A stretch of 36,402 nt of DNA from Candidatus Omnitrophota bacterium (GTDB lineage: Bacteria > Omnitrophota > Gorgyraeia > DAOVKU01), in the NCBI GenBank assembly GCA_030631665.1, contig DAOVKU010000003.1, forward strand, positions 1 through 36,402, written 5' to 3'. Each line of letters starts with the position of its first letter. Within the stretch, counting starts at the first letter, position 1. The position numbers were made by a program, and so were the translations under genes. The notes under the pieces are model-generated. The model was given only the letters and a program-made list of their open reading frames with translations. It was not told the DNA's origin and did not search any database. This document shows positions 1 through 36,402 of this stretch, one piece after another.

Positions 1-738
1 ACCTTCGGCGGCATAAGGATCTCTTTTAAGAATAGGGGCGCCGGGTCCGAAATTCGCGAGTTCCGGAACGGGTTCTACATATCGCTCTCTCGCATATTCA
101 AACATCTCCTGAAAAGCCTGTTGGTTATCGCTTTTTTCGAGGTCGTAATAACCCCAATTATCGATTATCGCAATATTCATTTTAAGATGTGCCATAATAT
201 CTATATATTCTTTCAATCGTTTCAAGTCCGCCGCGCATATATGCACGCCTCTATATTTAAAACGCGGGTAATCTACTATTTTTACCGCCGGAAGGATTAT
301 CTTATCCTCTTCCTCTTTAAGTAATTGTAGAAAAGTCTGGATGCCGTAAAATGCCCCTGCCGCTTTAGTCCCGTTTATTACAATGTGGTCTTCAAAAACC
401 TCCAACGTGTAAGCTTCTTCACCTAAACCGGCCAGTTCCTTGTCGGATAAACCTAATACTATGCATTTCGAGGTCTTAGAGAAAGCGGACTTCTGCATTC
501 CCATCGCAAAATTAAATTTGCTTTGCAATTCTTCATTTAAATATCTAGCCACAAAAAACATTTCTTCTTCTTTAGTATCGAATAAAATTTTCCAATCGCT
601 TTTGATTTCGATCTCATAATTCTTATTGATAACACTTTGGGGAGCGGGAATTACATTAACAGTATCAGATACCCCGTAGCGCGGAATCCATACAATTAAT
701 AAACAGAGACTTAATAAAAAAATTGTATTTTTAATCAC
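1..738 (-). CDS. GH20-type beta-N-acetylhexosaminidase, N-terminal part (cut by window edge)
   Basis: Starts with GTG at 738 and stays open to the window edge, so the C-terminal part is missing. The first 25 or so residues form a secretion signal (MIKNTIFLLSLCLLIVWIP). About residues 30-135 look like the non-catalytic domain of family GH20: the text around VINGTKAAGAFYGIQTFLQL followed by ILPAVKIVDYPRFKYRGVH is the typical junction into the GH20 TIM barrel. GH20 enzymes remove terminal N-acetylhexosamine from glycans; the catalytic Asp-Glu pair would lie beyond the window and cannot be checked. The GTG overlaps the stop of the GT9 gene (GTGA), so it is probably co-translated as the last visible gene of the polysaccharide operon. 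A periplasmic or outer-surface location is inferred. A related family sharing the GH20b domain, such as an alpha-glucuronidase-like enzyme, is the alternative. Confidence 0.75.
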   Translation of the reverse strand, partial: MIKNTIFLLSLCLLIVWIPRYGVSDTVNVIPAPQSVINKNYEIEIKSDWKILFDTKEEEMFFVARYLNEELQSKFNFAMGMQKSAFSKTSKCIVLGLSDKELAGLGEEAYTLEVFEDHIVINGTKAAGAFYGIQTFLQLLKEEEDKIILPAVKIVDYPRFKYRGVHICAADLKRLKEYIDIMAHLKMNIAIIDNWGYYDLEKSDNQQAFQEMFEYARERYVEPVPELANFGPGAPILKRDPYAAEG

Positions 739-1844
739 TTATTCATCCGTTTTTTTAAAATTGCCTCCGCCGCATTTAGCACGTCCTCTACGACAATAGA
801 AGAAAGGCAGCGATAATCGTTGGTCTTGCATCTAAACCTCTTTCCGGACCAGCTATTCTTTAACTTTGTCTCCTCTAATGTATCCCTAAAGAACGGATAA
901 TAACAGGGGCAGCATTTAAACGATTTTTGTAAAACAATATGGCTTTCTCCCCACGGCCTATGAATCCTCGGATCAGCCGAACCGAAGATGCTTACTGTAG
1001 GTGTTTTTAGGGTTGCTGCTATATGCATTGGGCCAGAATTATTACAAATCAGAATGTCCGCTTTCTGTATCAAGGCGGCTGTCTGCTTAAGCGAGGCCAT
1101 TCCGACAGTGGTTATCGGTTTATGTTTCATTATATGAAGTATCACCTCTTCGCTTGCCTTGTCGCCGGTCCCACCTATCAAAATAACCTTTGCATTAAAT
1201 CTTTCGATCAAATCATCAGCTACTTTAGCGAACCTCTCTAGGGGCCAATTTCTGTAGGCGGCTGTAAAACGCCCCCCACCTGCATGAATAGCAACTATCG
1301 GCTCTTTTTTTTCGATTTTGTTGTTCTTTAAAAAGTCCGAAGAAAATTTTAAGTCTTCCTCGGTTAAATTTAAAATCAACCTTGTATCTGCTCTCAGCGG
1401 ATCTACGTTCAGAAGTTCCAAGAAATCCAAGTTCATTAAAACAGCATGTTTTACCTCTTTTATAGTCATCTGTCGCGTAAAGAGCCAGCGATAGTTATTA
1501 AAAAGACTAAACTCCTGACCAAAGCGTTCTTTCGCGCCGCTGAGATATCCCAGAAAAGCCGAACGCAACCCACTTGGATAAGCACAAATCGACAAATCGA
1601 AGCGTTCCCTCCACAACCTAAATAACATTAGCAGAATATCGTTTATCTTCGTTGGCTCAAATGAAATAATGACATCTACGTGCGGATTCCTTGAAAGGAC
1701 GGCGACATTAGCTTTAAAAGTCAGGACTGTCAGCTTAGAATCCTTGAAATTAGCCTTCAGGTTGGCCAATAAGGGCGTAGTCAAGAGCAGATCGCCAAGG
1801 CCTTGTAGGGAAATTACCAAAATATTTCTGAATTTTTCAGCCAT
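735..1844 (-). CDS. Glycosyltransferase family 9 (heptosyltransferase-like)
   Basis: About 369 residues. Family GT9 transfers ADP-heptose or a related sugar onto LPS core or another surface glycan at the inner membrane face. Visible family features are the N-terminal ILVISLQGLGDLLLTTPLL loop, the AIHAGGGRFTAAYRNWP segment in the second Rossmann half, and the nucleotide-sugar motif NNSGPMHIAATLKTPTVSIFG followed by a C-rich tail typical of the family. An upstream ATG at 1889 is in frame but would add 15 residues absent from relatives and overlap the FkbM gene by 53 bp. The ATG at 1844 begins right before the conserved strand and overlaps FkbM by only 8 bp, so it is preferred, although its ribosome site is weak. 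Exact sugar specificity cannot be told. Confidence 0.88.
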   Translation of the reverse strand: MAEKFRNILVISLQGLGDLLLTTPLLANLKANFKDSKLTVLTFKANVAVLSRNPHVDVIISFEPTKINDILLMLFRLWRERFDLSICAYPSGLRSAFLGYLSGAKERFGQEFSLFNNYRWLFTRQMTIKEVKHAVLMNLDFLELLNVDPLRADTRLILNLTEEDLKFSSDFLKNNKIEKKEPIVAIHAGGGRFTAAYRNWPLERFAKVADDLIERFNAKVILIGGTGDKASEEVILHIMKHKPITTVGMASLKQTAALIQKADILICNNSGPMHIAATLKTPTVSIFGSADPRIHRPWGESHIVLQKSFKCCPCYYPFFRDTLEETKLKNSWSGKRFRCKTNDYRCLSSIVVEDVLNAAEAILKKRMNK

Positions 1845-2658
1845 CTTGAAATCTTTTATTTTTAAAATACAGGACGCTATTTGTAGCATCCTCTAATACT
1901 AAATCGAAATCGCGATCCATAAGAAACAGGGTGGAATTTTCTTTTGCTTTTCTATTGTGATATTCCAATACTATCCGCTTCGTAATTGACAACATTTTTG
2001 CTTCGGCCCCGCTCAGAACCTCATATTCTTCCCCTTCAACATCTATTTTTACGAGATCTATTTTTCCAATGCTCCTTTCGGCAATAAAGCTATCCAGGGT
2101 CACACAATCGACTTCGATAGATTTTTGCGCATTTACGTTTAATTCTTCTTCGTGCATAACCTTGCCCTCGCCGGTCATGGCGGCGGGAACCAAAAATCCC
2201 ATCTTCCCGTTTTTAGAAGATACGGCCTTTTGCATGGCGATAACATTATTAACTTTGTTTTCTTCCAGATTTTTCAAAAGGCGTGCAAAAACGGTAGGAT
2301 TAGGCTCAAAAGCCCATATTTTGCCTTTCTGCCCTACTCTTTTCGAACTCTTTACCGCATAAAGGCCTATATTGCTTCCGATATCGAGCACGGTATCGCC
2401 TGGTCTAGGCACGAAACCCTCTGCTTTTTCGTTGATGTTTTTAGCATATATCTGCACGTAAGTGCCCAATTCGCCAGAAGAAGCACCAGCCCAAAATATC
2501 ACGTCTTTAAAAACCATTCTGAATTCCCTGCCTTTTAAGTCAATCAAGTGAAGCCTGTTAAAGATATTTAAAAAAAGATAAGACAAAAAACCAATTTTAC
2601 CTTTAAGGCCTTTCCCAGCGAAAAAAAGTATTATAGTATTCTCTAGGTGATTAAGCAT
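1837..2658 (-). CDS. FkbM family SAM-dependent methyltransferase
   Basis: 273 residues. The SAM-binding motif LDIGSNIGLY is at about 91-100, an acidic FEPN motif at 117-120 contacts the ribose, and the family hallmark DLVKIDVEGEE is at about 201-211. FkbM-family enzymes O-methylate hydroxyl groups; in polysaccharide loci they usually methylate a sugar. The gene overlaps the preceding glycosyltransferase by 8 bp (2651-2658) and the following GT9 gene by 8 bp, so the three are probably translationally coupled. Methylation of the product of the neighbouring glycosyltransferases, possibly as a chain cap, is inferred from context. Confidence 0.9.
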   Translation of the reverse strand: MLNHLENTIILFFAGKGLKGKIGFLSYLFLNIFNRLHLIDLKGREFRMVFKDVIFWAGASSGELGTYVQIYAKNINEKAEGFVPRPGDTVLDIGSNIGLYAVKSSKRVGQKGKIWAFEPNPTVFARLLKNLEENKVNNVIAMQKAVSSKNGKMGFLVPAAMTGEGKVMHEEELNVNAQKSIEVDCVTLDSFIAERSIGKIDLVKIDVEGEEYEVLSGAEAKMLSITKRIVLEYHNRKAKENSTLFLMDRDFDLVLEDATNSVLYFKNKRFQDG

Positions 2659-3817
2659 TCGGTTGATTTTCCCTCAAAAGTTTAATATATAGCTCTTCGT
2701 ATCTCTTGGTAGTTGCGGTGATAGAAAAATTATTTTCGACGAATTTCCTAGCGTTCTCCGCTAGGGCATCTGAGTAATGCCTATCATTAACCAAATTCAA
2801 TATTGCCTTTTCTATCTCGGCTACATTCCTCGACTCAACTAATATCCCTGTCTTCCCGTGTTCAATAACTGTCGGGATTCCTCCGACATTACTGGCAACA
2901 ACGGGTTTTCCGGCAGCCATCGCCTCTAAAAGAGCTAATGGTAACCCCTCTGTCAGGGAAGGCATAACAAACACGTCTAAAACAGAGAAAATCTTATCTA
3001 CATCTTCTCGGTAACCGGTAAAGATAACCTTATCGCTTATATTCAATTCCTTAGCGTAATCGATAAGGTTATTCTTTACATCACCTTCACCGACGATGAC
3101 GAAACTAACATCGCGCTTCTTGACTTTTATTTTAGAAGCCGCTTCCAAAAGATAGGTAATGCCTTTCTCGCTGCTTAGACGCCCTACAGAGCCAATAACG
3201 AAGTCTTCCTTCTTAATACCGAGTTCCTTCCTCACCCCTTCCCTCTCCGCTTTCATATCAAAATGACTTACATCTATGCCGTTCTGAATAACCTCCAATT
3301 TTGAGGGATTAATTTTTCTCTTTACCAAATTGCCGTATATCTGCGACGAAACAGCTACTACCCTATCAAAAAATTTAAGGATGCTCGTGTCGATAAAATC
3401 ATAAAATTTAAGTTTAAGAGTATCCGGCCACCATCCATGGTATGTGCTTACTAACCTAACTTTTGTTAGTTTTGAAGTTAAAAAACCTATTACGTCTGCC
3501 TTGTAACCATGGCAATGAAGAATATCGATATTGTGCTCCCGCAATAGCTTCCTCAAGCGGAATACTGCGCATATACCAAACCGCCATTTTAGATAAATAA
3601 CCTCTGTAGCTATACCTGACTTTTTCGCTTCAACTATAAGCGGCGGCGGAGCATCTGCTCTTGGGTCTTTAAAACATATTAAAACACAATAGAATTTATC
3701 CTTATCCGCTTTCCGGACAAGCGCCAAAGCTACAGCCTCTCCGCCATAAATCTTATCGAGCCAGCCAGTCACTAAATGCATGACCCTTATTTTATTTTGC
3801 TGATTAACGTTTCCCAT
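2651..3817 (-). CDS. Glycosyltransferase family 4
   Basis: 388 residues with the two-domain GT-B fold. The N-terminal half begins with KIRVMHLVTGWLDKIYGGEA and contains the HCHGYKADVIG segment. The C-terminal half has the donor-phosphate residues R213 and K218 in GRLSSEKG, and the EX7E pair E290/E298 in PSLTEGLPLALLEAMAAGKP. All key residues are present, so it should be active as a retaining transferase that adds a sugar to a lipid-linked glycan. It starts 6 bp after the radical SAM gene ends and overlaps the FkbM gene by 8 bp. It is the closest visible relative of the decayed glycosyltransferase at 4879-5382. Donor and acceptor are unknown. Confidence 0.92.
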   Translation of the reverse strand: MGNVNQQNKIRVMHLVTGWLDKIYGGEAVALALVRKADKDKFYCVLICFKDPRADAPPPLIVEAKKSGIATEVIYLKWRFGICAVFRLRKLLREHNIDILHCHGYKADVIGFLTSKLTKVRLVSTYHGWWPDTLKLKFYDFIDTSILKFFDRVVAVSSQIYGNLVKRKINPSKLEVIQNGIDVSHFDMKAEREGVRKELGIKKEDFVIGSVGRLSSEKGITYLLEAASKIKVKKRDVSFVIVGEGDVKNNLIDYAKELNISDKVIFTGYREDVDKIFSVLDVFVMPSLTEGLPLALLEAMAAGKPVVASNVGGIPTVIEHGKTGILVESRNVAEIEKAILNLVNDRHYSDALAENARKFVENNFSITATTKRYEELYIKLLRENQPNA

Positions 3818-3823
3818 TTTGCC

Positions 3824-4915
3824 TTATTTTACTTCCTGATTTAAATAGACCCTTGCGGCCTGAGAAAAAGTCAGATTAGCATTAAAATGGCAACAGTACT
3901 TGCATATATTAAACAACCTCTTTCTCAGCGAAACCCTAAGGTCGTCTGCCTTTTTACTATTCCATGCCTGCCTTACGCCTTCTTTTGAGGCGTTGCCTAA
4001 ACTATAATTCTTCAGCATCGCGCATGGATGAAGGTTACCGTATGGATCGATGTGAAGATCTGTGTTTATAACATAACATTTTTTTATCGGAAAATGTCCC
4101 TTCGTCAATGGCGCCGCCGGAAGGCAGCGTAACGTCCTTATAGAGAAATTACATATCTTCCTTTTTAATATCTGGTTAATCTTATCGCGCATGATTTGCG
4201 CGCCTTTTTCATCAAGAAGGTAAGAGTTGGATTGCGGAATAAATTGCCTGCTTCCGATGTTCACATTATTAAAAACCTCTTTAGCAACGATCTTTTCGCT
4301 TGTCTCAGTGATATACTGAAAATTTACGTCGTCGATATCTAATTCCTCATATAAATCGGCTATCTCATTAAGGTATTCCACGTTTAAAGAGCATACGGTA
4401 GCGTGTATTGCTATTTTAGGCAGGGCACTTCGCTTTTCGCTTCGCGCTGTAATAAGATTTCTAATGCCGGCTGTTGCTTTTTCGTAAACGCCGCTAACCC
4501 CTCTTATCTTATCGTGTATCTCCTTCGGGCCATCTATTGAAACAGTGACTCTGTCTAATCCGCTTTCAACCAAACGTTTTGCTCTTTCTGGGTCTATTAG
4601 TACCCCATTAGTCAAAAGCAAGCACCTCATTCCCTTTTTCTTAATATGTGCTATAATTTCGAATATATCTTTTCTGATTAAGGGCTCGGCTCCCACCAGC
4701 GTTGCATAACTTACACCAATTTCTTTGAGTTCGTCTATTATTCTGACCCATTCATTTACAGATAATTCATCCATTTTTTCTCTTGCTAATCCTTTTCTAA
4801 AACCACAAAATTTGCAAGAAAGATTGCATTTGTACGTAACTTCTAAATGAGCAAAGACGGGCTTCTTTAAATAATAATTTATCTCCCTGCAAATAGCCCT
4901 TTTGAGTTTATCCAT
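3824..4915 (-). CDS. Radical SAM protein with SPASM-type C-terminal cysteine cluster
   Basis: 363 residues. The radical SAM cluster motif CxxxCxxC is C30-C34-C37 (YKCNLSCKFCGF), followed by the VGAEPLIRKD and TVSIDGP segments of the partial TIM barrel. The C-terminal part has the SPASM-like arrangement of a DPYGNLHPCAMLKNYSLGN stretch and further cysteines (CKYCCHF) for auxiliary iron-sulfur clusters. The start is supported by a G-rich ribosome site (AAGGGGGGA) 8 bp upstream. It sits between a decayed glycosyltransferase and an intact one inside a surface polysaccharide cluster. SPASM enzymes act on peptides, sugars or lipids; here a sugar or lipid-carrier modification is only inferred. No peptide precursor gene is visible nearby. 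Confidence 0.88.
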   Translation of the reverse strand: MDKLKRAICREINYYLKKPVFAHLEVTYKCNLSCKFCGFRKGLAREKMDELSVNEWVRIIDELKEIGVSYATLVGAEPLIRKDIFEIIAHIKKKGMRCLLLTNGVLIDPERAKRLVESGLDRVTVSIDGPKEIHDKIRGVSGVYEKATAGIRNLITARSEKRSALPKIAIHATVCSLNVEYLNEIADLYEELDIDDVNFQYITETSEKIVAKEVFNNVNIGSRQFIPQSNSYLLDEKGAQIMRDKINQILKRKICNFSIRTLRCLPAAPLTKGHFPIKKCYVINTDLHIDPYGNLHPCAMLKNYSLGNASKEGVRQAWNSKKADDLRVSLRKRLFNICKYCCHFNANLTFSQAARVYLNQEVK

Positions 4916-5382
4916 TTTGTAAGTCCCCCCTTCTTTATTGAAAATAATCGTTTTGTCACGACGGCTAACGGCAAACTCTCACTTAATGATGGTAAAACAA
5001 ATATATCCATGGCAGCAATAAAATCATGAACATCATGCCTGAAACCGGTAAAAATTACTCTTTTTTTAATTTTTAACTTGTTAGTCATTTCAATAAGCTT
5101 TTTTTGAAGCGGACCGCCGCCAGCAATCAATAAGACCACACTAAGAATATCTTTAATTGCCGCTAAAAGATATTTATATCCTTTTTCTTTACTAAGTCGG
5201 TCGGCTGTTCCCACTATTAGAGGAAGGCCTGATTTTCTAACTTTCTTGAAGCTAACAAGCCAGGATACAAATTTATTTTTATCTAAATATTTAAATAAAT
5301 TTAAAATTACTAAATCTCCACCGAAAGGACTTTCCAGGCGGCTACTGATTAAATGGGCTATTCTTATTTTTTCTACTATCAT
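4879..5382 (-). pseudogene. Decayed family 4 glycosyltransferase (internal deletion plus lost C-terminus)
   Basis: 167-codon open frame with a good ribosome site (AAGGA, 7 bp before ATG). Residues 5-57 align by eye with the N-terminus of the intact 388-residue glycosyltransferase at 2651-3817, then the frame jumps to the equivalent of its residues about 207-297. Roughly 145 residues of the acceptor domain are missing. After PSLSESLPLAVV (131-142) homology stops just before the second glutamate of the EX7E pair: E135 is kept but T143 stands where Glu should be. The remaining 25 residues are novel and run into the start of the radical SAM gene in another frame, overlapping it by 37 bp. A working transferase is very unlikely. 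It could still be translated as a fragment. Confidence 0.85.
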
Positions 5383-5400
5383 TTTATCGTCCTTGGGTTT

Positions 5401-6783
5401 CTACGATTCGTCAGAAAATTTTTTCATAACGACAGCCAATGGCAAAATAATCCACAACATTGTTAAAAAAGCCTGTGTCAAAAAAACAGCACAAACTAAA
5501 TAACCAAGAAGCCCCAATCTTAAACTAAGAGCTAAGTCTGACAATAAAAAGTCCTTTTTTTTCTGAAAATTACTTCCTGCTTTTTTTAAATCCTGCCAGC
5601 TAAAAAACAAAAGCAAAAGAAAAAATATCAATCCAAAAATTCCTGTTTCAGCACCTATTTGCAAGTAAGCATTATGTGAAAATCGAGCAACGCGTGTTTT
5701 AATATCCGAAGCCGTAAAGGCTCTTTCTACATACTCATATTGAAATACGTTTAGACCTATACCTCTAAAGGGATGGTCTTTCATCATTTGCAAACCCACT
5801 TTCCAAATTTCAAGTCGACTATTAATAGATGGGTCGCTCAAATCAAAAACACTTTTGGCTCGAGCCCAATATTGCACAGGAATAAAAGGAACTATGCCTA
5901 ATAAAAATACCGATAATAGAACTACCGCAAGTATTTTCCTTTTATGCTTAAAACCAAACCACAAAACAGAACTAGCCAATACAAAAATTAAAGCAACCAT
6001 GCCTCCTCGAGAATATGTAAAGACTACATTTAATATGAGTAAAACAAAAATTAATATCAATAGTGTTCTAGTAATGACATTGCGGTAATTAAAAAACAAT
6101 GCAAATACTAAAGGTATTAAAATTACTAAATGCATAGCATAATCATTGGGATCAAAGGCTGTTCCTCTAATTCTTATAACACCTTCTCCGTAATCCACAC
6201 CGATTCCATGAGCATATTGATATATGCCTATCAGGCAAGCAGCTAGTCCTAAAATTACCAGTCCCCAAATTAATATTAAAAATTTTTTCTTAGTTTTGAC
6301 TAAGTTAACAACCAAAAAATAGAGAATTAAAAGCTTGATAAACTCTAAAAAACCGTAAAAAGAATAATCAAAATATCGAAGAGTGGAAATAAAAAGAGTT
6401 GTTCCAAAAAGGAAAATAATTATATTCTGTTTAGTTTTTACTATTTTAAAATCGCGATAAACAATAATATGAAACAGCCATATGAACAAAACTCCAAAGG
6501 CTAAATTTCTTGATAAATGAAGTGGCCCTAAAACATCCGCAAAAAACTCTACCGGATGAAGCAAGGAACCAATCAAAAAAGCTAAAAGTCCAAAATAAGG
6601 GTCAAAAAAGATAGCAACTAAAAACGCGAAAGAAAAAAAAGCTAAAAGCGCAAAATACCAAGGAATAAAAAGCACCGATAAACCTAACAAAAATGCCATT
6701 CCAATAATTGCAATTTTAATCAGTATTGGTAGTTCTATAATAGGGCGTTCTTCTAAATATGATTTATCTTTCTCTCTAATCAT
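5401..6783 (-). CDS. O-antigen ligase / polymerase family membrane protein
   Basis: 460 residues, strongly hydrophobic, with about ten to twelve membrane segments. The conserved periplasmic region is recognisable: NSRLEIWKVGLQMMKDHPFR, then GIGLNVFQYEY, then RFSHNAYLQIGAETGIFGLI, which is the Wzy_C/WaaL signature (PF04932 type). Such proteins either polymerise repeat units (Wzy) or ligate the finished glycan to an acceptor lipid (WaaL) on the periplasmic face; sequence alone does not separate the two. The start overlaps the upstream glycosyltransferase stop by 4 bp (ATGA), so they are coupled. As the only polymerase or ligase candidate in the cluster it probably defines the linkage of the surface polymer. 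Confidence 0.88.
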   Translation of the reverse strand: MIREKDKSYLEERPIIELPILIKIAIIGMAFLLGLSVLFIPWYFALLAFFSFAFLVAIFFDPYFGLLAFLIGSLLHPVEFFADVLGPLHLSRNLAFGVLFIWLFHIIVYRDFKIVKTKQNIIIFLFGTTLFISTLRYFDYSFYGFLEFIKLLILYFLVVNLVKTKKKFLILIWGLVILGLAACLIGIYQYAHGIGVDYGEGVIRIRGTAFDPNDYAMHLVILIPLVFALFFNYRNVITRTLLILIFVLLILNVVFTYSRGGMVALIFVLASSVLWFGFKHKRKILAVVLLSVFLLGIVPFIPVQYWARAKSVFDLSDPSINSRLEIWKVGLQMMKDHPFRGIGLNVFQYEYVERAFTASDIKTRVARFSHNAYLQIGAETGIFGLIFFLLLLFFSWQDLKKAGSNFQKKKDFLLSDLALSLRLGLLGYLVCAVFLTQAFLTMLWIILPLAVVMKKFSDES

Positions 6784-7958
6784 TCTTTTTTAAACTTTTC
6801 CTGGCTTTCAATATGATTTATTAACGTTCTGAATAAATTTCCCCAAGAATAATCTCTAACTACTTCTAATCGTTTCTCTCTCAAGCTTAACTGATTCTCA
6901 CCTAGTGCTTCATCTATTAAATTAATAAAATCTTCTTTGCTGTGTGCAAACATGATTATTCCCTCGAATTGTCTTATGGCTGGCATATCTACAGAAACAA
7001 CCGGTTTGCCTGCTGCTAAATACTCATATACTTTCAAAGGATTAACCCTTTTTGCTAACTCATTCAGTCTGAAAGGATTCAGACAAACATCTAAACCTTT
7101 CAGATAATTAGGCAGCACGCGAAGGTTTTTTCGTCCCAAAAAATATATATTCTTTGGCTCCTTTAATAAAGCCAATTTGTTCTGTGTCATAATAGGGCCT
7201 ATCAAAACTAATGACCACTCAGGTTTAGATTTAGCAATATAGAGAATTAAATCCAAATCAATCCAATCAGCAATTCCGCCTATATAACCAATTCTTGGCT
7301 GAGGTATTGCCTGAAGTTCGCTGGGTATGGCAGTTTCCTCTTCACCTGCCTTACTAAAATGTTTTATATCTACTCCGTTAGGAATAATAAAAATATTTTT
7401 ATTTAAATGCTTTTTATCGTCATATAACTCCTTAGTTGTCACAAAGACCATATCTACTTTTTTAATTAGCCTTATCTCCATTCTTCTTATCAATCGTTTG
7501 TTTACATTGGGATAGGCCGAATGCTCATCCACGCAATCATAAATTGCCAGTTTTTCAGAGAAGGCACCTATCAACTTATCTGAAGAAGGAGTGTATGTCC
7601 AAAAGATTGGGTTATTTAGAGTCAGTTTTCTCTGCGCGCTTTTAATTTCCTGTCTCAAAATTAATTGATTCCATAAAGAAATTATCTCAAAACGCCCAAA
7701 TGGAATTTTAACCGCAGGTGTCAAAATATATAAATTTTCTGAAACTTTCTTCAGTTTACTGAATGGATTTGATTTTGCTCTATTTAATGCTTCGCTAACT
7801 TTAGCATAAACAGACCTGCCACGAGCAAAACAAATAGGTTCGACATAGAGTACTTTGTTGCCCTCTTTCGCCAGCATATTCATAAAACGCTGTTTTCTGG
7901 TCCAAAGGTCATCCCAGCACATTGTAGATACACAAATTATATTTTCATTTTTTAACAT
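6780..7958 (-). CDS. Glycosyltransferase, GT-B fold (TuaH-like)
   Basis: 392 residues. The N-terminus (IICVSTMCWDDLWTRKQRFM, then NKVLYVEP) resembles a group of bacterial transferases that includes teichuronic acid TuaH. The middle has a YDCVDEHSAYP segment and the strand-loop IPNGVDIKHF. The C-terminal donor domain carries RIGYIGGIADWIDLDLI and the conserved NPLKVYEYLAAGKPVVS helix with its acidic residue. It overlaps the O-antigen ligase/polymerase by 4 bp. Upstream lies a 132-bp AT-rich gap, so this may begin a new translation unit. The sugar transferred is unknown. Confidence 0.85.
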   Translation of the reverse strand: MLKNENIICVSTMCWDDLWTRKQRFMNMLAKEGNKVLYVEPICFARGRSVYAKVSEALNRAKSNPFSKLKKVSENLYILTPAVKIPFGRFEIISLWNQLILRQEIKSAQRKLTLNNPIFWTYTPSSDKLIGAFSEKLAIYDCVDEHSAYPNVNKRLIRRMEIRLIKKVDMVFVTTKELYDDKKHLNKNIFIIPNGVDIKHFSKAGEEETAIPSELQAIPQPRIGYIGGIADWIDLDLILYIAKSKPEWSLVLIGPIMTQNKLALLKEPKNIYFLGRKNLRVLPNYLKGLDVCLNPFRLNELAKRVNPLKVYEYLAAGKPVVSVDMPAIRQFEGIIMFAHSKEDFINLIDEALGENQLSLREKRLEVVRDYSWGNLFRTLINHIESQEKFKKE

Positions 7959-7959
7959 A

Positions 7960-8004
7960 TCAATTCTCTTTAGTTAAATTAGTTAAAATTTCTCTTAAAG
8001 ACAA
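7960..8004 (-). other. Possible very short ORF or gene remnant before the TuaH-like gene
   Basis: In the AT-rich gap 7959-8090 a GAGG (8013-8016) lies 8 bp before a TTG at 8004 that opens a 14-codon frame (MSLREILTNLTKEN) ending in TGA at 7960, one base before the next ATG. The spacing suits translational coupling or a leader. It may equally be the leftover 5-prime end of a deleted gene, or chance. I see no promoter, terminator or clear repeat in the rest of the gap. Confidence 0.2.
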
Positions 8005-8090
8005 ATTTTGTACCTCGCATTCATAATAATTTTATTATCAATTTTATAAATATGGTGCGTTTTGTCCCAATAATTGCCTCCATTAATTTA

Positions 8091-9401
8091 TCATTTAGTC
8101 TGTAATTTTGACATTATTCTAAAATATACATCAGTATAAATTTTAAAATCACTCTTTTTTATCAATAGTGTATCAATTAAACTACTTCCTGAAATCTTCA
8201 AAAATGCCCTAAGGATTATGCCTGCTCCTACAAAATAGGCAATGCTAGAAGCAAAAGCTGCTCCACTAATACCCCATTTAGGAATAAGAAATAAATTTAG
8301 CATTATATTTATAACCAAGGATGCAAGTGCAGCATAAGTATTAATAATTGGCTTGCCCCTACCAATTATGTCGCTGGCCAATACCTTAGGGATACTAAAA
8401 ATCACTATACCTGGCAATAATATACATAGAGGCTTAACAGACGGGAGATATGCTCGTCCATATAAAGAAAAAATAAAAAATCTACTTAAAATAAAAAGAA
8501 CCAAGGCCATTCCTGTAGTAATAAAAAAAGTATGCCTACATATTACTGGAGTTAATTTATTAGCCTCTTTTGCGTCTAATGAAGATATCTTGGGCAACAA
8601 AACTATGGCCATTGTGCTCGAAATATGCCAAAGCATCTCGGCACCCACTACAGCAATAGAATAATATCCCAAATACATTGCTCCTAAAAAGTACATGACT
8701 AAAAACATATCTAACCGATAATTAAGGAATTGCGCAATATTACCAAGATGTCCTTTAATCCCAAAAACAAGTGAGTCTTTTAATAATTTAAAATTAAGGC
8801 TCATTTTTATTCTTATTAATTTATTAACCCAGAAAATAGAAATAAAACTTGTTAAAACTGCAGCTAATACATATGATAAAACAGCGCCAAATACACCTTG
8901 TCGTAAAATAATTAATGCTATTATGAGAAATCCGAGCAAAAAAGTAGTTTGTAGAATATCTAACAAATTATATCTTTTTATATTATTTTTACCTAATAAT
9001 ATATATTTAAAATATATTACAAGCAAACTGAATGGTATCGCGCAATGGGCAATAAATATATTTATAAAATTTATTTCTTTTAAAAAAAGAGGGTGAGTAT
9101 ACTTAATAAATATTAAAGCAAAAGTTGAAAGAAGAGTTCCTAAAAAGAAAGCTAAAATTAATGAATTTGAAGTAATATTAGATAATTTATATTTCCCTTT
9201 GCCGATAAAATATACATTTGCTGTCCCTACACCTAGGTTTCCCAAGTTTATTATTAAAAGAGGAATTAAAATAATAAATGAATATTCACCTTTACCTACT
9301 GGACCTAGTATTCGCGCTGTAATTATGCTTATAAAAACACTTATAATAAATAGTGCTATGCGTGCTGATAATGTTATAATGCTACTTTTAATTAGGCCCA
9401 A
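8091..9401 (-). CDS. Polysaccharide flippase (Wzx/MATE-like)
   Basis: 436 residues, almost entirely membrane segments (about twelve to fourteen), starting with the amphipathic and hydrophobic ALFIISVFISIITARILGP typical of oligosaccharide flippases of the MVF/MATE superfamily. Such proteins turn lipid-linked repeat units across the inner membrane. The start codon is TTG at 9401, supported by an AGGAG 7 bp upstream; the next ATG is far inside. The gene is one of the most AT-rich in the window, as is common for O-antigen flippases, which diverge quickly and are often transferred horizontally. It follows the methyltransferase after 26 bp. Confidence 0.88.
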   Translation of the reverse strand: MGLIKSSIITLSARIALFIISVFISIITARILGPVGKGEYSFIILIPLLIINLGNLGVGTANVYFIGKGKYKLSNITSNSLILAFFLGTLLSTFALIFIKYTHPLFLKEINFINIFIAHCAIPFSLLVIYFKYILLGKNNIKRYNLLDILQTTFLLGFLIIALIILRQGVFGAVLSYVLAAVLTSFISIFWVNKLIRIKMSLNFKLLKDSLVFGIKGHLGNIAQFLNYRLDMFLVMYFLGAMYLGYYSIAVVGAEMLWHISSTMAIVLLPKISSLDAKEANKLTPVICRHTFFITTGMALVLFILSRFFIFSLYGRAYLPSVKPLCILLPGIVIFSIPKVLASDIIGRGKPIINTYAALASLVINIMLNLFLIPKWGISGAAFASSIAYFVGAGIILRAFLKISGSSLIDTLLIKKSDFKIYTDVYFRIMSKLQTK

Positions 9402-9427
9402 TTATATGCTCCTATATATTTTAATAT

Positions 9428-10249
9428 TTATTTCTCACAGACAGCTAGTAAATCTAAAGAATTTCTTATATTTATCTTTGATACAGTGAAATCTTCCAAA
9501 TCAACATTAGAGAGAGGTGTTGATATGCCTATTATTTTTGAAATGCCTCTAGTTATCAACATTCTTATTTCTTTAGGAATTAAATTTTTAACTTGATAAA
9601 TAGTTAATTTTCTAAGCCTACGGATAAAGCTACGATATTTAAATCTAGACAATTCTTTCTTTTTTATTCTTGCGTTACCCTGGATACCATATAACTCAAC
9701 TGTATTAAAATATATTTGCAGTAATTTATGCAATTCTTTTACAGAAAATTCTTGGATATGAAATGGATTAAAGGGGACATCACCAAGAACTAGACGCGTT
9801 TCTTTGTTTGGTGTAGATATAATACAAAATCCACCAGGTTTTAATACCCGCTGGATTTCGGCTAAACATTTATTATAATCTCTTATATGTTCAATAGCCT
9901 GAAAAAAACAGACTACATCAAAAAAATTATTTGGAAAAGATAAATTTATCGCATCCATCTTCATAAATTCTATGTTATTTTTCTTATAATTAGACTTCGC
10001 ATGTTCTATTGTTTCCCCAGAAAAATCTATGCCAATAATTTTTTTCGCATACTTAGATAAATAATTTGAACCGTATCCTTCACCACATCCTATATCTAAG
10101 ACAACTTTATTTAAGACAAAGGATTTACTAAAATTATATGCTACTAACTGACGATAATAAGACTCTTGATATTTTTTAAGTCCTGGAACTACCCTTTCAT
10201 CGCCCCATTTGCTTGCTAATTGTTCTTTATAGTTATTTATTCTTTTCAT
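9428..10249 (-). CDS. Class I SAM-dependent methyltransferase
   Basis: 273 residues of the Methyltransf_11/25 type. The SAM-binding loop VVLDIGCGEGYGSNYL lies near residues 48-63, the acidic IIGIDFSGETIEHAK follows, then MDAINLSFPNNFFDVV and the post-motif QRVLKPGGFCIISTPN. The C-terminal 90 residues, basic and less conserved, probably carry acceptor specificity. ATGA overlap (4 bp) with the upstream glycosyltransferase indicates coupling. Methylation of a sugar in the same glycan is inferred from position; sequence gives no acceptor. Confidence 0.88.
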   Translation of the reverse strand: MKRINNYKEQLASKWGDERVVPGLKKYQESYYRQLVAYNFSKSFVLNKVVLDIGCGEGYGSNYLSKYAKKIIGIDFSGETIEHAKSNYKKNNIEFMKMDAINLSFPNNFFDVVCFFQAIEHIRDYNKCLAEIQRVLKPGGFCIISTPNKETRLVLGDVPFNPFHIQEFSVKELHKLLQIYFNTVELYGIQGNARIKKKELSRFKYRSFIRRLRKLTIYQVKNLIPKEIRMLITRGISKIIGISTPLSNVDLEDFTVSKINIRNSLDLLAVCEK

Positions 10250-11340
10250 TTATAACGTTCCTTTTTATTTAATAATGCCTTATATAAGCTTTCCATTTTC
10301 CCTGCATTCTTATTCCAATCATAACTTTGAATTACAAATTCCCTGCCTTTCTTTCCCATTTCCAATCGCCTCTCTTCATTTTGCAATAAAACCATCAACG
10401 CATCAGCTATTGCTTGCGGGTTTTTGGGTTCGATCAATATCCCTGTTTCTCCATCCCAAACCGCTTCTGATACTCCTCCGACTCTAGATGCCACCACAGG
10501 GATTTCCATGGCTTGAGCCTCAATAGCTGCAACGCCAAAAGATTCTGATTCTGATATAGATGGCATTACAAAAATATCTATTTGAGAAAGATAAGTAGGC
10601 ACTTGGGAATATGGAACTTCTTCTTGAAATGTTACAATATTCTCAATTTTTAATTTTTTAACCAGTTCAATTAAATAATCTCTTTGATAACCACTTCCCA
10701 CAATTAACACTTTTATATTTTTGTATTGATTATATACTTGGGGAATAGCCTTAATTAAATACTCGACCCCATATTTTGGCAGTAGATGTTTTATCATGCC
10801 AATTGTAATTCTTTTAGATTTAATTTTAGATTGAGGGCTAAATTGATTTATATCTACCCCAAATGGAACAATTTCAATTTTTCTCCAATCTAAGTTAGCA
10901 TATTTCGCAGTAGCTTTAGCTAAAAATTTAGTTGTGGAAGTAACTATAGTCGCTTTTTTTAATATAAATTTTTTACTAAACTGCTGCCTAAATGACTCAA
11001 CACTCTCATTTAAAAAACCAAGAATGTCACTTCCCCAAGTCGATACTATAAAAGGTTTAAAATCGCATAAAATTGGAGCTAACCCAAATGGTTCTAAGTA
11101 ATGCATGTGAATTATATCGGGCCTTATTCTTCTAATAAAACCCTTGAACCATATAATATTCTTTATAGTATTAAAATAAGGAATTTTTAACTTTAATATA
11201 TTGAGTTGATGAATAGTTGCGCCATTGATTTTCGCTTGTCCATTTGAAATTATATGTATTTCGTGTCCTTTTTTTGCAAAATACTCTATCCATCTTTGCG
11301 TATGAATATATCTTGCATCCGAAAGAAAACAAATTCTCAT
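10246..11340 (-). CDS. Glycosyltransferase family 4
   Basis: 364 residues, GT-B fold. N-terminal MRICFLSDARYIHTQRW, the central DIIHMHYLEPFGLAPI and STWGSDI segments, and the C-terminal EX7E pair E266/E274 in SESESFGVAAIEAQAM are all present, so it should be active. The intact EX7E contrasts with the decayed paralogue at 4879-5382. The start lies 13 bp after the UDP-GlcNAc 2-epimerase stop. It belongs to the AT-rich core of the polysaccharide cluster. Donor sugar unknown. Confidence 0.92.
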   Translation of the reverse strand: MRICFLSDARYIHTQRWIEYFAKKGHEIHIISNGQAKINGATIHQLNILKLKIPYFNTIKNIIWFKGFIRRIRPDIIHMHYLEPFGLAPILCDFKPFIVSTWGSDILGFLNESVESFRQQFSKKFILKKATIVTSTTKFLAKATAKYANLDWRKIEIVPFGVDINQFSPQSKIKSKRITIGMIKHLLPKYGVEYLIKAIPQVYNQYKNIKVLIVGSGYQRDYLIELVKKLKIENIVTFQEEVPYSQVPTYLSQIDIFVMPSISESESFGVAAIEAQAMEIPVVASRVGGVSEAVWDGETGILIEPKNPQAIADALMVLLQNEERRLEMGKKGREFVIQSYDWNKNAGKMESLYKALLNKKERYK

Positions 11341-11353
11341 ACTTTTCGCCTTT

Positions 11354-12451
11354 CTAACGCAAATCTTTACTTAATAAAATATTTGCGATTCTTTCTGCTG
11401 CCTTGCCATCCCAAAATTTAGGAATTTTGCCTTTTTTTTCTTTGCCCTTGATTATTTTTAAGCTCTCTTTAATAATTTTTTCTTTATTACTTCCGACTAT
11501 TATATTAGTGCCTTCTGTTACTGTTATGGGCCTTTCGGTTGTTTCGCGAAGAGTAATGCAGGGAATTTTTAGTATTGTTGTCTCTTCTTGAATTCCTCCG
11601 GAATCTGTTAAAACAAATTTTGATTCAGACATCAATTTTAAAAAATCTAGATATCCTAATGCGTCTACTATTTTAAAATTCTTCATTTTTCTAATTTTAT
11701 TATTCAAGCCAAATTCTTCTATTCTTTTCTTAGTCCGCGGGTGAATCGGAAAAACAATTTTTATTTTTTTCTGTATTTCCCCAAAAGCATCTAAAATTCT
11801 AACAAAAACTTTTTTATCATCTACATTGCTCGGCCTATGCAGTGTTAAAGCAGCGTAATCTTTAGGTTGTAAGTTTAGTTTTTTAAGTATGCCAGAATGA
11901 GAAGCTTTCTTAATATGTTTTAGAAGGGTGTCTATCATAACATTGCCGACAAAATGGATTTTATCCTTTGAGATGCCTTCTTTTAGTAAATTCTTATTAG
12001 CATCATGGCAAGTGGTAAATAAATAATCTGAAATGGAATCAGTCAAAATTCTATTTATTTCTTCAGGCATGGTGCGGTCAAAACTTCTCAAACCCGCTTC
12101 AATATGAGCAACAGGTATAAAAAATTTAACTGCTGTCAAAGTACAGGCAATTGTAGAATTAACATCACCTACTACAACGACCAAATCCGGCTTTTCTTTA
12201 AGTAATACTTTTTCAAACTTAACCATAATTTTAGCCGTCTGAACAGCATGAGAAGCTGACCCTACGCCTAAATAAATATCAGGAGGTGGCAATTTTAAAT
12301 CGTCAAAAAATAATTTGGACATTTCTTTATCATAATGCTGCCCTGTATGAACAAGAATAGGGGTAAGCTTAGAACGTTTCTTCATCTCATCAATGATAGG
12401 CGCTATTTTCATAAAATTTGGTCTTGCACCTACAACATTTAATATTTTCAT
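11354..12451 (-). CDS. wecB: UDP-N-acetylglucosamine 2-epimerase (non-hydrolysing)
   Basis: 365 residues from the ATG at 12451. The enzyme interconverts UDP-GlcNAc and UDP-ManNAc, supplying ManNAc or its uronic acid to surface polymers. Family motifs are clear: VVGARPNFMKIAPI at the start, HTGQHYDKEM, VVVVGDVNSTIA, HIEAGLRSFDRTMPEEINR, LTLHRPSNVD and LTDSGGIQEETTILKIPC. An in-frame ATG at 12487 would add 12 residues, but GGAG placed 9 bp before 12451 and the conserved KILNVVGARP beginning fix the shorter form. No ManNAc dehydrogenase (WecC) is in the window, so the product is either ManNAc itself or is oxidised by an enzyme encoded elsewhere. First biosynthetic gene after the inserted nucleotidyltransferase module. 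Confidence 0.95.
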   Translation of the reverse strand: MKILNVVGARPNFMKIAPIIDEMKKRSKLTPILVHTGQHYDKEMSKLFFDDLKLPPPDIYLGVGSASHAVQTAKIMVKFEKVLLKEKPDLVVVVGDVNSTIACTLTAVKFFIPVAHIEAGLRSFDRTMPEEINRILTDSISDYLFTTCHDANKNLLKEGISKDKIHFVGNVMIDTLLKHIKKASHSGILKKLNLQPKDYAALTLHRPSNVDDKKVFVRILDAFGEIQKKIKIVFPIHPRTKKRIEEFGLNNKIRKMKNFKIVDALGYLDFLKLMSESKFVLTDSGGIQEETTILKIPCITLRETTERPITVTEGTNIIVGSNKEKIIKESLKIIKGKEKKGKIPKFWDGKAAERIANILLSKDLR

Positions 12452-12466
12452 ATTCTTTTTCTCCAA

Positions 12467-12485
12467 AATTAAAAAATCAAAACCC
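12467..12485. repeat. Direct repeat, left copy, flanking the nucleotidyltransferase module
   Basis: AATTAAAAAATCAAAACCC on the plus strand. It matches the right copy at 13331-13349 in 18 of 19 positions and has the same orientation. It lies just upstream of the wecB ribosome site. The right copy is the T-tract and 3-prime arm of a terminator; the left copy retains the T-rich tract but no good stem. Confidence 0.7.
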
Positions 12486-12519
12486 ACTTAGAAAATTTTA
12501 AAGTTGTAACATTAGACTG

Positions 12520-13077
12520 TTATTTTTTAATAGCTCCTAAATAAAGCTTCATAATCTGTGGGCGATTTAAAGCTCTCGATAATTCACGGATTTTCGGCGT
12601 TAGGTATCTGCGATTAATTAATTTCTTTTGCATAGACAATATCTTCTTTACATCTTCTATATCTTTTGGCCTTTCAGATATTATTTTATGAACTATTAAG
12701 TCTTCTAGTGAACAAATATTTACTTTTGTCTTTGCCACTTTTCGAATAACAGCGCGCCTAATAGCTCTTTCTTCGTAAGGCAAGGTAGCAAAAATAATAT
12801 CTATGGTTAAATTTTCTGCTTCGACAGGCAAAACTCTCGTTTTACTAATAAATTTTTCCGGTTCAGAAACTAAAACGTGAAATTTGCCTTTTATTTTATT
12901 AACAAATTCTGGCACATTCTCATCTTTGATTTTCACCGTAACATCGATATCTAAGGTAGTTCTCGGCTCTCCCCAAAAAAGATTTGCTATCCCTCCTATA
13001 ATCATATAAGGAATTTTTTGTTTTTTTAAAAATTCGGCTATATCAATTATAGTTTTCTCTAATTGGGTAATAGACAT
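12520..13077 (-). CDS. Nucleotidyltransferase-fold protein (DUF6036/AbiEii-like)
   Basis: 185 residues. The polymerase-beta-type nucleotidyltransferase core is visible: GG at 28-29, then the metal-binding pair D43/D45 (TTLDIDVTV) and a third acidic residue D93 (LTIDIIFATLP). The tail ICSLEDLIVHKIISERPKDIEDV is typical of the AbiEii/DUF6036 group. These proteins may transfer a nucleotide to RNA or protein, and some act as toxins. The start is set by GGAG (13087-13090), 9 bp before the ATG at 13077, which overlaps the stop of the 77-residue gene as TAATG. A longer frame from 13092 would begin inside that Shine-Dalgarno. Toxin function is possible but not shown. Confidence 0.8.
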   Translation of the reverse strand: MSITQLEKTIIDIAEFLKKQKIPYMIIGGIANLFWGEPRTTLDIDVTVKIKDENVPEFVNKIKGKFHVLVSEPEKFISKTRVLPVEAENLTIDIIFATLPYEERAIRRAVIRKVAKTKVNICSLEDLIVHKIISERPKDIEDVKKILSMQKKLINRRYLTPKIRELSRALNRPQIMKLYLGAIKK

Positions 13078-13310
13078 TATTTTTTTCTCCATAAAGAAAA
13101 ATTCTTATGCAGCTGCGTAACTCCCTTTCCATAATCTTTTTGAGACAATAATCTTCCTTTTGTCTTAGAATATTTTTTTAGGTAGAAATCAACTACCTCG
13201 CCAATAAGCCGAATATTTGATTTATTTTTGCGAATAGGCTTTTGGCTATTTTCCCAAATAGCAAACTCTTTCCAGAATTGTCTGCGCTTATCCCATTCTT
13301 TTTCAGTCAT
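13077..13310 (-). CDS. Small protein of unknown function paired with the nucleotidyltransferase
   Basis: 77 residues, very basic and rich in Trp, Lys and aromatic residues (KEWDKRRQFWKEFAIWE at the start), mostly predicted helical. I do not recognise the family. AGGAG 11 bp before the ATG supports the start. The stop overlaps the next gene's ATG (TAATG), so the two are translated together in a fixed ratio, as in toxin-antitoxin or substrate-adaptor pairs. Its position upstream of a nucleotidyltransferase-fold protein makes a partner or antitoxin role plausible, but no antitoxin DNA-binding motif is visible. Confidence 0.65.
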   Translation of the reverse strand: MTEKEWDKRRQFWKEFAIWENSQKPIRKNKSNIRLIGEVVDFYLKKYSKTKGRLLSQKDYGKGVTQLHKNFSLWRKK

Positions 13311-13330
13311 TGGTTATCTTTCTCCTTTTG

Positions 13331-13349
13331 AATTAAAAAACCAAAACCC
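13331..13349. repeat. Direct repeat, right copy, flanking the nucleotidyltransferase module
   Basis: AATTAAAAAACCAAAACCC on the plus strand, differing from 12467-12485 only at one T/C position. The two copies are 864 bp apart and enclose exactly the two-gene module. Confidence 0.7.
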
Positions 13350-13364
13350 GCGGGAGGATTTTGG
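13331..13364 (-). terminator. Rho-independent terminator of the secretin-Wzz-kinase operon
   Basis: On the minus strand the arms CCAAAATCC and GGGTTTTGG (9 pairs including one T-G wobble) enclose a 6-base loop TCCCGC and are followed at once by TTTTTTAATT. It begins 33 bp after the stop of the tyrosine kinase gene. The next ATG (13310) is only 20 bp beyond the T-tract, so the nucleotidyltransferase pair must use read-through or a promoter placed before or inside this hairpin. Confidence 0.85.
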
Positions 13365-13397
13365 CATATACTAGTACACTGATACTCCTATGCACAA

Positions 13398-14213
13398 TTA
13401 TAAGTGCTTATGGATATATTCGGGTATATGGTATTGAATATTAGTTAAAGTGATACCTAATAGCTTAGCACCAACTGCTTTTAAAAGGGATTCTGTTCTG
13501 CTAATTACTTCCCTGCGGGTTCGCTCTGCTTTGACTACCAGCAACACTCCATCGCATACCTTGCTTATTATCCTGGGGTCCGCGTAGGGGATAACTGCCG
13601 GGGTATCTAAAATTATATAATCAAAACGCTTTTTTAAATTATCGAGGGTTTCTTTGAGTTTTGGAGAACTTAATAATTCAGTAGGGCTTGCTTCTACTTC
13701 ACCGGCGCAGATACAAAATAGATTATGTATGCCTGTTTCAATAATTACTTCATCTGTTGTGGCAGTTCCGGCTAATACATCACTAAGGCCCTTTTGCGTG
13801 CTTAGGCCTAAATATGAATCGAGGGCCGGCCTTCTGAGATTACAATCTATAATTAAAACTTTTCTACCTAAATTCTGAGATAAAACTATAGCCAAGTTAA
13901 GAGCGGTTATGGTCTTGCCTTCATGTAAAGAAGAACTGGTGATAACCAGAGTCTTTAAGGCGGCTGCCTCCGGCAAAGATAAGAGCTGTGTCATCAGATT
14001 GCGATACTGGTCTGCTACACGAGAGCGGGGGTCTGCGTAGGCCACAAGCCGGGCGTCAATTCCTTCCCTGGCCGCTTCAGGCCTTTTGGGCACAGTAGGC
14101 GCGACGTATTCGGTAACAGGAGGAAGAGATGGCGGTGCAGCTTTTTTGGAATTCTTATCGCGCTCCTCATGCGCTTTTCTTAGGGCTTCTGAGAGTTTGT
14201 TTTTTTCGTCCAT
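13398..14213 (-). CDS. Polysaccharide-associated tyrosine kinase (CpsD/CapB, BY-kinase family)
   Basis: 271 residues, cytoplasmic, no membrane segment; the partner Wzz protein supplies the membrane part. The family EQYRxL motif appears as DQYRNLMTQL (69-78). The Walker A region is SSSLHEGKT (93-101, K100), where the usual GEGKT has His instead of the first Gly. Walker A-prime is LIIDCNLRRPA with D123, but Asn125 replaces the second Asp. Walker B is IILDTPA with D203. Only two tyrosines (Y261, Y266) remain at the C-terminus in place of a Tyr-rich tail. BY-kinases autophosphorylate and cycle with the chain-length protein to control export. The start follows the Wzz stop with no gap. Activity may be altered, given the two nucleotide-site changes. 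Confidence 0.88.
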   Translation of the reverse strand: MDEKNKLSEALRKAHEERDKNSKKAAPPSLPPVTEYVAPTVPKRPEAAREGIDARLVAYADPRSRVADQYRNLMTQLLSLPEAAALKTLVITSSSLHEGKTITALNLAIVLSQNLGRKVLIIDCNLRRPALDSYLGLSTQKGLSDVLAGTATTDEVIIETGIHNLFCICAGEVEASPTELLSSPKLKETLDNLKKRFDYIILDTPAVIPYADPRIISKVCDGVLLVVKAERTRREVISRTESLLKAVGAKLLGITLTNIQYHIPEYIHKHL

Positions 14214-15818
14214 TTATTGTTTTTCCATCGTTTGCTGGCGAATAAGTTTTTCTTTAATTTTTTGTTCCTGGGTGTTGGAATAAATAGCGGCAAATATTAT
14301 TAAAATTATCAAAAATATTATAAAAATCCATGTCAATCTGGCGTTGCGCACCTTTTGTCGGCGAATTTCCTGGGCGCTGACTATCCTGGAAATAGAACCG
14401 AGAACAGGTAAGTCAATGTATTGCTTAACATCTTCCACTCCTCTAAAAGAATGGTCTGCAAACTCAGCTAAGAAAACACAACCAAAGCCCGACAAAATGC
14501 CTATAACAAAAGCTACAATGGAGGTAAGCAGTCTCTTTGGCTTTGATGGTTTTAGGGGCAGGCGGCCTTCTTCTAAAATTTCATAACGGGTGCCTTTATC
14601 TTTTAACTCTACGGCTGTCAGCCGTGATTCCTCAACTTTCATTTTAAGCATTTCATAAATATTCTGGTTTACACGCACATCTCGGGTTAATTCAGCATAC
14701 ACGCGTTCCTGCTCAGGCAAACTTCCTATTTTAGCTTCATACTCATCCACCAGTCCTTGAAGGCGCTTTCTTCTAGCTTCTAATTCATCAACTTTCTGCC
14801 TGGCATCTTTCTGCCTTTGCTCCAGTCTTTGATAAAACAAAGGAGCGGTTAAGGCTGTGTCGGCATCTATAACTTTTTTGCTCTCGAGGCGAAGCTTTTC
14901 TCTTACCTCCTCAATTTTGGCTATAATAAGAGAAATTTCCGGGTCTTCCGGGTCTTCAACCATTTTGGTATCAAGTTCCGCCTGAAGATTTGAAAGCTCA
15001 ACGGTTAATCTGTTTACATCCGGATTAAGGACTATTAAATCATGTGAAATTATAACCGGTTCATGTCCGGATAATTGCCTGTTTATCCTGCTAAGTTCTT
15101 CTCTGGCCTCTTTAAGAGCCAGCTCTATGGAAGTATGAGAAGTCTGATAGCTGATTAAAAACTGCGTATTCATATCAAGGGCCATGCCGGGTAATTGAAG
15201 GGCTTGTTTTTCTCTAAATTCATAAAGCGTTCTTTCTGCTTTTTCAAGCTGTTTTTTATAAACCTTGGCCTGTTCCTCCGCAAACTTCACGCCTATTAAG
15301 GCCGAGTCGGTCTTTTTCTGTAAGTTTTCTTTAATAAAAAGGTTGATTAAAGTATTAACTATCTTCTGTGCCATTACAGGATCTTTGTCTTCATAGGAAA
15401 TTTGAAAAACATCAGACGCCCTCATAACAACTCCGGTTCTTTTTCTAATGCCCATGATAAGTTTTTCATAAGCTGCCTGGTCGGTAATACCCTTGCTAAT
15501 CCCAAGGGTGTTGACCAAATTGATTAATTGAGGGTAAGATAAGATTTGTTCGGTGAGTGTCCTTAATTTTTCGACCAGAGTGTCTTCTTTAGGCTGTAAT
15601 ATTAATCTTTCCTGATAGGGAATAAGCGGGTTAATAATTTTTTCTTCTTCAACTAAAATTAAAATTGATGATTCATAGTATCTGGTAAGAAAAGAACTGC
15701 CTATGGTAGCAGTGGTAAAAACAACTAAAAAGGGAATAAGAAAAAACCATTTGCGATGAAAGATTATGCGCAAATAGTCTTTTAAGGATGCTTGTATCTG
15801 GTCGGTGGAAATGGCCAT
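14214..15818 (-). CDS. Wzz/GumC-type polysaccharide chain-length co-polymerase
   Basis: 534 residues. Membrane segments at about 24-45 (WFFLIPFLVVFTTATIGSSF) and about 495-513 (WIFIIFLIILIIFAAIY) bracket a large periplasmic part with long coiled coil (about 170-400). The GNVR-like motif LPEQERVYAELTRDVRVNQN lies before the second membrane segment. Such proteins set chain length and bridge the inner-membrane machinery to the outer-membrane exporter. The separate kinase follows directly, matching the split Wzz plus BY-kinase arrangement. The gene begins 7 bp after the secretin stop, which ties secretin and chain-length protein into one operon. It resembles exosortase-associated EPS chain-length proteins (inference by eye). 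Confidence 0.93.
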   Translation of the reverse strand: MAISTDQIQASLKDYLRIIFHRKWFFLIPFLVVFTTATIGSSFLTRYYESSILILVEEEKIINPLIPYQERLILQPKEDTLVEKLRTLTEQILSYPQLINLVNTLGISKGITDQAAYEKLIMGIRKRTGVVMRASDVFQISYEDKDPVMAQKIVNTLINLFIKENLQKKTDSALIGVKFAEEQAKVYKKQLEKAERTLYEFREKQALQLPGMALDMNTQFLISYQTSHTSIELALKEAREELSRINRQLSGHEPVIISHDLIVLNPDVNRLTVELSNLQAELDTKMVEDPEDPEISLIIAKIEEVREKLRLESKKVIDADTALTAPLFYQRLEQRQKDARQKVDELEARRKRLQGLVDEYEAKIGSLPEQERVYAELTRDVRVNQNIYEMLKMKVEESRLTAVELKDKGTRYEILEEGRLPLKPSKPKRLLTSIVAFVIGILSGFGCVFLAEFADHSFRGVEDVKQYIDLPVLGSISRIVSAQEIRRQKVRNARLTWIFIIFLIILIIFAAIYSNTQEQKIKEKLIRQQTMEKQ

Positions 15819-15825
15819 AGTTTAA

Positions 15826-17373
15826 TCAAAAACTCTCCTGCTCAAAATCAGGCATCAACGGCTCTCGCAAAAGGCCGGTTGCCATTCGCTTCTCCGTGCC
15901 TGTCCTATCCGTAAAGGTGTGCCATTCCCCTTGAGAAACAATCTGGCGGTTTCTATCGGTTAAAATATGGGGGGTAATAAAAACAATTAATTCCTGCTTA
16001 ATAGTTTCCTCTTCCTTGCTTCTGAACAATAAACCTAAAAGCGGTATATCTCCCAGGAAAGGAATTTTTCTCAAAACCGTCTCTTGTTTATTTTTAATCA
16101 AACCACCCAGGACAATGGTCTCGCCGTCTCTAACCATCATAGTGGTGTCGGCTTGAGTGGTATCAATCGCAACCGCATTATCAACGTCGGGCAGGCGCCT
16201 GGCCTTGCTTACTTCCGGATGAATGACCATGGTTATATAACCATTTTCACCGATTTGCGGAGTAACTATTAGCTTAATGCCTACATCTATATATTCGGTT
16301 GATTCAGTGACGAAACCGGTTACCGGATCTTCGCTGGTTATAATATAGGGCTCACTGGAACCAACTAAGATATTGGCTTCTTCATTATCCAAAACACAAA
16401 TGCGGGGGGCAGATAAAACCTCTGCGTCGCCGCTTGTCTCAAGGGCTTCAAGTATTATGTTATACTCATCGGAAGTTAAAGTGCCGATATTGAGTATAGT
16501 GCCCTTAGCTAAATCTACACTCAAATCTTCCTTTAAATCCATGCCTACGCGTTGAGGACTTCTGGTTGTGTTGTCATATTCCCATCTTATGCCCAGCTGG
16601 AGAGTTTTATCTAAGTTCACTTCCATCAATCTGGCTTCTATTAAAACCTGCTTATGCTGAACATCCCAGCCGCTTATTAATTCATCTGCATCTTTAAGAA
16701 CTACAGGTGTGGCCTTAACTACTACGCTGTTTGTTCTCTCATCAACAAAAACCTGTCCTTTTTCCGGGGGAATAAGCCGTGTCAATCTTTCCATCAAGTC
16801 AGAGGCCCGGGCAAATTCAAGCTTATACTTTTTAAGTACTGTTTTTTGATCCAGTAACTTAAGGGCTCTTTCCATTTCCTTTATCTTTGTCGGTGTATCG
16901 GTGATAATGACCTGATTGCTTTTGGGGCTCAGTTCAATTTTGCCTCTGGAGGTTTTCATTGAAAGCAATGCCCGGCGTAAATCCATCACATCTGTATGGT
17001 CGAGTGTAAAAACTTTTGTTATCAAATTGGCAAATCGCTCTTCCTGCTGGGCGTCAGCGTATGTATAAATAGTTATGATGTCGCCGTCTTTGGAATACAT
17101 GTAATTGTTGATTTTAAGAATTGAGTCCAGGGCTCTTTCTAAGGAAACATTATCAAGTTTTACGGAGACAGTACCGCTGACATTCTGGGAAGTAACGATA
17201 TTAAGGCCGCTCTGGGAAGCAATCATCTTAAGAACCTGGTCTATGGGGGCATTTTCTACATCAATGGAGACAAGGGACTCCTGTGAAAAAGATAGCTTAT
17301 TGGACTCAAACGCCAGCAAAGCCGCTATTATTAAAAAAGACAAAAATAACTTTTTAGGGAAACTTTTACGCAA
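15826..17373 (-). CDS. Secretin, outer-membrane channel of the GspD/PilQ superfamily
   Basis: 515 residues. A signal peptide (about 1-31, FLSFLIIAALLAFES core) is followed by an STN/N0-like domain (about 36-104, DVENAPIDQVLKMIASQSGL), two secretin_N (KH-like) modules (about 116-175 and 178-235), and the C-terminal secretin beta-barrel domain (about 250-482, VLIEARLMEVNLDKTLQLGI to VFITPHILTD). It forms a multimeric gate in the outer membrane. The start codon is TTG, supported by AAAGGAG 6 bp upstream. A strong promoter lies at 17466-17494. No type II secretion or type IV pilus genes are in the window; instead Wzz and tyrosine kinase genes follow within 7 bp, so a role in polysaccharide export is inferred. 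A T2SS or pilus secretin placed here by chance is the alternative. Confidence 0.92.
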   Translation of the reverse strand: MRKSFPKKLFLSFLIIAALLAFESNKLSFSQESLVSIDVENAPIDQVLKMIASQSGLNIVTSQNVSGTVSVKLDNVSLERALDSILKINNYMYSKDGDIITIYTYADAQQEERFANLITKVFTLDHTDVMDLRRALLSMKTSRGKIELSPKSNQVIITDTPTKIKEMERALKLLDQKTVLKKYKLEFARASDLMERLTRLIPPEKGQVFVDERTNSVVVKATPVVLKDADELISGWDVQHKQVLIEARLMEVNLDKTLQLGIRWEYDNTTRSPQRVGMDLKEDLSVDLAKGTILNIGTLTSDEYNIILEALETSGDAEVLSAPRICVLDNEEANILVGSSEPYIITSEDPVTGFVTESTEYIDVGIKLIVTPQIGENGYITMVIHPEVSKARRLPDVDNAVAIDTTQADTTMMVRDGETIVLGGLIKNKQETVLRKIPFLGDIPLLGLLFRSKEEETIKQELIVFITPHILTDRNRQIVSQGEWHTFTDRTGTEKRMATGLLREPLMPDFEQESF

Positions 17374-17399
17374 ACTTTTCTCCTTTTAATGAGTACATC

Positions 17400-17425
17400 A
17401 CTTAGCGAATGCAATGAAGCTAAGT
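17400..17425 (-). other. Inverted repeat in the secretin mRNA leader
   Basis: Arms ACTTAGC (17400-17406) and GCTAAGT (17419-17425) with a 12-base loop; after one mismatch CAT and ATG extend the pairing outward. It lies between the predicted transcription start (about 17459) and the ribosome site. It may be a regulator site or a leader hairpin; no known motif is recognised. Confidence 0.4.
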
Positions 17426-17465
17426 TATGTCTTCATTTGATGTTCTAAAAATTTCTATTACTAAA

Positions 17466-17494
17466 TTTATACCATATAAACAAAGGTTTGTCAA
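17466..17494 (-). promoter_or_regulatory. Sigma70-type promoter of the secretin-Wzz-kinase operon
   Basis: Minus strand TTGACA (17489-17494), 17-bp spacer, TATAAA (17466-17471). Both boxes are near consensus with ideal spacing, about 93 bp before the secretin TTG start. This gives a leader of roughly 85 bases. Confidence 0.8.
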
Positions 17495-17529
17495 CTTCAA
17501 TAGAGCGACGGAAACAGTTCACAGCCACA

Positions 17530-17551
17530 TTCTGCCTGCCAGCAGGCAGAA
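17530..17551. repeat. Perfect palindrome (REP-like hairpin)
   Basis: TTCTGCCTGC and GCAGGCAGAA are exact complements around a 2-base centre. There is no T-tract on either side, so it is not a simple terminator. The core TGCCTGC/GCAGGCA recurs in the larger hairpin at 25005-25049. It lies between the cyclase 3-prime end and the secretin promoter. Confidence 0.65.
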
Positions 17552-17592
17552 GTCGGCAGTCCACAGAAAAATAAAAAACTGCTGTGGGGTTA

Positions 17593-19590
17593 TTAGGCCT
17601 GGCAGGTTGCGTTTTTGCCCTCTTCTTTAGCTTGATAAAGGGCTGTGTCTACTTTTTTGAGCAATTCTGATTTAGATGTGGCCGAGGTAGGATAATTTGC
17701 TACACCTAAACTAACGGTTAATTTTATAGGTTCGTCTGTTGAAGAAGAAAAATCATAATTTTTCACCACACGCCTCATTCTTTCAGCAAGATAAAAGGTT
17801 CCGTCTTTATCTGTTTCAGGTAAAAGAATCATAAATTCTTCTCCGCCGCATCTGGCTACAACATCGACATTGCGGCAGATTTCCTTTAAAATTGAACTCA
17901 ACTCTTTCAAGACAATATCTCCCTGCGGGTGACCATGGGTATCGTTTATTTTCTTAAAGCCGTCTATATCCAGCATTATAAACCCTAAAGGTTCCTGATA
18001 TCTTTCGGCTCTTTTTAATTCTTTATCAATTTGCTCTTTTAGGTAACGATAACCGTACAGACCGGTTAAACCATCTCTATTTGAAAGTTCTTTTATTCTT
18101 TTGTGGAGAGCGGCGTTGTTAATGGCCGGGATAGAACGCTGAGCAACAATGGAAAATAGCTTAAGGTCTTCTTCCGCGAAAGCATCCTTTTTTGAATGGC
18201 TCATAGCCAACAAGCCCATAACCTTATCCGCATTATGGAGCAGTTCCGCCTGAAAAGAGCTTACTATGTCTTCTTCTTTAAAGCCTTCGGTGACAATGGC
18301 CGGACCGTCGAAACGGTTAAGGGTAACCTTATCTTTTGAAAGCATCTTATGAGTAAGTTTATTGAATGAGTCAATAATCTTTAATTTAAACTTTTTGACT
18401 TCGGCCTCCGTGGCCGGATATTTAATGCTTATAATAAGTTCTCCCTGAGATTTCTCGTCAACTAATAAAAGGCCGCAGAAATGAAAATCAACTAATTGTT
18501 CAACTATTTCGATAACGGCATTTATGGTCTGGCGATAGTTAAGATCGGCGGTTACAATTTTGTTTACCTCATCGGAAATAGTGGTTTCATAAAGTTCTTT
18601 GTCAAGAAATTGGTTTGCTTCTATTAAAATTTTATTTGCTCCCTCTAATTTTTTCAGCCGCTTCTCGGTCCCATCAAGCCTTGCGCAAAGTTTGGAGCTT
18701 TGAAAGCCAAAAGAAATTTGATTGACTAAAATCATAAGCAGGTTTAAATCGTCTGTGTTGTAGGCCTCTTTGTTAATCTTGTTGTTGATGTTGATAACAC
18801 CCATGGTATCCGCAAATTTCACGGGTACCGAGAGAAAAGACTTGGTGTAATATTTATCGTTGTTTTCTTTATAAAAACGGCCATCCTTTTCTATGTCACA
18901 GACAAGTAAAGGATAATTCTGCTGAGCCACCCATCCGGAGATACCCTCCCCAAATCTAATTTTTGTATCTAAAACTATATTCTCATTTAATCCGGTAGCG
19001 GCTTTGATAATAAGAACATTTGAATCTTTATCTGCTAACATCAAAGAGCCGAGTTCAGATTTAAGTATAACTGTCATTGCTTCAATTAGCTGCTGAAAAA
19101 TTTTCTGAACAACAAGAGAATTTAAATCCGAACTTTCCTGATAAGCCCGGGTTAAATTATTTATAATTTCATTAAATTTTTTAGTTTTATCTAAAAAACT
19201 GCTAAAATTTATATTCTTTGAAAAATGAGAGATCAAGTCTTTTAATTGCTCGCCTATATTCTCTTTCTCAAGCGGCTTTAAGAGATAATCATCTGCGCCG
19301 GCCTTTATGCTCCAGAATTTCAATCTATCTTTTGGTTTGTCTGTAAGAATAATGATGGGAATATCGCGATATTCTTCTTTATTTTTCAAGAGTTTACAAA
19401 TCTGATAATCACTGATATCGCCTATGGCCGGATTTAGAAAAATCAGCTGAGGTTTGACCTTATAGACAGTTTCCAACCCTTCCAGGCCGCTTGAAACAGA
19501 AATGGTTTCAAAACCCAACCCTTCCAGGCCTTTGTTTAGAAGATTAACGGTATCAATATCGTTTTCGAAAATTACAGCTTTACTCTTCAT
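17593..19590 (-). CDS. Diguanylate cyclase with REC, two GAF and GGDEF domains
   Basis: 665 residues. Domains in order: receiver-like (1-122), a linker helix, GAF1 (about 150-300), GAF2 (about 345-495) and GGDEF (about 500-662). The catalytic motif GGEEF is at 582-586 and the inhibitory I-site RxxD (R573-N-V-D576) lies exactly five residues before it, so it should make c-di-GMP from two GTP with product inhibition. In the receiver the phosphoacceptor Asp is replaced by Asn53 (IFLNPAIGD) and one acidic-pocket residue is Asn10, while T83 and K105 are kept; phosphorylation is therefore unlikely. GAF domains probably sense a small ligand or redox state. The gene stands alone with its own promoter beside the polysaccharide export operon, a common c-di-GMP target (inference). 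Confidence 0.93.
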   Translation of the reverse strand: MKSKAVIFENDIDTVNLLNKGLEGLGFETISVSSGLEGLETVYKVKPQLIFLNPAIGDISDYQICKLLKNKEEYRDIPIIILTDKPKDRLKFWSIKAGADDYLLKPLEKENIGEQLKDLISHFSKNINFSSFLDKTKKFNEIINNLTRAYQESSDLNSLVVQKIFQQLIEAMTVILKSELGSLMLADKDSNVLIIKAATGLNENIVLDTKIRFGEGISGWVAQQNYPLLVCDIEKDGRFYKENNDKYYTKSFLSVPVKFADTMGVININNKINKEAYNTDDLNLLMILVNQISFGFQSSKLCARLDGTEKRLKKLEGANKILIEANQFLDKELYETTISDEVNKIVTADLNYRQTINAVIEIVEQLVDFHFCGLLLVDEKSQGELIISIKYPATEAEVKKFKLKIIDSFNKLTHKMLSKDKVTLNRFDGPAIVTEGFKEEDIVSSFQAELLHNADKVMGLLAMSHSKKDAFAEEDLKLFSIVAQRSIPAINNAALHKRIKELSNRDGLTGLYGYRYLKEQIDKELKRAERYQEPLGFIMLDIDGFKKINDTHGHPQGDIVLKELSSILKEICRNVDVVARCGGEEFMILLPETDKDGTFYLAERMRRVVKNYDFSSSTDEPIKLTVSLGVANYPTSATSKSELLKKVDTALYQAKEEGKNATCQA

Positions 19591-19599
19591 AATAGAAAA

Positions 19600-19624
19600 G
19601 GAGCCCCTTCTGTTTAACGGCTCC
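19600..19624 (-). promoter_or_regulatory. Hairpin next to the cyclase start codon
   Basis: On the minus strand GGAGCC (19619-19624) pairs with GGCTCC (19600-19605) across a 13-base loop, followed by TTTTCTATT and then the ATG. No ordinary Shine-Dalgarno lies between hairpin and ATG; the only candidate (AAGGGG) is inside the loop and 3-prime arm. The structure looks like a weak terminator or a ribosome-site sequestering stem. It sits at the end of a leader of about 160 bases. Confidence 0.45.
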
Positions 19625-19755
19625 CCCTAATAAATAAATGTATCCAGACAACTTAGTTAATAACCTCTTTTTTTTATCTAAAATCGCCTCAGATTTAGTA
19701 TACCTCCAAAATGGAAACTTTTCAAGCATTTAATTAAATTAAAGAGATTTATAAA

Positions 19756-19783
19756 ATTTTACCATATTTTCGAATATTGTCAA
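19756..19783 (-). promoter_or_regulatory. Sigma70-type promoter of the diguanylate cyclase gene
   Basis: Minus strand TTGACA (19778-19783), 16-bp spacer, TAAAAT (19756-19761). This predicts a start near 19749 and a 160-base leader. The 347-bp gap 19591-19937 thus holds, from right to left, three structured repeats, this promoter, the leader and the hairpin at the start codon; I see no gene in it. Confidence 0.7.
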
Positions 19784-19842
19784 GGGATTAAATTGCTTTT
19801 TTTAAGAAATATTTTGCTTTACTTTAAATAAAAGAGCGCCCT

Positions 19843-19930
19843 TTAGTCGAAGACTACCCTGCGGGTTACCAGAATATACTTTTAGTCAAAGACTACTCTT
19901 CGAGTTAGTCGAAGACTGCTTTTCGAATTA
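19843..19930 (-). repeat. Three 26-bp repeats, each a pair of mini-hairpins
   Basis: Units at 19905-19930, 19882-19907 and 19843-19868. On the minus strand each unit is a first hairpin followed by AGTC-TTY-GACT. The first hairpin is ACCC-GCA-GGGT in the unit at 19843 and ACTC-GAA-GAGT in the unit at 19882, a compensatory pair change; the unit at 19905 is degenerate in this arm. Two units overlap by three bases. They lie just after the stop of the secreted protein gene at 19938. No spacers of CRISPR kind are present. Confidence 0.6.
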
Positions 19931-19937
19931 GCTCATC

Positions 19938-20531
19938 TTATCTTAATTTTTGTCTATTTGTAAAGGCAATATCATCAATATAGATAATGCCTTCTTTTTC
20001 GGTGGCTATGATATCATCAAAGATGATAACAAGCTCGGATATGTTGCTAAAATCACTTATGCCTTTAAAATCTTTAAAAGGCACGACGATTTTTGTCCAG
20101 TTATCGCTGACACCGGTAACTATAAACCTGCCGATATCACCTTGTTCATTCTTTAATTCAATCTTGAACCTGGTCGTATAACCTGCGTCAGGATCACCTT
20201 TCACCCAGAAAACAAGCGCATTATAACTAGAAAGGTCATTGCCTTCCAGCTTTGTCCAGAAACCGTTATAAGCCGGATTGGGGGAATCTACATCATATTC
20301 CAGCTTAAGTGAAGCGCCTTTTTTGCCATGCTTTACTTCGGTATCAAACGTCTCAAGGCACCCTTGAGTTGTATCAGCAGGGTCTTTGTCCCAAGCACCC
20401 ATTCCCCCGCCAAAATCATTTATACGGTCGCTGTCAAAATCCGTCAATTTCAAAGTAACGGCTTCGGCGCTAAAAGCAAAAACCAAAACGACCGTCAAAA
20501 CAAGTAATAACTTTAATGCGTATCTATCCAT
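19938..20531 (-). CDS. Secreted protein with a carbohydrate-binding-like (CBM11/CIA30-like) domain
   Basis: 197 residues. A clear signal peptide (1-24, LKLLLVLTVVLVFAFSAEA) precedes one beta-sandwich domain: it opens with LKLTDFDSDRINDFGGGMGAW, continues with GKKGASLKLEYDVD and NALVFWVKGD, and ends in IIYIDDIAF. This strand pattern is that of CBM11/CIA30-type jelly rolls that bind glycans or stabilise complexes. No catalytic residues or anchor are visible, so it is probably periplasmic or released. The start is supported by AGGAGGTGAAGA before the ATG. It has its own promoter and follows the PEP-CTERM gene after that gene's terminator. The exact family is uncertain. Confidence 0.75.
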   Translation of the reverse strand: MDRYALKLLLVLTVVLVFAFSAEAVTLKLTDFDSDRINDFGGGMGAWDKDPADTTQGCLETFDTEVKHGKKGASLKLEYDVDSPNPAYNGFWTKLEGNDLSSYNALVFWVKGDPDAGYTTRFKIELKNEQGDIGRFIVTGVSDNWTKIVVPFKDFKGISDFSNISELVIIFDDIIATEKEGIIYIDDIAFTNRQKLR

Positions 20532-20553
20532 TCTTCACCTCCTGTGTAATAAT

Positions 20554-20582
20554 ACTTTAACAATAACTAAAATGTTTGTCAA
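20554..20582 (-). promoter_or_regulatory. Sigma70-type promoter of the CBM-like secreted protein gene
   Basis: Minus strand TTGACA (20577-20582), 17-bp spacer, TAAAGT (20554-20559), followed by an AGGAGG ribosome site. It lies between the terminator of the PEP-CTERM gene and the ATG at 20531, making the gene an independent unit. Confidence 0.7.
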
Positions 20583-20629
20583 TATTTAATAGGAGAAAAT
20601 TTAAAATCTCGTTTAAAAGATAAAAATGC

Positions 20630-20657
20630 AAAGGGACGCCTTTAAAGGCGTCCCTTT
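20630..20657 (-). terminator. Perfect hairpin terminator after the PEP-CTERM gene
   Basis: AAAGGGACGCC and GGCGTCCCTTT pair perfectly over 11 bases around TTTAAA. On the minus strand it starts 8 bp after the stop codon and runs into TTTGCATTTTTATC. The symmetric arms end in T-rich sequence on both sides, so it might act in both directions. Confidence 0.8.
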
Positions 20658-20664
20658 ATATATC

Positions 20665-21303
20665 TCAACTTCTTTTTCTTTTGATGAAAGCCATTAGGCC
20701 CACTAAGCCGGAACCTAAAAGAAGCAGTGTGCTCGGTTCAGGAACGGGAACTGAATCCGCATAAGCATCATCGAAATAAGCTGCTCCCGTGAAAGGACCC
20801 TCGCCCCATGTCTCAAGAAGGACGGTATACTTAACATAATTCGTCCCTGTTGGTGCAACAGCACTATACTGAAGAGCCTCCCAACCACTTGTGGCCGCAG
20901 ACATTGAAGTCTTTACTGCTGAGCCAATGGTAACATCAGGCGCACTTTCAAATGCTATTTCCAAAGTGGCCAAGGCGTTACCTAACGCTATCGGTATATT
21001 TACCGGCTGATAGGCATATACTGTATCATTGGCTGCAAAAGGTTGTCTCTGGCCCCATCCGCCCCATCCAGAACCTGTGGCCTGTGTCTTTCCGGAATAT
21101 GAACCACTTTTTACAATAGTTGATTCTTTGCTGCCGGTTATATCCGGGTCGCTAAACATGTGCCACCAGTCTGCCGGAACCTCTTCTCCGCCGTACATTA
21201 CCCAAGTTTCAAACCCTGCATTGCTAAGCAGGTTTGCCTGGGCTATGGATGGCAGAGCCATAACTGCTGCTAAAGCTACTGCGCATAGAAGTTTTGCTTT
21301 CAT
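20665..21303 (-). CDS. PEP-CTERM sorting domain protein with a CBM-like ectodomain
   Basis: 212 residues. Signal peptide 1-23 (LLCAVALAAVMALPSIAQA), then a beta-sandwich ectodomain (about 24-185) that opens with NLLSNAGFETW and closes with GAAYFDDAYADS, the pattern of CBM4/9 or galactose-binding-like modules. The C-terminus is a textbook exosortase signal: VPEPSTLLLLGSGLVG, a hydrophobic stretch and the basic tail KRKRS. Exosortases cut such proteins and pass them to the cell surface in bacteria that make extracellular polysaccharide. No exosortase gene is in the window. The gene stands alone with promoter, two operators and terminator. Binding to the EPS made by the neighbouring cluster is inferred, not shown. 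Confidence 0.9.
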   Translation of the reverse strand: MKAKLLCAVALAAVMALPSIAQANLLSNAGFETWVMYGGEEVPADWWHMFSDPDITGSKESTIVKSGSYSGKTQATGSGWGGWGQRQPFAANDTVYAYQPVNIPIALGNALATLEIAFESAPDVTIGSAVKTSMSAATSGWEALQYSAVAPTGTNYVKYTVLLETWGEGPFTGAAYFDDAYADSVPVPEPSTLLLLGSGLVGLMAFIKRKRS

Positions 21304-21342
21304 TGTTCCTCTTCACCCCCTTTAGATTTTAAAGAACAAATT

Positions 21343-21358
21343 TTGTAATCGGTTACAA
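21343..21358. promoter_or_regulatory. LacI-family-type operator 1
   Basis: TTGTAATCGGTTACAA, a near-perfect palindrome of the form TTGTAA-N-CG-N-TTACAA with the central CG typical of LacI/GalR-family operators. It lies in the 5-prime leader of the PEP-CTERM gene, 37 bp centre to centre from operator 2. Confidence 0.7.
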
Positions 21359-21379
21359 TTCTATGTATTAAAAAAGCTT

Positions 21380-21395
21380 TTGTAAGCGTTTACAA
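21380..21395. promoter_or_regulatory. LacI-family-type operator 2, overlapping the transcription start
   Basis: TTGTAAGCGTTTACAA, same half-sites as operator 1. It overlaps the -10 box by 2 bp and covers the expected transcription start, so a bound repressor would block initiation directly. Confidence 0.72.
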
Positions 21396-21421
21396 TATAC
21401 CACACAAAAACTAAATGTCAA
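21394..21421 (-). promoter_or_regulatory. Sigma70-type promoter of the PEP-CTERM gene
   Basis: Minus strand TTGACA (21416-21421), 16-bp spacer, TATATT (21394-21399). Operator 2 begins inside the -10 box. The ribosome site is AAAGGGGGTG or GAGG before the ATG at 21303. Confidence 0.75.
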
Positions 21422-21460
21422 GAGTAAACTTTTGCTTTTTTAAGGGACTTCCTTGCGAAG

Positions 21461-22963
21461 TTAATCTTCTTTTCGCCAAGTGGTTTTACCTTTGGCATCT
21501 TCAAGAACAACACCAACTTCCTTAAGCTGTTGGCGTATTTTATCGGAGAGCTCGTAATCTTCTTTGGAGCGGGCATAATCGCGCAATTCAATTAATATCT
21601 TCATTAATTTATCAACAGTTTCCATATCTTCCCCTTCTTCTTTTTGGGGCCTGAAAAGGCCCAGAATTCTTCCCAATTCAATTAAGGTAAATTTAAAGCT
21701 TTTAAGGGTCAGTTTCTTGCGCTGGAGGGGGATACTTTTATTCTCTATAAATTTATTGGCAAGGTTAACTATGTCAAAAAGGATGCTTAAGGCCGCAGGG
21801 GTATTAAAATCATCGTCCATTGCCTCTTTAAACTTTTCTCTTAAGGCGTGCAATTCGTTGATAAAAACTTTTATAGCCTCTACCAGTTGCTGCTCTTTGG
21901 GCGTTCTCTGAATGGGGGTAATCCCGGTTTTTGTTATGTCGTCTATTTTCTTAAAGAGAATATAAAAACGCTGACGCGAACTACGGGCAGAATCCATCTT
22001 TTCAAATGTAAAATCTATAGGTGAGGAGTAATGACTGCTCAGGAAAAAAATCTTTAACACTTCAGGGTGATAACGAGCCAGAATATCCTTAATAGAAATA
22101 AAATTACCCACTGATTTTGCCATTTTCTCTCTGTCTATGGTCAAAAGGCCGTTGTGAATCCAGTATTTTGCAAAAGGACGACCGGTGGCAGCTTCGCTCT
22201 GGGCAATTTCATTTTCGTGGTGGGGAAATATCAGGTCCCTTCCGCCGGCGTGGATATCGAAAGACTGCCCTAAATATTTCATGCTCATCACAGAACATTC
22301 TATATGCCATCCCGGCCTGCCCGCTGACCATGGAGAAGGCCAGGCTGGTTCGTTCTCTTTTGATTTCTTCCACAACGCAAAATCAAGAGAGTTCTTTTTA
22401 TTTTGCTCGCTTTCCTTTCTTACGCCTGTCAATATTTGTTCGGTGCTCTGGTTTGATAATTTTCCGTAATCTTTAAACTTTTTAACACTAAAATATACAT
22501 CGCCGCCGGCCTCATAGGCAAAACCTTTGTCTATCAAAATCTTTATCAGAGATATCATATCATTGATGTGGTCGGTGGCCCTGGGTTCAACATTCGCTCT
22601 ATCAATGCCGAGCGCCTGCATATCTTCATAAAATCTTCCGGTGTAACGGGCAGCTACTTCTTCGGCTTTCTTTTTAATAATTTCTCTGGATAAAGTTTTG
22701 TTTTTTTCTTTAGAAATCTCTTCTTTGGCTTTATTTATTATTTTGTCATCAATATCGGTGATATTGCGCACATAGGTCACCTTATAGCCGCTAAAAATAA
22801 GATATTTTCTTATAAAATCAAAAGCAAATGATGCCCTGGCATGACCTATATGGCATTCATCATAAACAGTAACACCACAGGCATACATTGTTACCTCTTC
22901 CTCACTTAAGGGGATGAAGTCTTCTTTTTTATTGGTAAGAGAATTATAGATTTTAAGGGGCAT
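21461..22963 (-). CDS. cysS: Cysteinyl-tRNA synthetase
   Basis: 500 residues, slightly longer than the usual 460-480. It charges tRNA-Cys with cysteine in the cytoplasm. The class I signature HIGH is at 38-41 and KMAKS at 280-284. Zinc ligands match the Escherichia coli pattern: C29, C223 (WHIECS), H248 and E252 (FPHHENEIAQSE). The insertion at about 80-105 is Lys/Glu-rich. The C-terminal helical domain ends in EDAKGKTTWRKED as in family members. It lies 32 bp after cysE, so synthesis and use of cysteine share a transcript. Its ribosome site is weak. It is the last gene of the housekeeping block; no clear terminator follows. Confidence 0.97.
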   Translation of the reverse strand: MPLKIYNSLTNKKEDFIPLSEEEVTMYACGVTVYDECHIGHARASFAFDFIRKYLIFSGYKVTYVRNITDIDDKIINKAKEEISKEKNKTLSREIIKKKAEEVAARYTGRFYEDMQALGIDRANVEPRATDHINDMISLIKILIDKGFAYEAGGDVYFSVKKFKDYGKLSNQSTEQILTGVRKESEQNKKNSLDFALWKKSKENEPAWPSPWSAGRPGWHIECSVMSMKYLGQSFDIHAGGRDLIFPHHENEIAQSEAATGRPFAKYWIHNGLLTIDREKMAKSVGNFISIKDILARYHPEVLKIFFLSSHYSSPIDFTFEKMDSARSSRQRFYILFKKIDDITKTGITPIQRTPKEQQLVEAIKVFINELHALREKFKEAMDDDFNTPAALSILFDIVNLANKFIENKSIPLQRKKLTLKSFKFTLIELGRILGLFRPQKEEGEDMETVDKLMKILIELRDYARSKEDYELSDKIRQQLKEVGVVLEDAKGKTTWRKED

Positions 22964-22995
22964 GTTCGATGCTCACGTCGAAAAATATTTGTAAT

Positions 22996-23679
22996 TTATT
23001 TTTGCTTTTCTTCTAATTTCTTAATTTTTCTCTCTAAATCCTCAATGCTTCCCATCAGGGGGTCAAGAATATGGCTATGCTCTAAACTTAATTCAATCTT
23101 TCTGCCATCCTGCTTGGTTGTTCTCCCGGGAACGCCTACCACAGTAGAATTAGAGGGAACGTCTTTTATAATTACCGCGTTTGAACCGATATAGGAATTA
23201 TTACCGATAGTTATATTACCCAGTATCTTGGCTCCTGCGCCTACAACGATATTATTGCCAAGAGTAGGGTGTCTTTTACCCTTCTCTTTGCCTGTGCCGC
23301 CGAGGGTAACGCCCTGATAAAGAGTAACGTTATTACCGATTACGCTGGTTTCTCCGATAACCACACCCATGCCATGGTCAACAAAAAGCCCTTTGCCGAT
23401 TTCAGCGCCTGGATGAATCTCGATGCCGGTAATAAAACGCGTGAACTGAGAAATAAAACGAGGCAGAAAAGAAAGCCCTTGTTTTTTTAGGGCGTGGGTG
23501 ATTCTATACGAGATTATAGCATGCAGGCCGGAATAAGTTAAAAGGACTTCATAAAAACTTATTGCCGCAGGATCTTTTTCAAAAACAGCTTTTACTTCTT
23601 CTTTAAAAAGAATACTGACAGCTACAAAATAAAAAATTAATAAGATTAAAATGCCTAACAGCATATAAAGTATAATCAT
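22996..23679 (-). CDS. cysE: Serine O-acetyltransferase with an N-terminal membrane segment
   Basis: 227 residues. It acetylates serine with acetyl-CoA, the first step of cysteine synthesis. Left-handed beta-helix hexapeptide repeats (about 90-190) include the catalytic region [16 protein letters not shown] and [19 protein letters not shown], the usual motifs of the short EpsC-type CysE. Unusually, residues 3-24 ([20 protein letters not shown]) form a hydrophobic helix before the normal start region [14 protein letters not shown]. No other ATG lies between this helix and the beta-helix, so the segment seems part of the protein. The C-terminus has a short coiled coil ([17 protein letters not shown]). 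Pairing with cysS supports the assignment. Confidence 0.93.
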
Positions 23680-23718
23680 AATATCATTTAAGGGGATAGC
23701 CCTTTATTACTATCCTAA

Positions 23719-23788
23719 ATGTGCGAGGCTTAACCTCGCACAGTTATAATCTTCGTGTGCAAGTTATGTGCGAGGCTTAACCTCGCAC
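23719..23788. repeat. Two identical 23-bp hairpin repeats
   Basis: Copies at 23719-23741 and 23766-23788, identical over 23 bp. Each is a hairpin of arms GTGCGAGG and CCTCGCAC around CTTAA. They are 47 bp apart in the same orientation, between ispF and cysE. No T-tract follows, so they are not evident terminators. Confidence 0.75.
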
Positions 23789-23792
23789 GCTC

Positions 23793-24278
23793 CTAATTGC
23801 TAACTACTTTTTCAATTGATGCTATTGCGAAAGCAGCCATAGCTTCGCCTTTGCCTATAGCGCCACATCCCTCCGAGGTAGTGGCTTTAACATTAACCTG
23901 ATTCTCTTTTAATTCCAAAATAGCAGCTATAGAGTTTCTAATTTTAACTTTAAAAGGCCCCAATTTCGGCTCTTCGGCTATTAAGGTTGAATCAATATTA
24001 ATAATATAAAATTTTTCTTTTGCTAAAAGCTTCTTGACCTCTTTCAATAACTTCACACTGCTTATATCTTTAAAAGAAGGGTCTGTGTCGGGAAAATGCA
24101 TGCCGATATCTCCAAGCGCAGCTGCGCCCAAAAGGGCATCACAAACAGCATGCAAAAGAACATCGGCATCTGAATAACCAACCAGCCCTTTTATATATGG
24201 AATTTCAACTCCGCCCAGGATCAATTTATCTTTTTCCCGGCTTAAACGATGAATGTCATAACCAATGCCAATTCTCAT
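23793..24278 (-). CDS. ispF: 2-C-methyl-D-erythritol 2,4-cyclodiphosphate synthase
   Basis: 161 residues, the usual length. It catalyses the fifth step of the MEP isoprenoid pathway, forming the cyclic diphosphate with loss of CMP. Metal ligands D8 and H10 (GYDIHRL) and the histidine in DADVLLHAVCDALLGA are present, as are GDIGMHFPDTD and the C-terminal TSEGCGAIGKGEAMAAFA. It follows ispD by 40 bp, the classic pairing. Confidence 0.97.
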   Translation of the reverse strand: MRIGIGYDIHRLSREKDKLILGGVEIPYIKGLVGYSDADVLLHAVCDALLGAAALGDIGMHFPDTDPSFKDISSVKLLKEVKKLLAKEKFYIINIDSTLIAEEPKLGPFKVKIRNSIAAILELKENQVNVKATTSEGCGAIGKGEAMAAFAIASIEKVVSN

Positions 24279-24318
24279 TTTTTTATTATCGCGATTTATC
24301 TTTTCCGAATCCTGAATC

Positions 24319-24981
24319 TTATTTTATTAGTCTTCTGGCTAATTTAAGGTCGTCTTTTGTGGTAATCTTTATATTAGAGGCCTCGCCGGTGATAACTTTT
24401 ACCTTTTTTCCCAAAATTTCAAGCAGAAATGCGTCATCTGTTATATTGAAACATTTCTTTTTATCAAAAGCTTTCTTTAAAATATCTACTTTAAACCCCT
24501 GTGGGGTTTGGGCCAGGAAAAGATTTTGCCTATCTATGGTCTTCTCGACAAAATTACCCTTTACTTTTTTGACCGTAGAAGTAACTTCTATAACCGGAAT
24601 AGCCGCGCCATGTTTTTGAGTTTCATAAATTATGCGCCCAATAAGCGCGGAGCTTACAAAAGGCCTGGCTGCATCATGAATTAAAACTATTTTATCTTGC
24701 GGCGCAAGCGAAGCTATACCTTTTTTTACTGAATGGCTTCTCTTTTTGCCTCCGGAAACTATGCTTCTTACTTTCTTGAAATTGCGCAGTAACTTTTTAA
24801 CTTTTTTTAAATCATCCTTATGCGCAACAACGATTATGTTTTTTATGCCGGTATTCTTTTCAAAATTATAAACGGAGGTTTCTAATATAGAACGCCTGCG
24901 CAATTTAAGAAAAGGCTTTTTCTCCCCGGCCTTTAACCTTTCACTTAAACCGGCAGCTACAATTATAGCGCTTACGCTCAT
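24319..24981 (-). CDS. ispD: 2-C-methyl-D-erythritol 4-phosphate cytidylyltransferase
   Basis: 220 residues. It joins CTP and MEP in the third step of the MEP pathway. The nucleotide-binding start is VSAIIVAAGLSERLK with downstream basic residues (KKPFLKLRRRSILE). The family motif HDAARPFVSS is clear, followed by IPVIEVTSTVKKV and RQNLFLAQTPQGFK and the TDDAFLLE loop. Length and motifs are normal. A large hairpin (25005-25049) stands between it and the upstream PIN-TRAM gene. Confidence 0.96.
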   Translation of the reverse strand: MSVSAIIVAAGLSERLKAGEKKPFLKLRRRSILETSVYNFEKNTGIKNIIVVAHKDDLKKVKKLLRNFKKVRSIVSGGKKRSHSVKKGIASLAPQDKIVLIHDAARPFVSSALIGRIIYETQKHGAAIPVIEVTSTVKKVKGNFVEKTIDRQNLFLAQTPQGFKVDILKKAFDKKKCFNITDDAFLLEILGKKVKVITGEASNIKITTKDDLKLARRLIK

Positions 24982-25004
24982 CTTTTAATCAAATGGCCTT
25001 AAAT

Positions 25005-25049
25005 CCAGATTTTGCCTGCACCTTTCGCAGGTGTGCAGGCAAAATTTGG
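25005..25049. repeat. Long intergenic hairpin between PIN-TRAM gene and ispD
   Basis: Arms ATTTTGCCTGCAC (25009-25021) and GTGCAGGCAAAAT (25033-25045) are perfect complements; CCAG outside pairs with TTGG through one wobble, giving about 17 pairs and an 11-base loop. No T-run follows on the minus strand. The core TGCCTGC/GCAGGCA is shared with the palindrome at 17530-17551. Confidence 0.7.
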
Positions 25050-25050
25050 G

Positions 25051-26100
25051 TTAAAATTTATTATTTAATCTTCGCTGATTATTATAACTTTTACTTTTTT
25101 TGTTCTGATTTATTTCAGCAAAAATCATTTTGCCGGCTGCTGTCTGAAGAACACTGCTTACAGACACAGTAATGACCTTACCGATAAGATGCTTAGCGTG
25201 ATCAACCACTACCATCGTGCCGTCATCAAGATAACCAATGGCCTGATTAAATTCCTTGCCGTCTTTAAGAAGTTTAATAGTCATGGTCTCGCCCGGCAAT
25301 ACCACCGGCTTCAGAGCATTGGCCAATTCATTGATATTCAAAATTGTAACACCCTGTAGTTCGGCTATTTTATTCAAATTATAATCATTGGTGATAATTT
25401 TACCGTCTAACACCTTGGCCATTTTTACCAACTTGGTGTCAACTTCTTTGATTTCAGGAAAATCCTGTTCGTTAATTTTAATATCGATATTGGAGTTTTT
25501 CTGAATCTTGTTTAAGATATCAAGGCCTCTTCTGCCTCGATTTCTCTTTAAAGGATCAGCGCTATCAGCCACCTGCTGTAATTCCATCAAGACAAAACGC
25601 GGCACAACAAACTTACCTTCGAGAAACTTTGTTTTGCATATATCCGCTATGCGGCCATCAATAATAACGCTGGTGTCGATGATGATAATTTCCTCTCTTT
25701 TATCTTGTCTGGCCAGTTTAACATAGGGAATTACCAGGTTAAATTCATCCTTTCCTCCCAGAGCAATAAGCATTCCAAGATAAACAAATATGAGCGTTAT
25801 AATCATAGTGACGGAAGTTTTTGTTATTTCATCCATAAATATAAAACCGCATGATAAATTTATCACCACCCTTGCCATAATCAAACCAAATATAAAACCA
25901 AATACAGCTGAGGATAATCCCTTAATGGACACTCGCCTGGTGGCAACCTCAAGCAGAATTATGCCTAAAGCCGCAGCTACTCCTATGCCGGCGCTCATAA
26001 AAGAAAAAGCAGAGCCCTGGCCTTTAATCAAAGAGCCTATCTGATAACCGGTGGCTGCTGAAGCTACTACAAAAAAAATTCTTATAAACATAATAGTCAA
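25051..26100 (-). CDS. PIN-TRAM domain membrane protein (YacL-like)
   Basis: 349 residues. Four hydrophobic helices fill residues 1-115, followed by a PIN nuclease domain (about 136-255) with acidic residues D142, D148 (IIDTSVIIDGR), E173, D221 and D239 (IITNDYNLNK), and a C-terminal TRAM domain (about 265-330) of beta-strands likely to bind RNA. This order is that of Bacillus YacL. The start is TTG at 26100 with a very good site, GAGGAGGTGAG, a few bases upstream. Position next to radA and ispD/ispF repeats the well-known radA-yacL-ispD-ispF-cysE-cysS order. Exact RNA substrate unknown. Confidence 0.92.
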   Translation of the reverse strand: MTIMFIRIFFVVASAATGYQIGSLIKGQGSAFSFMSAGIGVAAALGIILLEVATRRVSIKGLSSAVFGFIFGLIMARVVINLSCGFIFMDEITKTSVTMIITLIFVYLGMLIALGGKDEFNLVIPYVKLARQDKREEIIIIDTSVIIDGRIADICKTKFLEGKFVVPRFVLMELQQVADSADPLKRNRGRRGLDILNKIQKNSNIDIKINEQDFPEIKEVDTKLVKMAKVLDGKIITNDYNLNKIAELQGVTILNINELANALKPVVLPGETMTIKLLKDGKEFNQAIGYLDDGTMVVVDHAKHLIGKVITVSVSSVLQTAAGKMIFAEINQNKKSKSYNNQRRLNNKF

Positions 26101-26122
26101 TTTTTTCTCACCTCCTCAATGA

Positions 26123-26231
26123 GACCACAATTTATGAAGTGTTAGCGCACATAAATTGTATGGTCGAATTGATCCCGTCGAATGCTCTAAAATTATCGCA
26201 GAGAATTTTAGGGCAGTTTATGAGCCGGGAT
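26123..26231. repeat. Two large intergenic hairpins downstream of radA
   Basis: First: GACCACAATTTATG (26123-26136) against CATAAATTGTATGGTC (26150-26165), pairing except for a 2-base bulge. Second: GCTCTAAAATT (26184-26194) against AATTTTAGGGC (26204-26214), nested inside ATCCCG (26172-26177) and CGGGAT (26226-26231). They fill most of the gap between radA and the PIN-TRAM gene. No T-tract of a standard terminator follows. Confidence 0.65.
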
Positions 26232-26295
26232 ATATATTATTATAGTAATCTTATATAAATAAACTTCAAAATTACAAATTAACTTTTAGTATCCG

Positions 26296-27675
26296 TTATC
26301 CAAAAACTACTTTAAGGGCTTCCTTAATATGGCCAACTCCAAGAAGCTGTAGATTGCCCTTAAAATCCAGGTTTTTTAAGTTGCTCCGCGGCAAAACACA
26401 TCTTTTAAAGCCTAACTTTTGGGATTCTATGATACGCAGTCTAATCCCGCTAACAGCTCTAACTTCTCCGCCCAACCCAACTTCACCTAACACCACATCA
26501 TCTTTAGAAATAGGGGCATCTTTGTAACTGGAAGCTGCACTCATAATAACACCTAAATCGGTAGCGGGTTCATTTATTTTTATTCCTCCGGCTACGTTGA
26601 CAAAAACATCTCTATTACTAAGTTTAAAATTTGCCCTTTTTTCTAAAACAGCCAGGAGCAAAGAGACTTTATTATAATCAAGACCTGTGGTTCTTCGTGC
26701 CGGATTCCCAAAAACAGAAGAGCCAACCAAGGCTTGAATCTCTACCAGAAGAGGCCTGGAGCCCTCAAGACAGGGAACCACTACAGAGCCGGGGCTATCC
26801 TGAGGCCTTTCCGACAAAAGAAGTTCAGAAGGATTAATGACTTCTTTTAAACCCTTTGAAGTCATTTCAAAAACCCCGATTTCGTTAGTAGGCCCAAATC
26901 TATTTTTAACTGCGCGCAAAAGCCTAAAAGAGGTGTGCCTTGCCCCTTCAAAATAAAGAACGGTGTCAACAGTATGCTCCAGAACTCGCGGCCCCGCAAT
27001 GGCACCTTCCTTGGTTACATGTCCGATTAAAAAAATAGAAATACCCGTAGATTTTGCCAGATAGGTCAACTGCCCGGCACACTCTTTTACCTGAGAAATG
27101 CTGCCGGGAACTGAACCCAACTCCGGCCTATAAACAATCTGTATGGAATCCATAATAACTACCCTGGGCAAAAATTTCCTTATATGTTCTAAAATCACCG
27201 ATAAATTTGTTTCGTTGACAATATAAAGTTCGTCAGAGCTTATACCTAACCTCTGAGCCCGCATCTTGGTCTGATGAACGGATTCCTCTCCGCAAACATA
27301 AAGAACAGGCCCATTCTTAAGACTCAAATTGTGACTCATTTGAAGAAGAAGGGTAGATTTACCGATGCCGGGTTCACCACCTACCAAAACTACCGAACCC
27401 GCTACAATGCCTCCGCCTAAAATTCTATCCAGTTCAGATATTCCTGTGATAAATCTCTCTTTTTCCTTAACATCTACTTTGCTTATCTGCATTGGGCTGC
27501 TCGCAGATTGAGGCGCAATGGCCTGCCTTGAATTAGAAGCCATGGGGGGCGCCACCACCTCTTCTACAAAACTATTCCATTGTTGACATTCGGGACATTT
27601 GCCGGCCCATTTCGGAGAACGAAAACCGCATTCCTGACAAACATATATAGTTTTTACTTTCATTCCGCTCTTCAT
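26296..27675 (-). CDS. radA: DNA repair protein RadA
   Basis: 459 residues, normal length. RadA/Sms is a RecA-like branch-migration helicase used in recombination repair. An N-terminal zinc finger has C13, C16, C27 and C30. Walker A is GGEPGIGKST (99-108), Walker B VVIMDSIQIV, and the RadA signature KNRFG is at 256-260. The C-terminal Lon-like domain contains VFVNVAGGIKINEPATDLG and GEVGLGGEVRAV. Either ATG at 27675 or 27663 could start it. It lies 20 bp downstream of the mlaD-like gene. Confidence 0.97.
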   Translation of the reverse strand: MKSGMKVKTIYVCQECGFRSPKWAGKCPECQQWNSFVEEVVAPPMASNSRQAIAPQSASSPMQISKVDVKEKERFITGISELDRILGGGIVAGSVVLVGGEPGIGKSTLLLQMSHNLSLKNGPVLYVCGEESVHQTKMRAQRLGISSDELYIVNETNLSVILEHIRKFLPRVVIMDSIQIVYRPELGSVPGSISQVKECAGQLTYLAKSTGISIFLIGHVTKEGAIAGPRVLEHTVDTVLYFEGARHTSFRLLRAVKNRFGPTNEIGVFEMTSKGLKEVINPSELLLSERPQDSPGSVVVPCLEGSRPLLVEIQALVGSSVFGNPARRTTGLDYNKVSLLLAVLEKRANFKLSNRDVFVNVAGGIKINEPATDLGVIMSAASSYKDAPISKDDVVLGEVGLGGEVRAVSGIRLRIIESQKLGFKRCVLPRSNLKNLDFKGNLQLLGVGHIKEALKVVFG

Positions 27676-27695
27676 TTTTTTTTAATTTTGTTCCT

Positions 27696-28484
27696 TTAAA
27701 AAAACAGGCTTTCTTTTTTATCTCGCTTCTTTTTGTCGGTTTCCTTTTCTTTATCTTTGGCGGTATCTTTCTTTTTCTCTTTTGTCTTAAAGAAAAGTTT
27801 CCAGGGATGTTTCTTTATATCTTCTACCAGCGCTTCCGTGTCGCGGTAAATTTTATCGTCGTTTATCAGTTTACCGATAGTTCCCTCGCCCTCATCTATC
27901 TTTGTCAAAATAGAATTGGCTTTTTTACTAATTCCTTCAAGATTCTTAATGCTTCCTCTCAAAGAATCTTGAATGTCCGGTTCGCCTATAACAGCATTAA
28001 TTGAATTGATTGTTTCGACCAGGTCTTTGGCTACCTTGTTTATAGATTCAGCTGCATCTTCGATAGAAAAAGGATCCTCACCAAAAAGTGTATCTCCGTC
28101 TTTTAGGGCCGGATTAGCAATAGAGCCGGGGGTAAACTCTAAACATTTCTCGCCCAGAATGCCAAGTGTTTTTATTTTGGCAAAAGAATTTTCTCTTAAG
28201 ATAGTTTTGCCGCGTATCCAAACATCTACATCAACCTGAGTTTTCTTTAAATTTTTATTATAAAAAATCTCCATCTTTTTAATTTCTCCGATCTCCACGC
28301 CGGAAAGATTAACCGGAGCACCGACATCTATACCGCTTACGTAATTAAAAATAACGTGTATATTATAGCCCGGCTTGAAAAATTTGAAATTTTCTATCTT
28401 AAAAATCATAATCGTTAAAACGACCAAACCCATAATAACAAAAGTGCCAACCTTCAATTCAAAATTAATTTTACCGGGACTCAT
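27696..28484 (-). CDS. mlaD: MCE domain lipid-binding protein (MlaD-like)
   Basis: 262 residues. One N-terminal membrane helix (about 11-29, GTFVIMGLVVLTIMIF) anchors a periplasmic MCE domain (about 38-118) with GAPVNLSGVEIGEIKKMEI and LGILGEKCLEFTPG. A helical tail (about 140-225) follows, ending in a very Lys/Glu-rich segment (from about 235). In the Mla system MlaD rings carry phospholipids between the inner-membrane transporter and the outer membrane. It follows mlaE and mlaF in the same operon, separated from mlaF by a 119-bp gap holding CAGAAR-type repeats. The tail is longer than in Escherichia coli MlaD, as in many non-proteobacterial homologues. Confidence 0.92.
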   Translation of the reverse strand: MSPGKINFELKVGTFVIMGLVVLTIMIFKIENFKFFKPGYNIHVIFNYVSGIDVGAPVNLSGVEIGEIKKMEIFYNKNLKKTQVDVDVWIRGKTILRENSFAKIKTLGILGEKCLEFTPGSIANPALKDGDTLFGEDPFSIEDAAESINKVAKDLVETINSINAVIGEPDIQDSLRGSIKNLEGISKKANSILTKIDEGEGTIGKLINDDKIYRDTEALVEDIKKHPWKLFFKTKEKKKDTAKDKEKETDKKKRDKKESLFF

Positions 28485-28507
28485 TTTTTAATCCCCCTTT
28501 TTTAAAA

Positions 28508-28603
28508 ACCAGAAATCAGATATTAGAAAACAGAAGACAGATAACAAACGATAGAAAAACAAAAGTTTTTTTCTGGCTTTCTGCTTCTGACCTCTGCCCT
28601 CTG
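28508..28603. repeat. Degenerate CAGAARNCAG-type repeats, gap between mlaF and mlaD
   Basis: Several copies of CAGAA/CAGAT/CAGAC-like words (CCAGAAATCAG, then AACAGAAGACAG) are followed about 40 bp later by inverted words (TTCTGCTTCTGACC, CCCTCTGTT). The result is a low-complexity sequence that can fold on itself. The same kind of sequence recurs at 34443-34515. Confidence 0.5.
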
Positions 28604-29380
28604 TTACAAAAAGTTTCTTTTTATTTCTTCGCCTTCTGTTATGGGGCCAACTGCTTCCCCATGAATAAACTGCTGTACTACTTTGTTAGAGCTTCTTTTT
28701 ATTTCATCAGGCGTACCGACTTCAATAATTTTACCTTTATATAACATGGCTATTCTATCTGCTATTTTGTAGGCACTAACCATATCATGTGTTACAGCTA
28801 TTGAAGTTATCTGCAATTTATCGTGTAAATGAATTATTAAATCATTTATGGCATCAGCCATTATGGGGTCAAGGCCGGTGGTCGGTTCATCATAAAGAAC
28901 GATAGCCAGGCTTGGAGAACAAATAGCTCTAGCTAAACCCACTCTTTTTTGCATGCCCCCTGAAATCTCGGAGGGCTTAAGGTTTTCGATGCCGTGAAGA
29001 CCGACCAATTCAAGGCTGGTTTTGACCTTCCCGGCACTTTCTGCCTCCGAAAGTTTTGTGTGTTCAGTTAACAAAAAACCGACATTTTCTCCGACCGTCA
29101 TAGAGTCAAAAAGCGCGGAGCCCTGAAAAAGCATGCTCATCTTCATTCTAAGCTTATTTAAGCTTTCCTCGTTGAGGACGGCGATGTTTTTTTCATCCTC
29201 AATAATTACCTGGCCTGAATCAGGCTTAAGAAGACCAATAATGTGTTTTAGTAGAACGCTTTTCCCACAGCCGGAACGGCCAATAACAACCATGGTTTCG
29301 CCCTTTCTAACACTCAAATTTAATTCGTCTAATACCTTAAGACCGCCAAAACTCTTGCTTAAATTTATTATTTCAATCAT
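28604..29380 (-). CDS. mlaF: ABC transporter ATPase of the Mla lipid transport system
   Basis: 258 residues. Walker A is GRSGCGKSVLL (about 33-43), the Q-loop is in LFQGSALFDSMT, the ABC signature is SGGMQKRVGLARA, Walker B is AIVLYDEPTTGLDP and the H-loop is AVTHDMV. The ALFDSMTVGENV stretch is characteristic of MlaF. It powers MlaE-MlaD lipid movement at the inner membrane. It follows mlaE by 2 bp. Confidence 0.95.
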   Translation of the reverse strand: MIEIINLSKSFGGLKVLDELNLSVRKGETMVVIGRSGCGKSVLLKHIIGLLKPDSGQVIIEDEKNIAVLNEESLNKLRMKMSMLFQGSALFDSMTVGENVGFLLTEHTKLSEAESAGKVKTSLELVGLHGIENLKPSEISGGMQKRVGLARAICSPSLAIVLYDEPTTGLDPIMADAINDLIIHLHDKLQITSIAVTHDMVSAYKIADRIAMLYKGKIIEVGTPDEIKRSSNKVVQQFIHGEAVGPITEGEEIKRNFL

Positions 29381-29382
29381 TT

Positions 29383-30186
29383 TTACCCAAAAGCAAAATA
29401 GAAAAGTGTCGTGAAAAGACAGTCACCGGCTATTATCAAAATAAAAGAAACAACTACGGCCGAAGTTGTCGATTTTCCAACGCCTTCGGCCCCGCCTTCC
29501 GTAGTTAAACCTTGGTAGCAACCTATAATGGCAATAACAATAGCAAAAAAGACGGATTTAATTAAACCGGTAAAAATATCTTTTAATACCAAATAATCAA
29601 AACTCATCTTCAAATACATAACAGAGCCCACTTTGAGTTTCCATACCCCAACTATATATCCTCCCAGCATGCCTATGGCATCTGAATAAACTGTCAGAAG
29701 AGGCAGCATAATTATCAGCGCCACCAGGCGCGGGGTAACAAGATATTTAATAGGATTAGTAGCCAGGGTTTGAAGGGCATCTATCTGTTCGGTAACTTTC
29801 ATCGTTCCCAGTTCTGCTGAAATAGACGCTCCCACTCTACCGGCAATAATCAAGGCTGTCAAAACAGGGCCCAATTCTCTGGTCATGGAAAGTGCTACCA
29901 GTCTCGCCGCATACATCTCGCCTGAAATCGCCCGAAGCGCATAAGCGCTCTGAAGAGCTAAAACGATACCGGTAAATAAAGATATCAGGAAAACGATTGA
30001 GAAGCTATTTACTCCAATAAAGTTTGCCTGTTGAAAAATAGATCCCATTTTGAAGGGGGGCTTGAAAGCAAAATAAAAAGCCTTTCCCGTCAGAACCGAA
30101 ACCTCGCCCACATAATGAATAGCGGAAGTTACTCTCTTCCCGACTTTTTTAAGAAACCTATCTATTTTTTTGTTTAATTTAAGCAT
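29383..30186 (-). CDS. mlaE: Mla permease (MlaE/YrbE family)
   Basis: 267 residues with about five or six membrane helices. The MlaE family motif is clear: ELGPVLTALIIAGRVGASIS followed by AELGTMKVTEQIDALQTLA, and near the end TEGGAEGVGKSTTSAVVVS. It forms the inner-membrane part of the phospholipid transporter. Its ATG follows the TamB/AsmA-like gene stop with no gap, which places a large periplasmic lipid-bridge protein in the same operon. Confidence 0.95.
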   Translation of the reverse strand: MLKLNKKIDRFLKKVGKRVTSAIHYVGEVSVLTGKAFYFAFKPPFKMGSIFQQANFIGVNSFSIVFLISLFTGIVLALQSAYALRAISGEMYAARLVALSMTRELGPVLTALIIAGRVGASISAELGTMKVTEQIDALQTLATNPIKYLVTPRLVALIIMLPLLTVYSDAIGMLGGYIVGVWKLKVGSVMYLKMSFDYLVLKDIFTGLIKSVFFAIVIAIIGCYQGLTTEGGAEGVGKSTTSAVVVSFILIIAGDCLFTTLFYFAFG

Positions 30187-31905
30187 TTAAAACTTTGTTC
30201 CGTGCTTTAAGCCGAAAAATTCCTTATCTTTTTCAAAACGCATCAACAAAAAACGGTTTCCGTGTAATTTATACTCCAATTCCATGGCCGCCTCTTCTTC
30301 GGTTAAATTCTGTGTTTCTTTATTGACAAAAGTCTCGAAACCAATTTTTAAGTTTTCGCTAAATGCTCTTTTCATGGTAAACCCTGATTGATCGCTGCGA
30401 CGGCTGATATCCCATCCGTCGAGAATAATGGTCTTTTCATCACTCAAGACTTTGATGTCATTAAAAAATTCCGCAGGTTCAGCTTTTCTTAAATCAATCT
30501 TGCCGTCCAAAATAAAAAAGCCGCCTTCCTCTCTATAAATTCTGGAATCGTGTAAAGTTAAAATAGGATATTTGTCTTTAAGATTTACATTGGCACTTGC
30601 AAATTTTACACCCAGAAGACTCCCTTTTTTGCTCTCAAGAGTAACTTTAATCGTTGGATTAAATAAATTGCCTTCTACGTAAATTTTCCCACTCACCTTC
30701 CCTTCCAATAAAGGAGGCTCTCCGTTAGCTTGGTTAGATGAAGGTAAAAAGCGCGCCGAATCCATTTCCTTAATTTTCCAGACTAAGTTAATCTCAGGCG
30801 GATGTTTACTAAAATCAATTGTGCCGCTGGCAAAATGTTCCAAGCCCCACCTGGCCCAGATAATATTTAAAAGACTGTCTTTATAATCACAAAAAACTTC
30901 TAACTCATCAAGGGGCTGCTGATCTATTATAGTTCCATGAGTTGAAACTTTACATGTAAAGCGCCTCTTCTCTTCCTCATCCTTAAACAATTTCCCCCTG
31001 GCCCGAAGAAGACTAATTATGTCCCGACCCAAGAGATTAAAATGATTGAAATTTAAGCTCAATAAAAATGGTCTCGGGGCCGTTTCATTTAAAGAAACAT
31101 TATCGGTTAAAGCAAAATCAACAGTCAGTGATTTTTTTTCTTGCCCGGGGCAAAAGATTTTAGCGGTAAATTTATCGGTTTTAAAATCGTAAGAACCTTC
31201 GGCCAAATAAAATTGATTGAAGCTGGCATCTTTAATTTTAATCTTTTCATCTGAAATATTCAATAAACTTTTAAAATCGATTTTTTTCTCATCCAATACA
31301 AACACTTGACCCTCAAGTTCCAATTCCCTTAAAGGGCCTTCTATGTTAAAAGTTGTTTTGGTAACTCCTTTTGTGTATGTAAATTCTAAGTCTAACTTGG
31401 GAATACCTTCTTCGGTTATTTTCCCTGCTAAAGATAGTTTATCCGCCTTATGCCCGGCTATTAAATTAATTTGCTTTATCTGTCTTTTATCAACTATAAC
31501 CTTTCCCCCTATTTGAGTAAGCATTGGCGTGTGTGAATTGAAATATAATCTGCCATCGCTGAGCACAAGCACCAACTCTTTATAGCCAAAAACTTGAGCC
31601 AGAAACAAATCCCAGATGCGGTAATTGGGCAGAACAGCATTAGCCTGAAAAGAGGCAAGGCGGCAACCGTTTTTTTTGCGTAAAATATGAATATTTTCAA
31701 AAGTCAGGGGGCTTATAATCCCTCCGCCAATTTTTTCAATCCCAACCTCTATATTAAAATCCCTGGCTATTCTTTTCTGGACATAAACCTTAAAATTATT
31801 TAAAAGAAGCGGCCCCACTACTGTCAATAGACAAATAATTAAAGCTATTAATGAGGTAATAAAAATTAACCGCAAACGACGCTTTTTTAAAAAAATGTAT
31901 CTCAT
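30187..31905 (-). CDS. AsmA/TamB-like periplasmic lipid-bridge protein
   Basis: 572 residues. One N-terminal membrane helix (about 12-32, RLIFITSLIALIICLLTVVG) is followed by a long beta-rich chain starting with RIARDFNIEVGIEKIGGGII. Many alternating strands with short LDG and GKI-type turns resemble the repeating grooves of AsmA/TamB proteins. The last about 45 residues (LEYKLHGNRFLLMRFEKDKE, FFGLKHGTKF) are close in pattern to the TamB C-terminal domain. It is shorter than TamB (about 1260). Such proteins form hydrophobic channels for lipids from inner to outer membrane. Its ATG precedes mlaE, so this function is strongly suggested by context. Exact family needs profile comparison. Confidence 0.75.
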   Translation of the reverse strand: MRYIFLKKRRLRLIFITSLIALIICLLTVVGPLLLNNFKVYVQKRIARDFNIEVGIEKIGGGIISPLTFENIHILRKKNGCRLASFQANAVLPNYRIWDLFLAQVFGYKELVLVLSDGRLYFNSHTPMLTQIGGKVIVDKRQIKQINLIAGHKADKLSLAGKITEEGIPKLDLEFTYTKGVTKTTFNIEGPLRELELEGQVFVLDEKKIDFKSLLNISDEKIKIKDASFNQFYLAEGSYDFKTDKFTAKIFCPGQEKKSLTVDFALTDNVSLNETAPRPFLLSLNFNHFNLLGRDIISLLRARGKLFKDEEEKRRFTCKVSTHGTIIDQQPLDELEVFCDYKDSLLNIIWARWGLEHFASGTIDFSKHPPEINLVWKIKEMDSARFLPSSNQANGEPPLLEGKVSGKIYVEGNLFNPTIKVTLESKKGSLLGVKFASANVNLKDKYPILTLHDSRIYREEGGFFILDGKIDLRKAEPAEFFNDIKVLSDEKTIILDGWDISRRSDQSGFTMKRAFSENLKIGFETFVNKETQNLTEEEAAMELEYKLHGNRFLLMRFEKDKEFFGLKHGTKF

Positions 31906-31961
31906 TTTCGATTCTCGATATTTGCAAAACTAGCATTTAGAATTTAACTCTTTAGTAAAAA

Positions 31962-34421
31962 CTATTTAGTTTTAAAAGTAAGCCTGTCTTTTTCTCTGAT
32001 AACTTTTATTTTCTGCCCTTTCTTAAGTTCTCCCTCTAGTACCTGCTGCGCCAAAGGGTTTTCAATATAACGAGTAATGGTTCTCTTAAGAGGCCTGGCT
32101 CCATAAATGAAATTAAAACCTTTTTCAATTAAGAACTCTTTCGCCTCTGGACTCAATTCAATAATTATTTCCAGTTCTTTAAGTCTCGTTTTGACTTCGG
32201 CAATTTCTATATCTACTATCTTTTGCAATTGTGCTTTGGTAAAAGGATGGAAGACAATAATATCGTCGATTCGATTCAAAAATTCAGGTTTAAATGTCTT
32301 CTTAACCTGATCCAGCAATTTATCTTTCATTTCTTTAAAGCTCGATTTTTCCTTTTCGGATTTAAAACCTATTGAACCTTGCTTGCGGAGCAATTCTGCG
32401 CCGATATTTGAAGTCATAACTAGAATCGTATTTTTAAAATCAACCTTTCTTCCGAAGCTGTCTGTCAACCGGCCTTCTTCTAAAACTTGAAGCAGAATAT
32501 TAAAAACATCCGGGTGTGCCTTTTCTATCTCATCCAGTAAAACTACCGAATACGGCCTTCGCCTGACCCTCTCGGTCAACTGCCCGCCCTCCTCATAACC
32601 GACATAGCCGGGAGGAGCACCAACTAACCTGCTAACATTAAAACGTTCCATGTATTCTGACATATCAAGTTGAATAATGGCTTCTTCGTCTCCGAACATA
32701 AATTCAGCCAGTGCTCGAGCCAAAAGAGTCTTCCCCACGCCTGTGGGACCAAGAAAAACAAATGAACCAATTGGGCGACGAGGATTCTTTAAGCCCGCCC
32801 TTGAACGCCTGATAGCATTGGCGATAACTGAAATGGCTTCGTCCTGTCCAACCACGCGTTTATGAAGACCTTCTTCTGCGTGTATTAAACGTTCTGTTTC
32901 CTTCTGCTCCAGCCTTGAAAGTGGAATGCCTGTCCATTTAGAGACAATGTGGGCGATGTCTTCGGCTGTAACTACTTTCTCGCTATCCATCTTTTTCTTG
33001 CTCCAGGCCCTTCTGGCCTCTTCCATTTCCCTGCGCGCTTCTCTTTCCTGGTCTCTTAAGTTGGCTGCTTTCTCAAAATCTTGCGCCACTACTGCCTCTT
33101 CTTTTTGTTTTCTTAGAGCCTTTGCTTTCTTCTCAAGTTCTTTTAAAATGGGCGGGCTGATCATTGATTGCAGTTTAACTCTCGAACCTGCTTCATCCAT
33201 TAAATCTATAGCCTTATCAGGTAAGAATCGGCCGGTTATATATCTATCGGAAAGTCTGGCGGCGGCTTCCAGAGCCTCATCCTTTATTTTTACTTTATGA
33301 TGAGTTTCATATCGTTCTCTCAGGCCTTTTAAAATTTCCATAGTCTGTTCCACTGTAGGAGGATTGACAATTATAGTTTGAAAGCGCCGCTCAAGGGCAG
33401 CATCTTTCTCAATGTTCTTCCTATATTCATTCAATGTCGTGGCGCCTATACATTGAACTTCTCCTCGCGATAAAGCCGGTTTTAAAATATTGGACGCATC
33501 TATGGCACCTTCAGCTCCCCCAGCTCCGACCAACGTATGAATTTCATCAATAAAAACAATTATATTTTCTGCTTGCTTGATTTCATCCAGGATGGCTTTT
33601 ATTCTTTCTTCAAACTGCCCGCGATATTTCGTGCCGGCTACCATCAAAGCCAGGTCAATGGCAATTATTCTTTTATCAGTTAATATCTCAGGTATATCCA
33701 TTTTGATTATTTTCTGCGCTAGCCCTTCTACAATAGCTGTCTTACCCACGCCGGCTTCCCCTAAAAGAACGGGGTTATTTTTTGTTCTACGGCCCAAAAT
33801 TTGAATAAGCCGCTCAATCTCCGGCTCTCTGCCAATGACCGGGTCTAATTTACCATCTTTGGCCAATTTTGTAAGGTCTCTACCAAAGGCATCTACAGCC
33901 GGCGTTTTTGATTTTTGCGCCGGAGGCGCATTTGTGTTGCCGCCGGGAGTAGTTCCCCACTGTGAAAATGAAAAACCAGGAGTGGCAGAACCCAAAAGGC
34001 CCATTATCTCCGCTCGAACTTTGTTTAAATCCAGGCCAAGATTAACAAGAACCTGGCTGGCAATGCCTTCGCCTTCTCTAAGCAGTCCCAAAAGGAGATG
34101 CTCTGTTCCAATATAATTGTGTTCCAGACTACGCGCTTCGTCCATAGCCAGTTCTATAACTTTTTTAGACCTTGGCGTAAAAGGCATATCACTAACCATT
34201 TTAGTTGCAGGACCTGTTTTTACCAATTTTTCCACTTCAAGCCGAATTTTACGCAGGCCCAAATTCATATTTTGCAAAACCACCGCAGCTACGCCTTGTC
34301 CTTCTTTTACCAAACCAAGTAAAATGTGTTCCGTGCCAATATAATCGTGATTAAGACGTTTGGCCTCTTCCTTGGCAAGTATAATTACTTTTCTAGCTCT
34401 TTCTGTGAAACGCTCAAACAT
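31962..34421 (-). CDS. clpC: ATP-dependent Clp protease ATPase ClpC
   Basis: 819 residues, the family length. Two Clp-N repeats (1-145) start with [13 protein letters not shown] and [16 protein letters not shown] domain 1 has Walker A GEAGVGKT and Walker [11 protein letters not shown]. The middle coiled coil includes a UVR motif ([18 protein letters not shown]) for McsA-type partners. AAA domain 2 has GPTGVGKT and [10 protein letters not shown], and ends in a D2-small domain. It unfolds substrates, including arginine-phosphorylated proteins, for ClpP. The start is backed by AAGGAGG 10 bp before the ATG. It follows mcsB by 100 bp in the classic mcsA-mcsB-clpC order. Confidence 0.98.
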
Positions 34422-34442
34422 TAACTAATAACCTCCTTAAAT

Positions 34443-34515
34443 CACAGAAGTCAGAAAACAGAAATCAGAAAAAACCTTTTATTTTTTATCTTCTGTCCTC
34501 TGTTATCTGTATTCT
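34443..34515. repeat. Degenerate CAGAARNCAG-type repeats, gap between mcsB and clpC
   Basis: CACAGAAGTCAG, AAAACAGAAATCAG and then TCTTCTGTCCTCTGTTATC form inverted words around a T-rich middle. Composition and layout match the sequence at 28508-28603, showing a dispersed, low-complexity intergenic element. No promoter is evident in this gap. Confidence 0.5.
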
Positions 34516-34521
34516 GGTGTT

Positions 34522-35571
34522 CTATTTTAATCTTTTCCTTATCAGCTGCGCTCTTTTCATGTCCCTCTCCTCCGGCGTTAGCGCCCTTCCTTCTATTTTC
34601 TGCAGATGAGCCGGTTGAACTAAAACAAACAACTCATTAACCAAAGAACGGTTGATGCTTTTTACAAGCTCGAGGTCAACTCCTAATTTAAGCGTAGATA
34701 ATAAACTTATGGCTTCGCCGGAAGAGATAATGCGCGCATTCTTTAGTATACCATAAGCCCTGCAAATTTTATCTTCAACTTCCAATAAATTGTTTTTAAG
34801 TAATCTTATTCTTGAATCTCTTTCGTGATCGATAACCTGCTTTATAATGCGTTTTATATCATTGATTATATCCGTTTCGCTTCTTCCTAAAGTTATTTGA
34901 TTTGAAATCTGGAAAAAATTACCTGCGGCCTCGGTACCTTCCCCATAAAGGCCTCTGGCAGCAAAACTCAATTTGGTAATTGTCTCCAAAATCTTTTCTA
35001 TTCTTTTATTTATAACCAGGGTTGGTAAATGCAGCATAGCCGAAGCCCGCATACCAGTACCGGTATTGGTCGGACAAGCAGTCAAAAAACCCAGTTTGGA
35101 CGAATAAGCAAATCCGAGATTAGAGCTTAATTCATCATCTATTCTGTCAATAAGACGCCAACTCTCTGAGAAATCAAATCCAGGCTGGATTATCTGAAGA
35201 CGCAAGTGGTCCTCTTCATTAATCATGATAGAAAATACTTCTTTATCAGAAATGCATACTGCTCTTGGCCCTTTTTTGGCCGCTAATTCCCGGCTTATCA
35301 GTTGCCTTTCAAGCAAGAACTGTATATCAATGTTACTTAGTTCATCCAATTTCAAAAATAAAGATTTTTTAAAGCAACTACTCTTATCAATAGCTTTTTT
35401 TATCTTTTCTAAGACAGCCCGTTGATTCTTTTTATCGGCCCAATCAGTAAAAGGAAATTTCTTTAAATTTCTGGCCAATCTTATTCTGCTCGACATAACA
35501 ATGTCTGAATTGGCACCAGTTCCTTTAAGCCACTGCCCTGTATTTTTAAGTAGATCGTTTAATTTTGTCAT
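34522..35571 (-). CDS. mcsB: Protein arginine kinase McsB
   Basis: 349 residues, normal length. It phosphorylates arginines on proteins, marking them for ClpC-ClpP. The phosphagen-kinase fold is visible in DIVMSSRIRLARN (23-35), ACPTNTGTGMRASAMLHLP, and RGLYGEGTEAAGNFFQISNQ, which matches the McsB-specific loop; a basic RDSRIRLLKNN segment fits the phospho-arginine binding site. The start overlaps the end of mcsA by 26 bp; this length fits the Bacillus protein. It works with McsA encoded just upstream. Confidence 0.96.
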   Translation of the reverse strand: MTKLNDLLKNTGQWLKGTGANSDIVMSSRIRLARNLKKFPFTDWADKKNQRAVLEKIKKAIDKSSCFKKSLFLKLDELSNIDIQFLLERQLISRELAAKKGPRAVCISDKEVFSIMINEEDHLRLQIIQPGFDFSESWRLIDRIDDELSSNLGFAYSSKLGFLTACPTNTGTGMRASAMLHLPTLVINKRIEKILETITKLSFAARGLYGEGTEAAGNFFQISNQITLGRSETDIINDIKRIIKQVIDHERDSRIRLLKNNLLEVEDKICRAYGILKNARIISSGEAISLLSTLKLGVDLELVKSINRSLVNELFVLVQPAHLQKIEGRALTPEERDMKRAQLIRKRLK

Positions 35572-36064
35572 TCCTTTTTCTCTTCTGTAGTTCTTTTATT
35601 TTATCTCTTAATTTCACAGCTTCTTCAAATTCCTCTTTTTCTATGACCACATTTAATCTATGTTGAATTTGTTGAATTTCGCTTTGTTCTTTCAGGCGCC
35701 CTGAAATCTTTTTCGGCGATTTCCCAAAATGATGCACTGAGCCGTGAATCTTCTCTAAAAGCGGGAGGAGAGGCTTTCTGAACGTTTCGTAACACTGCGC
35801 ACACCCAAAGCGACCTGTCTTTTTGAAATCCTTAAATGTCATACCGCAACCGGGACAACTCTTAAGTGTTTTTTCTCTTTCTCCAACTTCTATGCCGAGA
35901 TCTATCAGGCCGGTTAATAAGTCAGCTATGCCGAATGATTGTGCGTCTACCATTCCTTTTTTCTTAGCACAATTCTCACAAAGGTGTACTTCAGTAGTTT
36001 TGCCGTTTACTATTTCAGTAACATGAACGGTTGCTCGTTTCTTCCCGCAAATTTCACAGAGCAT
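35546..36064 (-). CDS. mcsA: McsA, zinc-binding activator of McsB
   Basis: 172 residues. Two zinc sites are visible: C3-C6-C29-C32 and C70-C73-C88-C91, the family layout. A C-terminal UVR motif (about 133-160, VIEKEEFEEAVKLRDKIKEL) mediates contact to ClpC or McsB. McsA activates McsB and takes part in heat or metal stress control. It overlaps ilvE by 11 bp and mcsB by 26 bp. The regulator CtsR, normally first in this operon, is not here; the neighbouring upstream gene is ilvE instead. Confidence 0.95.
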   Translation of the reverse strand: MLCEICGKKRATVHVTEIVNGKTTEVHLCENCAKKKGMVDAQSFGIADLLTGLIDLGIEVGEREKTLKSCPGCGMTFKDFKKTGRFGCAQCYETFRKPLLPLLEKIHGSVHHFGKSPKKISGRLKEQSEIQQIQHRLNVVIEKEEFEEAVKLRDKIKELQKRKRNDKIKRST

Positions 36065-36402
36065 ATCTTACGCCTTCTTTTTTAGTGATTTCTCTAAAGG
36101 CCGAAATCAATTCTTTTGTAATTTTCCCCGGCTTGCCGTTGCCGATAATCCGCCCGTCAATTTTAACAACCGGTATAATCTCTGCAGCCGTACCTGTCAA
36201 AAAACACTCATTCGCGTTAAATAACTCGTGTCTTGTCAAGGTTGTCCTTTGGACTTCAATGCCCAGCTTCCGCCCCAGTTCAATTACTACGCCCCGGGTG
36301 ATGCCGCGCAAGGCCCCGTGATAAATAGGCGGTGTCTTTAAAATGCCCTTTCTTACAATAAAAATATTATCACCGCTGCATTCGGCTACATATCCATAAT
36401 TA
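36054..36402 (-). CDS. ilvE: Branched-chain aminotransferase-like class IV aminotransferase (N-terminus beyond the window)
   Basis: 116 C-terminal residues are visible; the frame runs to the window edge, so the start is missing. The text GYVAECSGDNIFIVRKG and the following GALRGITRGVVIELGRKLG match class IV PLP aminotransferases of the IlvE type, as does NECFLTGTAAEIIPVVKIDG. It moves amino groups between glutamate and branched-chain keto acids. D-amino-acid aminotransferase or aminodeoxychorismate lyase are relatives, but the sequence around ECSGDNIF fits IlvE best. It overlaps mcsA by 11 bp, so it is the upstream gene in the mcsA-mcsB-clpC transcript. Confidence 0.85.
   Translation of the reverse strand, partial: NYGYVAECSGDNIFIVRKGILKTPPIYHGALRGITRGVVIELGRKLGIEVQRTTLTRHELFNANECFLTGTAAEIIPVVKIDGRIIGNGKPGKITKELISAFREITKKEGVRYAL

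Follow-up and report, generated by a model that had tools for sequence, protein, structure and literature searches.

Through which channel does a surface glycan cross the outer membrane when the gene in the place of Wza, directly ahead of a polysaccharide co-polymerase and a tyrosine kinase, encodes a secretin? The question is raised by a window of 36,402 bp (the whole stretch of DNA analysed here, contig C84) from an Omnitrophota metagenome-assembled genome (MAG) of 1.53 Mb, which comprises 128 contigs and is 93% complete and 6% contaminated. Three polysaccharide routes across the outer membrane were described in 2022, namely OPX pores, synthase-linked barrels and OPX/barrel composites (PMC9601211), and secretins are mentioned neither there nor in the companion paper (PMC9603273). 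Among open-licence papers, our search for a secretin in conjunction with Wzz, Wza or an exosortase found no such system, and in the Wza literature examined secretins are either absent or confined to the reference list.

Secretin, Wzz and BY-kinase genes form one transcription unit

Three genes lie head to tail on the minus strand of the window and encode, in this order, a GspD-type secretin of 515 aa (15826..17373), a Wzz-type polysaccharide co-polymerase (PCP) of 534 aa without a fused kinase (14214..15818), and a BY-kinase, or cytoplasmic tyrosine autokinase, of 271 aa (13398..14213). The open reading frames bear out the tight spacing described in an earlier note on this DNA, with intergenic gaps of 7 bp (secretin-Wzz) and 0 bp (Wzz-kinase), and both transcription signals proposed there are found. 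Upstream on the same strand, a sigma70-type promoter, TTGACA-N17-TATAAA (17466..17494, the -35 element starting at 17494), is near-consensus at 11 of 12 positions; when the 219-bp intergenic stretch that holds it is shuffled 2000 times, an equally good minus-strand site arises in only 0.45% of cases. A standard promoter scan misses this TATAAA site, since it accepts nothing but T as the final -10 base. Downstream, a strong intrinsic terminator is predicted from its fold, a minus-strand hairpin (13340..13365) followed by six T residues, with the 68-nt stretch folding at -17.8 kcal/mol (z -2.4).

The three-gene unit proposed in the note stands for the window, but in most relatives a diguanylate cyclase gene precedes the secretin gene as the first of the operon. 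In the window this REC-GAF-GAF-GGDEF protein, assigned from its domains, is encoded next upstream of the secretin gene (17593..19590, minus strand), and the 219 bp between the two (17374-17592), which carry the promoter, are absent from the relatives. All f5 and f13 relatives whose contig reaches the cyclase show a cyclase-secretin gap of -86 to +13 bp, an overlap or near-zero distance, so that the operon there very probably starts with the cyclase gene; family f34 has secretin, Wzz and kinase without the GGDEF gene. The GGEEF/GGDEF and RxxD motifs of the cyclase are intact; of nine cyclase sequences compared, eight lack the usual phospho-acceptor aspartate in the receiver domain, seven of these having asparagine there. 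Also within the 219-bp stretch is the palindrome CTGCCTGCTGGCAGGCAG (17532-17549), which, with one mismatch allowed, occurs at three places in the genome, the other two being C49:13157 and C106:11884.

The module secretin is related to the GspD of type II secretion

Pfam and NCBIfam scores agree with the domain reading of all three proteins given in the earlier note. The secretin, further assigned by PDB sequence matches to GspD/PilQ and by its position in the tree, combines a Sec-type signal sequence, devoid of a lipobox, with an N0-N1-N2-secretin barrel layout (STN, 50.9 bits; two Secretin_N stretches; Secretin, 161.6 bits), and its gene has a TTG start and an AGGAG ribosome site. On the GspD model TIGR02517 it scores 275 bits against a cut-off of 351, under which the true GspD of the same genome also falls (245 bits); its predicted structure has low confidence (pLDDT 63). 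The layout is that of the GspD of type II secretion systems (T2SS), and the module secretin is 51% identical to the genome's own T2SS GspD (contig C90) and 32% identical to its own PilQ (contig C41). In a 40-sequence tree, all 14 module secretins group as a single clade (98/97) adjoining a T2SS GspD group, with the PilQ of type IV pili (T4P) elsewhere. On these sequence comparisons, the module secretin and the T2SS GspD of this genome are paralogues, and the simplest history would be one duplication of a T2SS gspD, captured in the Wza position before the families split and co-inherited since.

The same paralogy lends support to an unlikely alternative, in which the secretin exports proteins (PEP-CTERM or glycan-bound ones, for example) by a reduced T2SS-like route co-expressed with the glycan genes, perhaps borrowing T2SS inner-membrane parts in trans, and the glycan exits otherwise. 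The surroundings of the secretin argue against it, as no GspC, GspE, GspF, GspG-M or pseudopilin gene lies beside it in the window, and the T2SS clusters own a GspD. The full T2SS set on C90 includes that GspD and the PilMNOPQ genes on C41 include their own PilQ; PilMNOP genes are likewise missing beside the module secretin, and the secretin clades are separate. A stray secretin from an incomplete T2SS or pilus, which the earlier note had regarded as fatal to its reading, is thus rejected, since both clusters hold their own. The protein-export alternative is further weakened by the N1 and N2 domains, which have diverged from the T2SS copy (40-43% identity in module secretins versus T2SS GspD, compared with 60% in the barrel) and are well kept among module secretins (61-63%). 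This divergence with a kept barrel would fit a new periplasmic partner, a pattern that is suggestive only. Among sites separating module secretins from T2SS GspD, one alone passed the filter (129 V/A) and is uninformative.

Another secretin arrangement was encountered at L010:2050-4747, where a tandem pair of short, divergent secretins shares one operon. It is conserved in three genomes (L010, L136 and L139), and in L136 and L139 PilM-like and PilQ-like genes stand upstream of the tandem.

Wzz and kinase resemble partners of Wza

The Wzz protein matches the Pfam models Wzz (26.3 bits) and GNVR (44.7 bits) and reaches 264.6 bits on TIGR03007, under the cut-off of 278.9. The solved fold nearest to its AlphaFold model (pLDDT 70) is the Wzc of the Wza-Wzc complex, which we count in favour of glycan export by the module. 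Module Wzz proteins form a single clade (SH-aLRT 100) apart from Wza-linked Wzz, and the secretin and Wzz trees give the same f5, f13 and f34 subgroups. A longer periplasmic loop was considered as a hallmark of the secretin-type Wzz and rejected, some Wza-linked Wzz being equally long.

The kinase passes the TIGR01007 cut-off (156.2 bits against 108), falls under that of TIGR03018 (167 bits against 230.7), and shows the Walker-type motifs EGKT and IDCN in the alignment. Its C-terminal tail is conserved as IxYHIPEYIHRHL, a Y-x-I-P-x-Y-type motif, in place of a tyrosine cluster, so that its regulation may differ from that of Escherichia coli Wzc.

Secretin and Wza alternate upstream of Wzz

Comparison with related genomes, on which the earlier note had made its proposal depend, shows that the secretin-Wzz-kinase order is kept in about 20 genomes from at least four families. 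A contig scan with the window secretin as sole query returned Omnitrophota only and provided eight MAGs, seven of which have the order GGDEF-secretin-Wzz-kinase; the eighth contig begins inside the secretin gene, and two contigs in this set end before or inside the kinase gene. Further genomes came from Wzz searches of 236 phylum genomes and 384 class genomes. Among the 384 class genomes, the 16 best secretin matches (633 bits or more) each lie directly upstream of a Wzz, which in G017 is matched only as a 72-aa fragment. Across loci the secretin-Wzz gap ranges from -17 to 52 bp, and chance neighbourhood is rejected because the order and the short gaps recur in different families.

A survey of 39 Omnitrophota Wzz loci found the gene directly upstream of Wzz to be a secretin in 17 and Wza in 19, with the position off the contig in the remaining three; no third kind of gene occurs among the 36 loci whose upstream gene is readable. 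That the secretin occupies the Wza slot without exception is a further argument against protein export.

As a separate observation, the Wza-linked Wzz loci (L044-L049, L051-L054, L058-L061) mostly carry an ExeA-like ATPase gene between Wzz and kinase, and the one tested product (L077) scores 311.5 bits on TIGR03015; secretin-linked Wzz loci are devoid of this gene.

Wza is encoded elsewhere in the genome

The earlier note had found no Wza-like gene in the window, and this is correct, the genome's sole Poly_export match lying at C54:8402-8623. Its suggestion that the secretin stands in for Wza is strongly supported, on comparative grounds, by the conserved order, the alternation of the two genes, the single clade and the possession of separate secretins by the T2SS and T4P, but the absence of Wza is true of the locus and not of the cell. 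The note would have abandoned its reading had a Wza gene been accompanied by an unconserved gene order; Wza is present, but the order is conserved. We count the presence of Wza in this genome and of a Poly_export gene in 12 of the 14 additional genomes examined (13 of the 14 bear the module, the gene upstream of Wzz being off its contig in G215) against export through the secretin.

The same distribution speaks for a second alternative, in which the glycan exits via a Wza/OPX encoded elsewhere (the C54 protein in this genome) and the secretin would be accessory, for instance a wall-spanning scaffold sharing the operon. We judge this improbable, because the C54 Wza gene stands in another operon and is followed directly by a Wzz and a kinase gene of its own, a trio that is syntenic in G114 (52, 49 and 64% identity); because no Poly_export gene was found in the module genomes G237 and G239, though both may be incomplete; and because all other sampled Wzz with a readable upstream gene have Wza there. 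The synteny in G114 also makes it unlikely that the C54 Wza is a contaminant, despite the contamination level of the MAG. Where contexts were read, most Poly_export genes of the relatives likewise come with their own kinase or a fused PCP-kinase, and usually with their own Wzz.

A third arrangement, to which we accord very little probability, would make the secretin the barrel partner of a short OPX, forming a composite translocon like Myxococcus EpsY/EpsX with a secretin as its barrel. With 260 aa and one SLBB, the C54 Wza is indeed a short one, and translocons composed of an OPX and a barrel have precedents (PMC9601211). No OPX gene, however, lies in or near the module, and the short OPX of some relatives is accompanied by its own nearby BBP2_2 barrel gene. 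EpsY/EpsX nonetheless offers a parallel as a non-Wza barrel serving a Wzx/Wzy pathway, with the difference that it pairs an 18-strand barrel with a short OPX, whereas the module has a secretin and no OPX.

The BY-kinase of the C54 operon (L007:5549-6421) has an N-terminal MshE-type c-di-GMP-binding domain (NF053729, 46.5 bits; cut-off 38), as an observation in its own right. Its homologue in G114 is 64% identical, and such a fusion of a c-di-GMP receptor to a BY-kinase may be uncommon.

The module lies in a glycan locus with PEP-CTERM traits

Downstream of the kinase, on the same strand, the window encodes a UDP-GlcNAc 2-epimerase (WecB, 11354..12487; Epimerase_2, 384 bits; an 86% identical homologue in L030), a GT4-type glycosyltransferase (10246..11340), a Wzx-like flippase (8091..9401; Polysacc_synt in Pfam), a TuaH-like glycosyltransferase supported by Pfam and NCBIfam (6780..7958), a Wzy_C polymerase/ligase related to XrtA-type O-ligases (5401..6783; TIGR03097), whose homologue lies downstream of the module in relatives, and a glycosyltransferase (2651..3817) whose homologues occur in the clusters of relatives. 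Most relatives read that far have glycan genes downstream of the kinase, often with a Wzy_C/O-ligase relative. At 4879-5382 the window also holds a 167-aa glycosyltransferase in which an N-terminal part seems to be joined to a C-terminal part, a gene that has probably decayed through internal deletion.

Upstream on the minus strand lies the gene of a PEP-CTERM protein (20665..21303; PEP-CTERM, 30.4 bits), a homologue of which precedes the module in L030; the protein is likely an exosortase substrate. The exosortase itself is encoded away from the glycan locus, on C93 (228 bits; 193 bits on the XrtA model against 208), in a stretch (L132:9946-14512) that combines an XrtA-like exosortase, EpsI and PEP-CTERM genes. 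The nearby PEP-CTERM gene and the exosortase in the genome favour protein export through the secretin, and so does the fact that, to our knowledge, the route of PEP-CTERM proteins across the outer membrane is still an open question. The locus as a whole resembles XrtA/PEP-CTERM exopolysaccharide loci, in that the module Wzz and kinase and the O-ligase match XrtA models, but the module scores fall under the curated cut-offs, and neither a TIGR03027 Wza nor a TIGR03015 ATPase is present.

A proposed model for glycan export through a secretin

With its PCP, BY-kinase, Wzx-like and Wzy-like genes, its operon order and the place of its channel gene, the locus shares the plan of the Wza-Wzc/Wzz-BY-kinase systems of capsule and exopolysaccharide export, from which it differs in that the channel gene encodes a secretin and not an OPX/Poly_export protein. 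From T2SS GspD the module secretin is set apart by the lack of T2SS neighbours, the diverged N1/N2 domains and the constant Wzz neighbour. The reading towards which we lean, with modest confidence, is that these genes encode the apparatus by which a Wzx/Wzy-type surface glycan is exported across the envelope, with the secretin replacing Wza at the outer membrane; we judge passage of the glycan through the secretin somewhat more probable than not. Glycosyltransferases would build the glycan, and its lipid-linked units would be flipped and polymerised by the downstream-encoded Wzx-like and Wzy-like proteins. Phosphorylation by the BY-kinase would drive the cycling of the Wzz oligomer, which would set chain length and present the chain; the long helical periplasmic domain of Wzz would dock on the ring formed by the secretin N-domains, and the secretin gate would then open and let the polymer leave through the barrel. 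In addition, c-di-GMP from the operon's diguanylate cyclase may switch export. Two points count against this mechanism: the module encodes no gate-opening piston, and we know of no secretin that exports a Wzx/Wzy polysaccharide.

We see about even chances that an ancestor shared by several Omnitrophota families duplicated a T2SS secretin and in a single event put it in the place of Wza atop the PCP/BY-kinase pair, which would make this the first glycan-moving secretin system beside those serving proteins, pili and phage. The modified T4P, or junctional pore complex, of cyanobacteria is a secretin-bearing machine tied to slime secretion in titles cited by PMC12288463; it is a pilus system with PilMNOQ, whereas the module has no pilus genes.

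The module provides a concrete gene set for testing the mutual recognition of a PCP and an outer-membrane channel, and lets one ask how a secretin gate opens without a pilus or pseudopilus. If glycan export through the secretin is borne out, it would follow that the PCP/kinase unit can work with a channel from an unrelated family and that secretins carry a wider range of cargo than is known so far. Overall, the conserved presence of a secretin in the Wza slot suggests a so far undescribed polysaccharide exit route, which would add to those by which bacterial polysaccharides leave across the outer membrane.

Follow-up and report, generated by a model that had tools for sequence, protein, structure and literature searches.

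A 20-bp double-hairpin repeat of an Omnitrophota genome is probably a very small mobile element with TWA target duplications

We find that three 26-bp repeats in a 36,402-nucleotide stretch of DNA from a Candidatus Omnitrophota bacterium (the whole stretch is called the window here) probably represent a non-autonomous mobile double-hairpin element of very small size that inserts at TWA with a 3-bp duplication. We put the probability of this reading, which is drawn from sequence comparisons, at roughly 0.8. The units are dispersed through the genome, one exact comparison of an empty with a filled site is available, flanking triplets tend to agree, copies are nested, and some copies lie in frame within genes. 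That the units look like insertions with target duplications is the main point that a first-pass annotation of this DNA had missed.

Results

A short array behind a stop codon

Each unit in the window is 26 bp long and consists of a 20-bp core framed by TTAs (Table 1). The usual core can be written as two 11-nt hairpins closed by A-T, AGTC-GAA-GACT and then ACTC-TTC-GAGT. Both 4-bp stems are kept in two of the three window copies; copy 3 retains the first stem alone, and its second stem reads GCTT/GAAT with a C-A mismatch. The TTA at 19905-19907 is common to copies 2 and 3, so that these units have a period of 23 and overlap by 3 bases. The first-pass annotation described three double mini-hairpin repeats of 26 bp, and their places and lengths hold, but it overlooked both this overlap and the loss of the second stem in copy 3. 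The change that it reported between ACCC/GGGT and ACTC/GAGT does exist and does preserve pairing, although it sits in the second stem on the plus strand (the first on the minus strand).

The array is located between the stop of a gene encoding a CBM11-like protein, whose N-terminus is signal-like by reading, and the start of a GAF/GGDEF gene, as had been noted before in terms of a secreted protein and a cyclase. Most likely, the window array is a neutral passenger behind the stop codon. The 7-bp palindrome formed where copies 2 and 3 meet resembles a terminator on either strand in a simple scan (2 found versus 0.2 expected), and the simplest reading is that it is a by-product of the tandem arrangement. 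A weak match at L007:1251-1553 (contig C5) is coding and by reading resembles a paralogue of the window CBM11-like protein.

Table 1. Coordinates of the repeat units, their neighbors and elements at other loci. Positions without a locus name are those of the window.
Feature	Position	Strand	Description
Copy 1	19843..19868	+	TTA[GTCGAAGACTACCCTGCGGG]TTA; 20-bp core 19846-19865; sequence and degenerate-pattern match
Copy 1, first hairpin	19845-19855	+	AGTC-GAA-GACT
Copy 1, second hairpin	19856-19866	+	ACCC-TGC-GGGT
Copy 2	19882..19907	+	TTA[GTCAAAGACTACTCTTCGAG]TTA; core 19885-19904
Copy 2, hairpins	19884-19894, 19895-19905		
Copy 3	19905..19930	+	TTA[GTCGAAGACTGCTTTTCGAA]TTA; core 19908-19927
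Copy 3, first hairpin	19907-19917		intact
Copy 3, second hairpin	19918-19928		decayed
Junction palindrome of copies 2 and 3	19897..19915	.	7-bp, TCTTCGA-GTTAG-TCGAAGA
CBM11-like protein gene	19938..20531	-	PF03425, 2e-08; stop at 19938, 8 bp from copy 3
Receiver-GAF-GGDEF protein gene	17593..19590	-	PF00990, 5.7e-47; start at 19590; downstream on same strand
Two tandem longer elements	L166:2320-2412 (G000 contig C22)		in frame in a 904-residue M16 peptidase-like ORF
IS605-type elements with longer copies	L220:1220-2897; L221:1442-2788 (G050)		

Dispersal in the genome

Using a degenerate pattern with at most 3 mismatches, we find the short unit in 12 distinct places of the 1.53-Mb genome, on contigs C4 (2), C30, C34 (3 in tandem), C35, C84 (3, the window), C88 and C97, while the reversed pattern gives 0 matches. 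The genome search proposed in the first-pass annotation thus adds nine copies to the three in the window. Scanning 70 loci by structure only (198,566 bases; the loci overlap and were picked via earlier matches) returned just copies of the short unit, and 0 in three mononucleotide shuffles. A chance repeat is ruled out by these two controls. By a simple rule that counts ORFs of at least 80 codons, 11 of the 12 short copies are intergenic and one is at the end of an ispH-like gene. In the broad sense of a miniature mobile element, defined by dispersal in unrelated places, the 12 places of the short unit are accompanied in the same genome by at least 43 model matches to a longer family, which is described below.

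A TWA duplication at a probable insertion site

At locus L019, a short unit lies within another repeat (CCTTTTA-20 bp-TTAACCCTAAAGGGTAG), and the same stretch without the unit, the empty site CCTTTTAACCCTAAAGGGTAG, is present at L025, L037 and L044. Relative to the empty site, the filled site has gained 23 bp, with TTA duplicated. This is the only short copy for which a target-site duplication can be read from an exact comparison, and flank concordance stands alongside it; for the copies at L005 and L006, which are also within such repeats, no exact empty site was found, the nearest being one base off. The identical core is flanked by TTA on both sides at L005 and L006, but by TAA on both sides at L008 and L019. 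Concordant flanks of an identical core are predicted by a 3-bp target duplication and not by an end that the element carries. In total, the same triplet stands on either side in 11 of the 12 short copies and one is discordant. Movement is deduced here from repeats within the genome and from protein families, and the relatives examined belong to the same class or phylum.

Structure of the short unit

The first stem is invariant in all 12 copies. In the second stem, C-G is replaced by T-A in two copies and T-A by C-G in one; a version ATTC/GAAT occurs in two copies other than those of the window, and double changes are found in two of the four pairs. Of 500 shuffles, 4 match the double-hairpin structure in cells paired and likewise in the covariation score, 26 match it in pairs with a double change, and all match it in pair types; these statistics ignore the relatedness of the copies. 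Covariation, the check named in the first-pass annotation, is present to some extent in the short unit, where it comes from two pairs and three cells, and is strong in the longer elements. Selection on structure, as that annotation had suggested, is plausible from these few changes, but the second hairpin of copy 1 could also be a swapped module and not a compensatory point change.

An alternative that we consider unlikely, while giving it some weight, treats the short unit as an ordinary mini-element with terminal inverted repeats that a DDE transposase moves; the near-perfect 26-bp palindrome would then form one 7-bp hairpin, and the two small hairpins would be incidental. DDE chemistry is compatible with a short target duplication, the consensus core is predicted to fold as one 7-bp hairpin (-5.8 kcal/mol), and 95.2% of the pairs of this hairpin are kept. 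However, its covariation is matched by 127 of 500 shuffles, compared to 4 of 500 (cells paired and covariation score) or 26 of 500 (pairs with a double change) for the double hairpin, and window copy 1 breaks it. Also against a DDE origin, terminal inverted repeats are absent by reading from the longer elements, and the own genome (93% complete, 128 contigs) has no DDE_Tnp_1 match. A strict MITE would have terminal inverted repeats that match those of an autonomous parent; the short unit is near-palindromic, and no such parent came to light in the searches described here. None of the window copies folds much better than its own shuffles: the predicted fold of copy 1 is two mini-hairpins (-2.5 kcal/mol; 32 of 200 shuffles match), and that of copy 2 includes the first stem alone.

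When the second hairpin is read on the other strand, the loops of the short unit are GAA in 20 of 24 cases and GCA in one. In DNA, C(GAA)G loops have an unusual stability, which would fit a single-stranded DNA stage of the double-hairpin element. The concept of a stable GAA-loop DNA hairpin is found in the portion of PMC10527192 on which we draw, and GCGAAGC and “extraordinarily stable” appear side by side in the literature.

A longer family with the same layout

The repeat that hosts the short copy at L019 belongs to a second, larger family, with 52 genome matches to one query that itself contains a short copy. Thirty-five longer copies of 46-50 nt align as TW-[AGRCC..GGYCT]-[AYCC..GGRT]-WA, where one base of the first hairpin stays unpaired. 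For the 13 pairs of this alignment, 95.6% of cells are paired and 43 cells carry a double change, compared to a shuffle mean of 13 and a number that 0 of 500 shuffles reach; the number of pair types is ordinary (74 of 500 shuffles). The longer copies are nested and tandem, and TWA is again common to neighbors. From 107 aligned matches we obtained 85 distinct placed copies, 68 with TWA on both sides and 17 without it on one side. The flanks are concordant in 55 of the 68 (p 1.9e-5) and discordant in 13, and are concordant in 42 of 50 (p 7e-4) when tandem copies are excluded. The outer triplets are part of the model to which this alignment was fitted, and not every copy is independent. At L019:1431-1433 and L057:1490-1538, the longer element's own TAA seems by reading to be the stop codon of the preceding gene; an insertion into a TAA stop with TAA duplicated would be harmless.

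The short and the longer units have a grammar in common (TW, two A-T-closed hairpins, WA), and copy 1 has a weak match to the longer-family model (16.4 bits, E 0.031). Given this layout and match, we infer that the short unit is probably the smallest relative of the longer family. The bare grammar is not enriched. A scan for perfect stems, which misses the bulge of real longer elements, gave closing bases A 35, T 35, G 3 and C 6 in the own genome (20 stretches and the window) and A 12, T 21, G 31 and C 26 in 20 stretches of genome G054, so that A closing is no commoner than the others across these stretches. With TWA flanks required, the scan gave 12 A/T-rich-looking rows in the own genome and three rows in G054 that are true elements.

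In a boundary test of 20 loci (18 repeats from G024, G030 and G324, and one each from G155 and G054), we find elements in eight, namely six from G024 and those from G155 and G054; the element pattern is absent from the G030 and G324 repeats. In several G024 copies the sequence in common extends outside TWA, which counts against clean boundaries there. At L242-L247 (G024), longer elements are part of wider arrays beside another hairpin module (for example, TTCCGCCTCTGGCGGAA), with flanks that are partly alike.

Copies inside genes

Most longer copies (63 of 87) are intergenic and 12 of 87 are within ORFs of at least 80 codons, some of them short and doubtful. In ArgC and Maf (both from G098), solved relatives have gaps totalling 15 residues at the position of the element. 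By reading, longer copies are also in frame in an SMC gene (G070), in an M16 peptidase gene of the own genome and in TnpB (G050). In the last example, each of two IS605-type elements has two inverted longer copies, one beside an end of the IS and the other in frame close to where tnpB ends. The G050 copies thus travel with the IS, which is hitchhiking and not mobilisation. Alignment of this TnpB to a solved structure stops at the element, and an empty-site search in 14 genomes has G050 as its sole match, with its two copies both filled.

These locations bear on a different explanation, that the units act behind genes at the RNA level or in regulation (as terminators, stabilisers of mRNA 3' ends or processing sites) and owe their dispersal to this usefulness, with the covariation reflecting RNA function. 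The intergenic position of most short and longer copies is as expected for such structures, as is the terminator-like junction of copies 2 and 3. However, in-frame copies within conserved genes, the nesting of copies and the precise gain of 23 bp with TTA duplicated are not, the predicted fold is weak, and Rfam gave 0 matches at E up to 1 for window positions 19500-20200 and 0 at the gathering score for 6 loci with longer elements. We judge an RNA-level role improbable.

Candidate mobilising enzymes

Y1_Tnp is found in 27 of 33 element-bearing genomes and in 91 of 114 other genomes of the class (p 1.0), and is absent in 6 of the 33, some of which are incomplete. DDE_Tnp_1 is found in 9 of the 33 and in 20 of the 114. 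The presence of either family fails to track the elements across the 147 genomes, and the comparison yielded no enzyme to which mobilisation could be assigned. The own genome has one Y1_Tnp gene, L021:963-1713 (G000 contig C3), which is flanked by GGGGACAC repeats.

We give little credence to the proposal that the units are REP/BIME-like elements moved by a RAYT or by another Y1 transposase of the IS200/IS605 type. Several copies do have GTAG-like letters between their hairpins, the palindrome is bulged, and both the Y1_Tnp gene of the own genome and the copies carried by the IS605-type elements of G050 would be in keeping with it. However, REPs have an unpaired GTAG tag at one end of the palindrome, and here the letters are paired and read GTAG or, in many longer copies, ATAG. 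REPs also flank a RAYT gene, and here the Y1 gene is flanked by GGGGACAC instead and shows no association with the elements in the genome counts above. Lastly, a target duplication is seen, which to our knowledge Y1 transposition does not produce. As a side observation, the Y1 gene with its GGGGACAC flanks resembles the TIR-associated Y1 transposases described in the consulted part of PMC3733652.

Distribution and database searches

Among named genomes, those with the nine best ClpC records all belong to Omnitrophota, and Ca. Kappaea is one of them. We find the longer family in at least 33 of 147 genomes of the class (E 0.01). Among 384 listed genomes of the phylum (327 of the same class and 57 not), it is present in at least 57 (E 1e-4), of which 55 are of the same class, including the own genome, and two are of another class with one match each; all these counts are lower bounds, with 41 or 15 candidates scored per genome. 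By comparison, a one-mismatch search of the 384 genomes with the 26-bp unit returned the own genome and a single match in G062, which is within a 566-codon ORF and is probably due to chance. When two mismatches were allowed across 99 genomes, the reversed control had 2 matches outside the own genome. Neither GTDB contigs nor IMG/VR, where own or near-genome records may be left out, gave a match to the exact pattern. In open-licence PMC articles we found nothing on topic regarding palindromic, repetitive or transposable elements of Omnitrophota or Omnitrophica.

Discussion

Based on these data, we propose that a 20-bp core able to form two adjacent mini-hairpins would insert at TWA to give TWA-core-TWA, and that later insertion into a flanking triplet would give tandem copies with a period of 23, as in the window. 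The core would be moved in trans by an enzyme whose cut is staggered by 3 nt, and we infer that the hairpins may persist as a requirement of that enzyme or of a single-stranded DNA stage. A more specific version is possible, and we offer it tentatively. In this version, the 20-bp unit would be among the smallest mobile elements known and the enzyme would read the fold and not the sequence, probably at a single-stranded DNA stage in which either strand can form one C(GAA)G triloop hairpin. The unit would then be one size class of a modular Omnitrophota system of A-T-closed hairpins that are linked at TA and enter TWA sites, including sites within reading frames.

If true, the mobile reading would set a very low size limit for a bacterial transposable unit, at 20 bp plus a 3-bp duplication, and one hairpin grammar would span 20 to ~50 bp. 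It would also show how conserved proteins in a poorly known phylum naturally acquire in-frame insertions of 15 residues, and would pose a testable question, namely which enzyme moves elements that are too small for ordinary transposon ends.

The first-pass annotation could assign the units to no known element type. At the level of families this stands, as Rfam is without a match, but mobile elements that are palindromic and very small are already known as a general kind. One such group, the small dispersed repeats (SDRs) of cyanobacteria, was reportedly described by Elhai et al. 2008, and we know of no TWA-flanked double-hairpin grammar among them. SDRs, which are cited in the sections of PMC2884548 and PMC3116915 that we used, are ~20 bp long, dispersed and tandem, and are presumed to be mobile; in size, dispersal, tandems and presumed mobility they are like the short unit, but they come from a different phylum. 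Mitochondrial double-hairpin elements and yeast GC clusters are, in excerpts of PMC4478555 and PMC2800124, short palindromic mobile sequences of one or two hairpins that merge and shuffle. The mitochondrial elements have two adjacent hairpins in a short mobile unit, a likeness of layout for which we claim no descent; they differ in belonging to organelle genomes and in having other sequences, and those of Allomyces, as far as these excerpts go, are without flanking duplications. Rickettsia palindromic elements (~150 bp, inserted in frame in unrelated genes, according to part of PMC10969869) are likewise palindromic and in frame, but their size sets them apart from the 20-bp and 46-50 bp elements of the Omnitrophota, as does their lineage. 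Finally, the GTAG-tagged REPs and REPINs are, in the portions of PMC3733652 and PMC3116915 available to us, 20-40 bp palindromes, some bulged, that form dimers and tandem groups and are sometimes located in genes. The elements described here resemble them in size, palindromes and tandems, and are distinguished from them by the duplicated target triplet.
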